Source: Terebella lapidaria
Lineage: Eukaryota; Annelida; Polychaeta; Terebellida; Terebellidae
Reading direction: 5' to 3'
Assembly (NCBI GenBank): GCA_949152475.1
Contig: OX424560.1
Span: 3,472,001-3,536,000 of the forward strand
Length of the DNA stretch: 64,000 bases
The position numbers were made by a program, and so were the translations under genes. The notes beneath the pieces are model-generated. The model saw only the letters and a list, made by a program, of their open reading frames with translations, was not told where the DNA came from and ran no database searches. The first letter of the stretch is position 1. Each line of letters starts with the position of its first letter. Of this stretch, positions 1 to 64,000 are shown piece after piece.

Positions 1-90
1 CTGTTGTTCACTTACAAATTTCTGGAGTTCTTTATCGACATAACCCAATTTCTCTCCTGCCGATATCCACTTCTCTAAATTGGTAGCCAT
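1..90 (-). CDS. gag: Gag N-terminus of an LTR retrotransposon, cut by window edge
   Basis: The minus strand starts at an ATG (plus positions 88-90) and runs open to the window edge, giving about 30 residues beginning MATNLEKWISAGEKLGYVDK. The pattern W-x-x-x-G-x-x-L-G-Y followed by K-E-L-Q-K-F-V resembles the start of many metazoan Ty3/gypsy Gag proteins, a family-level judgement from memory. About 420 bases of untranslated leader separate this ATG from a retroelement primer binding site at 513-531 and an LTR beyond it, which is the expected order for a minus-strand element. The rest of the element lies outside the window, so intactness cannot be judged. Confidence 0.6.
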   Translation of the reverse strand, partial: MATNLEKWISAGEKLGYVDKELQKFVSEQQ

Positions 91-512
91 GATTACGAAA
101 GACAATTCAAAATGCACAACCAATATATATGTAACAAATACTACACACGCAAATTTCACCCTGAAATATGAAACAGGTCACAAATCAAATATTCACATGC
201 AACAAACCGAGGGATTTATACAGCTCAGTGACCTTTCAAGAGTAAAGCATACACGTTCTCACCAACGCCAGTCACTCACGCAAATCCATACGATGACGTT
301 TTGTCAGTCTGTTAGTAAACAAAATTTTTAGAACACTGCAATTCCCAGCACCTTGTGCCAGTGCAACCTATTTTCTGCTCGGGGAACTCCTGCCTAACCT
401 GGTCTTGAAAGAAACCAATTTCATTAACAAGAAAATACCAGAACCTTACAATATAATACCCTAAATCACGAGCCTGATACAATACAATGAAACAATGTAT
501 TATATTCTCAAA

Positions 513-531
513 ATTCCCGGACGAGCACCCA
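513..531 (-). other. Primer binding site of minus-strand LTR element
   Basis: The minus strand reads TGGGTGCTCGTCCGGGAAT. It starts with TGG, the complement of the tRNA CCA end, and closely resembles the TGGGGGCTCGTCCGGGAT sites known from tRNA-Pro-primed retroelements. It lies 3 bases inside the proposed LTR edge (...CTTGACA on the minus strand). The tRNA assignment is an inference. Confidence 0.65.
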
Positions 532-763
532 TATTGTCAAGAAGTATGATTTGGGTACGACTCGTGAACAGAAAACACCAGTATGTTAATAAATGAGAAT
601 TATATTTAAACAAGGCGAATTATATACAAGATGATCGTTATGAGAATTTTTGATATGAACAACCCTTATACCAGGATACACAATTAGACAATTTACCCAC
701 TACAAATATCTATCCCGAGTACAAATGTCCACAATGCAGTGCCACTTCCACAAGGCAACAAGT

Positions 764-861
764 CGTCCCATGGAGACAGCTGGGGACGATCCCACGACGT
801 AGTTATGGCTGTCCCACGAAGACACAGGTCCCACGAAGATAGCTGGTGGTCCCACGTAGAC
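764..861 (-). repeat. Five-copy GTCCCACG(A/T)AGA motif array inside the LTR
   Basis: Plus-strand copies start near 764 (GTCCCATGGAGA), 788 (GATCCCACGACG), 811 (GTCCCACGAAGA), 828 (GTCCCACGAAGA) and 849 (GTCCCACGTAGA), spaced 17-24 bases apart. The spacers are unrelated to each other. No function is known to me. Confidence 0.6.
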
Positions 862-1096
862 TGCAAGTGAGTCCCTAACACAGGACCAAGGAAGGGCGAG
901 ACCGTCTGCACGATGACAGGGACAACGGCGAGACGACAGACAGTTCACACGCACCGCATGGCTGGTCGACTCTCAATATCAGGTTGACAATCTTTACACA
1001 GTACTTGAAAGGTCACTGATCTCCACCCAAGCTCCACATCCACTGCACACAACCATCGGGCATAAAATTTTCGGTATGCACCGTATAGATTCCAAT

Positions 1097-1372
1097 CTGC
1101 CATCTGGCAGTAAATTAAAGATTACAAAATTGACATCCGTCAATTATTTTACATTGCCTTCTGGCAATAACTCAAATTCACCAATTGACATCCGTCAATC
1201 GTCCTACATTGCCATCCGGCAAAATCCACAAAAGTTTGTTCCATCCGGAACTATGCCATCTGGCATACTTCAGAAATCACTTAACGCTATCCAGCGTATA
1301 TACATTAGTAAGGCCATCCGGCCACAGCTACGGCATCCGCCAACTCCAGTCACGTACGTGTTGTCATCTGAC
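1097..1372 (-). other. Array of about eleven mini-hairpins with a constant tetraloop
   Basis: Plus-strand hairpins, written stem-loop-stem: 1097 CTGCC-ATCT-GGCAG; 1128 AATTGAC-ATCC-GTCAATT; 1153 ATTGCC-TTCT-GGCAAT; 1184 ATTGAC-ATCC-GTCAAT; 1209 TTGCC-ATCC-GGCAA; 1238 GTTCC-ATCC-GGAAC; 1252 TATGCC-ATCT-GGCATA; 1284 ACGCT-ATCC-AGCGT; 1312 GGCC-ATCC-GGCC; 1332 GGC-ATCC-GCC; 1363 GTC-ATCT-GAC. The stems differ but stay perfectly paired, while the loop is nearly fixed (ATCC or ATCT, once TTCT). On the minus strand, the presumed RNA sense, the loops are GGAT, AGAT or AGAA closed mostly by a C-G pair. This looks like covariation around a fixed loop. Confidence 0.85.
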
Positions 1373-1415
1373 CACATTCATAATTGCAATACCCAACCTT
1401 TGGCAGTGCAGTGGA

Positions 1416-1423
1416 ATATATAG
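1416..1423 (-). promoter_or_regulatory. Candidate TATA box of the LTR
   Basis: The minus strand reads CTATATAT in the context CCATGCTATATATTCCACTG, a plausible core promoter a few tens of bases upstream of the hairpin array. It is supported only by sequence and position. Confidence 0.4.
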
Positions 1424-1527
1424 CATGGGTGGCCACACCTAAAAAACTATCACAGCTCCTTTGAGCTGTTTGTAATAAACCTGAGTTGCAGGAAATATCG
1501 TTTATAACAAAGCCTGGTGTGCACACA

Positions 1528-1835
1528 ACCCAGACAAAACCGGCCAATACCAGTATATTCAGGTACCTAAAACTCAACGCGCGTTTACCAAGTGGCTGGA
1601 CCAGTGACCAGAAATATTTCTTCACACCTCAGTAATTTCAACCACGCTGGGGAAGGAACCTGCAAATATAAGTAGTGCAATTACACAAGTGAAAGGTTAT
1701 CCTCCACCACACCGTTATAAAAAAACATGTCACTGTGTGACAGTAACCCATATCGAAGCATATTCGTGCAACTCGAATCACATCAATAGGAGGCCGAGAT
1801 AAAGCCCTTTTGTCCAGAGTGTGTACCTTACAACA
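1528..1835. other. No recognisable feature
   Basis: Short broken ORFs only. The sequence could be the outer part of the LTR or flanking DNA; I see no repeat edge or coding signal. Confidence 0.4.
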
Positions 1836-2704
1836 AATGTTGCGGGTGTAGTACAAATTTTCTTCCTGTAAGATATAAGTAGGTATTCCTACATATTGAC
1901 ATAATTGTATGTTGGTATAATGGTACAGTGAGATCAGTACAGAACGATGGCACTTGTGATTTACTTGCAGTCAAACAATTCGCCGAACAATTCATTGAAC
2001 CTTATTTAAATTTATTTAAAGTCCTCTTAGAATGTTTTTTTTTTCCATTTAAATTTCTGAATTGTTTTGAAGAGTTGGAACACAAACCAATTTGTTTGTA
2101 AAACGAGTAAAAAAAGGTGCCGAAATTTAAAGTATACAACAATATAAAGTGATTGGAATATTACACTGGCTGCTTGTTTGTTTCCTTCAATTTCATACCA
2201 CTCACCACCAAGTGAAACTTTTGTTATCCAAGTCTAATCCAGTCAAATATATACTGTATGCATCAGATGTGACGCAAGCACGGATTCTTCTTAAGTGGGA
2301 GATTTGTGAAGCCTTTTCATGAAGGGACTTTGGAAATTCAAGATGGGGACGTCAATTTTGTCACATTTGCCTCGTCGACAAAATCACTTAGCTAGAACAA
2401 AAATATATTAAAAAATACATGACGTGTGGGACCGAGTTGTATCTCATTCAGTTCCAAATTTAAATTTAATGTCTCGACAACAATTTAAAACAATAAAAAA
2501 AATTCGGGGGGGGGGGGGGGGTAACTGTAACACAGTATGCTTATGATGTTTATTTTATATCACAATATAATCATAATTTCTTCATATCAACATAATGTTA
2601 TTTTAGACTATGTCTTACTTAACTGATTTATATGTATCACGCGATTTCTTGGCTAAATTTGGCCTAAAATATCCCCATAAGTGGCCGCAACTTCGGCATA
2701 ATTA

Positions 2705-4486
2705 GGTTACCGGACCTATGGTCCGATAACCTATTGGCATGGCGTTGCGTCCGTCGTCGTCGTCCACATTTTTATCTTTTTTGTTTACGGGCGAATTCTT
2801 CTGAAATTTTGCACAAAAATACTTAAAAATAATTCAAGAAGGAGGTATTTTTTTAGTTTTTTGATTTTCACATTTTTTTCAAAATGGCGGCCGTTTTCGA
2901 CGAAAAATGCCTGATTTTGGAATTTTGGTGGCCATTTTCTCAAAATCTGTTCAGTAACTTTTTTTCTTTTTGATACATAACACTCCTGATATGTACTCCT
3001 ATGATGACTATAAATTTCGTTGCGCTTGAATCGCTCGAAGTGGACCATTTTGGCCCAAACTCGGCCCAAATGGGACTTTCCCATGTTAAATTCTCCTATG
3101 CTTTATAATGGGACAGATTATGCCTAATATCTCACTTAATATTGAGATTAGAGACTAGGAATCAATTGTGGACATATAGGAAATGATATATGCTGAATAT
3201 TCTCGTGACCTTGAATTTGACCTCTGACCTCAATTTCAAGGTCAGAGCACAAAATGGCTGATATCTCGCTTATTATCGACTCTACAGCTTAGGAATCAAT
3301 TGTGGACATATAGGAAATGATATAATGCTGAATATTCTGATGACCTTGAATTTGACCTTTGACCCCATTTTCAAGGTCATAGGACAAAATGACTAATATC
3401 TCGCTTGTTATCGACTTTACAGCTTAGGAATCAGTTATCAACATATAGGAAATGATATATGCAGATTATTGTCATGACCTTGAATTTGACCTTTGACCTC
3501 ATTTTCAACGTCACAGGACAAAATGGCTAATATCTCACTTATTATCGACTCTACAGCTTAGGAATCAATTGTGGACATATAGGAAATGATATATGCTGAA
3601 TATTCTGATGACCTTGAATTTGACCTTTGACCTCATTTTCAAGGTCACAGGACAAAATGGCTAATATCTCACTTATTATCGACTCTACAGGTTAGGAATC
3701 AATTGTGGACATATAGGAAATGATATATGCTGAATATTCTGATGACCTTGAATTTGACCTTTGACCCCATTTTCAAGGTCATAGGACAAAATGACTAATA
3801 TCTCGCTTGTTATCGACTTTACAGCTTAGGAATCAGTTATCAACATATAGAAAATGATATGTGCAGATTATTGTCATGACCTTGAATTTGACCTTTGACC
3901 TCATTTTCAAAGTCACAGAACAAAATGGCTAATATCTCACTTATTATCGACTCTACAGCTTAGGAATCAGTTATGAACATATAGGAAACGATATATGCAG
4001 ATTATTGTCATGACCTTGAATTTGACCTTTCACCTCATTTTCAAGGTCACAGGACAAAATGGCTAATATCTCACTTATTATCGATTTTACAGCTTAGGAA
4101 TCAATTGTGGACATGTAGGAAATTATATATGCTGAATATTCTTGGACCTTGAATTTGACCTCTGACCTCATTCTCAAGGTCCAAGGACAAACTGGCTCAT
4201 ATCTTGCTCCTCTATTGACTGTATAGATTGGGAATCAATTGTGGACATGATATAGAAAATGATATACACTGAATATTTTGATGACCTTGAATTTGACCTT
4301 TGCCCCTTCATTTTCAAGGCCACAGCACAAAATTGCTAATATATCGCTGATTATTGAATTTACAGCTTAGCAATCAACTGTCGACATGATATATGCTTAA
4401 TGTTATATATGCTGAATATTCTCTTGACCTTGAATTCAACCAGTGACCTGGCTAACATCTAAAATATTAAACATTGTCCGGTAACC
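2705..4486. mobile_element. Non-autonomous TIR element flanked by TA
   Basis: The left end GGTTACCGGAC and right end GTCCGGTAACC form an 11-bp perfect terminal inverted repeat, with TA on both sides (2703-2704 and 4487-4488). The left end also holds a subterminal near-palindrome, GGTTACCGGACC-TAT-GGTCCGATAACC. The 1,782-bp body contains a minisatellite (3110-4440) and no transposase-like ORF. The related copy B lacks this DNA at the equivalent point (about 8360), which supports an insertion. TA target duplication fits Tc1/mariner-like and some other superfamilies; I cannot assign one. Confidence 0.75.
3110..4440 (+). repeat. ~133-bp minisatellite with clustered nuclear-receptor half-sites
   Basis: About ten tandem units of roughly 133 bp. 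Each contains the block TGACCTTGAATTTGACCTTT followed by GACC, and usually a downstream TTTTCAAGGTCA. The consensus unit therefore carries TGACCTTGA (inverse of TCAAGGTCA, the ERR/NR5A-type extended half-site), TGACCTTTGACC (inverse of GGTCAAAGGTCA, a DR1 element as bound by HNF4/RXR) and a facing TCAAGGTCA. Divergence is highest at the right end. Any binding is inferred from known motifs. Confidence 0.8.
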
Positions 4487-5580
4487 TATCTTTGGCCCTT
4501 GGCCTAATTTTTTCCTTATTTCTTATCAGCCTGTAGATTTTTTGATGTCTAAATGTATGTATCCCATACGAATGTTAAGTCAAGATTTGGTACAAATGTT
4601 GCTCGCTTTGAGTGCACAATACGGTTTCCAAGCGGTCCTAGTTTATTTGACAAAACGAACATACTGAAAGATGTGAAAAATATATATTGAAAGCTGGAAA
4701 ATATGCGGAATTTGCTAACTGAAGTTTTTATTTGATCTATTTGAAGTAAAGTGTGTGTCGATACTGACACGATATATTTTCTGCCATATTTGAGGGAAAT
4801 AAAGATAAAAAAAAACATGATTAAAAACAGGGTCTGGTATGCTTATATTCAATGACAAAGTTTGATAAACAAACTCATTATACACCAATCTGATAAAGAT
4901 AGACCACATGATGTCTAGTTGTCTCACGAAAAACATTCAAGGTGTATTAAACCCGACCCGAATACAGGACAGCCGATGTTTTCCGCCTTTGTCCACGGTT
5001 ACCAATCACGTGCCAGCATTGACACCACTTGTTTCCTCAAGTATCGGGACGTGATTTTCTAGTGTAGTTACATCATCGCTCAAACTGTTCTCTTATCAGT
5101 AGGTCATTGAGTACAACAAATCAAACAAACTCATGCTTGCACGAACTAGAAACGTCCGCTACATGTAGTTAATCCCGATCTCGACGAGTGCTGGAATAGA
5201 GGGTTTATCAGTGCTGAATCCGGCCATATTTAAAATGTTGGTGTAATGTAATCACTCGTATGCGAAAACAAATATTCACTATCCTATAAACGTTAATATT
5301 GAACACGTTTTATTCAAACGTTTGATCGTGATGTTTGGATGCTGAGCTTACGAAATTCAAAAGATAGTTGAATTTGGGAATCCCCAAACAAATAATATGT
5401 ATGTCACATTACAGTTGATATCTACATATACATGTGGGTACATGATACTCTGTCTACACCAATAAGGAGTAAGTATCACGTTAAAGGGCAGCCCGAATGG
5501 AAAATTGCATATCAGAATTTGTGACATTACAAGTTGAAAATAGACCCCATTCTGTTCACAAATTATCAGAAAAGAAAACA

Positions 5581-7251
5581 TAATTGTTGGTTTGTAGCGT
5601 GTTGCCAGTGTGAATTTTGGTATAAGAGTTTGGTGTTGTTTTTATTTTAAGAGTTGTCTATTTGTGGTTCTCAGTCGCTGCTCACAATCATATGGTACTG
5701 GTATTCGGTCTATACACACATATCGGTTGTCACGCAACGAGTTGCAATACGCAGTGTAATTTATTGAATGTTGTGGGTACGAGTCTCCATCCTACTCAAA
5801 CAAGCTGACAACAGACAAAATACTGTATCATCTTCGATACTTCTATTTCAAGAACACCGAAAATTTACCTCATATGTATTGATGAAAAAATACCACTTAT
5901 CTATCTGTTTCTGAGAATGATATACACAGGTGGTCTTTCCAAATTGGTTTTCTTATGGACCTATCGTTCATCATGGTAGATAACAAATATCGTATAACTT
6001 GTATGGGTCGTTTTTATCTGTTGAGTGTGATTACGTGATTATGCATGAATGTACAAAATTTACACGAGAATCCTGCATGAATCTCTGCTCACTTTCATTG
6101 CGTCGTTTAATACTCACTAAATTTGAACATCCAGTGATACGACTTTGGCTTTAACCAAACCCAGTCATGTTCACGAGAGGTGATGAAAGGTGATGGGATT
6201 TCAGCACATTTGATTTCAAATCGAATAGGATGTGCCTTGGATTTGATCGATACCGGGGTGCTGCGATTCCCGATTCCCCCTTGTATACTTATTCTAAACT
6301 TATATTTTTAGCACTCACTTTGGTGGGGTGGGTGGCATAGCGGCCTGGAATTTTTATTTATTTAAATTAATCATTTTGAAGTTCTTATTCTCCGCATCCA
6401 TTAGGGCCCCTCACATACTTGACAGTTGTCGAAAGTTGAACATATTCACCACAAGTTACAAGAAGCCTATTATAGGTTGTTCCGATACATATTCAGGTGG
6501 AGTAGCATTCTCTTTTCTCATTCACAACTCAATTGAATGATAAGCTGAGTATTGTTGGACTGTGACAACTGAAGTAATCAGTTTAGTTGGTAGATATAAG
6601 TATGGGACAAAACATGGACCAGTGTTGTCATGTGCCTTTTAAAATATTCCCAGTGCGCATTTGCATGATTTTTAGAAAAGTTACCCAGACATAGTGCCAG
6701 GTCCGTAATGGTAGCACACGATCATAGTACCGGGGTCTCATTCACCAGTAATACGATTGGGAATGTTACATTTCTGATAATTATATTTTTTCGCACTAGA
6801 GACATTCGCGAACATTTACCTAGATCAGGTTGATTTATATCAGCAGGTCAATTACCTCAGTCGCTCATTGATTTGATCACGTAAATGATGTACAGAGTCC
6901 ATTATTACTTCAGAGTCCATCACATCTTCTCTTGGCTGGATCAAACCTAAACAATATTATTTGTGCTTGAAATGTTCATCAATTTGCCTAATATTATCAT
7001 CGTGTCAAGAGATGTGCAGGTAGCACTTTTTTTTAGCTGCAGCTCAATATAATACTCTCTGTTTCAGTAACAAAAATCAAATTTGACACAATTTACACAT
7101 TAAGCACCATAATCATCGCATTTTCCAGCTCACGTTTCTGAACACGGTATACTCTATGTTTATAGAGAAGTACTGAGCGTTCCTCTAGTGCATAACAGTC
7201 GAACCTGAAATATACATGTTGTGCAATTGGATTATTTTATCAATGTGTACC
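5581..7251. other. No recognisable feature
   Basis: AT-rich spacer between the two duplication copies. I see only short ORFs without family resemblance, and no clear terminal repeats or tandem arrays. Confidence 0.5.
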
Positions 7252-9790
7252 TTGTGTCACGGGTTTAGTGCAAAATTTTCTCCATGTAAGATTTTAGAAG
7301 GTATTCCTACATACTGACGTAATAGTATGTTGGTCAAGTGGTACAGTACGATCGGTACAAAACGATATCACGTGTCAGTCACGTGACTCATGATCAGTCA
7401 AACAACACACTGAACACCCCATCGAACATGATTTGAAATTGTACTCAAAGAATGTTTTGTTTTCTGAATTGTTATAACGAGTTGGAACAAAAAACCGCAT
7501 TGTCTGTAAAATGTATTCGCAAGTGTAACATTTTAATATAATTATAATAACAGATGGAGAAATAGTGTCATAATTCAAAGTAAAGAACAATGCAGAGTAA
7601 TTGGAATAATGTGGTGATAACTGGTTTGTTCCTAGTCACAACCATGTGATACTTTTGGTATCAAAATCGAAACCACTTACGCATCACATGAATGGAGTGG
7701 CCAGAGTGGAGTCTGGTGAACCCTATGATGGGAAAGGCTTGATGGGGAAGTCAATTTGGCCACGTTTGGCACATTTGCCTTGTATCCAATTTGCTTGATT
7801 GGTCACTCATTGCTGGCGGACGTTAAATCTGTTTATGAGGATACCATCAACTCAGTAGCTTTCTGGCTTGTGATTATGTACTTGTCATATATCTGTTCCA
7901 TGGGGTTTGTTTCAGTTTTCTAAATTATTTTCATAGGTTGTTGGGCAGTTGTATACTAATTCCATCAGGTGTACAGTAGAAACAACTACATTTAACACAC
8001 TGTCTGCCCCTGATGACACCAGTGTGTCTTTGGATAAACTATTTGTTCGGGTTTTGTTTCTATTGCAAAAAGGAGAAAAAAAACATAAAATCAAACCCCA
8101 AATATATAAGCTTGGGGACCGAGTTCTTTCTTGTTTAGTTTCACGATATTAGTGTATTGACAACAATGATAATATTTTCTTACGTCAACTGTAACACAAT
8201 ACGCCTTATAATGTACGTCATTTAATGTGCATATTATAATTTGTCATATCAACGTATTTTGTTTTAGATCATGTCTTAGTTCACTGATTTATAATATCCC
8301 ACGCGATTAGTCAGCCAGATTCAGCCTTTAATGTGCACATAAGTGGCCCTAAATATCCTCACGAATATTTTCCTCATGGCCCTGGGTGGATACCAGCCTG
8401 TATATTATTCATGTCGTCATGCATGTTGACCTATGTGAAAAGTAATTCTACTCCGTATGATCAGTTAAGATAAGAAATATCAAAGAAATTATGTGAGTCC
8501 TACATGCTATGTGTATATCTGTGGTTACATACGGCTGTATATGAAAAACACATCATCGACCCAACACTCACAGTCACCTGAGATCAAATTCAATATTACT
8601 CGTAATTCAATAATACTGCATGGTAGCCATCCTTGTACAAAGTATGAATAGAAAACTACTGAAATATTTGAAAATAAATATATATATATATGAATTCAAA
8701 GCTGGAACAAGTGGGATATTTGCATAACAGGGTCCCGTATGCTCATGTCCAATGACAATTTGATAAAGAAAAAAAAACATTAATCAGCTAGCAGAGTTAA
8801 GATTTTTGAAATGATGTCAAGTGTCTCAAAAGAGACATTCAAGGTATATATAACCCGACCCGACTGTAGGACAGCTGATATTTTCCGCCTTTGTCTGTGT
8901 TTGACCAATCACTTGCCAGTATTCACACCACTTGGTTCGACAAGTATCGGAACGTGACTTTTCCTCAGTTGTTACATCATCACTCCAAACGGTCATCTTA
9001 TCATTAGGTCATAGTCCAACAAATTGAACAAAATTATCGTTACACGAACAAAGGAATCTCACCCAGTCAATCTCGACCTGGTGGGCTGAAATATATGGTT
9101 TATCACTGCTCAATCACTGCAGATTTTTTAAATGATGTCGAGTGTCTCAAAAGAGACATTCAAGGTATATATAACCCGACCCGACTGTAGGACAGCTGAT
9201 ATTTTCCGCCTTTGTCTGTGTTTGACCAATCACTTGCCAGTATTCACACCACTTGGTTCGACAAGTATCGGAACGTGACTTTTCCTCAGTTGCTACATCA
9301 TCACTCCAAACGGTCATCTTATCATTAGGTCATAGTCCAACAAATTGAACAAAATTATCGTTACACGAACAAAGGAATCTCACCCAGTCAATCTCGACCT
9401 GGTGGGCTGAAATATATGGTTTATCACTGCTCAACCAGGCAATGGATGATTGGTGTATTGCAAATCAGTCGTATACGAAAACACATTTTTGCCATCCTGT
9501 AATAATGAATATTGAACATGTTGTTTTCGACATTTTGATTGTGAGGTCTGGATGGTGAGCTCACGAAGTTCGACATATAGTTGAAACAGTGGATCCCCAA
9601 AACAATTGATATGTATAATACATTAGAGTTGATATTTACATATATATATGTAGGTATACGATAATCCATCTGCACCATTGATGAGTATGTACTTCTTGAA
9701 GAGCAACTAAAGTCAGAAATTCTGATGTCACGAGCTGAAGTGTTGAAAATGGACCCCCATTCTGTGGACGATTTATCAGGAAAACTGAAA
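7252..9790 (+). repeat. Copy B of the old diverged direct duplication
   Basis: Matches copy A (1836-5580) in order and orientation but lacks the TIR element. It carries a private internal tandem duplication at 8801-9436, and no coding frame is conserved with copy A. From 9791 to the LTR element at 10045 nothing further is recognisable. Confidence 0.75.
8801..9436 (+). repeat. Recent 321-bp tandem duplication
   Basis: Two adjacent units, 8801-9121 and 9122-9436, begin GATTTTT and run nearly identically through AACCCGACCCGACTGTAGGA to CACTGCTCAA. Only a few substitutions are visible, so it is much younger than the surrounding duplication. Confidence 0.85.
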
Positions 9791-10044
9791 TTTTCCATCT
9801 TCAACTACGCCTTTTTTTTCATGATGAAGTATCATGCAAACATCCTCATGGCTGTAATGGCCACTCAAATTTTCCATTCGACTAAAATTATTGCCTCCAC
9901 TTTAATATCGGTTAATTTTATGTTCAGGTCGTTTACTAGATACTTAACGAATTGTTCACAGTCCAGTTGAAGTACATGATACTGATCAAGGAACAAGTTG
10001 TGCATGACTTGAATATAATTCTATGTATATGTGACGTTTGTAGG

Positions 10045-10781
10045 TGTGGCGATTTTGCCCTAAGCACGCGGCAGGTGATTGTAAACATAAAAGCCATTTA
10101 TGTGGCCTTTTTGTACTTGGCCTTGTTTTGACATGCTCCGTTCGAGCGTGCGTTGCCACGGCGACGTATTGTAATTTACGCTCCAGTAAACTATAACAAT
10201 GGATCGATTAAACCTCGCGTGCGCCCTACAGTTTCTGGTGTATTATATATACACTGGAAGCGACTCGATCGAGGAGATTGTCCGAGAGATCGAGACTAGG
10301 ACGCACACGAGGCTCGCCATGAGCTTTGTGTTCCCTGGGTCTGAGTAGTGGGCTCCTAGAGCCCTGGGGACGATTTCCATGGGGAGGCCCGGGCTGGGAG
10401 AGACAAGTTGCTGACTCGGGGGCCTTCGGCCCTGTGGATCGCCAGCTCTCTCCCTTCCCGGGACGTGTGACAGAGGCTCTGGCCAGCATGTCGGACTGTA
10501 CGGGGTTCCGTCCCCGAGGCAGACCGCGGCTCGCCAGGCCCCGCCAGTTAACACCGTAGGGATGAACTAGTTTCTGAACGGTGTCCGTAGGCCTGGGAGT
10601 GTCGGGTGGGCTGTTACCTGGTTACCGTTAATGCTGAAGTAGTTACCGTGTCCGCAGCGACCTCCGGTGAGCGGCCCTGCCGCAAGGATCTGGAATAGCG
10701 GATGCGCGTCCGCAAGGACTCGGATGAGAGAGGACTATCCTCGAGGATCCCGAAGAGCGGACGGTAGTCAATAACTTTACA
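10045..10781 (+). repeat. 5' LTR
   Basis: Starts TGTGGCGATTTTGCC and ends AACTTTACA. It is near-identical to 17120-17856; differences seen include AAAGCC/AATGCC, CTCCG/CTCTG, TGTGGAT/TGAGGAT, ATCTGG/ATCCGG and GTCCGC/GTCTGC. Short ORFs within it are not considered genes. Confidence 0.92.
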
Positions 10782-10782
10782 T

Positions 10783-10800
10783 TGGTGCCGTGACCAGGAT
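10783..10800 (+). other. Primer binding site
   Basis: TGGTGCCGTGACCAGGAT begins one base after the LTR and starts with TGG. The same sequence is found on the minus strand at 58728-58745 in the large element. The tRNA species was not identified. Confidence 0.85.
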
Positions 10801-10895
10801 CAGTCCGACAGTGTTCCATCGCAGCCTACCGTCACAGCGTTGTAGCCTCCTTAGTCCCTGGGGATCGCCCGCTCCTCAAGGACATCTTAGGAAAA

Positions 10896-13052
10896 ATGAC
10901 GAAAGAAAGAGACAAAGCCGCAGATAAGGCAAAGGAACCCAAGGGGAGGGATAAGGGTGGAAACGTCGCGGACCACACCCGGTCGCGCGACAGCCACTGT
11001 GAGACGTCTTCGGATGACTCCGGTGGCCGGAAGGAATGCGCGGAAACCTCCGTGGACAAGACCCCGTCCGCGGAGACGACTCCGGCGTCCCTGGCTCCGT
11101 CTTCGGACGTAGAGTCGAGCCCCGCGGGGCCGCAGCAGGAGTTGTCGTCAAGGCCGGACCTTGACGTGTTAGGCGCGGTGGGTGGAGCTGGCAACGGCTC
11201 TACGCCGCGCCCGCCCGTGCCCAGAACAGATCCGTGGCAAATGGCACCCTTCCGTAAGACGCCTTCGGGCGTCCGGAATCGAGCGCCAATGCATGCGGGT
11301 CCTTCTGGACAAGCGGACCAGCCTTACCAGATGCCACACCCGGCCGGGTGGACTCCTTCGAGAGCCTCCGGCATGGGTTCTGGTCGGTCCGCACCGGGTA
11401 GTGTGGTGGATCAGCTCACCGACGCACTTGGCGAGCTGGCCCCTCTAGGGCGCTATGACCGCGCCCGGTCGCCCCATCAGGGACGATCAGACCGGCGGAA
11501 CCGCTCCCCCTCTCCGCTGTCACAAGGCAACTCGGGGCCTTTGACGGAGAGGGAGAGGTGGCTGATATCCGAGGCGCTTGTTCTGTTCAAGCGGAATCAG
11601 CCGCCTTCGAGCGTTGACCCGTCGGCCATCCTAAGTCCGGGGATGTCTGGGCCAGTAGCCCCTCCCCAAGTCCTGCCGAGTCCGCAGGCGCCAGTGGCCC
11701 CCGTTCCGACGGTTGGAGCGCAAGCCGCGTGGCCGACTTACCCTGGCACGTACAGTGTGTCGGACGGGCAGTGGCAACAGGCGGCTTCGGCCCCAAGCTT
11801 TGCCGCCCCTTCTGGAGCCTACCCAGTAGGTTCGATGGGAGCCCCGCCCGCACCTAGCCAGAGTGGGTTTTTAGCGGGAATGACCCCGGCGGCAAACGTG
11901 AGCTTCCCTGCTCCTATGTCCGCGGCGTCGATGTTTGCTCCGGCAGACTCCGCCGCAGGCGCAGGAAGTGCGCGGAACTTGCCGCTGTACACGGACGACT
12001 CCGGAGCCGGGACCGCACGTCGGGCGCGTAGCAAACGCGATGACGGGCCCGATCACTCTTCGTGGCGGAAACGGTTCAACGGGGATAACGCCGACTTGGA
12101 GGACTACTTGCTCCAGGTATGGCGTACCGCCGTGTACGAAGGATGGTCCCAGCATGAAGCTGGACACGTCCTCGCGGGGAGCTTGGAAGGAAAAGCTCTC
12201 CGCGTGATGCCGTGTCTGCCGGTGGGAACAGTGACGTTCGGCGAGGTTGCTCGTCAACTTCGCCTGCTGTTCACGCCGACGACCAATCGGCGGCAGTCTG
12301 AACGAGAGTTCAAGGCGCGTACCCGCCAGCCGACTGAGTCCGTGACAGACTATGCGTTCAACCTACGCATACTCGGCCGGAGAGCTTTTCCGGACATGGA
12401 CTCCAGACGGTTTGAGACGATGCTGATAGATCAGTTCATCGATGGCCAGCCTTATCACCTAGCGTACGGGCTGGCCACCCATGAAAAGCGATCGATGGAG
12501 GAGGCAATAGACTCCGCGCTTGCGTTTGAGGTGGCTGTCCGCCCTAGACAGTTGCCTCCAGCCCCGGCTCCGGCCTCGGCTGTACCCGCGCAGGCGGCGA
12601 CTCCTCCTCCGGTCAAGGCATCGCAGGTAACCCCATGGCGGGACCCGGTCGTCCGGGAACCCGCCAGGGAACCTACCCAGCAGTGGGTTAGTGCGCCGAC
12701 ACCCTCTACAGGGGCGCCCGCACATGCGGCACCAGTCGCCGCGCCGTGCTCGCCTTCGGACGAGTGCGACATGGAGGAATACGACCTCGGCGCCGCGCAG
12801 ATGATTGCGCACTGCGCCGGGATCGAAGCTCCGGGACCCGCAGAATGTTGTGCGTTCACCTCCGGACCAGCCCAGAACCGTCCCTGCTACTTCTGCGGAA
12901 AGCAGGGACACTTTTGGCTGAAGTGTCCGGAGTTGTTGGAACGCCTGCGGTCGCGCGGATACCAGGGAGCCCTCCCTGGCCCGCAACGGAGGAATTCCTT
13001 CCGGTCTGGTCCTCCGGGACAACAGAACCGGAACCCGCGACAGGGAAACTAG
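10896..13052 (+). CDS. gag: Gag polyprotein with one CCHC zinc knuckle
   Basis: A 718-residue ORF starts at the first ATG after the primer site and ends at TAG 13050-13052. Residues 1-110 are charged and disordered, rich in K, E, D and S. Residues ~110-370 are proline/serine/alanine-rich. Residues ~390-560 look like a retrotransposon Gag capsid region (WRKRFNGDNADLEDYL, REFKARTRQPTESVTDYAFN, FIDGQPYHLAYGL). A zinc knuckle CYFCGKQGHFWLKC (C-x2-C-x4-H-x4-C) sits near residue 665, followed by a basic tail. Gag assembles the cytoplasmic particle that packages element RNA. The last codons form a slippery site for the -1 shift into protease. The frame is fully open, consistent with a young copy. 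Confidence 0.9.
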   Translation: MTKERDKAADKAKEPKGRDKGGNVADHTRSRDSHCETSSDDSGGRKECAETSVDKTPSAETTPASLAPSSDVESSPAGPQQELSSRPDLDVLGAVGGAGNGSTPRPPVPRTDPWQMAPFRKTPSGVRNRAPMHAGPSGQADQPYQMPHPAGWTPSRASGMGSGRSAPGSVVDQLTDALGELAPLGRYDRARSPHQGRSDRRNRSPSPLSQGNSGPLTERERWLISEALVLFKRNQPPSSVDPSAILSPGMSGPVAPPQVLPSPQAPVAPVPTVGAQAAWPTYPGTYSVSDGQWQQAASAPSFAAPSGAYPVGSMGAPPAPSQSGFLAGMTPAANVSFPAPMSAASMFAPADSAAGAGSARNLPLYTDDSGAGTARRARSKRDDGPDHSSWRKRFNGDNADLEDYLLQVWRTAVYEGWSQHEAGHVLAGSLEGKALRVMPCLPVGTVTFGEVARQLRLLFTPTTNRRQSEREFKARTRQPTESVTDYAFNLRILGRRAFPDMDSRRFETMLIDQFIDGQPYHLAYGLATHEKRSMEEAIDSALAFEVAVRPRQLPPAPAPASAVPAQAATPPPVKASQVTPWRDPVVREPAREPTQQWVSAPTPSTGAPAHAAPVAAPCSPSDECDMEEYDLGAAQMIAHCAGIEAPGPAECCAFTSGPAQNRPCYFCGKQGHFWLKCPELLERLRSRGYQGALPGPQRRNSFRSGPPGQQNRNPRQGN

Positions 13053-13086
13053 ATCCGGACGTGGTGGCGACCAACACTACGTCCGG
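13043..13086 (+). promoter_or_regulatory. -1 programmed ribosomal frameshift signal at gag/pro boundary
   Basis: The heptamer G GGA AAC (13043-13049) is in the correct gag phase and abuts the gag stop TAG. After a 5-base spacer comes a perfect 8-bp hairpin, CCGGACGT (13055-13062) with ACGTCCGG (13079-13086) and a 16-base loop. X XXY YYZ plus short spacer plus stem is the standard retroviral -1 frameshift arrangement. The downstream protease frame is the -1 frame, as required. Confidence 0.85.
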
Positions 13087-13555
13087 GGATAGTTGTTCGG
13101 TGGCAAACGATGCCGCCCCACCCGCTGATGAGCAGGACGAACCCCAAGTAGATATGACTTCTCCGGAAGTAGTCCTTGGAGATCAGTCCAGCTCCTCCGC
13201 GGCTGAGGCGGATGGCGAGGACTCCGTAGATGAGCCCAGCGCGTGCGAAAGGTATCGCCCTACCTGCGCGCTGGTGAGGGACCCTTGCTGGTACCTGCCC
13301 CTGTCCTTCGGACGGGAGCCGGTCCGGTTCCTCGTAGACTCAGGCTCGGAGGTGACCCTCGTGGCCGCCGGAACGTTTAGGAAGGAGCCCGCGCTCCGCA
13401 ACCTCGAGTTGCGGGATCCCGGACCGTATAAGCTCTACGGAGCGGGAGACAACCGCATCCGTATCCATGGCATCATCGATCTGCCTATTACCCTTGGGGA
13501 CAAGGTGTATCTGACAGAGGCGATCGTGGCGGATATCAGCCGCGGCAGCGGGTGA
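13049..13555 (+). CDS. pro: Truncated aspartic protease read by -1 frameshift
   Basis: The frame is -1 relative to gag and is open from upstream of the shift site to TGA at 13553-13555. After a linker of about 80 residues rich in D, E, S and A comes the retropepsin active-site motif FLVDSGSEVTLV, where D-S-G is catalytic, and then GIIDLPITLGDKVYLTEAIV, which aligns with GLIDLPIQVG in the minus-strand element. The ORF ends soon after VADI, about where a flap or dimer-interface segment such as the GMNFF region would follow, so the protease is incomplete. Retropepsins act as dimers to cut Gag and Pol. The truncation coincides with loss of pol. Confidence 0.75.
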   Translation, partial: LDPDVVATNTTSGDSCSVANDAAPPADEQDEPQVDMTSPEVVLGDQSSSSAAEADGEDSVDEPSACERYRPTCALVRDPCWYLPLSFGREPVRFLVDSGSEVTLVAAGTFRKEPALRNLELRDPGPYKLYGAGDNRIRIHGIIDLPITLGDKVYLTEAIVADISRGSG

Positions 13556-14062
13556 CGCTCGTTCTCGTCCGGATCGTACCTTACAATATGCGGTCCGGCC
13601 GGAATGACCGGAACCCCGGCCTCCTTCTAAGAAGGGGGTCGTATATTACATGCGCAACACTTGTGGTGGCTTTTAATTCCAATTTCATATTCATTGGATA
13701 AGGGCAATACGCCGTACAATGGTAGGCGTCCGGCCTGGACTCCGTCCGCGGGCAGCTCCGGACGTCCGCCGGCTATTGCTTTCACCATCTTTGGGCGCCT
13801 CTAGATTGGGCGCCGGTATGAAGGGTTCGCCCCCTAACCATTGAGGTTATGGACCATGCCGGCTCCGCGTCTAATCTATTGGCTCCGCGCTCCGGTAGTC
13901 GTTTGAGGGGGCTCTGGGCTGGACCGGGCACCGCTCCGCGGCCGGGCAGTACGTCGGGGTTGCTAGTAGGCGCTTTGCAAACGCCCATAGGGCGCCCGAT
14001 TGTCTGTCCGGACGTCATGGGTATGTCCGATCGCCCTGTAAGCGTGCCAGCGGCTATGGGGA
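13556..14062 (+). other. Pol-deletion scar and untranslated spacer
   Basis: No RT, RNase H or integrase motif is seen. The spacer is GC-rich with many CCGG words, holds an internal PPT copy (13629-13639) and ends in a pyrimidine-rich stretch (TTTTCTATCTCATTC, about 14077) upstream of the first accessory ORF. That stretch could serve as a splice acceptor tract; this is inference. Confidence 0.5.
13629..13639 (+). other. Internal copy of the polypurine tract
   Basis: AAGAAGGGGGT is identical to the 11-base polypurine tract next to the 3' LTR (17107-17117). It could act as a central PPT for second plus-strand priming, or be a scar of internal recombination during reverse transcription. Confidence 0.6.
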
Positions 14063-15688
14063 GTGATTTTGTTTATTTTCTATCTCATTCATTATTTATG
14101 GGAGGATTATAAGCCACATTATGGCCGTAGCCGTCCGGACACCGGTTCCGCCGAGAACTCCTCGGTGTCCACACCTGCGGAGTCTGGTCCGCACGACCAG
14201 AAGGCCCCTGGGACTTGGGCGGAGCAGGTTGACGCGGCTGAGGAAGCCGCATCCCAAGCGCCGCCTCAGGAACAGGAGTCTGGCTCGAAGGAGACCGAGA
14301 ACCGAGATGACGGGTTTACATCGCCCGTCTCTAGGCGTACTCACCGTCGAGCCCGAGAGATTGCCCAGAAGCAGTGGAGAGCCCAGCAAGAGCTGGAAGC
14401 CTCTGACCGCAGGCAATCTGAGGCCGGATCCGACCCGGACCCGGCCTCCTCGCCTCCGAAGAAGAAGAAGAAGAAGCGGCCCCACCGGAAAAAGAAGTCC
14501 GGCGGTCCCTCGCCTCAAACCGGATCAAAGTCCGGAGGACCTCAGCCGCTGGCGCCTAAGCCAGGCGGCCAGACAGGGTCCTCCGCCAAACCCGGAGACA
14601 CCAAGACGCCTAATCCCTCGGGATCTGGTGCGGGCGGCGCCTCCGCGGGATCCGGCCCGGGCGCGGGAGGTTCCAGTAAGCGGGTGCCTATCCAGGCACC
14701 GAAAGGAACCTCCTCTTCTTCTTCCTCCGGTACCAAGAAACCTACCGGAGCTGCGGAGGTGGGGTCGAGTCCAGTGGACCGAGGGCGTCCCGTGCCGAAG
14801 GAGGGAGATCTTCGCTTAGAACTCCTCCGGAAGCGCGCGGAGAAAGACGGGGTCCACCTGTCTGACGCCGCACTGGAAGCGGGACGGCGGTCCTTCGTTG
14901 CGCAGCAACAGAGGGCCGCGCCCCCACGCGGGAAGAGTGTGCCCCGACAAACCAGGTCGGAGAATCGTTCGGGGGCGGCCAAAAAGAAGAAACGGTCGTC
15001 CTCGGAGCAGCCCTCTATCCAGAGGCTGCGGGCCGAAATGGGCCCCGAACTCCCTGGAGTCCGTCAGGGATACATGTTCCTCCCGCGGTATGGCAGGGAT
15101 CCGCAAGGGCGCCGCACAGCGGCGGCCGGCGCGGCGGCCGACACGCCTTTTACACGGCCTCGTCCACTCACAGACGAGGAGCGTGTCGGGTTGCCGCCCG
15201 AGACAGAGGAGGGTGTAATATGCCAACTCTGTCCGGAATCCCTGGACGGGTATGAGGACCCGCACCTTGCGCTCAACCGGGATCGTAAGTATCCTTCCTA
15301 CGACCACTTGAGTCGACATATTGCGGGGTACCACTACCCCTGGATGAAAATGTTCGTTTGCAAGAGGTGCTACTCCAGTAGACCTCAGCAACGATTTTTC
15401 GCCAGTTTGGAGGCCCTTAATAATCACCGCTCGGGTGCACACCGTGGTGAGGGACTTCACACCGTTGGTGATGAATTGGGGCCTGTATTCAATTTTGGAT
15501 ACATTCCACCGAGGGTGGCATCGTTCATGACTACGTCAGGAACGGTGAAGCACCGATTCTTTCACTGGGGTCCATGTCGCAAAGCACCGCCTCCCTGGAC
15601 TTGGACCCCCTCGACGCCACGGCGGACGTACGCCGGAGGCTCGGTCCCACGACCGCCAGCGTCTACGAGACTTTTCGCGAGTCTGTAG
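14063..15688 (+). CDS. Accessory ORF 1: disordered basic protein with paired zinc-finger-like C-terminus
   Basis: Open for 541 codons. There is no convincing ATG near its 5' end (the first codon of the frame is GTG), so the real start may come from splicing; it is undetermined. Residues ~20-300 are low-complexity, with lysine runs (PPKKKKKKRPHRKKK near residue 135; KKKKR near 310) that look like nuclear localisation signals. Residues ~390-475 hold two finger-like units: CQLC...HIAGYH, then directly FVCKRC...HRSGAH. The linking motif GYHYPWMKMFVC matches AYHFPLLRFFVC in the 351-residue ORF of the minus-strand element. No signal peptide or membrane segment is obvious apart from a hydrophobic run at the doubtful N-terminus, so it is unlikely to be an envelope. 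Function unknown; nucleic-acid binding is a guess. It overlaps the next ORF by 115 bases. Confidence 0.7.
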   Translation: MILFIFYLIHYLWEDYKPHYGRSRPDTGSAENSSVSTPAESGPHDQKAPGTWAEQVDAAEEAASQAPPQEQESGSKETENRDDGFTSPVSRRTHRRAREIAQKQWRAQQELEASDRRQSEAGSDPDPASSPPKKKKKKRPHRKKKSGGPSPQTGSKSGGPQPLAPKPGGQTGSSAKPGDTKTPNPSGSGAGGASAGSGPGAGGSSKRVPIQAPKGTSSSSSSGTKKPTGAAEVGSSPVDRGRPVPKEGDLRLELLRKRAEKDGVHLSDAALEAGRRSFVAQQQRAAPPRGKSVPRQTRSENRSGAAKKKKRSSSEQPSIQRLRAEMGPELPGVRQGYMFLPRYGRDPQGRRTAAAGAAADTPFTRPRPLTDEERVGLPPETEEGVICQLCPESLDGYEDPHLALNRDRKYPSYDHLSRHIAGYHYPWMKMFVCKRCYSSRPQQRFFASLEALNNHRSGAHRGEGLHTVGDELGPVFNFGYIPPRVASFMTTSGTVKHRFFHWGPCRKAPPPWTWTPSTPRRTYAGGSVPRPPASTRLFASL

Positions 15689-16593
15689 GCCAGGCGGTCG
15701 GCCATCGTCGCGATGGTATGGACCGGATCCCCGGTGACCCGGCGTTGGTGAACCTGCCGGTGACCCGAGCCATTCGTGACTTGGGGTCCGCAGGTGTAGC
15801 CGCGTTGGTCCGCGCTCGGGAGGAGCACCCCTGGGATCACCCCCAGCGTGGTCGACTCACCCGAGCGGCGGAGTACCTTGTGGCGGAGATGGACAGCTCT
15901 CTGGATCGGTTCAGCCGGTGCCGCACCGAGGCCTCCCGTGTCGCATGCGATCTCGCATACGACCAGGGCCTCATGGAAGGCACCCGGCGGAGCCTAGAGA
16001 GCTACCGGACTTTGTCGGCCGTCATTGAGCGGCGCGCGTTCGACCAGGGTCGGACCGCCGCTCTTGCTGAGCATTCCGGGGCGTCCGCCCCCGCCCCAGA
16101 GGTAGCCGCACGGATGGAGCACCTGGAGGCTGAGAATGAGCAGCTACGGCGTCGTCTTGACGAAGCCGAGGCCGCTCGGACTCGCCTACTCCAGGGCGTC
16201 GATGACCCCGAGTCGTCCGCCCTGAACCAGGCGGCTCTCCGGCGCGCGGATGCCGCTTTGGAGCTGGCCATCTACCCATACCTAGTCCAGGTGTGGGGAG
16301 AACGGACGGCCGGTCCACAGCGCACCCGCGATACGGTGGAGATGTTCCGCGCCATTGCAGATCTCGGCGCGACATCTCTACCGGCCTCCGTCGTGATGGC
16401 TCCGTCAGGACCCGGATTGCAGGGCTCACCGCAAAAGCCCCTGCAAGCTCCACCGGGCCTGCCTCATCCGCCCGTGCAGCCGGCTTTCACTATGCCGGCT
16501 CCGCTGCTTCCGCGGCATAGGGACTCGTCACCGCCGCCAGACCCCAAGACAGGCGGCACGGATGAGGAGCCCATGACGATGGGGGAAGGCTAG
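15574..16593 (+). CDS. Accessory ORF 2: alpha-helical coiled-coil protein
   Basis: Starts at a good ATG (15574) inside the end of accessory ORF 1, in another frame, and encodes 339 residues. Residues ~40-165 are predicted helical, with motifs NLPVTRAIRDLG, AAEYLVAEMD and LAYDQGLMEG. A clear heptad coiled coil, RMEHLEAENEQLRRRLDEAE, lies near residues 187-206. The tail is proline-rich. The order (NLP, helical region, AxYxxGL-like motif, coiled coil) parallels the C-terminal part of the 431-residue ORF of the minus-strand element, which suggests distant homology. Oligomerisation is likely; molecular role unknown. Translation could be by reinitiation, leaky scanning or a separate RNA. Confidence 0.7.
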   Translation: MSQSTASLDLDPLDATADVRRRLGPTTASVYETFRESVGQAVGHRRDGMDRIPGDPALVNLPVTRAIRDLGSAGVAALVRAREEHPWDHPQRGRLTRAAEYLVAEMDSSLDRFSRCRTEASRVACDLAYDQGLMEGTRRSLESYRTLSAVIERRAFDQGRTAALAEHSGASAPAPEVAARMEHLEAENEQLRRRLDEAEAARTRLLQGVDDPESSALNQAALRRADAALELAIYPYLVQVWGERTAGPQRTRDTVEMFRAIADLGATSLPASVVMAPSGPGLQGSPQKPLQAPPGLPHPPVQPAFTMPAPLLPRHRDSSPPPDPKTGGTDEEPMTMGEG

Positions 16594-17106
16594 GGTGCTA
16601 GCCTCGTCGCTGCACTTGTGCGGCGGCGTGCCGGAGTCGCTTCCGCGGCTCCGCCCTGCCTCAGACCCGTCCTGCAGATCTGAGGAGCCGGCCGGCAGGG
16701 CGGTCGGCAACATTCTCAGAGGTACTATCACTTTTGATCACTCGGTGTGTCGTTTTACAAAATTTCTAAATTTAAAGTCTAACCTTAAAGATATTCCAAA
16801 GACTCGACACACCGTCCTTTTACAACGGATGACCTTTCAAGGTCATCACACGGTTTTGGACCACCTCGGTCAAAATTTTAGCTTGTTTATTAGGATTTAT
16901 TCAAAATTGCAAAGCGCGTTATAGTTTACTCTGTAAGTCCGGGGGTAGTTCCCCATTCTTCCAAAAGGGACTCTTAAAGTCCTAGTGTTTGCGCCGTGAC
17001 TTCCGGGCGTTGCCATCTTGCCTTCTTCCGGCCTCCGCCATGCGAAGCCTTCGTCGGGTTTCGAGCATTTTGGGCTCGGGCGGAACATGTTGGGGACCAA
17101 CATTGT
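16594..17106 (+). other. 3' untranslated region of the element with two inverted repeats
   Basis: Non-coding. It contains a 10-bp inverted repeat, CGGTGTGTCG (16743-16752) with CGACACACCG (16805-16814), and a near-perfect palindrome GATGACCTT-TC-AAGGTCATC (16828-16847). Either may form RNA hairpins upstream of the PPT. Confidence 0.6.
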
Positions 17107-17117
17107 AAGAAGGGGGT
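17107..17117 (+). other. 3' polypurine tract
   Basis: AAGAAGGGGGT lies two bases (AA) before the 3' LTR TG. This is the expected primer site for plus-strand synthesis and is duplicated internally at 13629. Confidence 0.8.
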
Positions 17118-17119
17118 AA

Positions 17120-17856
17120 TGTGGCGATTTTGCCCTAAGCACGCGGCAGGTGATTGTAAACATAAATGCCATTTATGTGGCCTTTTTGTACTTGGCCTTG
17201 TTTTGACATGCTCTGTTCGAGCGTGCGTTGCCACGGCGACGTATTGTAATTTACGCTCCAGTAAACTATAACAATGGATCGATTAAACCTCGCGTGCGCC
17301 CTACAGTTTCTGGTGTATTATATATACACTGGAAGCGACTCGATCGAGGAGATTGTCCGAGAGATCGAGACTAGGACGCACACGAGGCTCGCCATGAGCT
17401 TTGTGTTCCCTGGGTCTGAGTAGTGGGCTCCTAGAGCCCTGGGGACGATTTCCATGGGGAGGCCCGGGCTGGGAGAGACAAGTTGCTGACTCGGGGGCCT
17501 TCGGCCCTGAGGATCGCCAGCTCTCTCCCTTCCCGGGACGTGTGACAGAGGCTCTGGCCAGCATGTCGGACTGTACGGGGTTCCGTCCCCGAGGCAGACC
17601 GCGGCTCGCCAGGCCCCGCCAGTTAACACCGTAGGGATGAACTAGTTTCTGAACGGTGTCCGTAGGCCTGGGAGTGTCGGGTGGGCTGTTACCTGGTTAC
17701 CGTTAATGCTGAAGTAGTTACCGTGTCTGCAGCGACCTCCGGTGAGCGGCCCTGCCGCAAGGATCCGGAATAGCGGATGCGCGTCCGCAAGGACTCGGAT
17801 GAGAGAGGACTATCCTCGAGGATCCCGAAGAGCGGACGGTAGTCAATAACTTTACA
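17120..17856 (+). repeat. 3' LTR
   Basis: Near-identical partner of 10045-10781, starting TG and ending CA, followed by the target duplication TAGG at 17857-17860. Confidence 0.92.
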
Positions 17857-18004
17857 TAGGCATGACTTGTTGTTGTGTTTTTGTCTGCCCAAAAACCCTG
17901 CCTCCTGATCGTATAGACTTTGGTAACTCCCGCTCGTTGTGATTCGAGAGCCGTCAATAAAAGGTGCTCACTATTTTCGGTGCATCACTCAGTAGCTTAA
18001 GCTA

Positions 18005-18803
18005 CAGTCACACCGGGACCCCGGATCGCCCCGGATTGTCCCGGACCTAAATCCGGGGTGGTAAATCCGGGAAGTAATCCGTAGCAGTCCTGGAAAGTCC
18101 TGGGTGTGTCAGGGTGATCCTGGGCAATCCGGGGAGTGACCCCGGCGTTTTTAAACTGTTTAAAATTGCCGTGATGGTCCGTGATGGTCCGTGGTGAAAA
18201 GTCAAATCGGGCCGAACCGTGTTGGAACCGTAGTTGAACCGTGACGGTCCGGGAAGTACCGTGTTGACACCGTAGTGGCACCGTGGCAATCCATAGTCAT
18301 CTAGGAAGTATATTCGGTCCTGAAGAACACTACGGACTGCCACGGACCACCCCGGATCTCGTCTGAGGTCAGGCAAACAATGGTCATCAACCCCAAAATA
18401 CGCTCCTTCTTATAGCAATCGGCTACGAACGGGACAGTTCGGGGTGGTCCGGAGTTGTCCGTGTTTGTGCCGGGGTGATCCGTCTTTGTGCCGGGTTGAA
18501 CCGGGATGGACCGTGTCATGACCGGGGTGAAACGGGATGGTCCGTGGTGATCCGTGTAGGCTCCGGGACCAGTCTTGCTAACACCGGGGTGGTCTGGGAA
18601 GCAATCCGTAGTTATACCGTGTTTATCCGGGGTCATCCTTCTTGGTGCCGTGATTATCCGTGTTGGCCTGCATTTGATTGCCATCGGACGACCGTTGACT
18701 GAAAAAAAAATGTCATTTTATCCCGGATTACCCCGGATTACAGTTCGTGTTGGTCCGGGAAAGTCCGCCATGATCCGTAGTGGATCCGGGGTTGGTGTGA
18801 CTC
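18005..18803. mobile_element. TIR element packed with degenerate CCGKG words
   Basis: The left end AGTCACACCGGGACCCCGGA and the inverse of the right end, AGTCACACCAACCCCGGATC, form imperfect terminal inverted repeats, flanked by TA (18003-18004 and 18804-18805). Nearly the whole body is a run of CCGTG, CCGGG and CCGTAG words spaced about 10-12 bases apart without a fixed repeat unit. No protein is encoded. A similar word array fills part of the element at 48501-49977. Superfamily not assigned. Confidence 0.65.
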
Positions 18804-18982
18804 TACCTTTACCGGCTTACTCAGGCAAGAATCAACTCAGACGTGAATAAACGAAGATTTATCAACATCAAATCAGCAACTTACAATGGAATTGTCGGTC
18901 ACCCACGTGACGTACAGATATGAAGTTCAGACATGGAGCACTGTATGATCACGTTAAAAATAATAGTGCACGAGGGCACAAT

Positions 18983-19144
18983 TTAAAAGAGTTCTTCGCC
19001 GAAGGCTTCACTCCGCCCGTCCCGTTGAATTTTCCTGTCCCGTTTAGTCGATTGGTTTCTCCAGGTAGTTAGTCGAAATCCCGCTGACTCAAAGGCCCTG
19101 AAGAAGGAGTCGTCCACATGGAGGTCGTCGAGTCCCTTGGTCAT
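18983..19144 (-). CDS. Short hypothetical ORF downstream of a TATA box
   Basis: ATG at plus 19142-19144, 53 codons, beginning MTKGLDDLHVDDSFFRAFES and ending in a basic stretch. It lies about 70 bases downstream of a strong TATA box (19213-19220) that is itself downstream of a 15-bp tandem repeat. I do not recognise the protein. It could be the first exon of a longer transcript or a chance frame in a transposon terminus. Confidence 0.25.
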   Translation of the reverse strand: MTKGLDDLHVDDSFFRAFESAGFRLTTWRNQSTKRDRKIQRDGRSEAFGEELF

Positions 19145-19212
19145 GGCAGTAACGATCTCCCCACGGTCGATGTCGCTATTGCAGTGCTCACTGAGCAGCC
19201 GTCCACTCGCCC

Positions 19213-19220
19213 TTATATAG
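19213..19220 (-). promoter_or_regulatory. Candidate TATA box
   Basis: The minus strand reads GGCTATATAAGGGCG, a close match to the metazoan TATA consensus in a GC-rich setting, with a tandem repeat upstream and an ORF downstream. It may belong to a solo LTR whose edges I could not find. Confidence 0.4.
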
Positions 19221-19297
19221 CCAGGATGGCAGCGCGCGCATCCTCGTCCGCGAACGACTCTTCCGCGATCGCTACCACGTGGAGAAGGCTGCATCTG

Positions 19298-19424
19298 CGA
19301 ACGGTTCTTCCGCGAACGGTTCTTCCGTGAGTACTCTTCCGCGAACGGTACCTCCGTGAACGGTGCTTCCGCAAGTGGTGCTTCCGCGAACGGTACTTCC
19401 GCGAATGGTGCCTCCGCCAGTAGT
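19298..19424. repeat. 15-bp minisatellite (TTCCGCGAACGGTRC)
   Basis: About eight units of consensus GCGAACGGTRCTTCC, mostly 15 bp and one 14 bp, with CpG-rich substitutions (GTGAACGG, GCAAGTGG, GCGAATGG). On the minus strand it sits upstream of the TATA box at 19213, as an enhancer-like array would. Confidence 0.8.
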
Positions 19425-19643
19425 CTTCTGTGATCACGTGACCGTTCCTAACGAACTTTTTTTGGCACGCTCCGTTGTGTTGGTTTTGTTACATATACAT
19501 GTCGGTAAAAAAGGCATTAAATATATTTCATCCATGTGTCCTCCGGAGCTACGAAATTCTGGTAATGTATGAGTTGGAGCAATTGTCTTATTTTAGTAAC
19601 CAGCCACTAAACTGGCTTTATTATTATTTGGTGTCTTCTTTAT

Positions 19644-21936
19644 TATTTGGTGTCTTCTATAGGCCTCCAAATCAATCATCTGAAGAACGTGACATATTTC
19701 TCACTGACTTCGAGTCATGTGTCATCGACGCCCTATCGGCTGGCGCAGATGCTGTCGTCATAACTGGAGACTTCAACGACCCTTGTCAAGATTGGCACCA
19801 TGACCATTCTGACAGTCCACTTCGAAATCGTCTGCGCGACCTCTCCACTTCGCGGGGATTAACCCAAATGGTGAGCGACCCAACCCATGTAAACAATCAG
19901 GGTCGGCCGGTCAATATCCTTGATCTGGTGTTTACGGACTCTCCTGACCTCATTCAGTCTGTAAATATTTTGTCGCATCTGCTCAACTGTGACCACTGTC
20001 CAGTGAGCAGCACATTGCGCCTTCCGTCCTACAATTGTAAAGCCTACTCAAGGGATGTGTGGGACTTCAACAGCGGTGACTTTGAAGGGCTCAACATCGC
20101 ACTTGCCAACATACCGTGGGAAGTTATGTTACTGAGTTACAATTCTACGGATGACAAGACAAGCGCTTATAGCCAGATGGTTATGGAAACGGCTAAAAAG
20201 TATATTCCACATCGCACTGTGACCATCAAAACTAAAGACAAGCCTTGGATGTCTGGTCGTTTGAAAAAATTAATTCGGAAACGCAACAGGTCATTCAAAC
20301 GTTATATGCGTACTAAAAGACCAGATCATTTTGACATATACCGCCGTGACAGGAACACGGCGTTAGCCGAAAATCGTCGCCTAAAGGCTAGATTTAACAA
20401 CAGATTATTGGACTCTGTCTCACACGGTGTAGCAGGCGATAAAAACTTCTGGCATTTAGCGAAGTGCATTATGGGTAGCAAATCTTTACCTGAAATGCCT
20501 ACAATCCTGACTGGATCAAATATTCCGGTGAGTGATGATGGGGAGAAAGCTGATATCTTCAACGAGTATTTTGCTTCCCAATGCCGATTTTCACAAGACA
20601 GCGAGGAAGATATGCTTCCTAGTTGTGATCCAAAGACCGAACACCGTCTGAGCTTAATTCAGTTTGATGTGGTCGATGTTTATAAAACTCTCTTGTCACT
20701 AAATACCAACAAAGCAACTGGACCTGACAAGATTGGTAACCGGCTTCTCCGAGAGTGTGCGGTGCCACTTGCACTGCCGCTACATATTATATTCCAATCG
20801 TCCCTTGAGAGTGGAATATTCCCATCTTGTTGGAAAACAAGTAACGTAGTTCCTGTTCACAAAAAGAACAGTAGACAGGATGTACGTAATTATTGACAAA
20901 TCTCTCTCCTGTGCAACTCTAGCAAAATATTTGAAAGACTGATCTACACTTCGCTGTATGCATATCTGATGGGGAATAACTTGTTAACCGAGAAAAACGC
21001 CGGTTTCAAAAAGGGAGATGGAACGATTTGTCAACTGATTTATCTCACTCACAACATTTACGAGGCTCTGGAGAAGGGATTAGAGGTCAATTTTGTCTTC
21101 CTAGACTTCACCAAAGCATTCGATCGTGTATGGCATGCTGGCTTGATATGTAAGCTTGCCAGGTTGGGTGTGTGTGGTCCATTATTTAACCTCATTCAGA
21201 GCTACCTTTCGGTCATTAATGGAGCGACATCAGGAGCACGACCTGTGACGGCTGGTGTACCTCAGGGATCAATACTTGGGTCTTTGTTGTTCCTTGTGTA
21301 CATAAATGACTTACCCGACTATGTAACCAGTAACATTAACATGTTTGCTGATGACACTGTTCTCTGGGTCATGACAGACGATCCATATGAAACTTCAACT
21401 CAGCTAAATGCTGATCTAGCTAATATCTCTGATTGGGCCAAAACGTGGCATATTACTCTGAATCCTGAGAAGACCGAGGTTCTTAACATTTCAACAAAAA
21501 AGCGCCAACCTGTTCGCCCATGCTTGACATTGGACAATGCAGTACTAACCGAGGTATCCTCACATAAGCACCTGGGCCTTACATTTTCCTCAGATATGTC
21601 GTGGAATGCCCATATTGATCTTGTCTGCAAATCTGCAGGGCAAAGGATCCATATACTGCGCAAAATGTCATACAAAATAAGACGAAATATGTTAGAAGTG
21701 CTCTTCTTGTCATATGTACGTCCCATCCTTGAATATGCTTCTATTATATATGACGGGCAATCCTCTTCAAATGACAATAAGCTCGAGCGAATTCAGAACC
21801 ATGCTGCACTCATATGCACTGGTGGCCTGTTCAACACTAGCCGAGCACGGCTGCTTGCTGACTTAGGGTGGGACACGCTCCAACATAGGCGGGAGGTGTC
21901 TAAATGTATTACCATGTATAAAATAATGCATGGTCT
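19644..21936 (+). pseudogene. LINE ORF2: endonuclease remnant and reverse transcriptase
   Basis: One frame throughout. The apurinic-type endonuclease is only partial: VFYRPPNQ, then VVITGDFND and NCDHCPVSS, with the N-terminal catalytic part missing. The RT palm motifs are intact: FLDFTKAFDRV, GVPQGSILG and FADDTVL, the last with the catalytic DD. One in-frame TGA (20894-20896) stands where RT proteins of this type usually read Y-R-P-I-S-L. The ORF then breaks at the LTR-element insertion. The protein would nick target DNA and reverse transcribe LINE RNA. Gene order and motifs point to the CR1/L2/Daphne group; the exact clade is not determined. Confidence 0.85.
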
Positions 21937-22185
21937 TGTCGCCGTTTGGAAGTAGACTCCATGACACACAGGTAGAATCAGTGCAGTTTATTCACAGTGT
22001 TGTATAATACAAGTGCGATGATGACTGTCAGACTGGCAAGTGGCAATTGAACTTGGCGCCAAAGCCTTTTATAGTATTTTCTTACAGTGGAAGTGACGTC
22101 ATTAGTGGAATTACCATACTACAACGAATATAACTACTGCTATGAACAACTTGAGCACAAACCCATAAATGAATACCCGGCTACA
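21937..22185 (-). repeat. 3' LTR of the small LTR element
   Basis: The plus strand starts TGTCGCCGTTTGG and ends CCCGGCTACA, matching 24110-24358. On the minus strand it begins TGTAGCCGGG and ends CGGCGACA, with a TATA box CTATAAAAGG around 22063-22072. Confidence 0.85.
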
Positions 22186-24089
22186 TACTTTCCCACAAAA
22201 ATAAATGTCGTCCTCGACATTATAAAGTATACAGAATGAGGAATAATGCTGAACTCAGAATAACATCCGAAATACTGATCCTGAGAAATATTACAAGTGA
22301 AACCAATAAACAATAAATGTACAATTGGTAGATATAAAATAGTAAGTAAGCATAGTGATATGCAAAGAAATATTGGAGAGAAAACCAATATCAAAGACCA
22401 GGAGTACACAACATACTACACCAGGGTCAACTACCACGGTTGTACAATAAATAATGGCTTCAAAATAGATTTGAGGAGAATAAACTCCACTAAAAAATAA
22501 ACTTGTAACAACAGGATACCAGTATAAAGAGACGCTTCGCAACGACACAGATATTGAGCTTGGTTCAACATGAAAGTATTATTGGAAACTAACTGAACAA
22601 TTAGTAGAATGTAATGATACTAAACATTCACACAAGTGTGAACAAACAATTACACGCAAAGTATGGTACATTATCACAATCAACTAGAGCACTGAATGTT
22701 ATCAAAACACACTATCAGATATTTTAGTTCTGCCACAAAAATTGATTCTAACAAATAACAAACTCCCTGCTAGACGTAGCTAGTCATGCCTCGACCAAGT
22801 GTTGAGTGTACATTGTAGAGATGTTACCGCGATTAATCACTACAAAAGTATACAATACACTATAACTAAACAAATCAGATAAGTGTAGAGAAAAACACAC
22901 ACATGCGTAATTAGAAAAAATATAATAGATCTGGTAATAAATCTATAAGTTATCAACCTGAACTGCACACCGTGAAATGATAACCTGACGATGTCAAAAA
23001 TCAAACACCAAGTCCTGCTAGACAACAGCTAGTCATGCTTTTCTAACACACCAAAAAGTTAACATCATAATACTAACTATGAAATGCAATGCCAATACTA
23101 ATTGAATTATATTCACTGGAAATATTACTAAACTTCATTCACAGTAAATAAATACACCATTGTTGGATAATCTGTTAAACAAGTAAATTACTGTAGTCAA
23201 AATATTTTTACTAACTCCATTAGGAAACTGGTTAATACAATAATATTAATGTGGAGCCTGAAGTCATCATAACTGTACAGTGCAAGTGCATCACTTAAAA
23301 ACCCTGATGATACTTTCATAGCCAACTTACATACAACAATATTTACAAATTCTCAAACAGATGATACTATATACAAATGATGACCATGCAAACAAATGGA
23401 TATTACGAAATATTACAAAGACCTGTTGATCAGCAGCAAAACCCGTACACAAAATATATATTCACACTTGGTATAAATGAACCAAGAACATTTGAGTGAA
23501 ATATGAACAAATATATATTAATCACCGTTCCAACAGTTACAAAAAAAAGATTTTACAAACAAATAATAAAATGTTCCGATAGAGTGTCATTCAGAGAACC
23601 CACGTGCGCGCTCCATGAAGAACTAGGAACGACAGGTCCAACGAAGACAGGGAAAGATGGCGTGTCCATGGCAAACCGGGTCGCATGCGGGAATCTACCC
23701 ATCACAGCGTAGTCGCGGGAATCTCACCCATTGTGCGATACGCGGGAATTCTACCCATCAGCATGACGATACGAGCGTAGACAACAGTCCAGAAGAAAAC
23801 TTACAAGAACAGTCCAGTGGATACGGCACACGGAGACGGAGCGCAAAGCAGCGTAGAAATTACCGGAGACTTCACAATCACCTCACACACTGGGTCGCTC
23901 GGCCGTAGCAAATCAATAAACGAGACCATTGAGTTGAAACGGGCTGCTGATCAACGTCGGTCCACTTGCCAGCCTACGGTGATGATCGTGCAAAATGAAG
24001 TAAACAAGTGTAGAAATTCGCTACCTGTGTGCCCTGCTTGCTGACCATTCCCGATCTTGGAAGGTTGGCTCACGGCGAAATATTCGTTG

Positions 24090-24107
24090 ATCCTGCCGAC
24101 TGCGCCA
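24090..24107 (-). other. Primer binding site of the small LTR element
   Basis: Minus strand TGGCGCAGTCGGCAGGAT, two bases inside the right LTR. It starts with TGG and resembles primer sites of many plant and animal LTR elements. Confidence 0.75.
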
Positions 24108-24109
24108 TT

Positions 24110-24358
24110 TGTCGCCGTTTGGAAGTAGACTCCAGTACACACGGGTAGAATCAGTGCAGTTTATTCACAGTGTTGTATAATACAAGTGCGATGATGACTG
24201 TCAGACTGGCAAGTGGCAATTGAACTTGGCGCCAAAACCTTTTATAGTATTTTCTTACAGTGGAAGTGACGTCATTATTGGAATTACCATACTACAACGA
24301 ATATAACTACTGCTATGAACAACTTGAGCACAAACCCATAAATGAATACCCGGCTACA
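24110..24358 (-). repeat. 5' LTR of the small LTR element
   Basis: Partner of 21937-22185. The plus strand starts TGTCGCCG and ends GGCTACA. A GTCT duplication follows at 24359-24362. Confidence 0.85.
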
Positions 24359-24362
24359 GTCT

Positions 24363-24984
24363 GTATCCACCCTACGTACAGGCCATATATCGGGAACTAA
24401 TCCCACCACAAGAGCATCCCTATAACCTCAGGAACTCTTCTGCCCTAGTAATGCCTCGGTTAAGGACAGAACGGTTCAGACGTTCCTTTGTTCTTAGTTC
24501 TGTCCGTCTGTGGAACTCGCTCGACAATAATTTAAAAGAGTCAAGTTCATTGGCCAAGTTCAAAAGCTTAGTTGCCCAATCTCGGGTGACACCAAAGGCC
24601 CCTGTCTGATTCCAGGTAGGCAAACCACTTGCGAACAGACTGCACACAAGGTTGCGACTACGCAACAGTCGACTCAATGGTGATTTGTTCCGAAACAGTC
24701 AAATTGACGATCCCAAGTGTGCATGTGGTCACCCGAACGAAAGTATTGAGCATTATTTGTTGAAGTGTCCTCAGTTTGCTGATACGAGACGCCTCATGCT
24801 GCTCAATGTAAATGAGATTGTGGGTCCTCCTGGCTATCCTGGAACGGATGATGTCACTTTTGCTGATGTCCTGCTCCGTGGCTCCAACGATCTATCTATC
24901 GCAGACAATACCAGTATCATGCACACAGTGCAAGGGTTTATTGTCTCCAGTGGTCGTTTCTCGATTTTAAACTCCGTTGCATGA
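24363..24984 (+). pseudogene. LINE ORF2 C-terminal part
   Basis: Continues the LINE frame after the insertion: YNLRNSSALVMPRLRTERFR and SFVLSSVRLWNSLD, typical of the region after the RT domain. A second in-frame TGA lies at 24607-24609. It is followed by the C-terminal cysteine/histidine motif CACGHPNESIEHYLLKC (C-x-C...H...C) found at the end of many CR1/L2-type proteins. The final stop is TGA at 24982-24984. Confidence 0.75.
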
Positions 24985-25372
24985 ATCGTCAATTAGATGA
25001 CTAAACGAATGAATTAAACTGATGTCCATCGTCCATGTTCATGTCAACAATGGTAGTAATCTGATCCGTTGGTGGATCCACGTCTCTGTGTGGGGAGCTC
25101 GGGACATTCCATTCCATTTAATTTATTATTCGTTCATAAATTCATTCGTTAGTTGATTAATTAATTCATTCATTCATCATTCATTAATTCATTCCATCCA
25201 TAACTTGTAATATATAATATTTCTTTTCGAGGTTGTGGTTAATCTATTCTTCTGAGAATATTTTTTCTTGTTCATTATTATTGTTTTTGTATATATGTTT
25301 GTGGAGAGCCTCGATTAGCTTTATGCTATTGGGCAATCCAATTTAAATAAATACGTTTAAACTAAACTAAAC

Positions 25373-26231
25373 CAATTCCCCATTCGGATTGTGTATTTGT
25401 ATTATGATGTGACTTTAGAGAGGTACGAACAAAATTTCTGGTTGACAGTTCTATGTCCTCCTTTTGGGTAATGTCACCATCACACGCGTCCATTTTTAAT
25501 AATACTTGACAAATGTATACTCCTTGGGCTACGTCATGTGCATGACAATAACACAGGAGAAGTCACCACCACGAAACATGTGTACCTGTTTTGACTCATT
25601 GTCGTCGCCACTTTTAGCACGGCATTTGACCCAACATTTCCTTTCATAATTATTGACACTCTACCGCAGGGTATAAATTGATATCGGCCTATATCTTTTG
25701 TTTTCGTGGTCACGCCATGTTGGCCCAAGTATCATATCCTGCGCCTTCCTCTATATTCAATTGGGATAAAAAAGGTGCGAGACGGATTAAATGGTATGTT
25801 TTCAGTGGACGAGTAGTATTAAATAGCAGTGTACGGTACTTGGGCCGATATGTTTACGAAAACCATTTATTGCTCACCTTTCTGACAGAACTTGGAGAGA
25901 CGGTAAGGAAAATACAATTTACTGTTGATTACACATGAACTCCACTATGATTACACATAAACTCCACTATAATACATCATCCTACTACAATATCCTGCAT
26001 CCTGTATGACGAATAACTCTGATGACGATGATAATCTGACTGAATATGCTCATAAACTATTTTCGGGAATGAAGAAAGCTGCTGAGATACAGGATCAATA
26101 CTACAAAGTGACTAATGATTCCAGAAGAAATACTGCGATATCGCTAGAGGCATACTGATTCAGAGGCATACTGATATTATTGGAAGGCATATTAATAGAG
26201 GCATACTGATATTAATTAATTGATTAATTTG
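25373..26231. other. No recognisable gene; short direct repeats near the right end
   Basis: Only weak ORFs; the largest, an 86-codon plus frame at 25678, has no family resemblance. Near 26150-26210 the words GAGGCATACTGATATTA and GAGGCATACTGATTCA recur and again follow the solo LTR (about 27056), so the LTR landed in a small repeat. Confidence 0.4.
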
Positions 26232-26235
26232 TTAA

Positions 26236-27014
26236 TGTAGTAATTTTAGCGACTGTAACCCCCGTCCCTCCCGCGCATACATATTCCCACAACAAACATT
26301 CATTCTACATGACTTACATACAGGACAGGTACAGACTATACGATCACAAGCATAAACTCCATGTAGTCATGGTTACATACACAGGTCAATCCACATGCAC
26401 TTGCGGCCCCATTCATTCGGTACATCGACCCAGTTAGTTTCGGCCTTGACCTTCACAAGCACCTACTTCTAAACATAGAACATGACAGGCATAACACCCA
26501 CATCACGTGCACACATACAGACCATAGTAGTCAAGACACGCGCCGGGGAAACCCACTTTCCCGGTGACATCAGCTCACACCACCACACATCTAACCAATC
26601 ACAACACCGCATGCATTTGGCGGGAAAGTCTACACCACATGTTGCCGGCCCCACAGTTTTTCTAGGAGTTGAGTAGAAGCGGTCACAGAGAGTAGACGTG
26701 TTGTGATAGAGTTGAATAAATGGCCGCCATGAGCACAGACGTATTGGAGTATTGTTAATAGTTTGGCCGTGCTCGTAGGGAATATATTGGATAATCGTGG
26801 ACTAAATATCAGTGAATTATAACGAAAAAGGACTATATCTTGTCGACTGGGGAAATCACCGGACGTAGGTGTGTTTGCAGCCCTGTGGTGTGATTGAGAC
26901 ATTGTCGGCTATCATCCCAAATAAACTATTGAACTGCTACTGCCGGCCTTGTGATTTAGCACAGCGATCACAGACATTCGGCCTAATATCGGCCATCGAA
27001 CGATATTTATCACA
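26236..27014 (+). repeat. Solo LTR of the large element's family
   Basis: Starts TGTAGTAATTTTAGCGACTG and ends GATATTTATCACA, flanked by TTAA on both sides (26232-26235 and 27015-27018). It aligns along its length to the inverse of the LTRs at 29791-30534 and 58747-59490, for example GACCCAGTTAGTTTCGGCC and CCTTGACCTTCACAAG, with obvious divergence. It is therefore an older relative left by LTR-LTR recombination, in plus orientation. Confidence 0.88.
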
Positions 27015-27944
27015 TTAATTAAATAATTAATTAATTACTGATATTAATTATTAATAGAGGCATACTGATATTAATGGAATCATGATATTCCATTAAATTT
27101 TTTTCTTGTCTGATTTTGCCTGACACTGGACTTTGAGATTGGATGATGGACTCGGTTTTGTTTGCTCGGATACTATATACTTGGGTATTATTTCCATGTT
27201 TTTTGACAAGGGTGATTTAGAGTACTAGGAACATGAAAATATTATGTGAACTCAAATGAGAGACCTGGTTTTGCTGAGTAAAGTGCAGCTTACTGCATGG
27301 CAATATCTCTATTGGTTAAAAAGTCATGGCCATTTGAATGTCACATTTTGGCAGGTTGTGACACATGCTGGAATGAACACTGGATTTTACGAGAAGCTAA
27401 TTAGTATGCAAATAAGGTATTCGTGACGTAGAAGGGGGAATATTTTTATATTAATATATAATTAGACAAGTTTGAGTCTTAATATAATTGATCTGGTCAG
27501 AATTATTGCAAACCTAAACTTCAAACATTGTTAGGCATGGTCAATTATCAGTGTTGTTCAAAGTGTTACTGTTGCCATGGTTACTATTCACCTTCTGGAG
27601 TCCCTAGCAACCATTGGTTACTATGGGTCCTAACTGCCAGAAATAGCGGTTTTGACAGAATGTGATTATTGCATATTAATTATGCATGTGGAGTCAATTC
27701 ATTTTCACCTTTGGTTTTGTTTGCTTATCGATATGACTGTGGATTTTGGCCATAGCAAACCTGGTTGCTAGGGGCCTTATATCAATACTGGTGACCTTGG
27801 GAACTATCCGGATGTGAAAGTCATTGACTATCATTAATTTAGTGCATGGTTGGGACCGTTTCCTTTGTTGTTGACAGGTTACTATCTAACAGAGTTACCA
27901 GCAGGTTACTATTTCTGATAATAGGAACCCCTGCACTAAGTCAG
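27015..27944. other. No recognisable gene
   Basis: AT-rich at the left, then sequence with GTTGCTAGG/CCTAGCAAC words (27600-27780). No long ORF or clear repeat boundary. Confidence 0.4.
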
Positions 27945-28041
27945 ATAATGCACGCGGACGCGGGTCTCTCGCCAATAGTGGCCTCGTGCCCTTCGGGCAC
28001 TCGGTCACTATTGGCGAGAGACCCTCGTCCTTGTGCATTAT
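27945..28041. repeat. 97-bp near-perfect palindrome
   Basis: Arms of 47 bp (27945-27991 and 27995-28041) around a 3-base centre TTC, with only about six mismatches. Core arm words are GGGTCTCTCGCCAATAGTG and GTGCCC. It would form a cruciform or a strong RNA hairpin and is probably a small fold-back element. Similar-looking peptides on both strands are just the two readings of the palindrome. Confidence 0.9.
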
Positions 28042-28749
28042 CCTATACGTAGAGCTTGTGAAATAAGCTTTGTTGAATAATTGCAACTTTAATCATGTTA
28101 ATATGCCAATAAACCATCTAATTGAAAAATGTTCCCCCTGTGACGTCATGCATACAAATTTGCATATTAATGAGCTATATGATTTTTCAAATTGTAATTT
28201 GGGCAATTTGAACTTTGAAGCACTGTAAGTTTTGAAGGAATCGAGATATTCACATGCTGTAAAAGTTCTGATCAGCTCACATGGTGCTTTAATCTGAGCT
28301 CACATCGTATTTTCATGTTCCTAGTACCTTAGTGTACAGACTGGACACGGCCAACAAAGTCGGACAAAGCGAAAAGCTATGGCCTGTTTATGTTGGGCCA
28401 TATTGAGTGACCTGGATCATCTCACCAATTCTGAGACCAACATCGAAAGAGAAGGAGCGACCTGCTCACTCGCTGCTCACGATGGCTCTACCGGGAAATA
28501 TATTGTGAGTTATATGTTGAATCGCCACTGGAGGATTGGTTAGTTCGGAAATACGACTGAGTGCCCGCTCTTGGTATTTTAGGCTCCTCGAGTATGACAG
28601 CGTGACAGACCGTCGATATTCCCAAGGAGTTTACCGGGCCGATGTTCAATTCATAGAAATCGCGAGTCTCCTCGATTTCTGTGGTTCAATTGAAAGTCAT
28701 TGTGTCGCATTTTTGCAAGCCATCAGGCCAACATCCCGTCGGCGATTTC
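28042..28749. other. No recognisable gene
   Basis: Between the palindrome and the gypsy RT fragment. A short frame at 28536-28763 shows no family resemblance. Confidence 0.35.
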
Positions 28750-29190
28750 TGCATAGTTCTTGATGAACCTTCTGCGACAGTTGGCAAACCCAAGGAAAGG
28801 GAGGACATCTGTCAGTGCACATGGGTCCACTAGTCCTGGATTGCTTTCACCTTGTTAGGATCGACTCGAATACATTGACCACTGAATACGAAACCAAGGT
28901 ACATGTCTCACGTTGGAATATTTCAAACCGTTTTGGCTATAGGCACAAACTTGTAGTATGTATCCTATTCAGGACAGTTTCAAGGTTGGTGTACGCGACG
29001 CTTGGTGAAACATACGTCGATATGCTATCACATCATCAAGATCACACATACATTTTGTCCAAAGATATCCGCGAAGGATAGTCTCTATCAGCCGTACAAA
29101 ATTTACAGGGAATTGCTCAGCCCAAAGGGCATGACCTTGAATTGGTACAAACCCTTGCAGATGGGGAGGCAGTTTTTGACCTATCAGCTG
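28750..29190 (-). pseudogene. Decayed Ty3/gypsy reverse transcriptase fragment
   Basis: The plus strand aligns by eye, with gaps, to the RT region of the large element at about 42255-42660: TGATGAACC/TGATGAATCG, ACCTTGTTAGGATCGACTCG against ACCTTGTTAGGGTCGACACG, AACACATACAC against TCACACATACA, and ACTGGTACA against ATTGGTACA. On the minus strand this covers the area around the YLDD catalytic site and the following FLGF segment. It is full of stops and frameshifts and is much older than the neighbouring element. Confidence 0.7.
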
Positions 29191-29786
29191 GGCTAACTTT
29201 GATAGTAACTAATAGGTTGAAACATACATTTGACTTGCCAATATTCTGGTACCAAGTCTGAGGCTGGAAAATACTTGGCTCTGGTCGATTCTTGTTCACG
29301 CAGGATGGTGTAAAAATAACATCATTGGCAATTCTTTCTTCTCCCGACATGCCGTCAGTGCCGAAGTTTTGAACACTTGGGAACGACTGTTGAAGGCAGC
29401 TGCTGCATCATTCCGGGTGGTGCTGGGTTGGGCAATGAGGATGGCCCTGTTCTTTGTCATCCAGCAGCGACTGGGGTCTACCATAAGGCGCGGTAGGTCC
29501 AATATCAATCATATCAATATTGTGCCTAACAAAAATATATCTTGACGGATAACCTTCAACACACGGTTGATATTGATCAAGGTCGTCTGTGATGATTAAG
29601 GAAAAAGTTGTTGGCTTGATTGCTGCTATGAAGGCGGTGACAGTCAGCGCTCACCACTTTCATGCAAAACAGGTAGATATGCATGGAGGTTGTGTATTTT
29701 AAGCCCTTAAAATAAGTGTCCTAGGAATATCACTACCCACAATTTCCTGTGTCCTTAAATAGCTTGGTGTGATATTGCAGGCAAGC
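29191..29786. other. No firm feature; possibly more of the decayed gypsy element
   Basis: A minus frame of 70 codons (29296-29508) is open but unrecognised. The position beside the RT fragment suggests element-derived DNA; this is inference. Confidence 0.3.
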
Positions 29787-29790
29787 CATG

Positions 29791-30534
29791 TGTGATAAAT
29801 ATCGTTCTGCGGCCGATATCAGGCCGATATGTCTGTGATCGCTGTGCAAATCACAAGGCCGGCAGTTCAGTTCAATAGTTTATTTGGGATGATAGCCGAC
29901 AATGCCGCAAACACACTACAAGGCCGATCACACCTAAGTCCGATGAATTCCCTGTCGATAACACTATATCCTAGATATTTAGTCCTTTGAACAATCCAAC
30001 ATATAAATATCACAGTTCAGTTATTTAATAGTCCTTGTGTTAGGCCTTCGCTTTACAATCACGGCCACATCTTGTACCACGTCTGCTCATGAGGACATCA
30101 ACTTCTCAACTCCCTGAGAAAGGCCGGGGCCGGCAACATGTGATGTAGGTTTTCCCGCCAAATGTCTGCGGTGTTGTGTCATTGGCTGAATGTATGCTGA
30201 TCTCACCGGGAAAGTGGAATTCCCCGGTGCGTGTATTGACTACTATGGTCTGTATCTGTACACGTGATGTGAGTGTTATGCATGTCATGTTCTATGTTTA
30301 GAAGTAGGTGCTTGTGAAGGTCAAGGCCGAAACTAACTGGGTCGATGTACCGAATGAATGGGGCCGCAAGTGCATGTGGATTGACCTGTGTATGTAACCA
30401 TGACTACATGGAGTTTATGCTTGTGATCGTATAGTGTGTACTTGTCCTGTATGTAAGTCATGTAGAATGAATGTTTGTTGTGGAAATATGTATGCGCGGG
30501 AGGGACGGGAGTTACGGTCGCTAAAATTACTACA
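29791..30534 (-). repeat. 3' LTR of the large element
   Basis: The plus strand starts TGTGATAAATATCG and ends AAATTACTACA. Nearly identical to 58747-59490; differences seen include CTTGTG/CTCGTG, TACCACG/TAACACG, CAACTTC/CCACTTC, GTACACG/GTGCACG and ACGGTCG/ACAGTCG. The outer-facing CATG is the target duplication. Its last 164 bases belong to the internally duplicated unit. Confidence 0.92.
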
Positions 30535-30536
30535 TT

Positions 30537-30546
30537 ACACCCCTTC
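30537..30546 (-). other. 3' polypurine tract
   Basis: Minus strand GAAGGGGTGT followed by AA and then the LTR TG. The same decamer recurs at 35198-35207 (duplicated unit) and three times inside the gag/pro region (44065-44182). Confidence 0.75.
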
Positions 30547-31081
30547 ATTAATTCTACGCCCTCGGAATTACCCTACCCGGACCCTACCGTCGCCAAAACT
30601 AACAATAAAAAGCTAAGAAGTCCTACAAGGTCAAACTCCAACACTCACACACACACGCCGCGCGACAATGGGAAAACACTTCATACAATAAAAATTCCTA
30701 ACCGTCAAAATAAACGTCATCGGTCAGTCCGTCAATAGTCGATACGATGATACATTTACACATACATGCACAACAACGAATGATGATGAAAGGAATGTAT
30801 GAACAAACTCCTCGACGTTTCATAATGAAACGGAAACTATTTAGAGCCTATAAACTGAAAAAGAATTGTCTGGATTAACCTTAACTAAATTACATGGATA
30901 AAATGCCGTAATTAGGATAACTATTTACAAGTATTTACAGATTTTGGCCGACATTACAATGAGCCGACATGACCAGGATGATCACAGTGACCAGGATTTT
31001 CCAAGTCACTCTCTCTCATCGGGCCGACATAATTCATTTAAGGCCGACAGTTTCTCATTCATCACCACCAGGCCGAAACGC

Positions 31082-31303
31082 TTACTCTTTCCTGCCTCTC
31101 TTGCCAGCAGGAGGTGGTGGTGGTGCCGGCGACGCCTGCCGCATTAGTTGTTGTTGCTCCTCTGGTGGTAGACGGGGCAAAATCGACACAATAGTGGCGA
31201 GCAGGTCGCCGGGATAGTTGTACCCGAGTCGCTCTGTGTCGCGGCCGTATCTGTCGGGGTCGAAACTGGGGCCGACTGCTCCAGGTGTGTCACCCGGGCA
31301 CGT
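31082..31303 (-). CDS. Likely C-terminal continuation of accessory ORF 2, frameshifted
   Basis: Just past the stop of the 431-residue frame, the -1 frame is open for about 70 codons and looks coding: DPDRYGRDTERLGYNYPGD, LLATIVSILPRLPPEEQQQL and a proline-rich, basic end GKRGRKE before TAA (31082-31084). It shares the frame of the 81-residue N-terminal segment at 32420-32665. Identical in the second unit at 35743-35964. Either a frameshift mutation or a recoding event. Confidence 0.4.
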   Translation of the reverse strand, partial: TCPGDTPGAVGPSFDPDRYGRDTERLGYNYPGDLLATIVSILPRLPPEEQQQLMRQASPAPPPPPAGKRGRKE

Positions 31304-32598
31304 TACTGTTCGTTCTCCTGTCGTAAATCCTCGTTTTCGTCCTCAAGCCGATGTAGCTGCCGACGTAGGTGGTCGGTCTCTTCCTCGAGCCGATCAGGGA
31401 AGGTCGGGAGATGCCGTTCGTGGTGGGCTCCCATCCCGAATCCCACAGAGAGGCCGTTATACTCAGCCTGCCGAATATGTTGGTCCATAGCTTCTAGGTA
31501 GAAACGCCGGATCTCCCGAAAGTGTTGGTTCGCCATGTCATCGGCGCGTGCCAGGTACAAGGTCGGAAGGTGTTCACTCTTCCGGGCCGGCAAGATCAAC
31601 GGGTCGGCGTTGTGGGCCGCCTGGGCGATATGAGACACCCAATGTTCCTCGTGGACACGGGGAAGATTTGGAAGCTGGTTCGCTTCCCGACTCCTGAGGG
31701 GGTTGGCCAGATCCGGGTTCTGCCCTGGCAGGGCCTGTAGGCCGGGAAGCATCCGAGTCGACAACCGTGTCCCGTGCTGCTGCACAAATTGGATATCAGC
31801 CGAAAACTCTCCTGAGCCGTGAAACGGCAGCCGTTCATCCAAGTCCCTGTGGAGAGGTTCCAGAGACTCAGGCTCGTCATATCGTAGCCGCGGCCGATCA
31901 GCGGTCGAATCCTTAGTAACGACCGTCTGTATTACCTCCATGCTGCTGTCTAGATATGGAGGTTCGTCCGTCTGAAGGACCGTTCGCCTGGACGGAAGGG
32001 GCGAATCCTCACGGTCGCTGACCGAGGCCGAAATCGATTCCTGGCGGGCTTCCTCCGCAGCCGGCTGTAGAGGTGGAGGAGAGTCCCGTGACTGGGCCGT
32101 TACCTCCTTCCGGTCGGTCTCCTGTCCTGTCGGAGGCGGTGCCGACAAAGGAGGAAATTCCTCCGGTGGGGGAACCAATCCTTCCCTCACGCGATAATCT
32201 GTGACGTTTGTCGCCGTAGGCCGCTCTACCACAAGTTTCCGTGGGATGATGTCCGATGGCCGACTTTGTACCTTGGTCGTCACAGGGGTGGACTGAGCCG
32301 ATGGCTCCGAAACCACGGAGCTGGGAGGCTTGAGTGCGTCCGTCTGGTAGGCGACTGGCCGAGTGAAAAATATTGTGCTAGGTCGACGTATGGTTACCCA
32401 GCGATTCATCGCCATGATGTCATTGATCATCGGAGCTAGGCGAAGGCCGAAGGTACTCAAGGCGTCGGAGCACTTGATGAATTTCCGGGGCCGAATTCGG
32501 GGGGTATTGGTCGAACAGTGGAGGCGCCATGTGCCAAATCCCGAAAGTGAGCACTCTGTTGACATCCCGTCGGAAGATTGGGATGTCGGCCGGAACAC
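31303..32598 (-). CDS. Accessory ORF 2 (coiled-coil protein), unit 1, main part
   Basis: The frame is open for 431 codons; the first codon is GTG, so the true N-terminus is probably the 81-codon frame upstream with a frame change near 32430. Residues ~100-230 are proline/serine/glutamate-rich and disordered. Residues ~300-400 are helical (HWVSHIAQAAHNADPL, FREIRRFYLEAMDQHIRQAE, YNGLSVGFG). It ends in a heptad coiled coil, RLEEETDHLRRQLHRLEDEN. The helical region followed by a coiled coil matches the layout of the 339-residue ORF at 15574-16593. No enzyme or membrane signature. Unknown role, probably oligomeric. Confidence 0.6.
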   Translation of the reverse strand: MFRPTSQSSDGMSTECSLSGFGTWRLHCSTNTPRIRPRKFIKCSDALSTFGLRLAPMINDIMAMNRWVTIRRPSTIFFTRPVAYQTDALKPPSSVVSEPSAQSTPVTTKVQSRPSDIIPRKLVVERPTATNVTDYRVREGLVPPPEEFPPLSAPPPTGQETDRKEVTAQSRDSPPPLQPAAEEARQESISASVSDREDSPLPSRRTVLQTDEPPYLDSSMEVIQTVVTKDSTADRPRLRYDEPESLEPLHRDLDERLPFHGSGEFSADIQFVQQHGTRLSTRMLPGLQALPGQNPDLANPLRSREANQLPNLPRVHEEHWVSHIAQAAHNADPLILPARKSEHLPTLYLARADDMANQHFREIRRFYLEAMDQHIRQAEYNGLSVGFGMGAHHERHLPTFPDRLEEETDHLRRQLHRLEDENEDLRQENEQ

Positions 32599-32665
32599 GA
32601 GGAGGCCGGTAGTTTGGACTGGGCTGCATATCTACGCGGCAGCGTAGCGCGAACCGTTGCAGCAT
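32420..32665 (-). CDS. Probable N-terminal segment of accessory ORF 2, unit 1
   Basis: Starts at an ATG (plus 32663-32665) 18 bases after the zinc-finger ORF stop and runs 81 codons. The sequence (RRDVNRVLTFGIWHMAPPLF, APEIHQVLRRLEYLRP) looks like real protein, whereas the overlapping part of the 431-codon frame does not. A single-base frame change near 32430 would connect the two. The same break is present in unit 2, so it predates the duplication. Confidence 0.4.
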   Translation of the reverse strand: MLQRFALRCRVDMQPSPNYRPPRVPADIPIFRRDVNRVLTFGIWHMAPPLFDQYPPNSAPEIHQVLRRLEYLRPSPSSDDQ

Positions 32666-32683
32666 AGGGCCGGAAGCGTTGAG

Positions 32684-33739
32684 CTATCCTTGCTCAAACA
32701 GCGGGAGAATGCCGACGTGGGTCTGAGTTGCCTCACTCAGGTGCCGAATCATGTCTTCCGACGTGAGCGTGACGTAATTGTCTTTGGCCGGACAGACGAA
32801 AAATCGTAGAAGCGGAAAATGGTACGCCAGGACGTGGGCGTCCAAATCCGAAGCCGAACGGAAAGGTCCACGTCGAGGTACCATTGGCCATATCCTCCCT
32901 TCCTCTCCATCCTCCTCTCCAATACAGAAGGGACATAAATACCGGCCGTCTTCCCTCCTTAGTGGCTCCAAGGTCGCCAAATTTCCCTCCGTAAGTCGTG
33001 AGGGTGCGCCGAAATTGTGTTCATGACCGTAACCATCATGTCGGTTCCGAAGATGGAACGGAACGTCGTTCCAGTTAATCGGCCGAGCTCCGTACGGAGT
33101 GATTGGGGCCGGAACTAGAGCCATGAGCTCCGATATCTGACGACGATAAGCCGAAGCACGTGTCACAGGGCCGGAACTAGCGCGTCGCGAACTTCGCGCC
33201 GATGAGTGAGGACTTCTGCCGGACGACGAACTCGCTGACGAAGCCGAAGACTGTGCCGGTGACGTGACGGCACGGGGCCGAACTACCGGCGTTGATGAGG
33301 CCGAAGATGCTGGGGCAGGCTCGATTGGTGTCATCGCCTGCTGAGCGGGAGCCGACTTTGCCGAGCTGGCGGCTTCCGCCACGCGTTGAGCCTCCAAGGC
33401 TCGACGAACAATTTCCCCACCTTCCTCTAGTTGCCGAAAACGATCCGGGTCGTCCTCTGAGGTCGGACTCGGAGTGTGCCGGGAGCCGCGTTGCGCCAGT
33501 CTCGCCATGATTTTGTATCGTGGCTGTTTATTTGGGCCGGATGCCGTAGCTGTTTGTTTCGAACTGGGTTCGGGGCCGATCGCGGACAACTCCTCGTCCG
33601 TCAGTACAATTGGGTTGTCCTCTTCATCACCACGCTCGACAACCTCAACTGTCAATTTGGTTCCGTCAAACTGGATGGAACGAGGCCGATTATCGTTAGA
33701 GCCGTCATCATCTTTATCATCGCCAGGCTTGTCAGCCAT
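32684..33739 (-). CDS. Accessory ORF 1 (zinc-finger-like protein), unit 1
   Basis: A 351-codon ORF from a clear ATG (MADKPGDDKDDDGSND). Residues 1-60 are acidic; ~100-205 are low-complexity, serine/alanine/proline-rich and then arginine/serine-rich. The folded part is at residues ~235-350: YLCPFC...AHVLAYHFP followed by RFFVCPAKDN...IRHLSEATQTH. The first unit has C-x2-C and H-x4-H; the second keeps one C and two H but lacks the second C. The motif AYHFPLLRFFVC aligns with GYHYPWMKMFVC in the ORF at 14063-15688. No transmembrane segment or signal peptide, so it is not an envelope. DNA, RNA or protein binding is an inference. Confidence 0.75.
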   Translation of the reverse strand: MADKPGDDKDDDGSNDNRPRSIQFDGTKLTVEVVERGDEEDNPIVLTDEELSAIGPEPSSKQTATASGPNKQPRYKIMARLAQRGSRHTPSPTSEDDPDRFRQLEEGGEIVRRALEAQRVAEAASSAKSAPAQQAMTPIEPAPASSASSTPVVRPRAVTSPAQSSASSASSSSGRSPHSSARSSRRASSGPVTRASAYRRQISELMALVPAPITPYGARPINWNDVPFHLRNRHDGYGHEHNFGAPSRLTEGNLATLEPLRREDGRYLCPFCIGEEDGEEGRIWPMVPRRGPFRSASDLDAHVLAYHFPLLRFFVCPAKDNYVTLTSEDMIRHLSEATQTHVGILPLFEQG

Positions 33740-35031
33740 GACGAAAGCCGAAGTGTGAATGTCTCACTATACGTACTAGGCCGACTGTAACTTATAAGTC
33801 CCAATCTCTTCAGAGCCGACCTAGTAATTCTATCCGACACAGTGTTCGTTACTTATCCCGAGCTATTAATTTCCTTCTTACAATGTCCGTAATTATTGAA
33901 AGAATAGTCCGTGATAATTGCCACAAATCTTCCTTTCGACACAAACGAGCTCCTGCCACTTCAAAAGTTCAGGCGCAAATGACCTACTTGCCGCTAGATT
34001 TCCACTGCCGTACACCGAGATGCTTATCAGCATCCCAATTCCACGAATCGGGCCGGGGGGCGCTCTCTGCCGATATACAAAAACGTCTTTACGCTATATC
34101 CCATTGTTCCAAGCGTATCTGCAACAAGGCGGGCCGTTGTCAGGGAAACGCAGGACGATCTCTCTCTGACCTATCCGGGTCAGTCCATTACGACAGTAGG
34201 GGGGTCCTCACACTGTCCATTTTTCCGAATGTCCATCTGCCGTCCCCTGGATTACACGTTCCTATACATTGTCTATTTGTGCTAATCGACTGTTCAAATT
34301 ACTGGGCTCTTTTTGCCCGACGACTCACTATTGTCTTTATCAGGGGAGATTTCATGAGGGTGCTGTAAACAGCTTAAATGTTTATCTGCGCTCGTGCGAA
34401 CCTTGTGAACTATGCAGTTTATCGTTCCTTCTCTTTCAGAGTTAGCGCACAATAAACGAACGGCCGAATTGCTGTTTCACAGACGACACACAGTTATTAA
34501 AGGCTGAGATATTAATATCAATCACTCACAGGGGCGGACATCGTTCCGTTCATTATCAGCCAGTTCACAAGACAGCGGGGCCGCTATATTGTAGGGGGTC
34601 GAAATTGCAATGATCAGGGTCGGTCACACCGTGGCGCTTTGAATATTTATGTGATGGATTTGATGACAGGCCGCATCTTGGCATGATAGCTTTTCCGTGA
34701 CTGGTTCCCGTACCACTGGGCCATTCCTCCGAATACTACATGGAGTGGGTAGAGGCTCTGTCGACGCATACCCCGGAACGAATCACACTACCACCTCTTC
34801 GACAACTAAGTGGCCTTACTCACGGCGTGACATGAGTATTATCCTCTTCGGCTGGCACATGGATTGAAATTTTACATGATAATTTTAGTTAGTGCGTAAC
34901 ACACGCGGAACAATAGCATACGTTATACGGGGTCGAAACACATATCATAATGCAATCAATTTCTCACCAGCATCGTAATTATGAAATCATATCAAGTGTA
35001 TATATATCGAATTCGCCTCACTGGCATCTTG
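33740..35031 (-). other. Non-coding region upstream of accessory ORF 1, unit 1
   Basis: No convincing minus-strand ORF. A 161-codon plus-strand frame (33883-34368) has irregular composition and is judged spurious. The minus strand just upstream of the ATG contains AAG and CAG ends after pyrimidine stretches that could be splice acceptors for a spliced accessory mRNA; this is not proven. Confidence 0.45.
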
Positions 35032-35742
35032 TGCATGTGGATTGACCTGTGTATGTAACCATGACTACATGGAGTTTATGCTTGTGATCGTATAGTGTGT
35101 ACTTGTCCTGTATGTAAGTCATGTAGAATGAATGTTTGTTGTGGAAATATGTATGCGCGGGAGGGACGGGAGTTACGGTCGCTAAAATTACTACATTACA
35201 CCCCTTCATTAATTCTACGCCCTCGGAATTACCCTACCCGGACCCTACCGTCGCCAAAACTAACAATAAAAAGCTAAGAAGTCCTACAAGGTCAAACTCC
35301 AACACTCACACACACACGCCGCGCGACAATGGGAAAACACTTCATACAATAAAAATTCCTAACCGTCAAAATAAACGTCATCGGTCAGTCCGTCAATAGT
35401 CGATACGATGATACATTTACACATACATGCACAACAACGAATGATGATGAAAGGAATGTATGAACAAACTCCTCGACGTTTCATAATGAAACGGAAACTA
35501 TTTAGAGCCTATAAACTGAAAAAGAATTGTCTGGATTAACCTTAACTAAATTACATGGATAAAATGCCGTAATTAGGATAACTATTTACAAGTATTTACA
35601 GATTTTGGCCGACATTACAATGAGCCGACATGACCAGGATGATCACAGTGACCAGGATTTTCCAAGTCACTTTCTCTCATCGGGCCGACATAATTCATTT
35701 AAGGCCGACAGTTTCTCATTCATCACCACCAGGCCGAAACGC

Positions 35743-35964
35743 TTACTCTTTCCTGCCTCTCTTGCCAGCAGGAGGTGGTGGTGGTGCCGGCGACGCCTGC
35801 CGCATTAGTTGTTGTTGCTCCTCTGGTGGTAGACGGGGCAAAATCGACACAATAGTGGCGAGCAGGTCGCCGGGATAGTTGTACCCGAGTCGCTCTGTGT
35901 CGCGGCCGTATCTGTCGGGGTCGAAACTGGGGCCGACTGCTCCAGGTGTGTCACCCGGGCACGT
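35743..35964 (-). CDS. Likely C-terminal continuation of accessory ORF 2, unit 2
   Basis: Same -1 frame extension as at 31082-31303, ending in the basic GKRGRKE sequence. Confidence 0.4.
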   Translation of the reverse strand, partial: TCPGDTPGAVGPSFDPDRYGRDTERLGYNYPGDLLATIVSILPRLPPEEQQQLMRQASPAPPPPPAGKRGRKE

Positions 35965-37259
35965 TACTGTTCGTTCTCCTGCCGTAAATCCTCGTTTTCG
36001 TCCTCAAGCCGATGTAGCTGCCGACGTAGGTGGTCGGTCTCTTCCTCGAGCCGATCAGGGAAGGTCGGGAGATGCCGTTCGTGGTGGGCTCCCATCCCGA
36101 ATCCCACAGAGAGGCCGTTATACTCAGCCTGCCGAATATGTTGGTCCATAGCTTCTAGGTAGAAACGCCGGATCTCCCGAAAGTGTTGGTTCGCCATGTC
36201 ATCGGCGCGTGCCAGGTACAAGGTCGGAAGGTGTTCACTCTTCCGGGCCGGCAAGATCAACGGGTCGGCGTTGTGGGCCGCCTGGGCGATATGAGACACC
36301 CAATGTTCCTCGTGGACACGGGGAAGATTTGGAAGCTGGTTCGCTTCCCGACTCCTGAGGGGGTTGGCCAGATCCGGGTTCTGCCCTGGCAGGGCCTGTA
36401 GGCCGGGAAGCATCCGAGTCGACAACCGTGTCCCGTGCTGCTGCACAAATTGGATATCAGCCGAAAACTCTCCTGAGCCGTGAAACGGCAGCCGTTCATC
36501 CAAGTCCCTGTGGAGAGGTTCCAGAGACTCAGGCTCGTCATATCGTAGCCGCGGCCGATCAGCGGTCGAATCCTTAGTAACGACCGTCTGTATTACCTCC
36601 ATGCTGCTGTCTAGATATGGAGGTTCGTCCGTCTGAAGGACCGTTCGCCTGGACGGAAGGGGCGAATCCTCACGGTCGCTGACCGAGGCCGAAATCGATT
36701 CCTGGCGGGCTTCCTCCGCAGCCGGCTGTAGAGGTGGAGGAGAGTCCCGTGACTGGGCCGTTACCTCCTTCCGGTCGGTCTCCTGTCCTGTCGGAGGCGG
36801 TGCCGACAAAGGAGGAAATTCCTCCGGTGGGGGAACCAATCCTTCCCTCACGCGATAATCTGTGACGTTTGTCGCCGTAGGCCGCTCTACCACAAGTTTC
36901 CGTGGGATGATGTCCGATGGCCGACTTTGTACCTTGGTCGTCACAGGGGTGGACTGAGCCGATGGCTCCGAAACCACGGAGCTGGGAGGCTTGAGTGCGT
37001 CCGTCTGGTAGGCGACTGGCCGAGTGAAAAATATTGTGCTAGGTCGACGTATGGTTACCCAGCGATTCATCGCCATGATGTCATTGATCATCCGAGCTAG
37101 GCGAAGGCCGAAGGTACTCAAGGCGTCGGAGCACTTGATGAATTTCCGGGGCCGAATTCGGGGGGTATTGGTCGAACAGTGGAGGCGCCATGTGCCAAAT
37201 CCCGAAAGTGAGCACTCTGTTGACATCCCGTCGGAAGATTGGGATGTCGGCCGGAACAC
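35964..37259 (-). CDS. Accessory ORF 2 (coiled-coil protein), unit 2, main part
   Basis: Identical to the 31303-32598 frame except for at least one residue (LRLAR in place of LRLAP near residue 56). Same helical region and terminal coiled coil. Confidence 0.6.
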   Translation of the reverse strand: MFRPTSQSSDGMSTECSLSGFGTWRLHCSTNTPRIRPRKFIKCSDALSTFGLRLARMINDIMAMNRWVTIRRPSTIFFTRPVAYQTDALKPPSSVVSEPSAQSTPVTTKVQSRPSDIIPRKLVVERPTATNVTDYRVREGLVPPPEEFPPLSAPPPTGQETDRKEVTAQSRDSPPPLQPAAEEARQESISASVSDREDSPLPSRRTVLQTDEPPYLDSSMEVIQTVVTKDSTADRPRLRYDEPESLEPLHRDLDERLPFHGSGEFSADIQFVQQHGTRLSTRMLPGLQALPGQNPDLANPLRSREANQLPNLPRVHEEHWVSHIAQAAHNADPLILPARKSEHLPTLYLARADDMANQHFREIRRFYLEAMDQHIRQAEYNGLSVGFGMGAHHERHLPTFPDRLEEETDHLRRQLHRLEDENEDLRQENEQ

Positions 37260-37326
37260 GAGGAGGCCGGTAGTTTGGACTGGGCTGCATATCTACGCGG
37301 CAGCGTAGCGCGAACCGTTGCAGCAT
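37081..37326 (-). CDS. Probable N-terminal segment of accessory ORF 2, unit 2
   Basis: Same 81-codon segment as 32420-32665, with the same frame break. Confidence 0.4.
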   Translation of the reverse strand: MLQRFALRCRVDMQPSPNYRPPRVPADIPIFRRDVNRVLTFGIWHMAPPLFDQYPPNSAPEIHQVLRRLEYLRPSPSSDDQ

Positions 37327-37344
37327 AGGGCCGGAAGCGTTGAG

Positions 37345-38400
37345 CTATCCTTGCTCAAACAGCGGGAGAATGCCGACGTGGGTCTGAGTTGCCTCACTCA
37401 GGTGCCGAATCATGTCTTCCGACGTGAGCGTGACGTAATTGTCTTTGGCCGGACAGACGAAAAATCGTAGAAGCGGAAAATGGTACGCCAGGACGTGGGC
37501 GTCCAAATCCGAAGCCGAACGGAAAGGTCCACGTCGAGGTACCATTGGCCATATCCTCCCTTCCTCTCCATCCTCCTCTCCAATACAGAAGGGACATAAA
37601 TACCGGCCGTCTTCCCTCCTTAGTGGCTCCAAGGTCGCCAAATTTCCCTCCGTAAGTCGTGAGGGTGCGCCGAAATTGTGTTCATGACCGTAACCATCAT
37701 GTCGGTTCCGAAGATGGAACGGAACGTCGTTCCAGTTAATCGGCCGAGCTCCGTACGGAGTGATTGGGGCCGGAACTAGAGCCATGAGCTCCGATATCTG
37801 ACGACGATAAGCCGAAGCACGTGTCACAGGGCCGGAACTAGCGCGTCGCGAACTTCGCGCCGATGAGTGAGGACTTCTGCCGGACGACGAACTCGCTGAC
37901 GAAGCCGAAGACTGTGCCGGTGACGTGACGGCACGGGGCCGAACTACCGGCGTTGATGAGGCCGAAGATGCTGGGGCAGGCTCGATTGGTGTCATCGCCT
38001 GCTGAGCGGGAGCCGACTTTGCCGAGCTGGCGGCTTCCGCCACGCGTTGAGCCTCCAAGGCTCGACGAACAATTTCCCCACCTTCCTCTAGTTGCCGAAA
38101 ACGATCCGGGTCGTCCTCTGAGGTCGGACTCGGAGTGTGCCGGGAGCCGCGTTGCGCCAGTCTCGCCATGATTTTGTATCGTGGCTGTTTATTTGGGCCG
38201 GATGCCGTAGCTGTTTGTTTCGAACTGGGTTCGGGGCCGATCGCGGACAACTCCTCGTCCGTCAGTACAATTGGGTTGTCCTCTTCATCACCACGCTCGA
38301 CAACCTCAACTGTCAATTTGGTTCCGTCAAACTGGATGGAACGAGGCCGATTATCGTTAGAGCCGTCATCATCTTTATCATCGCCAGGCTTGTCAGCCAT
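37345..38400 (-). CDS. Accessory ORF 1 (zinc-finger-like protein), unit 2
   Basis: Protein identical to the 351-residue product of 32684-33739. Full description is given there. Confidence 0.75.
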   Translation of the reverse strand: MADKPGDDKDDDGSNDNRPRSIQFDGTKLTVEVVERGDEEDNPIVLTDEELSAIGPEPSSKQTATASGPNKQPRYKIMARLAQRGSRHTPSPTSEDDPDRFRQLEEGGEIVRRALEAQRVAEAASSAKSAPAQQAMTPIEPAPASSASSTPVVRPRAVTSPAQSSASSASSSSGRSPHSSARSSRRASSGPVTRASAYRRQISELMALVPAPITPYGARPINWNDVPFHLRNRHDGYGHEHNFGAPSRLTEGNLATLEPLRREDGRYLCPFCIGEEDGEEGRIWPMVPRRGPFRSASDLDAHVLAYHFPLLRFFVCPAKDNYVTLTSEDMIRHLSEATQTHVGILPLFEQG

Positions 38401-39818
38401 GACGAAAGCCGAAGTGTGAATGTCTCACTATACGTACTAGGCCGACTGTAACTTATAAGTCCCAATCTCTTCAGAGCCGACCTAGTAATTCTATCCGACA
38501 CAGTGTTCGTTACTTATCCCGAGCTATTAATTTCCTTCTTACAATGTCCGTAATTATTGAAAGAATAGTCCGTGATAATTGCCACAAATCTTCCTTTCGA
38601 CACAAACGAGCTCCTGCCACTTCAAAAGTTCAGGCGCAAATGACCTACTTGCCGCTAGATTTCCACTGCCGTACACCGAGATGCTTATCAGCATCCCAAT
38701 TCCACGAATCGGGCCGGGGGGCGCTCTCTGCCGATATACAAAAACGTCTTTACGCTATATCCCATTGTTCCAAGCGTATCTGCAACAAGGCGGGCCGTTG
38801 TCAGGGAAACGCAGGACGATCTCTCTCTGACCTATCCGGGTCAGTCCATTACGACAGTAGGGGGGTCCTCACACTGTCCATTTTTCCGAATGTCCATCTG
38901 CCGTCCCCTGGATTACACGTTCCTATACATTGTCTATTTGTGCTAATCGACTGTTCAAATTACTGGGCTCTTTTTGCCCGACGACTCACTATTGTCTTTA
39001 TCAGGGGAGATTTCATGAGGGTGCTGTAAACAGCTTAAATGTTTATCTGCGCTCGTGCGAACCTTGTGAACTATGCAGTTTATCGTTCCTTCTCTTTCAG
39101 AGTTAGCGCACAATAAACGAACGGCCGAATTGCTGTTTCACAGACGACACACAGTTATTAAAGGCTGAGATATTAATATCAATCACTCACAGGGGCGGAC
39201 ATCGTTCCGTTCATTATCAGCCAGTTCACAAGACAGCGGGGCCGCTATATTGTAGGGGGTCGAAATTGCAATGATCAGGGTCGGTCACACCGTGGCGCTT
39301 TGAATATTTATGTGATGGATTTGATGACAGGCCGCATCTTGGCATGATAGCTTTTCCGTGACTGGTTCCCGTACCACTGGGCCATTCCTCCGAATACTAC
39401 ATGGAGTGGGTAGAGGCTCTGTCGACGCATACCCCGGAACGAATCACACTACCACCTCTTCGACAACTAAGTGGCCTTACTCACGGCGTGACATGAGTAT
39501 TATCCTCTTCGGCTGGCACATGGATTGAAATTTTACATGATAATTTTAGTTAGTGCGTAACACACGCGGAACAATAGCATACGTTATACGGGGTCGAAAC
39601 ACATATCATAATGCAATCAATTTCTCACCAGCATCGTAATTATGAAATCATATCAAGTGTATATATATCGAATTCGCCTCACTGGCATCTTGTACATATT
39701 AAATACATATATTGTTATTGTAATATATTGTATTATTATAAGGAATGACATGATATCATAGTCCGTTAGACATGCATAATTCATCATCAATGATATCAAT
39801 CAGATAACAAGGCCGGGG
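38401..39818 (-). other. Non-coding region between integrase and accessory genes
   Basis: About 1.4 kb with no credible minus-strand ORF. The last 126 bases next to integrase lie outside the duplicated unit. Function unknown; it could hold splice or packaging signals. Confidence 0.5.
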
Positions 39819-40541
39819 TTATCTGTATCGGGCCGGTCTGCGTGCGTTACGTCTGGGTCGATTTGGTCGTGCAGGCAGGGGCGTAGCCTCGCTTGTCTCG
39901 GGGTCGGATGATATCACAGGCTTTTGCCTGCGTGTCTTGCGTGCCGGTTTTGGAATGTCGGAACTTGATCTGTGCGATCTTTTCTTTTGCTGATGTCGAC
40001 TTGAGCCGGAAGAAGTCGGAGATCGTGGCTGACGATCCTGGGTCGCTGGCGAGTCAGACTCAGCTGTTTGGTCTGTATCTGTATGCCGATCTTGTACCGT
40101 GACCTCCCAGGGGTAGTAAAACTCCTTGAGAAGCCCCATGGGGTCGGCCGACTGTTCTGAGCCGGACTTGCTTGACGACGTCGAAGGTCGTACAGGGTCG
40201 GAATAGATGTGAGCCGCTTGGTTGTCACCTTCGTACGGCTTGAGCACGTCCAGATGAACAACACGAGTGTTCCGAGGGTTGGAAACCAAGGCGATTCGGT
40301 AATCTACCTCGGTCACACGGTCGACGATCCTCCAGGGACCAGTCCAAGGCCGAGCGAACTTATTATTCTGCGTGAGGGGCAGATAATAATACCGGACCAG
40401 TTCTCCTGGTTGAAACTGGGGTCGTGGTTTCGCATGAGCGTCGTAACCCATCTTCTGTCGAATTGCCGCTTTCTCAAGATGGTCTTGAGCCGTGGGCCGT
40501 CCTGATGGCTTGCCGTAAATACTCCACATACTCCGGACCAC
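39819..40541 (-). pseudogene. pol: Integrase C-terminal domain with GPY/F-like motif, frameshifted from integrase core
   Basis: Begins in the helix linking the integrase core (AQDHLEKAAIRQKMGYDAHA), then the barrel-like GPY/F region FQPGELVRYYYLPLTQNNKF and RPWTGPWRIVDRV, then a long S/R-rich disordered tail ending at TAA 39819-39821. It is in a different frame from the core, with the break near 40490-40500. No chromodomain is seen. Confidence 0.8.
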
Positions 40542-41457
40542 ACGGAGGTAGAGGTTCGGGGTCGTAAGTCGGGAACATGAGGTCGACTGGCAAGTTACAC
40601 TCGTGTCCGTACACCATCAGATGCGGGGTGCATCCCGTGGACGAGTGTACTGAGGTTCGATAGGCCATTAACACATATGGCAGGTGCATGTCCCAGTCGT
40701 TCGCACGATCGCTGACGAATGCACTCAGCATGCTGAGCAATGTCCTGTTGAATCGCTCCACTTGGCCGTCGCTCTGAGGTCGATATGGGGTCGTGCGGAT
40801 CTTCTTAGCGCCCAGAAGACGCACAACATGCCGAAACAAAGAGGACTCAAATTCAGTGCCCTGGTCGCTATGGATCGCCTTGGGGACACCATGGTAAACT
40901 ATCCATCTGTTCACCAGGACGTCGGCAACATTTTTGGCGGTATGTCGCCGCAGCGGAAAGGCGTCCGTATATTTTGTGAAATAGTCCGACACCACGAGGA
41001 CGTATCGATAGCCTCTTCCCGTGACCTTGTGGGTGTCGAGGATCTCCATCGCTATTCGGTCGAAAGGCGCTCCCGTCGGTAACTGCGTCAGGGGCGATCG
41101 TTTTGGGGCCGGTTTACCCTTGCGGGTCACACATTGCGGGCAGCGGGCACACCAGCGGGCGACATCCAGTGCCAGGCCGGGCCAGTAGAATCGGCGCCTG
41201 ACTCTCTCGATGGTTCGCTGAATGCCGAGATGTCCGACAATCTTCAGGTTGTGAAGTTGGTGCAGAACCTGCGTTTTGAGTGCTACGGGGAGCACAGTTT
41301 GCACCACAGGCCATCCAGCGGGATCGAGTTTTACGTGCCGAACTAGTACTCCGTCTTGTAGCGCCAGGAGGCTCCATCTGGAAACAAGTGTCTTTACCTC
41401 CTCCCCATGGCGCGCTACTTCCCGCGGGTCGGGTTTCGTGCCGGCTTGTACCCATTG
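40474..41457 (-). pseudogene. pol: Integrase: zinc-binding and DDE core
   Basis: In the same frame as RT/RNase H but separated from it by one TGA (41458-41460). The N-terminal HHCC domain has H...H in HNLKIVGHLGI and CARCPQC. The catalytic core shows D in MEILDTH, D in IHSDQGTEF and E in GQVERFN, with typical spacing and the context TTPYRPQSDGQVERFNRTL of Ty3/gypsy integrases. It would join element DNA ends to host DNA. The core reading frame ends at a TGA near 40474 where the frame slips. Confidence 0.85.
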
Positions 41458-43155
41458 TCACACTTTTCCGACGCTCGGGTCTTGCTGTGCCGCGACAATG
41501 TCCTGAGTCGAATAGTCCGAAAGCCACTTTTGTCCATCAAGTGTGGCGTCCAAAGCACGGACTCGAACAACTTGGCGTGCCGAAATCAGTTGGGGCAAGA
41601 CCGGTGATGTTATTGAATCACTGTCCAGGAGGTCTGCCCTTGTCTTGGCCAGAACAACAGTGATCCGACGAACTGGAAGTTCTCCAGAACTTGTTTCTGG
41701 GTCGGTCGGAGGTGTGGCGAGTCGTCCGGGACAGTCCTGGTGTTTACAACTGTGACACCGTGACAGGCCGTCTGCGTTGCCGTGAAGTTTGCCGGGCCGA
41801 TGCTCTATCTTGAAGTCGTATTGCTGCAACTTAGCGAGCCACCTGGCGAGCATGCCGTCCGCGTCGCTGTAGTTCTTGAGCCACCTCAAGGAGCTGTGGT
41901 CGGTCCGGAGGAGGAACTTCCTACCCCAAAGATAATGCCGATAATGTTGTACCATTTCTACCACTGCCAGCAGTTCTCTGTATGTGGTACAATAGTTCCG
42001 TTGGGTTCGGGATAGGGTTTTGCTGGCGAACCCGATGGGGATTTCTTCCCCGTTGACCCTTTGTGAGAGTGCGCCTCCCACAGCGTAGCCGCTTGCGTCA
42101 GTGTCGAGGATGAAATAATCATCCGGACTCTGGGTCGGATGCGCAAGCTTAGGCGCCCGGATGAGGGCGTCGCGGAGTCGCTGAAAAGCTCGTCGCTGGG
42201 CCGGTCCCCAAGTGAAGTGACATTCACCTCGGGTGAGCGCTACGAGAGGTTCGGCGATCTCAGCGTAGTCCCTGATGAATCGCCTGTGGTAATTGGCGAA
42301 ACCAAGGAAAGATCTGACATCGGAGATCTCGCACGGGGTCGGCCATTCTCTGATGGCCTTAACCTTGTTAGGGTCGACACGAATTCCTTGGCCGCTCACT
42401 ATAAATCCCAAGTACAGAATTTCCCTCTGGAACAGTTCGCACTTCTTGGGTTGAAGCTTCAGGCCTGCCGATCTAATCCGATCCAGGACCGCCTCCAGGT
42501 TTGTGAGTGCCTGATCGAATGTTCTGCCGTAAGCGATGACGTCATCCAGGTAACACATACACCGTGTCCACAAGTATCCACGGAGTATGGTTTCCATTAG
42601 CCGTTCAAATGTTGCCGGTGCATTACTGAGGCCGAATGGCATAACATTAAACTGGTACAGTCCTTTCCTTGTCGCAAAGGCAGTTTTCGGTCTGTCTGTA
42701 GGGTCGACTTCGACTTGCCAGTAGCCGGAAGCCAAGTCCAGGGCCGAAAAGTATGTAGCGCCCGCCAGGGCGTCATGAGTGTCCTGAATGTTGGGCAACG
42801 GATATGAATCCTTGCGAGTGACATCATTCAGGAGCCGATAATCGACGCAGAATCTTACTTGGCCGTTCTTTTTACGCACGAGCACCACCTGTGCGCTCCA
42901 GGGCGAATCTGACGGCTCAATGCACCCCAAGCGAAGCATCTTGTCGACCTCCTCATCTATGATGCTCTGCTTCGCCTGAGGGACGCGTCGTTGACGTTGC
43001 CGAATTGGGGCCGAGTTGCCGGTGTCGATCTTGTGTTGGACGACTTGGGTCCGTCCTAACTGTCCATCCGGGTGCATGAAGGTGTCCTGATATTGATGAA
43101 TCAGGTTAGCGCAACGCCGGTGTTGTTCTGGCGCTAGTCCAGCGCGATCCACCAT
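41458..43155 (-). pseudogene. pol: Reverse transcriptase and RNase H of Ty3/gypsy type
   Basis: RT: GCIEPSDSPWSAQVVLVRKK, FCVDYRLLND, YFSALDLASGYWQV, GLYQFNVMPFGLSNAPATF and the catalytic CYLDDVIAYG, then LGFIVSGQGI. RNase H: FILDTDASGYAVGGALSQ, RELLAVVEMVQHYRHYL, LRTDHSSLRWL and EHRPGKLHGNADGLSR. Catalytic residues of both domains appear intact. The segment is cut off from protease by a 10-bp tandem duplication (43221-43240) and ends at a TGA (41458-41460) in frame with integrase. Reads as a once-functional copy with recent lesions. Confidence 0.92.
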
Positions 43156-44323
43156 CTCTTGTAGATGCGGCGGCAGGTCGCGGTAGTGACTGGCGTCTGC
43201 CGTGGACAGGTCGGGCTCCTCTCCGGGTCTCTCCGGGTCTCGGACTGGCTATGGCGACGGGGTCGGATCGAGTAAGTGTAATACCGGTATCTGCTGTATT
43301 GACGACAGACACCTTTACACATTGACGGTCCAGGGTCGTTAATGTTCTTCCCATGATGAGGTCGGTGTCCTCGGGAAAGGCCGTCAGTGGTTGAATCATC
43401 CGTGGATGTTGTCGAACCCGAACTCTGGAGGTCGGGACCAGTTCAACAATTGCCTCGCTGCGTGCGGGGACGGTGACGGCTCGGCGCACGGCCATTCTGA
43501 CAACGTTGGCCTCAATGTCTTTGTGCGCGAACAGGATCTCTTTGTGCACTTGTATTGTTCCTTCACCGTAATTCACCACAGCGTGAGCTTGCCGGAAAAA
43601 GTTCATGCCGAGTATCATGCCGTCGTGGATGTCAGCCACACAAAATGTCACAATCATATGGTTGGTTCCGACCTGAATTGGAAGGTCGATCAGTCCATCG
43701 ATTGGGCTTGACTGTCCGTTGACGTCACGAATCGTGGCCGAAGTATGCCGTAACTGTCGTTGATCGGCGGGGACGTGTCGGAGCTGATCGCGTCGGAGCA
43801 AAGAGATTTGCGCTCCGGAGTCGAGCACAGCTTGCATTGTCTTATCCCCGACGCGTACCGATAACTTCCAGCACTCGTGTGCCACTCTCGAATTGTCTAT
43901 GACGGCCGGAACTGCGGGATCATCTGGTGGTGGCTTGAAGAGCGTGTGCAATGGCGGCAACTTGGGTTCCGGTCCGTATGGGAACGCGTAGAACCCTCCG
44001 TCGTCGGAGATCCATTCCACCTCGGACATACTATCTGTTCCGGTGCCGTTGGCGGTCGGGGGCGACACCCCTTCAAGATGACGGTTTCCCCGTGGAGGCT
44101 GTTGTGGGCGTGGCGCGGACACCCCTTCATGAGGGAGAGCCGGCTTTGAGGTCGAAGCCTGACACTTAGTGCACACCCCTTCAAGGAGCTGAGGTGTGGG
44201 CTGGGCCGGCTGTAGAGTCGTAACTGTTGGTACTGTTGGTTTGGTAGTTACGACAACCGCAGGTGTGGAGCATGTAACATTGTTCTGTTGCCCGGAAGGT
44301 CCTTGCTCCGCAGCACCTTCCAC
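43106..44323 (-). pseudogene. pro: Protease segment of pol, entered by -1 frameshift
   Basis: The frame is -1 relative to gag. Residues ~1-130 form a P/T/S-rich linker containing three EGV sequences coded by a repeated decamer identical to the PPT. The retropepsin active site reads MQAVLDSGAQISLL, followed by GLIDLPIQVGTNHMIVTFCV, ADIHDGMILGMNFF (flap/second-half motif) and VHKEILFAHK. After NTADTGITLTRSDPVAIASP the frame is thrown off by an exact tandem duplication of CTCCGGGTCT (plus strand, 43221-43240), which separates protease from RT. The protease itself looks complete. Confidence 0.85.
44065..44182 (-). other. Three PPT-identical decamers spaced exactly 54 bases
   Basis: ACACCCCTTC on the plus strand (GAAGGGGTGT on the minus strand) occurs at 44065-44074, 44119-44128 and 44173-44182. 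It matches the element's own 3' PPT (30537-30546) at all ten bases. The spacers between them are not similar. In protein it codes the recurring E-G-V-(C/S). Confidence 0.85.
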
Positions 44324-44335
44324 TACTGGTTTAAC
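44294..44335 (-). promoter_or_regulatory. -1 programmed ribosomal frameshift signal at gag/pro boundary
   Basis: On the minus strand the heptamer G TTA AAC (plus 44329-44335) is in gag phase, followed by CAG and the gag stop TAG (44323-44325). After a 7-base spacer lies a perfect 7-bp hairpin: GGAAGGT (plus 44315-44321) with ACCTTCC (plus 44294-44300), loop 14 bases. G UUA AAC is a known natural slippery heptamer in some RNA viruses. The protease frame is the -1 frame. Confidence 0.78.
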
Positions 44336-46615
44336 GACTGGGCCGTTGGCACCGTCGGGGCTGACTTAGTTTGGTTGCCGATTTGGTTAGGTACTGACAA
44401 TACTTGATCTGTCCTTCGGTCAGTACCAGCGCCTTTAGGTCGAAAAGTTAGTGGCTTCATCCCATTGCGCAGTAACACGTCTTTAAGCCGGAAACACCGC
44501 ATCCAACGATGGCCGGGCTTCTTACAGAAAAAGCACACGGCTGGTCGTCCGGGCTGTGGGGGTCGATCGCCTTTAGTCGGGGCCGTAGTTCGCAGGACGG
44601 AATAGATGGCTGTCTCCTCGCATAGTCCATTCTCGTCACTGAGGACGCACTGGAAAGCTTCCGCTACCCACTCGCGTGAGCACGCTGGCACAGAATGTTC
44701 TTCACATCCTTGAAGGCCGGTTGTGTCACTGTCGGCGGGTTCGTAGTAGGCCGCAACTTGTTCAAAGGTTGGTGCTTCCCCCTGATTGATCTGCCCCATG
44801 GCACAGGACAGTTCTTGGTCGACACAATCATCATCCGTGTATCTGCTCACGGAGATGTCGGCACGTCGTGTGCCCCTCTGACGATCTCTGTTTGTCCGTT
44901 GCTGACGACTTTCAGCTTTGAGGACGGCCGTCAGCACTTCACTGTAACTATGGAAAGTGAACACGCACAGATTGTCAGCAATGTGGTCGGGTTGGCCGTT
45001 GACGAACTGGGAGATTACTGTTCGTTGCCGGGACTCTGGCGTGACATCGTCAAACACTTGCTCAGCCAGAGCTTGAAGCCGTTCCAAGTAATGTTCCGCA
45101 TTCTCCTTCCGTTCTCTTTTTAGAAACGGAAAATCGTCCCGTTTGGACTGCCGACGAGGTGCAGGTTCCCAGCCCTCCAAGAGCTGACAACGGAACTCCT
45201 CCCAGGGAGTCTCGACCGGAATGTTCAGAGCTAACGCTTCGGCGCGCCGCGCAGCGTACTCCGGAAGGTCGTTGTTTTGTTGAGGTCGGAATATGTGAAG
45301 GCCGCAGTGAATTGCTCGAAGCTCCGTATGTACTGTGTGAGATTGCCCTCTTTGAAGGTCGCACGCCATTGAGCCGTTTTAGCCATTGCTAACGGTTGGG
45401 GCTCAGACGTGAGTCTCTGGGGCGTGGGTGTGTCGACGCTCACCACAGTCGGCGTTGTTGTGACGGGAGCAGTCGTTGGCGTGACAGCCGGAGCAGTTGG
45501 GGTCGTAACAATCGGAGCTGCCGAGGTCGTGTTAGCGGGTGCGGTCGGTGCTGTTGTCGCGGAGATGGCGGGCGAAGTAGCGGGTGGTGCCCGAATGCTG
45601 TTGGGGTCGTACACTATTGGTGCGACAGGGGCCGTTTGACTGTATTGTGGCGTCACCCATGGTATCCCGACTGAAGGTGGGATTACAGCCGGCGGTGGAT
45701 ATCGGTATGTCGATCCGTCTGGGCCTACACCATGGTACACTAATCCGGTTTGTGCACCATGATAGCCGGTGTCAGCTATCACACTTGGAACGCCCCCGTA
45801 TCCGGGTGATGGGTTCATATAGCCGACATGTGGTTGGTAGTATCCGACAGCTACTCCATTTGGAACACCGCTTGTTGCGCCAGGGTATCCGACTGGCGGT
45901 ACACCATATCCATTGGTGTTTCCGACTGATTGGGAGATCGGAGGTCCGATCATCGGCACAACACTTTCTGCCGGAGCAGACACAACTTGATCTTGCGAAG
46001 GATCGTAGCGCGGTTGTTCTCCGGTAGTCGACGACGGTCGGTACATGGTCGGCGCGGGAGCGCGTGTGTCGGAAGTCGACGTGTCGCGGTCTCAGGGTCG
46101 GCGACTTGACGTCGACGGTACTTGGCGAAGTCGCGCTTGCCGTGTGGTGGCGCGAAATTCCGTCGTCGTGTCGCTGGGTCGTTGCGGTCGTAGAGGTGTC
46201 ACGATCTGGGTATCGGTCGTCGCCGGGATGCTCTCTGTCGTTACTCTCGCCTGGCCGGGTTGTGTGTACTCTACCACCGTTGGCTCGGTCGGTATGCGCG
46301 AGTACGTCTCGGGCGCGGGGTCGTGTCGTCTCGGCGTCATTGACGGCGCCAGTGGTCGATCTACCGAATAAGCGCTCGGCGGGACCGGTTCCGGAACATT
46401 GTCAGACTGACAAACCCACTGTCGTATCCGAGAGTTACTCGGTGGGTGTGTAACCATTGACGTGTCTATGGTTACCGGCCGAACGTTCACTGATAACTGT
46501 TCTGGGTCGGTAGCACGATATACGCTCGCTCTTTGACGTGAGCGCGTATAGTCTCTGTCGGCAGAGTTCAATAGTCTCTGGATTGTTCTGGCCGACGTTG
46601 CTGAATACGCCCTAG
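44323..46615 (-). pseudogene. gag: Gag, main part (capsid and zinc knuckle), broken
   Basis: Three stretches belong together. 46571-46092: disordered, T/P/R-rich, ends at an in-frame TGA (46092-46094). 46046-45231: the same frame, Y/G/P-rich repeats (GVPPVGYPGATSG), a T/A/P-rich linker and a capsid start (WRATFKEGNLTQYIRSFEQF). 45369-44323: shifted by one base near 45275-45285, capsid continuation (PEYAARRAEALALN, HYLERLQALAEQVFDDV, FVNGQPDHIADNL) and a zinc knuckle CFFCKKPGHRWMRC. The stop TAG at 44323-44325 forms part of a frameshift signal. The N-terminus lies beyond the transposon insertion at 58403-58685. The capsid motifs correspond to those of the 10.9-13.0 kb Gag. Confidence 0.8.
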
Positions 46616-46617
46616 TA

Positions 46618-46790
46618 GTCCAGGTGTCAAACCCTTCTTTTTGGTGAAACGTTGCAATGTGGTCCGCACGATTTTTTTTTGCATATTTGTAAATAATATA
46701 CCCTTACGACATATATTCCGGTTGATGCCACTCTGGCACCTTTGAGCATTTTGCATAATCACATGAATATGCAAATTAGTGTCAGCCATT
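46618..46790 (+). repeat. Left terminal inverted repeat, copy 1
   Basis: Pairs with about 52370-52513 in inverse orientation with roughly 75-80 percent identity by eye. Adjacent internal sequence to 47243 repeats the octamer-containing word ATGAATATGCAAATTA (about 46926 and 47104) and holds no gene. Confidence 0.7.
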
Positions 46791-47243
46791 ATTAAAATTT
46801 ATGATTTTGTTAATATTTTGAAATGTATTAGTTCAACGATGTTGGTTGAGGTGTCTATACCTATGTTTTCATGGTCCACGATTCTGATAAAACCATATCC
46901 TATTGTATATTATTTAAATTAGGTTCATGAATATGCAAATTAGGAAATTAGGAACACTGACAGCGATTTCCTTGATATTCCAGTGTACAGTAATCATGGT
47001 AATTCAAGTGTAATGTAAATAGATGCAACGAACATATTGATAGTTTGGAGTAAGATAGTTCTAACTACAAACTGAACTGATATTTAAATATTAAAATTAT
47101 CGTAATGAATATGCAAATTAATTGAGGATTAATTGATGGGATTACCATCTTATTCTAAAAATCAATGAGCTGCAATGTCACGATCATACAATACTTTCCA
47201 TTCCACTTGGTGTCACTCATCTGGAAATAACTTATATTAATTA

Positions 47244-47670
47244 GGCCAAAAAAAGTATTATGGTTCTGTTTAGGCGCGCACGTCAGTTTCAACCCCGCGC
47301 ATCAATCTTTTTTTTTTTCAAAGAGAAAAAAAAATCACGCGCATCACTTTTTGAGAGCTGAATTTATTTTTTTATGTAAATTGACACCCATACACTGTTT
47401 TGGGGGAGATAATGATCAAGTAAAATGGTCCCGAGTGTCTTTGACATTGCAAAACTTTGTGTATGGCTGGCCAAACATGGCAAATTCAACAGGGTCGCTC
47501 ATCAACAGCCAATTTTAGGGGAAAATGGTTGGCCAAATGGGCCATATTTGACCGGATCAGTCATCGGCCGCCATTCTAAAATTCTAAAAAAAAAAGAAAA
47601 TAAAAATAAGAGAAATTCGCGTCGTCGCATCACTTTTCCAATAACCAGAACCATAATACTTTTTTTGGCC
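47244..47670. mobile_element. MITE with 3-bp TTA target duplication (Harbinger-like), in copy 1
   Basis: TIR GGCCAAAAAAAGTATTATGG continuing TTCTG at the left, inverse at the right; TTA on both sides (47241-47243 and 47671-47673). 427 bp, non-coding. A 3-bp TWA duplication is typical of PIF/Harbinger elements. Confidence 0.8.
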
Positions 47671-47742
47671 TTATGTGAACAATAACTAATATGCAAGTTA
47701 ATGTAATGAATATGCTAATTAGCAGCAATGTGGAATATTATA

Positions 47743-48044
47743 CCTCATGTAAGAATCCCCACCGCTGATTTATAGTATGATACATTTCACAATGTTCCCC
47801 TCGAAGCGCATCGTGCCGGTCAACAATGTGGCAGCGGGCAACAATGTTTGAGGTCTGGGGTTACCGGAGGCGAAGCCGAGAGTAACATTTTCTTCGAGCG
47901 GGGAACATTTCGCCATGTTTCCCGAAAAACCAGTCACCATTTATTTTATTATACCGAATGTCACTGATTTTATTTTGACATTATACATATACGCAAACAT
48001 GCGTTTCTGATTAACCAATCAGCAGTGGGGATTCTAACATGAGG
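47743..48044. mobile_element. 302-bp MITE with TA target duplication, in copy 1
   Basis: The left end CCTCATGTAAGAATCCCCAC and right end GTGGGGATTCTAACATGAGG are inverse repeats, flanked by TA. The inner part has a second inverted block (AATGTTCCCC...GGGGAACATT) and the word GGAGGCGAAGCCGAG. Confidence 0.8.
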
Positions 48045-48500
48045 TATCATTTAAATTGAAGTATATTCTACACAAACATGTTGATTTCGAAAAATTGCAC
48101 CGCTACAAAACAGAGCAAATGCATAACCGAGCAAAGTTTTGTGCGGACCCAGAAATTAACTGACAGGGTTAAATTTAACATTAGGGTAATTGCCAACTTT
48201 TTTAATTATCGCGATAGAAGTCTGAAATTTGGTAGAAAGTTGCCGTTTGACTCAAAGGTGAAGTATGCCAAGTTATAGATAGATACCACTTAGCATCGCA
48301 AAAATATTGACACGGAAAACTGCCATTTGCAAGAATGCCTGAAATATATGGTTATGCATATAAATTTCACGCAAGCGGCATTGTACATACCAATGATTTT
48401 TATTCCATCATAATCTGATATCATTTCCCTCTGACCATAGATAATTCACACAACACATCGCTTGTTCACCGAAATTAGCCATGAACATTAAACGAGATAA
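48045..48500. other. Transposon body, no gene
   Basis: AT-rich. Includes a 66-codon plus frame starting near 48078 without family resemblance. Confidence 0.4.
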
Positions 48501-49977
48501 AGCCCCAGTCCCATGAAGCCGGACCAGCCTGGACGAACACGGAGGAGCACGGATTAGGAAATCACATGGTCCTGGGTGATCCGGGATGTTTTGCCCCCAA
48601 AAATTGCGCATGACAGTCACCCCGGAATCTACACGGTGATAACACAGACGACCCCGGAGCTTCTCGGCAGAGCCCAGGTGCCAACACGGATCACCCTGAC
48701 CCAACACGGTACGTGCTAAGCACGGTGTAAGCACGAACTATCACGGACCATCCCGGACTAACACGGTGCACACACAGTGTCAACACGGACAAACACGAAT
48801 CAGTACAAACGACGCCGAACCGTCCCGGTCCTAACACGGCACCAACAAGGACCATCCCAGTCATTCCCAGACCACCCTGGACCATCCCGAAGGGCTATAA
48901 ATGGCTATATCAATAAAATACGTTTATGTTATATTTGAAATAAAATTAATAAATATTGCAATTGCTGAAACATGGCATGTAAATTGAATGAAAGAATAAT
49001 TTTATTTGAATAAAAATAGGTTATTGTGCTAAATTATTTTCTGTAGGCCTACATGATGGTAATGAAAGGTTATTCTCCATTGGAAAGAAACCCACAATAA
49101 AACGCAGAAACTGTTAGTGAAAGTGGAAATAATCAACATCTCTTAAGAATAACATTAATTGCAACTAAACTCATTTACGCTGATTTATTTGTGTTCACTG
49201 ATATTGGTGTCAGGACTACGTTTTGTTTTAGGTAATACATATACTGTGTAATGTGAATCAAAATTGTGCAGTATATGTACATGTACGTTTGAATAACCTG
49301 GATATCACATAGGCAAATAACTAAATATACTGCACTGATTAATATATTTAGTTAATAATAACAATACATTCATTAGACTACAATACCACCCCTATCGAAG
49401 AATTTAGGTTTATTTTTGTAAGGTTCGGCGACCTCACAATAAAGAGGTATACCCCATTCCTAGAGTGTCAGCGAATGTTTTATAAACCTGTCTGCACGTT
49501 CGCCGTAACTGTGGTGTCACTACTGATGTAGCCATCACGTCATAACGCTACATTATCGCTTGGTGGTTGTCGAGATACAACCGGATGTACTTTAGTACCC
49601 TATAGTATATTTCCCAAACTGAGTGTTCTCTTCGTTTGGTCCGTTCACCAAGGATGGATCAATTCCTAGGTATAGGTCTAAATATATATATGTCACATGA
49701 CCTGACATTTTATCGGTGGAAAATCAATATAAAATCATTCCGGCGCCACCACGGATCACCCAGGAACCAACACGTCACAGACCGTCCAGGATCAACCCCG
49801 CAGTTTTTGACAGTCAAAAACTCAAAAACTTGACTCACGGACCAGCACGGATGAACACGGGCCATCCAGGAGCGGTACCAACACGATGTCAACACAGACC
49901 ACCAGACCACAGAAAATCCCGGATCTGGTCTGGGATGGTCCGGGACATATACGTCCGGGACATATGGGACTGGGGCT
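48501..49977. mobile_element. Harbinger-like TIR element with CACGG word arrays, in copy 1
   Basis: 14-bp perfect TIR AGCCCCAGTCCCAT with TAA duplications at 48498-48500 and 49978-49980. Both ends (about 48520-48900 and 49740-49960) consist of ACACGG, CCCGGA and CACGGACCA words at irregular 10-12 base spacing, in opposite-facing senses; the centre is AT-rich. No transposase. The word array is the inverse-strand equivalent of that in 18005-18803. Confidence 0.8.
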
Positions 49978-49980
49978 TAA

Positions 49981-50256
49981 AAATCAAATTTTTAGCTCAT
50001 CGGCTGAAAGCCGTAGAGCTATTGGGATGGATTGACATACGTGTCTATGTCTGTTGTTTGTGTCTGTGAAGAGCCCCATGTTTTCTCATCCAAATCTTCC
50101 AGAGGCTTCTCCTACAATAGTACTCTTCTTATGGTCACTAAATTTGGTATACTGCTTGGGTATTGCATGTTCTGTCAAGTTTGTTCAAGATTTGCAGAAA
50201 TTTCGAGGCTTTCTGATAAAAGTTAATGATTGAAATAATTTTTTATCATACATGTA
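49981..50256. other. Transposon body, no gene
   Basis: Begins with a small hairpin (TCATCGGCTGAAAGCCGTAG); otherwise unremarkable. Confidence 0.4.
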
Positions 50257-50872
50257 CGGTGGCTTATTTCCGCCAAGTTCACTTTTTCAATTAAGAGTTT
50301 GCCCTTTTTAAATTTGTAATTTACTTTTTCATTTAGCAATTTGCACAAAATAATTTCGATTTTAGTTTTGCTATTTATGAATTTACTTTTTCAGAATTAA
50401 CAATTTGCCTTTTTTAATTTGCAATTTACTTTTTTATTTAGCAATTTACGCAAATTTCGAATTTAGTTTTTACAAAATAATAAAACTAAATTCGAAATTA
50501 TTTTGTGCAAACTGCTAAATAAAAAAGTAAATTGCAAATTAAAAAAAAGCAAATTGTGAATTCTGAAAAAGGTAAATTCATAAATAGAAAAAACGTAAAT
50601 TGCAAAATAAAAAAAGCAAATTGTTAATTCTGAGAAAGTAAATTCATAAATGTAAAAACTAAATTCGAAATTATTTTGCGTAAATTGCTAAATAAAAAAG
50701 TAAATTGCAAATTAAAAAAGGCAAATTGTTAATTTTGAAAAAGTAAATTCATAAATAGCAAAACTAAAATCGAAATTATTTTGTCCAAATTGCTAAATGA
50801 AAAAGTAAATTACAAATTTAAAAAGGGCAAACTCTTAATTGAAAAAGTGAACTTGGCGGAAATAAGCCACCG
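50257..50872. mobile_element. Fold-back MITE (616 bp palindrome), in copy 1
   Basis: Starts CGGTGGCTTATTTCCGCC and ends GGCGGAAATAAGCCACCG, flanked by TA. The arms match for well over 100 bases and the centre repeats the modules AAATTCATAAAT, AAATTGCAAATTA and AAATTCGAAATTATTTTG several times. Non-coding; would fold into a long hairpin. Confidence 0.88.
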
Positions 50873-51027
50873 TATACATGTGCTTCTGTTTATACATACG
50901 GGTTGTGAGTAAGGAAATCACGTGAGCGCATGCGCAGAGGGAACACTGTGATTGCATATGGTGCTTGTTTACCTTCGCATTATCAACCAAGAAATGCTAT
51001 TTTATCCAATCACGCAATTTTGACAGC

Positions 51028-52372
51028 ATCAAATATACATTTTTTCATAATGGCTACACTAATTAGCATATTCATGGACCTATATTAAATGTTACAGATT
51101 TAATTTTGGTTCCAACAATCCTTGACCAGGAAATCATGGCAAAGACACCTCAAACAATAATCTAGGACTCATACTTCTCAAGATACCATCAAATATACAT
51201 TTTTTTCATAATGGCTACTCTAATTTGCATATTCATAAAACTATTTTAAATATTGCGGAATTATTTTGGGTTCCGCCTGAATCCCTGACCATGAAAACAT
51301 GGGCAGAGACACTTAAAACAATAATCTAGAACTAATACTTCTTAAGATATCATCAAATATACATTTTTTTCATAATGGCTACTCTAATATGCATATTCAT
51401 GAACCTATTTTAAATATTACGGATTTAATTTTGGTTTCGCCTGATTCCTTGACCATGAAAACATGGACAAAGACACCTCAATCAATAATCTAGGACTAAT
51501 ACTTCTCAAGATATCATCAAATATGCATTTTGTCATAATGGCTACTCTAATTTGCATATTCATGAACTTATTTTAAATATTACGGATTTTATTTTGGTTC
51601 CAACTGAATCTTTGACCATGAAAACATGGACAAAGACACCTCAAAAAATAATCTAGGACTAATACTTCTCAAGATATCATCATATATACATTTTTTCATA
51701 ATTGCTACCCTAATTTGCATATTCATGAACCTTTTTTAAATATTACGGATCTTATTTTGGTTCCAACTGAATCTTTGACCATGAAAACATGGACAAAGAC
51801 ACCTCAAACAATAATCTAGGACTAATACTTCTCAAGATATCATCAAATATACATTTTGTCATAATGGCTACCCTAATTTGCATATTCATGAACCTATTTT
51901 AAATATTACGGATTTTATTTTGGTTCCAACTGAATCTTTGACCATGAAAACATGGACAAAGACACCTCAAAAAATAATCTAGGACTAATACTTCTCAAGA
52001 TATCATCAAATATACATTTTTTCATAATGGCTACCTAATTTGCATATTCATGAACCTATTTTATATATTACGGTTTTTCTTTTTGGCTCCAACTGAATCT
52101 TTGACCATGAAAACATGGACAAAGACACCTCAAACAATAATCTAGGACCAATACTTCTCAAGATATCATCAAATATACATTTTTTCATAATGGCTACCCT
52201 AATTTGCATATTCATGAACCTATTTTAAATATTACGGATTTTATTTTGGTTCCAACTGAATCTTTGACCATGAAAACATGGACAAAGACACCTCAAAAAA
52301 TAATCTAGGACTAATACTTCTCAAGATATCATCAAATACACATTTTTTCATAATGGCTACCCTAATTTGCAT
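51028..52372 (+). repeat. ~163-bp minisatellite with octamer motif, in copy 1
   Basis: About eight units. Each holds TTCATAATGGCTAC, then TAATTTGCATATTCATGA, then CTGAATCTTTGACC and CAAAGACACCTCA. The TTTGCATATTCAT part is the same as in the transposon's TIR, so the array probably grew from the TIR edge. ATTTGCAT is the POU/OCT octamer; binding is inference. The stretch 50873-51027 just before the array holds no gene. Confidence 0.85.
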
Positions 52373-53141
52373 ATTCATGAGCTTTACGAAAAATGCTCAA
52401 GGGTGCCAGAGTGGCATCAATCGGAATAGTGATACATATGTTGTTATTTTTTCAAAAATGCAAAAAAATTGCATGCGGACCACAATGCATGCTTTTCTGC
52501 CCTGCCCCCGGACTAGTCCAGGTGTCAAACCCTTCTTTTTGGTGAAACGTTGCAATGTGGTCCGCACGATTTTTTTTTGCATATTTGTAAATAATATACC
52601 CTTACGACATATATTCCGGTTGATGCCACTCTGGCACCTTTGAGCATTTTGCATAATCACATGAATATGCAAATTAGTGTCAGCCATTATTAAAATTTAT
52701 GATTTTGTTAATATTTTGAAATGTATTAGTTCAACGATGTTGGTTGAGGTGTCTATACCTATGTTTTCATGGTCCACGATTCTGATAAAACCATATCCTA
52801 TTGTATATTATTTAAATTAGGTTCATGAATATGCAAATTAGGAAATTAGGAACACTGACAGCGATTTCCTTGATATTCCAGTGTACAGTAATCATGGTAA
52901 TTCAAGTGTAATGTAAATAGATGCAACGAACATATTGATAGTTTGGAGTAAGATAGTTCTAACTACAAACTGAACTGATATTTAAATATTAAAATTATCG
53001 TAATGAATATGCAAATTAATTGAGGATTAATTGATGGGATTACCATCTTATTCTAAAAATCAATGAGCTGCAATGTCACGATCATACAATACTTTCCATT
53101 CCACTTGGTGTCACTCATCTGGAAATAACTTATATTAATTA

Positions 53142-53568
53142 GGCCAAAAAAAGTATTATGGTTCTGTTTAGGCGCGCACGTCAGTTTCAACCCCGCGCAT
53201 CAATCTTTTTTTTTTTCAAAGAGAAAAAAAAATCACGCGCATCACTTTTTGAGAGCTGAATTTATTTTTTTATGTAAATTGACACCCATACACTGTTTTT
53301 GGGGAGATAATGATCAAGTAAAATGGTCCCGAGTGTCTTTGACATTGCAAAACTTTGTGTATGGCTGGCCAAACATGGCAAATTCAACAGGGTCGCTCAT
53401 CAACAGCCAATTTTAGGGGAAAATGGTTGGCCAAATGGGCCATATTTGACCGGATCAGTCATCGGCCGCCATTCTAAAATTCTAAAAAAAAAAGAAAATA
53501 AAAATAAGAGAAATTCGCGTCGTCGCATCACTTTTCCAATAACCAGAACCATAATACTTTTTTTGGCC
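53142..53568. mobile_element. TTA-flanked MITE, in copy 2
   Basis: Copy of 47244-47670; TTA duplications at 53139-53141 and 53569-53571. Confidence 0.8.
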
Positions 53569-53640
53569 TTATGTGAACAATAACTAATATGCAAATTAAT
53601 GTAATGAATATGCTAATTAGCAGCAATGTGGAATATTATA

Positions 53641-53942
53641 CCTCATGTAAGAATCCCCACCGCTGATTTATAGTATGATACATTTCACAATGTTCCCCTC
53701 GAAGCGCATCGTGCCGGTCAACAATGTGGCAGCGGGCAACAATGTTTGAGGTCTGGGGTTACCGGAGGCGAAGCCGAGAGTAACATTTTCTTCGAGCGGG
53801 GAACATTTCGCCATGTTTCCCGAAAAACCAGTCACCATTTATTTTATTATACCGAATGTCACTGATTTTATTTTGACATTATACATATACGCAAACATGC
53901 GTTTCTGATTAACCAATCAGCAGTGGGGATTCTAACATGAGG
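53641..53942. mobile_element. TA-flanked 302-bp MITE, in copy 2
   Basis: Copy of 47743-48044. Confidence 0.8.
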
Positions 53943-54398
53943 TATCATTTAAATTGAAGTATATTCTACACAAACATGTTGATTTCGAAAAATTGCACCG
54001 CTACAAAACAGAGCAAATGCATAACCGAGCAAAGTTTTGTGCGGACCCAGAAATTAACTGACAGGGTTAAATTTAACATTAGGGTAATTGCCAACTTTTT
54101 TAATTATCGCGATAGAAGTCTGAAATTTGGTAGAAAGTTGCCGTTTGACTCAAAGGTGAAGTATGCCAAGTTATAGATAGATACCACTTAGCATCGCAAA
54201 AATATTGACACGGAAAACTGCCATTTGCAAGAATGCCTGAAATATATGGTTATGCATATAAATTTCACGCAAGCGGCATTGTACATACCAATGATTTTTA
54301 TTCCATCATAATCTGATATCATTTCCCTCTGACCATAGATAATTCACACAACACATCGCTTGTTCACCGAAATTAGCCATGAACATTAAACGAGATAA

Positions 54399-55864
54399 AG
54401 CCCCAGTCCCATGAAGCCGGACCAGCCTGGACGAACACGGAGGAGCACGGATTAGGAAATCACATGGTCCTGGGTGATCCGGGATGTTTTGCCCCCAAAA
54501 ATTGCGCATGACAGTCACCCCGGAATCTACACGGTGATAACACAGACGACCCCGGAGCTTCTCGGCAGAGCCCAGGTGCCAACACGGATCACCCTGACCC
54601 AACACGGTACGTGCTAAGCACGGTGTAAGCACGGACTATCACGGACCATCCCGGACTAACACGGTGCACACACAGTGTCAACACGGACAAACACGAATCA
54701 GTACAAACGACGCCGAACCGTCCCGGTCCTAACACGGCACCAACAAGGACCATCCCAGTCATTCCCAGACCACCCTGGACCATCCCGAAGGGCTATAAAT
54801 GGCTATATCAATAAAATACGTTTATGTTATATTTGAAATAAAATTAATAAATATTGCAATTGCTGAAACATGGCATGTAAATTGAATGAAAGAATAATTT
54901 TATTTGAATAAAAATAGGTTATTGTGCTAAATTATTTTCTGTAGGCCTACATGATGGTAATGAAAGGTTATTCTCCATTGGAAAGAAACCCACAATAAAA
55001 CGCAGAAACTGTTAGTGAAAGTGGAAATAATCAACATCTCTTAAGAATAACATTAATTGCAACTAAACTCATTTACGCTGATTTATTTGTGTTCACTGAT
55101 ATTGGTGTCAGGACTACGTTTTGTTTTAGGTAATACATATACTGTGTAATGTGAATCAAAATTGTGCAGTATATGTACATGTACGTTTGAATAACCTGGA
55201 TATCACATAGGCAAATAACTAAATATACTGCACTGATTAATATATTTAGTTAATAATAACAATACATTCATTAGACTACAATACCACCCCTATCGAAGAA
55301 TTTAGGTTTATTTTTGTAAGGTTCGGCGACCTCACAATAAAGAGGTATACCCCATTCCTAGAGTGTCAGCGAATGTTTTATAAACCTGTCTGCACGTTCG
55401 CCGTAACTGTGGTGTCACTACTGATGTAGCCATCACGTCATAACGCTACATTATCGCTTGGTGGTTGTCGAGATACAACCGGATGTACTTTAGTACCCTA
55501 TAGTATATTTCCCAAACTGAGTGTTCTCTTCGTTTGGTCCGTTCACCAAGGATGGATCAATTCCTAGGTATAGGTCTAAATATATATATGTCACATGACC
55601 TGACATTTTATCGGTGGAAAATCAATATAAAATCATTCCGGCGCCACCACGGATCACCCAGGAACCAACACGTCACAGACCGTCCAGGATCAACCCCGCA
55701 GTTTTTGACAGTCAAAAACTCAAAAACTTGACTCACGGACCAGCACGGATGAACACGGGCCATCCAGGAGCGGTACCAACACGATGTCAACACAGACCAC
55801 CAGACCACAGAAAATCCCGGATCTGGTCTGGGATGGTCCGGGACATATACATGGGACTGGGGCT
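54399..55864. mobile_element. Harbinger-like CACGG-array element, in copy 2
   Basis: Copy of 48501-49977, lacking 11 bases (one CGTCCGGGACATAT-type repeat) near its right end; TAA duplications at 54396-54398 and 55865-55867. Confidence 0.8.
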
Positions 55865-56143
55865 TAAAAATCAAATTTTTAGCTCATCGGCTGAAAGCCG
55901 TAGAGCTATTGGGATGGATTGACATACGTGTCTATGTCTGTTGTTTGTGTCTGTGAAGAGCCCCATGTTTTCTCATCCAAATCTTCCAGAGGCTTCTCCT
56001 ACAATAGTACTCTTCTTATGGTCACTAAATTTGGTATACTGCTTGGGTATTGCATGTTCTGTCAAGTTTGTTCAAGATTTGCAGAAATTTCGAGGCTTTC
56101 TGATAAAAGTTAATGATTGAAATAATTTTTTATCATACATGTA

Positions 56144-56759
56144 CGGTGGCTTATTTCCGCCAAGTTCACTTTTTCAATTAAGAGTTTGCCCTTTTTAAAT
56201 TTGTAATTTACTTTTTCATTTAGCAATTTGCACAAAATAATTTCGATTTTAGTTTTGCTATTTATGAATTTACTTTTTCAGAATTAACAATTTGCCTTTT
56301 TTAATTTGCAATTTACTTTTTTATTTAGCAATTTACGCAAATTTCGAATTTAGTTTTTACAAAATAATAAAACTAAATTCGAAATTATTTTGTGCAAACT
56401 GCTAAATAAAAAAGTAAATTGCAAATTAAAAAAAAGCAAATTGTGAATTCTGAAAAAGGTAAATTCATAAATAGAAAAAACGTAAATTGCAAAATAAAAA
56501 AAGCAAATTGTTAATTCTGAGAAAGTAAATTCATAAATGTAAAAACTAAATTCGAAATTATTTTGCGTAAATTGCTAAATAAAAAAGTAAATTGCAAATT
56601 AAAAAAGGCAAATTGTTAATTTTGAAAAAGTAAATTCATAAATAGCAAAACTAAAATCGAAATTATTTTGTGCAAATTGCTAAATGAAAAAGTAAATTAC
56701 AAATTTAAAAAGGGCAAACTCTTAATTGAAAAAGTGAACTTGGCGGAAATAAGCCACCG
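56144..56759. mobile_element. Fold-back MITE, in copy 2
   Basis: Copy of 50257-50872, one substitution noticed near 56671. Confidence 0.88.
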
Positions 56760-56914
56760 TATACATGTGCTTCTGTTTATACATACGGGTTGTGAGTAAG
56801 GAAATCACGTGAGCGCATGCGCAGAGGGAACACTGTGATTGCATATGGTGCTTGTTTACCTTCGCATTATCAACCAAGAAATGCTATTTTATCCAATCAC
56901 GCAATTTTGACAGC

Positions 56915-58259
56915 ATCAAATATACATTTTTTCATAATGGCTACACTAATTAGCATATTCATGGACCTATATTAAATGTTACAGATTTAATTTTGGTTCC
57001 AACAATCCTTGACCAGGAAATCATGGCAAAGACACCTCAAACAATAATCTAGGACTCATACTTCTCAAGATACCATCAAATATACATTTTTTTCATAATG
57101 GCTACTCTAATTTGCATATTCATAAAACTATTTTAAATATTGCGGAATTATTTTGGGTTCCGCCTGAATCCCTGACCATGAAAACATGGGCAGAGACACT
57201 TAAAACAATAATCTAGAACTAATACTTCTTAAGATATCATCAAATATACATTTTTTTCATAATGGCTACTCTAATATGCATATTCATGAACCTATTTTAA
57301 ATATTACGGATTTAATTTTGGTTTCGCCTGATTCCTTGACCATGAAAACATGGACAAAGACACCTCAATCAATAATCTAGGACTAATACTTCTCAAGATA
57401 TCATCAAATATGCATTTTGTCATAATGGCTACTCTAATTTGCATATTCATGAACTTATTTTAAATATTACGGATTTTATTTTGGTTCCAACTGAATCTTT
57501 GACCATGAAAACATGGACAAAGACACCTCAAAAAATAATCTAGGACTAATACTTCTCAAGATATCATCATATATACATTTTTTCATAATTGCTACCCTAA
57601 TTTGCATATTCATGAACCTTTTTTAAATATTACGGATCTTATTTTGGTTCCAACTGAATCTTTGACCATGAAAACATGGACAAAGACACCTCAAACAATA
57701 ATCTAGGACTAATACTTCTCAAGATATCATCAAATATACATTTTGTCATAATGGCTACCCTAATTTGCATATTCATGAACCTATTTTAAATATTACGGAT
57801 TTTATTTTGGTTCCAACTGAATCTTTGACCATGAAAACATGGACAAAGACACCTCAAAAAATAATCTAGGACTAATACTTCTCAAGATATCATCAAATAT
57901 ACATTTTTTCATAATGGCTACCTAATTTGCATATTCATGAACCTATTTTATATATTACGGTTTTTCTTTTTGGCTCCAACTGAATCTTTGACCATGAAAA
58001 CATGGACAAAGACACCTCAAACAATAATCTAGGACCAATACTTCTCAAGATATCATCAAATATACATTTTTTCATAATGGCTACCCTAATTTGCATATTC
58101 ATGAACCTATTTTAAATATTACGGATTTTATTTTGGTTCCAACTGAATCTTTGACCATGAAAACATGGACAAAGACACCTCAAAAAATAATCTAGGACTA
58201 ATACTTCTCAAGATATCATCAAATACACATTTTTTCATAATGGCTACCCTAATTTGCAT
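56915..58259 (+). repeat. ~163-bp octamer minisatellite, in copy 2
   Basis: Copy of 51028-52372, ending in the right TIR of the transposon (about 58257-58400). Confidence 0.85.
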
Positions 58260-58402
58260 ATTCATGAGCTTTACGAAAAATGCTCAAGGGTGCCAGAGTG
58301 GCATCAATCGGAATAGTGATACATATGTTGTTATTTTTTCAAAAATGCAAAAAAATTGCATGCGGACCACAATGCATGCTTTTCTGCCCTGCCCCCGGAC
58401 TA

Positions 58403-58685
58403 TAGCGTGTGCACTCAAAATGTCACTTACTGTGTGTTGAGGTGCGAGCGGGTCTTCTTCGAGGAACTCCTGTACCAGGTCGACGGGCGGCGAAGACGAT
58501 CTCAGGGTCGAATGTTCGTCCATGGAGTCGAACAGGCCGGTCGGTTGTTGTTCCTGTGACAACGGAACTGTGTCGCTCATGACAACTGAGCGGGGGCCGG
58601 AAGGTCGGAAGGTCGGGTTGAACGTAACTTCTTCATCTGTCTGGTCGGCCGACTCACCTCGGAACGCTCCCGGGGCCAATGCCAT
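58403..58685 (-). pseudogene. gag: Gag N-terminus of the large element, cut by the transposon
   Basis: ATG at plus 58683-58685, only about 42 bases after the primer binding site. About 95 residues: MALAPGAFRGESADQTDEEV, acidic and disordered, with LVQEFLEEDPL. The frame runs into the TIR transposon at the TA 58401-58402. The rest of gag lies at 46615 and below, and the two parts do not line up in one frame at the simple TA junction, so there is at least one further small indel. Confidence 0.65.
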
Positions 58686-58727
58686 CACTGCCGGTAAGTT
58701 AGGGTCGGTAATCCGAGACTAGCTCAG

Positions 58728-58745
58728 ATCCTGGTCACGGCACCA
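58728..58745 (-). other. Primer binding site of the large element
   Basis: Minus strand TGGTGCCGTGACCAGGAT, one base from the LTR and identical to the site at 10783-10800. Confidence 0.88.
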
Positions 58746-58746
58746 A

Positions 58747-59490
58747 TGTGATAAATATCGTTCTGCGGCCGATATCAGGCCGATATGTCTGTGATCGCTG
58801 TGCAAATCACAAGGCCGGCAGTTCAGTTCAATAGTTTATTTGGGATGATAGCCGACAATGCCGCAAACACACTACAAGGCCGATCACACCTAAGTCCGAT
58901 GAATTCCCTGTCGATAACACTATATCCTAGATATTTAGTCCTTTGAACAATCCAACATATAAATATCACAGTTCAGTTATTTAATAGTCCTCGTGTTAGG
59001 CCTTCGCTTTACAATCACGGCCACATCTTGTAACACGTCTGCTCATGAGGACATCCACTTCTCAACTCCCTGAGAAAGGCCGGGGCCGGCAACATGTGAT
59101 GTAGGTTTTCCCGCCAAATGTCTGCGGTGTTGTGTCATTGGCTGAATGTATGCTGATCTCACCGGGAAAGTGGAATTCCCCGGTGCGTGTATTGACTACT
59201 ATGGTCTGTATCTGTGCACGTGATGTGAGTGTTATGCATGTCATGTTCTATGTTTAGAAGTAGGTGCTTGTGAAGGTCAAGGCCGAAACTAACTGGGTCG
59301 ATGTACCGAATGAATGGGGCCGCAAGTGCATGTGGATTGACCTGTGTATGTAACCATGACTACATGGAGTTTATGCTTGTGATCGTATAGTGTGTACTTG
59401 TCCTGTATGTAAGTCATGTAGAATGAATGTTTGTTGTGGAAATATGTATGCGCGGGAGGGACGGGAGTTACAGTCGCTAAAATTACTACA
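58747..59490 (-). repeat. 5' LTR of the large element
   Basis: Partner of 29791-30534. The plus strand starts TGTGATAAATATCG and ends AATTACTACA, followed by the target duplication CATG (59491-59494). Confidence 0.92.
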
Positions 59491-59506
59491 CATGGAATTT
59501 ATGATA

Positions 59507-59812
59507 CATGGCTTTCGCTAGATTTATTTGAAGAATTACCTCTCATTCACGCGGCTTATCAGTGCTGGCCATACTTTGCTGAAATTTTAATAATAGTCAC
59601 TATTATACATATATATTGAACAACTGTTAAAAGTTTAAAAACTCACCACTGATTTCCAGCACTGATAACTGCTGAACTTCAAGTGAGGGAATGTTAAACA
59701 CATTCCTTCGCTGTATGGCCAGCACTGATAAGCCGCGTAAATGAGAGGTAATTCTTCAAGAGAGGTACTAATTTACTTTTATCATGTGTGTTTAAATCTT
59801 GCGAAAGCCATG
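59507..59812. repeat. Imperfect inverted repeat with coding-like arms
   Basis: The left arm (59507-59580) and right arm (59712-59812) are inverse copies: CATGGCTTTCGC...GAATTACCTCTCATT...CGGCTTATCAGTGCTGGCC. The left arm lacks about 38 bases. The right arm belongs to the minus-strand coding fragment 59694-59918, so the left arm is a partial inverted duplicate of it. Confidence 0.8.
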
Positions 59813-59918
59813 TTATTAGGGGCTGGTAGCAGAAAAATCCTTCACTTTTGAGCAACTCTGTGAGGTTTTTATCGCAGGTGGATATGGCCACGACATTTCT
59901 AAATCCGCCGGCAGACAA
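59694..59918 (-). pseudogene. Unrecognised coding fragment (possible exon)
   Basis: An open minus frame of about 75 codons with good protein character: LSAGGFRNVVAISTCDKNLT, ELLKSEGFFCYQPLITWLSQ, KSKLVPLLKNYLSFTRLISA. It is probably helical, perhaps repeat-like. A diverged inverted copy at 63131-63231 keeps LSAGxFxxVxxISTCDKNLxELLxxEGF in the same frame before a stop, which supports past coding function. I do not recognise the family. No splice sites could be fixed. Confidence 0.4.
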
Positions 59919-60000
59919 GCGATATTGCCCCCATGGCGGCCATATTGGCCAAATTCAAAAGGGCTACCTGCGGAAAGTCAAAACATCATAACTTGGGCCC
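59835..60000 (-). repeat. Long-range inverted repeat, left arm
   Basis: Inverse of 63060-63228 at roughly 80 percent identity by eye (CTTGTCTGCCGGC, CATATCCACCTG, GATAAAAACCTCA, TTTGAATTTGGCCAA). Arms are about 3.1 kb apart. Confidence 0.75.
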
Positions 60001-60396
60001 TAATGAATTTTCTGACATCGGAAATAAAGCATTGCTGGAAAACGAGAGAATCCTCATGATGTGCAACGCTTGTCTCAGATGCCGTCATCACACTCTCAAA
60101 CTGGTCCATCAGTCTCAAGATATCATGGCCTGAAAGCATATACATCGCTCAGCATGGCAGACAACCCCCAGCACCTACCTGTAGTTGCTTATTGTACTTT
60201 TCATGGGATTGATCTTTTGCTATCAACATGCATTTGTGACATGACTGCTGGACAACATAATTCCCCTTCTTAAATTATGAATACAACTCATGGTGCTTTA
60301 CAGGCAGTTTAACCAAATCCTTGACGTGTATGAGCAACCATCGCACATTATTTGTATTATCGAATATATTATAAGAATCAGGCACACCGTTCATCC

Positions 60397-60435
60397 AGAG
60401 ACTCGACCCGAAATGAACACCTCAGCATTGGACGT
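60397..60435 (-). pseudogene. Short duplicate of the end of the 60665-60886 fragment
   Basis: GAGACTCGACCCGAAATGAACACC and so on repeats 60670-60708 with a few changes. On the minus strand both read S-N-A-E-V-x-x-S-G-R-V-S. Confidence 0.5.
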
Positions 60436-60664
60436 AGACATAAAAGTCACCTTCCCACAAGAGTGAACAAATCGACAGAGACGGAGCTCTAGTTTGATGA
60501 TCTGAGAACAATACTTGAACATGGATGTATCCAAAGACCGGTTCACACTACAAATTTCATACATTCTACTCCTTCACAGAACCGATAATAGGTCTCTTGT
60601 TTGAGGAGTGAAATGACTACAACCGAGACGGTGAGCATACTGTGTACGTTTGATGTGATGGTCA

Positions 60665-60886
60665 TCAAGAGACTCGACCCGAAGTGAGCACCTCAGCATT
60701 GGACATTGCCCGTTCCCATCCCGAATCATGGATTAATTTTCCAAGCATTGACTGGGCCTCATCATCGATGTCAAGTGCACCCATCATCATAATACACAAT
60801 TCCTCACAGAGAAACATCGGAAATTGCCATTGTAGTTGATTAGCTATCGTGTATAGTGTCTGCTCAGCTCCAAGAAAGAGCATCAC
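60665..60886 (-). pseudogene. Fragment of a widespread uncharacterised invertebrate protein family
   Basis: 73 open codons on the minus strand: FLGAEQTLYTIANQLQWQFP, CIMMMGALDIDDEAQSMLGK, HDSGWERAMSNAEVLTSGRV. From memory this matches a large, poorly characterised family common in cnidarian, mollusc and other invertebrate genomes, whose hallmark is a DQPLYAIAKxIQW-like segment, GGLHIE, SGW and AxVxTxGxAxSFL. The copy is cut after SGRVS by a stop. It lies on the same strand as the fragments at 61.7 and 59.8 kb, so a decayed gene or element copy may run leftwards through here. Confidence 0.4.
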
Positions 60887-61596
60887 AGAGTAAAGAAGGG
60901 TTAATATCGTTTGTCTGTTAAGAGGGGTGAAATCCCAATCTATGTTGGTGGCTTAACAGGGGCTGTTTCCTGCAGTGTGGAAAGGTAGCCTGACCATGTA
61001 ACCACTTCACCTTCTTCAGATTTAAGAGGGATTCATCAATATCATCGATCCATGCCTCATCTCATGACCTGAAATTTGGTATCAATCGTGTGATGGTCTC
61101 ACTGTGCCACTGTCCTCAGTAGTTGGTACGAACAAGATCAACAGGAGGTACCATAATGTAGTGATTTAGGAGCTTGACATTTGATGAGTCAGGAAAATCC
61201 ATTTGACCTGATACAGTGGGTAACCCCGTGTTGTCTTTTGATAAATGGTTGATGAGATATCCCATACCCTGCAACTGATTAATGAATAGATTGCATGTCT
61301 TCTTGTGATCTAAATTTTACACGTCAGTTATGAAAACTACTGATCTGACATTGGTAGGGAAAACGACAGCATCCACTGTAATTCGCATACATTCATAATT
61401 TCATATACACTGCAAGACACAACCAATTAACCTAGTTTATGAAATGTCTCAACGAGGTGCTTGGAGTGCTCCCTATGACATATGTTTCCTAAAAAGTAGG
61501 TGCATTTTTAACTGTGTTGCAAATGAAAGTTGGCAAAGACTATCTGTCATATTAGACCATATCAGATCAAATCCCTCAATGTCTGCGGGCCTTGCA
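60887..61596. other. No firm feature
   Basis: The minus strand at about 61473-61595 holds a further open stretch (HTGLHFGVDARPADIEGFDL) that may continue the fragment at 61597-61872 in another frame. Confidence 0.3.
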
Positions 61597-61869
61597 TCAA
61601 CACCAAAATGAAGGCCAGTGTGGCAAAGGAACAGACTCAGTCAAGCTATCAGATGGAAATGAACCTGTAAAAGAATCTTGCTTTGCTAGAGTATATTTCC
61701 GCAATATCTCAGCCGCCGTCATTAGGAGTAGTGCATCATCCTGGTTGGTTTTCTTTCTGCTGGAGCGATTGGAATACATGTACATGTAGAGCTTGACCTT
61801 CAGTATCCGAGTGACTGTGGAAACCTCTCTATCCTTCGTGAAACTGTGCCAGCCAGTGGGAAGATGATG

Positions 61870-61872
<3 letters not shown>
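61597..61872 (-). pseudogene. Unrecognised coding fragment, possibly the same decayed gene
   Basis: A minus-strand frame of 91 codons, of which the part SSRKKTNQDDALLLMTAAEI, LRKYTLAKQDSF looks like protein. After VPLPHW the frame ends, and a shifted frame continues (see 61473-61595). Order and strand fit an N-terminal piece of the same gene as 60665-60886. Weak evidence. Confidence 0.3.

Positions 61873-61922
<50 letters not shown>
61872..61922. repeat. (AT)n microsatellite
   Basis: About 25 uninterrupted AT dinucleotides. Confidence 0.97.
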
Positions 61923-61925
<3 letters not shown>

Positions 61926-63059
61926 CTTGATTTGGGTGGAGTTTTTACCGGGACACTGTGTTTTTTAACCAGACATATACATGATCAATTGTGTCATCGG
62001 ATAAAAGACGGCAAGGGAGGGTGCCACCGATGCAGGGATGGCACCATGGTTTGCTTGGGCTTCCCTACGTAGGGCTGCGTAGCAGACGTCGTGATACAAC
62101 AAGGTCTACAGACGTGCATTTAATGCATTGGTGATGAAATATGTATTTAGTATAATGTTGTCAAACTCTGCATCTCAGTTTTTCAGTTCTTTGTCAACAT
62201 TTATTGAACGGAACTCGTGCAACCACCCAATATTTTCTTCACAGTGGCGTTGTTAACAGATGCTCAGATTTTTTGATTTGACTGTGGCGTGAAGTGCAGT
62301 CATCCTCGACGATTTTGTCAAACATTTCAATTGAGTGCTGTTACAAGTGATCCTATATGTTCCGTCTTTATTAGCTATAAAGCTAATAAATACCAAAGAA
62401 GAAAAACCCCAACCTGCCCCTTTTCAGTTGCATTTAGAAGGCGACAGAATTATGCCATGGTTGGATAATGCTAATGAATGAAATATCACCTATTAATCAT
62501 GGCAGTGATACTGTTGTATAATGTTTATGTTTGAAGTGACACACGATTCCAACTGGAGCATGAGTCTATTCTGTAGCCTACTCAGTGAATGATAAACAAT
62601 GACACCAGATTTATCAAAAGCCCACACCAGCCAGCATTAGCCTACACCTAAAACTACAAGCAATATGGACACATATACTTTTGCTATGAAACTTTACACA
62701 ATCCCATAGAACTCGTTATCTTGCGATCAGAGAAAGCTGAATTACTGTTTCTATAATGTGATTTCTTTTATATTTCTACATCTGATTTACCTGGTAATCA
62801 TCACGGTATGTTGCCCCTCTGGTGAAGGTGTAGCAACTTTGTGTTACATGTATCAGGTGCATACATAATGTCGTGGTTTTCACCCTTGCGTGTGTGTGGA
62901 TTTCCGCACTCATTTAAATCCCGTATTTTGGCTTTTTTTTCAATATAGTAGTCATTTGAAGACAGTGCATCACTCAGATCCCTTCAATAATGCCACCATC
63001 GTACTCCTCGTTCTGAAAAACCCTGATGAGCATATATTGGTTGTTGTTCTACGATGTTT
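61923..63059. other. No recognisable gene
   Basis: Contains CCTACGTAGGGCTGCGTAGCAGACG (about 62064) and AGCTATAAAGCTAATAAA; otherwise short ORFs only. Confidence 0.45.
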
Positions 63060-63228
63060 AGGTCCAAATTTATGATGTATTGACCTTCCGCAGGCAGTCA
63101 TTTTGAATTTGGCCAAAATGGCCGCCAAGGGAACACTATTGCTTGTCTGCCGGCAGATTTGGAATGGTCATGGTCATATCCACCTGTGATAAAAACCTCA
63201 TAGAGTTGCTCACAAATGAAGGATTCTG
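63060..63228 (+). repeat. Long-range inverted repeat, right arm
   Basis: Inverse partner of 59835-60000. The plus-strand frame from about 63131 mirrors the minus-strand coding fragment at 59694-59918 and stops at TGG TGA (63227-63232). Confidence 0.75.
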
Positions 63229-63231
63229 GTG

Positions 63232-64000
63232 ATTTTGCAGGCTAACAGTCTGTACTGCGTTTAAATACTTGTTTTCGATGTGTACAGTTATGGTCATTAG
63301 AACTGCAGTATCCCGGCAACTGCCACATAAATGTGTGAATTTGTGGTACAAATGAAACTATTTGATGAATCTGACGTAACTAAGTCTACATGTAACCGAA
63401 ATATATGTCTGACAACTGGAATTTAACAATTTGACAAATATACGAAAACGTGATGTATCATTGAATATCATTGAATCATTCACTTCAAATATTTATACCG
63501 TTTTTATTTATGATACTGCATTGGGCTACTTTGTTTATGGTGACGCTACAGTATAGCAACTGCCCAATAACTGTTGTAGGCACTCATTAAATTACCTTGA
63601 TTACCTTGAATAGAGGAATAGAGGTATATAACAAACAAGACTTTCGTAGCTTGGTGTATGAACTAATTGAATGACACGCATACTAGTCGGGCATGTACGG
63701 GGGGTCCCTTTGCACCCCCCCCCCCCCCCATGATCCTCCAAAACCAACTTTTTTCTCAAGGTTTTTTAATACTAATAAACATTACATATGTCTCCGGTTG
63801 CGCATCCATTGCAAAAATTGGTTTTCGGGCCATTTTTCAAAATGGCCGCCCCGCGAAATCTCGAATTTTGAGATTGCTTCACTTTAAGCTGCATAGGTCT
63901 ATAAAATAAAATGTTTGTTACCTTTTGCTGCTCATTATAGGGGCTTTATACATTGTACATGAGAAAACAGTGGTTAAATAAACATTTATAATATGAATAT
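63232..64000. other. No gene; poly-C tract and a copy of a dispersed AAAATGGCCGCC-type repeat
   Basis: A run of about 17 C lies at 63714-63729. The stretch GGGCCATTTTTCAAAATGGCCGCC (about 63828) resembles text near 2880-2940 (AAAATGGCGGCCGTTTTCG), suggesting a dispersed repeat. Confidence 0.4.

Follow-up and report, generated by a model that had tools for sequence, protein, structure and literature searches.

A zinc-finger ORF3 as a possible self-encoded regulator in env-less Ty3/gypsy retrotransposons of Terebella lapidaria

Results

Two LTR retrotransposons of sister families lie in the window

The window analysed here is a 64,000-nt stretch of Terebella lapidaria contig OX424560.1 (positions 3,472,001 to 3,536,000; source genome, 762 Mb). 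The ORFs reported in a preliminary description were found at their noted positions, inside two LTR elements (Table 1). The family A element spans 10045–17856, with an LTR pair that is 99.2% identical and the 4-bp target-site duplication (TSD) TAGG, and the family B element lies on the minus strand (59490–29791), with an LTR pair that is 99.3% identical and the TSD CATG. In both window copies the LTRs end in TGT..ACA and the TSDs are 4 bp long, as expected of Ty3/gypsy elements (TG..CA, 4–6 bp). The pol order of the window B copy (protease, RT, RNase H, integrase) is that of Ty3/gypsy (Metaviridae), and the same order was assigned to the pol of A copies outside the window by similarity to B pol.

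Table 1. Features of the A, B and C-like elements in the window (TSD, target-site duplication)
Feature	Coordinates	Strand	Remarks
Family A 5' LTR	10045..10781	+	TSD TAGG at 10041-10044
Primer-binding site TGGTGCCGTGACCAGGATC	10783..10801	+	common to families A, B and C
Family A gag	10896..13052	+	Retrotrans_gag and CCHC matches below cut-off; 26% identity to B gag
Family A protease frame	12692..13555	+	LVDSGSEV, by eye; pol missing 3' of frame in window copy
Family A ORF3, fragment 1, zinc region	14063..15688	+	residues 136-623 at 14123-15586
Family A ORF3, fragment 2, heptad region	15574..16593	+	residues 812-1147 at 15580-16587; other frame, same gene
Family A 3' LTR	17120..17856	+	TSD TAGG at 17857-17860
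Family C-like LTR remnant	18200..19480	-	84% identity over 618 bp
Family B 5' LTR	58747..59490	-	TSD CATG at 59491-59494
Family B gag frames	44323..46703	-	
Family B aspartic protease	43106..44365	-	
Family B RT and RNase H	41458..43248	-	
Family B integrase	39819..41457	-	
Family B pol-ORF3 gap	38401..39818	-	
Family B ORF3, tandem copy 1	35746..38400	-	frame interrupted; about 892 aa when intact
Family B ORF3, copy 2 in 4.66-kb tandem duplication	31085..33739	-	
Family B 3' LTR	29791..30534	-	TSD CATG at 29787-29790

By sequence, families A and B are sisters within Ty3/gypsy. The LTRs and most coding sequence had been described as differing between the two elements, and at the nucleotide level this stands: no blastn match over 80 bp was obtained at E 1e-5, the sole exception to the dissimilarity being the short shared primer-binding site. 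It does not stand for RT–RNase H, which is 62% identical. The primer-binding site, which we take to be the complement of the tRNA-His 3' end, has about 1,800 exact matches in the genome. Troyka, defined in PMC12440569 by CG..CG LTR ends and a 3-bp TSD, was rejected, since A and B have other termini and TSDs.

ORF3 is a single gene between pol and the 3' LTR

The preliminary description had placed a two-gene module after gag/pro in the plus-strand element. That order is correct for the window copy, from which pol is missing, but not for the family, since in three other A copies pol precedes ORF3. Nor are there two genes: both ORFs are pieces of one interrupted frame that is present as a single frame in many copies elsewhere, and two separate genes were rejected because the frames are continuous there. 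Intact ORF3 measures about 892 aa in B and about 1,147–1,148 aa in A. The window B element carries residues 1–433, 441–871 and 846–892 of an intact copy in order at 38400–35746 and a second time at 33739–31085, and the duplication of the B module proved to be tandem and 99.9% identical (30370–35036 and 35031–39697). In the window A element only residues 136–623 and 812–1147 of the intact 1,147-aa copy are present. An open frame of at least 890 aa was counted by eye in 75 of the 117 listed B matches (12 of the 75 with one internal stop noted), and in copies outside the window the fingers and the heptad region are read in one frame. ORF3 is located between pol and the 3' LTR, and among the copies fetched with their surroundings, all 12 from B and all 8 from A show an LTR of their own family after it. 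With at least 117 matches in B, 150 in A and 150 in a further family, C, and with one primer-binding site shared by these three or more families, the proposal that a non-env third ORF with zinc and heptad regions is a lineage trait is borne out.

ORF3 has no Pfam match above cut-off. The earlier statement that it lacks a transmembrane segment agrees with hydropathy windows, the best 19-residue value being 1.34 (A), 1.04 (B) and 0.52 (C); an env or fusogen of the errantivirus or retrovirus type was rejected, as ORF3 has no transmembrane-like window. The three families are similar in layout: an acidic N-terminus (net charge of the first 60 aa: -11 in A, -11 in B and -6 in C) is followed by a basic stretch, the fingers and a heptad C-terminus. 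The basic stretch of C is RS-rich. The best heptad windows were matched by 1 (B) and 0 (C) of 100 shuffles; for A, where 7 of 100 did so, the signal is modest. Pfam coiled-coil matches are weak and below cut-off for B ORF3, and C ORF3 has none. A bdelloid-type enzymatic ORF3 was rejected, no DEDDy or GDSL Pfam match being found up to E 1 (for B, among 25 of 30 families listed).

B residues 195–500 found no hit among 2,716 protein database candidates, and a 13-sequence A and B alignment none among 8,000 scored. The C ORF3 query gave a single hit among 7,238 candidates, 99% identical and of 365 aa, on a 1,767-bp ENA contig. None of 32 pattern hits in viral contigs was confirmed, and a PDB sequence search returned nothing for A and weak coiled-coil matches for B.

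Paired C2H2 fingers in families A and C

The zinc regions of A and B are related, as had been supposed: 187 aa align with 26% identity (pairwise E = 5e-5), and the match extends past the fingers. The term paired finger suits A, which has complete C2H2 units, but not B, where the second unit lacks its second cysteine in 8 of 8 aligned sequences. Two complete C-x2-C..H-x3-5-H units can be read in A and C, with Pfam matches below cut-off, and the inter-finger spacing H-x4-H-x8-C is identical in A, B, C and the Tramtrack match. The similarity of C ORF3 to that of A is weak (E 0.003) and there is none to that of B (E 0.13), so that a single origin of ORF3 in the three families is not proven; a multiple alignment failed to bring the fingers of C into register with the A and B fingers.

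The solved DNA-binding domains that the C fingers matched include those of Zinc finger protein 524 (E 1.6e-4, where no stretch passed by itself), Tramtrack (2drp; 0.0019), ZBTB7A (0.0053) and RADR-Zif268 (0.0091). The Tramtrack two-finger domain shares with ORF3 both the inter-finger spacing and an SNFxRH pattern in finger 1. Tramtrack, a host transcription factor, carries a BTB domain, for which ORF3 has no match. A 66-aa finger region is identical in at least 150 C copies (the best 150 of 598 candidates scored), and family C, judged by its sequence, has spread recently. Elsewhere, a candidate locus for a fourth family (L075) had no ORF3, the first C candidate (L074) carried another gypsy pol on the opposite strand, and two C loci had no ORF of 110 aa (L079) or one short unrelated ORF (L078).

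ORF3 is under purifying selection and apparently exchangeable in family B

The proposed dN/dS comparison gave 0.116 for B ORF3, indicating purifying selection (66 pairs from 12 copies chosen for open frames). Between B groups, synonymous divergence of ORF3 is mostly 0.83–0.93, as against 0.04–0.07 for pol, and because ORF3 so far exceeds pol it behaves as an exchangeable cassette. The B pol–ORF3 gap is about 90–99% identical between groups, except for its last few hundred bases. Special constraint on the gap was rejected, since pol is equally identical; ORF3 is therefore the divergent part.

Repeat arrays precede two TATA boxes in family C

Family C has arrays of a 15-bp repeat in front of two TATA boxes, that of the LTR and one that stands 42 bp upstream of the ORF3 ATG. 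The U3 array has 12 units within 2 mismatches, followed by CTATATAAGG; upstream of ORF3, CGTTCGCGGAAG is exact in 8 of 8 units and TATATAAG stands at -42 from the ATG. For either piece, none of 50 shuffles came up to the count of the top 8-mer. Genome-wide, the exact array dimer was counted 1,220 + 1,252 times, the reversed pattern not once. All 13 C ORF3s in the compared stretch have the array at three places, namely both LTRs and the DNA before ORF3. The C-like LTR remnant in the window has 8 units within 2 mismatches (19245–19407), upstream of CTATATAAGG. The number of units differs between arrays, and the units contain CpGs. A third array, at the gag coding start, is not accounted for by promoters.

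The published finger code assigns GCG to R at -1, D at -4 and R at -7, and GAN to R, N and T, TFIIIA finger 3 (K, N, T) likewise reading GAN; the aspartate is said to read unmodified cytosine (stated in PMC12264921). C finger 2 has R, D and R at these positions and finger 1 has R, N and T, for which the code predicts the site 5'-GCGGAN-3'. Over 47–51 units per position from four arrays, the best-kept five-base block is GCGGA (0.92, 0.98, 0.92, 1.00 and 0.96), within a unit core of GCGGAAG; the following base, N of the site, is kept at 0.82 and CGTTC at 0.73–0.92. The match was noticed only after the array had been seen, and a given 5-mer would occur by chance in a 15-bp unit, counting both strands, with a probability of about 3% (30/1024), or 1.6% (16/1024) for a 12-bp core. 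Two fingers do not account for the invariant G that follows the GCGGAN site or for the A that is well kept at position 14 of the unit.

For B, no array was found in the LTR, gap or ORF3 except a two-copy AT-rich repeat, GCGGA was not enriched (LTR 0, gap 2) and a k-mer search gave CAAGGCCG 3–4 times, equalled in 16–27 of 200 shuffles. In the 1,915-bp pol–ORF3 gap of A, no 5-mer is commoner than GCGGA over the first 1,066 bp (22, versus about 3.7 in shuffles), a cut chosen after seeing the sites, and the rest has 1 versus 1.3. It is not enriched in the A LTR (4 versus 2.2), is also enriched in A coding sequence (pol, 26 versus 11.4; ORF3, 34 versus 15.0) and is not predicted by the code for the A fingers. 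L082, chosen for footprinting as a diverged copy of A, lay outside the element.

Discussion

Arrays of the predicted finger site before two likely promoters of family C suggest that the switch comes with the element itself. Transcription of LTR retrotransposons is usually attributed to host factors, and examples of an element that encodes its own transactivator, with cis sites to match, come from complex retroviruses. We tentatively propose, at a little under an even chance, that ORF3 is a nuclear DNA-binding regulator of its own element, working like Tas or VANC. The two C2H2 fingers would recognise short repeats in the regulatory DNA of the element itself. Oligomerisation through the C-terminal heptad (coiled-coil) region would let ORF3 occupy a whole array, while activating transcription or keeping silencing off would fall to the acidic N-terminus or to a partner. 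In C the sites would be the 15-bp-unit arrays that precede the TATA box of the LTR and the second TATA box before the ORF3 ATG. As arrays stand at both likely promoters, ORF3 may drive its own internal promoter as well as the full-length transcript, a feedback loop wired like that of foamy virus Tas. We infer nuclear location, DNA binding, GCGGA as the site, oligomerisation, and activation or anti-silencing; the ORF3s of A and B would act alike through other sites. Among the functions suggested earlier (nuclear import, RNA export, silencing evasion or target choice), the C cis-repeats point to silencing evasion, and/or to transcriptional activation, via binding of own-promoter DNA.

In foamy viruses (Spumaretrovirinae), the gene of the DNA-binding transactivator Tas/Bel1 lies near the 3' end, and its response elements are found in U3 and in an internal promoter immediately 5' of that gene, with TATA boxes and positive feedback (as described in PMC3798896 and PMC8670036). 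Family C likewise has its candidate regulator gene near the 3' end and the same motif in the LTR and at an internal promoter, promoters being judged by TATA boxes alone; this layout was not found in B. Unlike Tas, ORF3 sits in an env-less Ty3/gypsy element and has C2H2 fingers and a heptad region, and the likeness proposed here is one of layout. VANC of VANDAL transposons resembles C in pairing an element-encoded protein with short-motif tandem repeats in the element's noncoding DNA (described in PMC10398659); VANDAL, in contrast, is a plant (Arabidopsis) transposon family, VANC is an anti-silencing protein, and this likeness is one of design. Bdelloid rotifer LTR retrotransposons also have non-envelope ORF3s after pol (DEDDy, GDSL, CC and TM types), one type being a coiled coil, and the phrase 'zinc finger' is absent from the main text of that report (PMC5408684). 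Similarly, sORF2 of the insect MDG1 group is an accessory ORF of Ty3/gypsy elements without Envelope, 3' of pol in some Lepidoptera, but encodes, according to the same account, a transmembrane protein of 63–107 aa (PMC11952523).

Several other explanations would fit part of the data. ORF3 on the arrays could be a sequence-specific anti-silencing factor that, like VANC, removes or blocks silent chromatin without itself activating. VANC targets are described as noncoding short-motif tandem repeats that diverge between families (PMC10398659), C has arrays at three places, and the array CpGs, with an aspartate for the C of GCG, would suit a reader of unmodified cytosine (as given in PMC12264921); the TATA boxes beside two arrays, however, suit a promoter role equally well, and we regard this explanation as unlikely. 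That host transcription factors use the arrays while ORF3 does another job is decidedly unlikely. A STAT-like site has the pattern TTCnnnGAA, and the consensus unit TTCGCGGAA contains TTC-GCG-GAA, but its TTC half (0.79, 0.92, 0.77) and last A (0.82) are less kept than GCG (0.92, 0.98, 0.92), the reverse of what such a site would lead one to expect.

An RNA-binding accessory protein might instead read the arrays in RNA for packaging, export or translation. The gag-start and pre-ORF3 arrays are within genomic RNA, which should also include the 3' U3 copy, and the basic stretch of C ORF3 is RS-rich; two arrays nevertheless lie upstream of TATA boxes and the listed C finger matches are mostly DNA-binding domains, which leaves this reading with a slim chance. 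Highly improbable is a factor for integration or nuclear import bringing the preintegration complex to chromatin, which would suit the position of ORF3 3' of integrase and its basic stretches but leave the arrays inside the element without a reason. Finally, the array could be a functionless minisatellite spreading within C, with ORF3 kept for another, unspecified reason. We consider this the least probable explanation: although the array also occurs in gag coding DNA and its unit number varies, the conservation of the unit is uneven, peaking at the predicted finger site, and the three places are fixed in 13 of 13 copies.

If ORF3 is a self-encoded regulator, a broader reading, possible yet rather doubtful, is that an env-less Ty3/gypsy lineage has evolved a full self-regulatory circuit and that in a related family the regulator has been swapped as a cassette. 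The circuit would comprise a zinc-finger regulator, its own internal promoter, operator arrays at both promoters and a site predictable from the fingers; because the regulator gene would be swapped between elements, regulator types may outlast the pol backbones carrying them. The contrast of very old ORF3 types with young pol would then make a case for asking what maintains regulator diversity. If the proposal is true, an ordinary-looking Ty3/gypsy lineage would carry its own switch, and the predicted site would make that switch directly testable.

A third ORF in three families of LTR elements

The window, which covers bases 3,472,001–3,536,000 of contig C6 in a genome of 761.6 Mb and 438 contigs, holds two LTR elements of interest, one of family A and one of family B. 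Pfam matches in the family B copy correspond to protease, RT, RNase H and integrase, and its great length results from two tandem duplications. Each 5.9-kb duplicate contains a 163-bp satellite (∼8 units) and a 200-bp inverted repeat, and this duplication could be genuine or an assembly effect.

Features of the window
Feature	Position	Strand	Remarks
Family A element	10045-17856	+	LTRs 99.2% identical; TSD TAGG
Family B element	59490-29791	-	LTRs 99.3% identical; TSD CATG
B tandem duplication, about 4.66 kb, 99.9%	30370-39697		ORF3 module and start of 3' LTR inside
B tandem duplication, 5.9 kb, 99.7%	46616-58402		between 5' LTR and gag
C-like LTR remnant	18200-19480	-	84% identical over 618 bp; 8 array units and TATA box

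Non-LTR retrotransposon frames, RT-like by eye, adjoin the C-like remnant (19475-21955). At 26233-27016 lies an inverted copy of the B LTR (80–81% identical), and 28739-29149 shows 66% similarity to B RT; each is a fragmentary remnant of another copy. A 134-bp satellite (∼10 units) and a 321-bp duplicate occupy 3120-4436 and 8800-9434, and a 161-aa candidate ORF lies antisense to B in the pol–ORF3 gap (38544-39029 and 33883-34368).

The preliminary description assigned a shared two-gene 3' module, a paired finger followed by a coiled coil, to both window elements. This division fails, since the fingers and the heptad region share one frame in intact A and B copies elsewhere. Genome searches with the first ORF of each element scored the best candidates only, so that the counts are lower bounds. 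With B, at least 117 matches were obtained (two are halves of one copy and two the window's own), and a frame of at least 890 aa was open in 75 of the 117, counted by eye, with one internal stop noted in 12 of the 75. With A there were at least 79, the commonest frames being ∼1150–1190 aa. Among copies picked for long frames, a common ATG gives 1140–1148 aa in 8 A copies and 891–894 aa in 12 B copies. In window B, pieces of the intact protein follow in order over 38400-35746 and again over 33739-31085, with frames shifting, and the window A copy retains residues 136–623 and 812–1147 only. An own-family LTR follows ORF3 in 12/12 B and 8/8 A copies, in part judged from the edge of the sequence retrieved. 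Wherever upstream sequence was included (10 B and 3 A copies), pol precedes ORF3. We conclude that ORF3 belongs to the A and B elements themselves.

A common primer-binding site and family C

A and B are 62% identical in RT–RNase H, 26% in gag and 26% in the ORF3 zinc core (E = 5e-5). Their common primer-binding site, TGGTGCCGTGACCAGGATC, has 903 + 894 exact matches genome-wide and none for the reversed control. Twenty such sites sampled on contig C1 comprised 13 A-like, 6 of a new family C and 1 other (D), and none of the 20 matched the window B leader. In the listed stretch, a primer site lies 4–15 kb upstream on the same strand for 2/7 B, 6/7 A and 11/20 C ORF3 matches, compared with 1.2% at random positions and 0 on the opposite strand in all three families. 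From the 0/20 leader matches and the 2/7 upstream sites, few B copies in the sample therefore have the exact site.

The integrase end of C is 43% identical to that of A, and pol is followed by an ORF3 of 362 aa with an acidic N-terminus (DEDFGDVPDFDLADFLPLE), an RS-rich basic stretch, two canonical C2H2 fingers, an acidic linker and a heptad C-terminus. Charge profiles of the A, B and C proteins run in the same order, and the H-x4-H-x8-C inter-finger spacing is identical. The best heptad windows were reached by 7/100 shuffles for A, 1/100 for B and 0/100 for C, the C control being weak because few shuffles hold a proline-free window. Pairwise similarity of C ORF3 to A is weak (E 0.003), pairwise comparison with B found none (E 0.13), and in a multiple alignment the C fingers did not land on those of A and B. 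Common descent of the three ORF3s is putative and rests on position, layout and spacing. A 66-aa finger region is identical in the best 150 of 598 C candidates, and family C therefore expanded recently with ORF3 intact.

Near the ORF3 N-terminus, short hydrophobic runs stand beside acidic residues in three element copies (NPIVLTDEE, residues 42-50 of L029; GLVDVDIEL, 104-112 of L021; LQIIEIP, 6-12 of L080). These runs resemble SUMO-interacting motifs.

Apparent exchange of ORF3 as a cassette, and its duplication

The 12 intact B ORF3s form groups with 82–84% protein identity between them (90–92% for copy L040 against B2). The dN/dS check proposed in the preliminary description gave 0.116 over 66 pairs for B ORF3, from copies chosen for open frames and so biased towards constraint; A ORF3 gave 0.488 at low divergence (8 copies, 28 pairs, median dS 0.056). 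Pol and ORF3 were compared in 9 of the 10 B copies with pol (36 pairs); L044, whose pol carries a deletion, was excluded. Between groups, dS is 0.036–0.066 in RT–RNase H versus 0.83–0.93 in ORF3. The exception is B2–B4, with an ORF3 value of 0.344, since the resemblance of L040 to B2 stops at about +1.4 kb. The corresponding within-group values are 0.045 and 0.151 (B1) and 0.027 and 0.095 (B2). ORF3 dS between B groups (mostly 0.83–0.93) is thus ∼14–22 times the RT–RNase H dS of the same copies (L029–L040, L044–L053).

In the B1–B3 pair L032/L039, a divergent island extends from ∼280 bp before the ATG to near +2.7 kb. Identity is 92–99% before it and 90–99% from +2.7 to +3.4 kb, dropping to 81 and 68% in the two final windows. 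ORF3, in this pair together with its upstream region, thus seems to be passed from one backbone to another by recombination.

Tandem duplication of ORF3 is recurrent, with several close pairs among at least 150 matches to the A finger region, including two that read as single frames of 1612 and 1627 aa. Tandem finger regions occur, for example, at C6:38752976-38754952 and C199:43683-45311, some as one open frame of >1600 aa.

Arrays of family C and the predicted finger site

Upstream of C ORF3 (L080 105-220) lie 8 repeat units of 15 bp, each with an exact CGTTCGCGGAAG, with the TATA-like TATATAAG downstream at 289 and the ATG at 331; the 220 bp shown of a second copy, L081, do not differ. The C LTR (L077 722-945) has 12 units within 2 mismatches of the core, then the TATA-like CTATATAAGG at 970, and a third array of 9 units occupies the gag start (L055). 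The top 8-mer counts of these pieces were reached in 0/50 shuffles of each. An exact unit dimer has 2472 matches genome-wide and its reversed control 0. For C ORF3s from the best 150 of 598 within the stretch spanned by the first 100 dimers listed, the dimer was present at three places in 13/13, namely before ORF3 (335–604 bp ahead of the finger coordinate) and in each of the two LTRs; 76 of the 100 dimers lie no more than 12 kb from one of the 13 ORF3s.

Finger numbering and reading rules were taken from the accessible part of a 2024 review (PMC12264921). By this code, C finger 2 (R, D, R at -1, -4, -7) reads GCG and finger 1 (R, N, T) reads GAN, so that the predicted two-finger site is GCGGAN. 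In the review, TFIIIA finger 3 (K, N, T) reads G and A, its T being too short for the third base. C finger 1 has 11 residues, not 12, between the last Cys and the first His.

Unit conservation was assessed by wraparound alignment, not anchored on GCGGA, of four arrays, one of them coding, to the consensus (47–51 units per position). Match rates were 0.85, 0.73, 0.79, 0.92 and 0.77 for CGTTC and 0.92, 0.98, 0.92, 1.00 and 0.96 for GCGGA. The A that follows matched at 0.82, the G after it at 1.00, and CAC at 0.50, 0.94 and 0.51. Two fingers do not account for the invariant G or for the strongly conserved A at unit position 14. Agreement of code and array is post hoc, the array having been known before the code was applied; a fixed 5-mer has a chance of ∼3% of occurring on one strand or the other of a 15-bp unit. 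Units of one array are not independent of each other.

Over the first 1066 bp of the A pol–ORF3 gap, no 5-mer is commoner than GCGGA, with 22 occurrences against shuffle means of 2.6 and 1.1 for the two parts of this stretch (maxima 10 and 4); this cut was chosen after the sites were seen, and the remaining 849 bp has 1 versus 1.3. The 5-mer is also enriched in A pol (26 versus 11.4) and A ORF3 (34 versus 15.0) but not in the A LTR (4 versus 2.2). By code, the A fingers (R, H, S and N, A, S) give GGN plus a loose triplet, not GCGGA. B shows no enrichment in the LTR (0 versus 0.8) or gap (2 versus 2.4), and no array was found in it. That GCGGA clusters in both families with complete finger pairs and not in the third is, with three families, only suggestive.

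A possible self-regulating circuit

LTR elements with third ORFs lacking envelope function are already known, according to the accessible parts of PMC5408684 and PMC11952523. In searches of the open-access literature, with most subscription papers and Repbase out of reach, neither a zinc-finger/coiled-coil ORF3 nor a Ty3/gypsy circuit that regulates itself came up. Among 5.8 billion protein sequences, a search limited to relatives with exact words in common gave one near-identical match for the C protein and none for A or B ORF3.

We propose that ORF3 may be a self-encoded DNA-binding regulator. It would work like foamy-virus Tas, whose response elements lie in U3 and an internal promoter with positive feedback (accessible part of PMC3798896), and the likeness to VANC would be in the form of the sites, VANC targets being tandem repeats of short motifs (accessible part of PMC10398659); ORF3 is not classed as a member of either. 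In such a circuit, ORF3 would act on repeated sites at the element's own promoters, and its effect on the element may be activation or anti-silencing.
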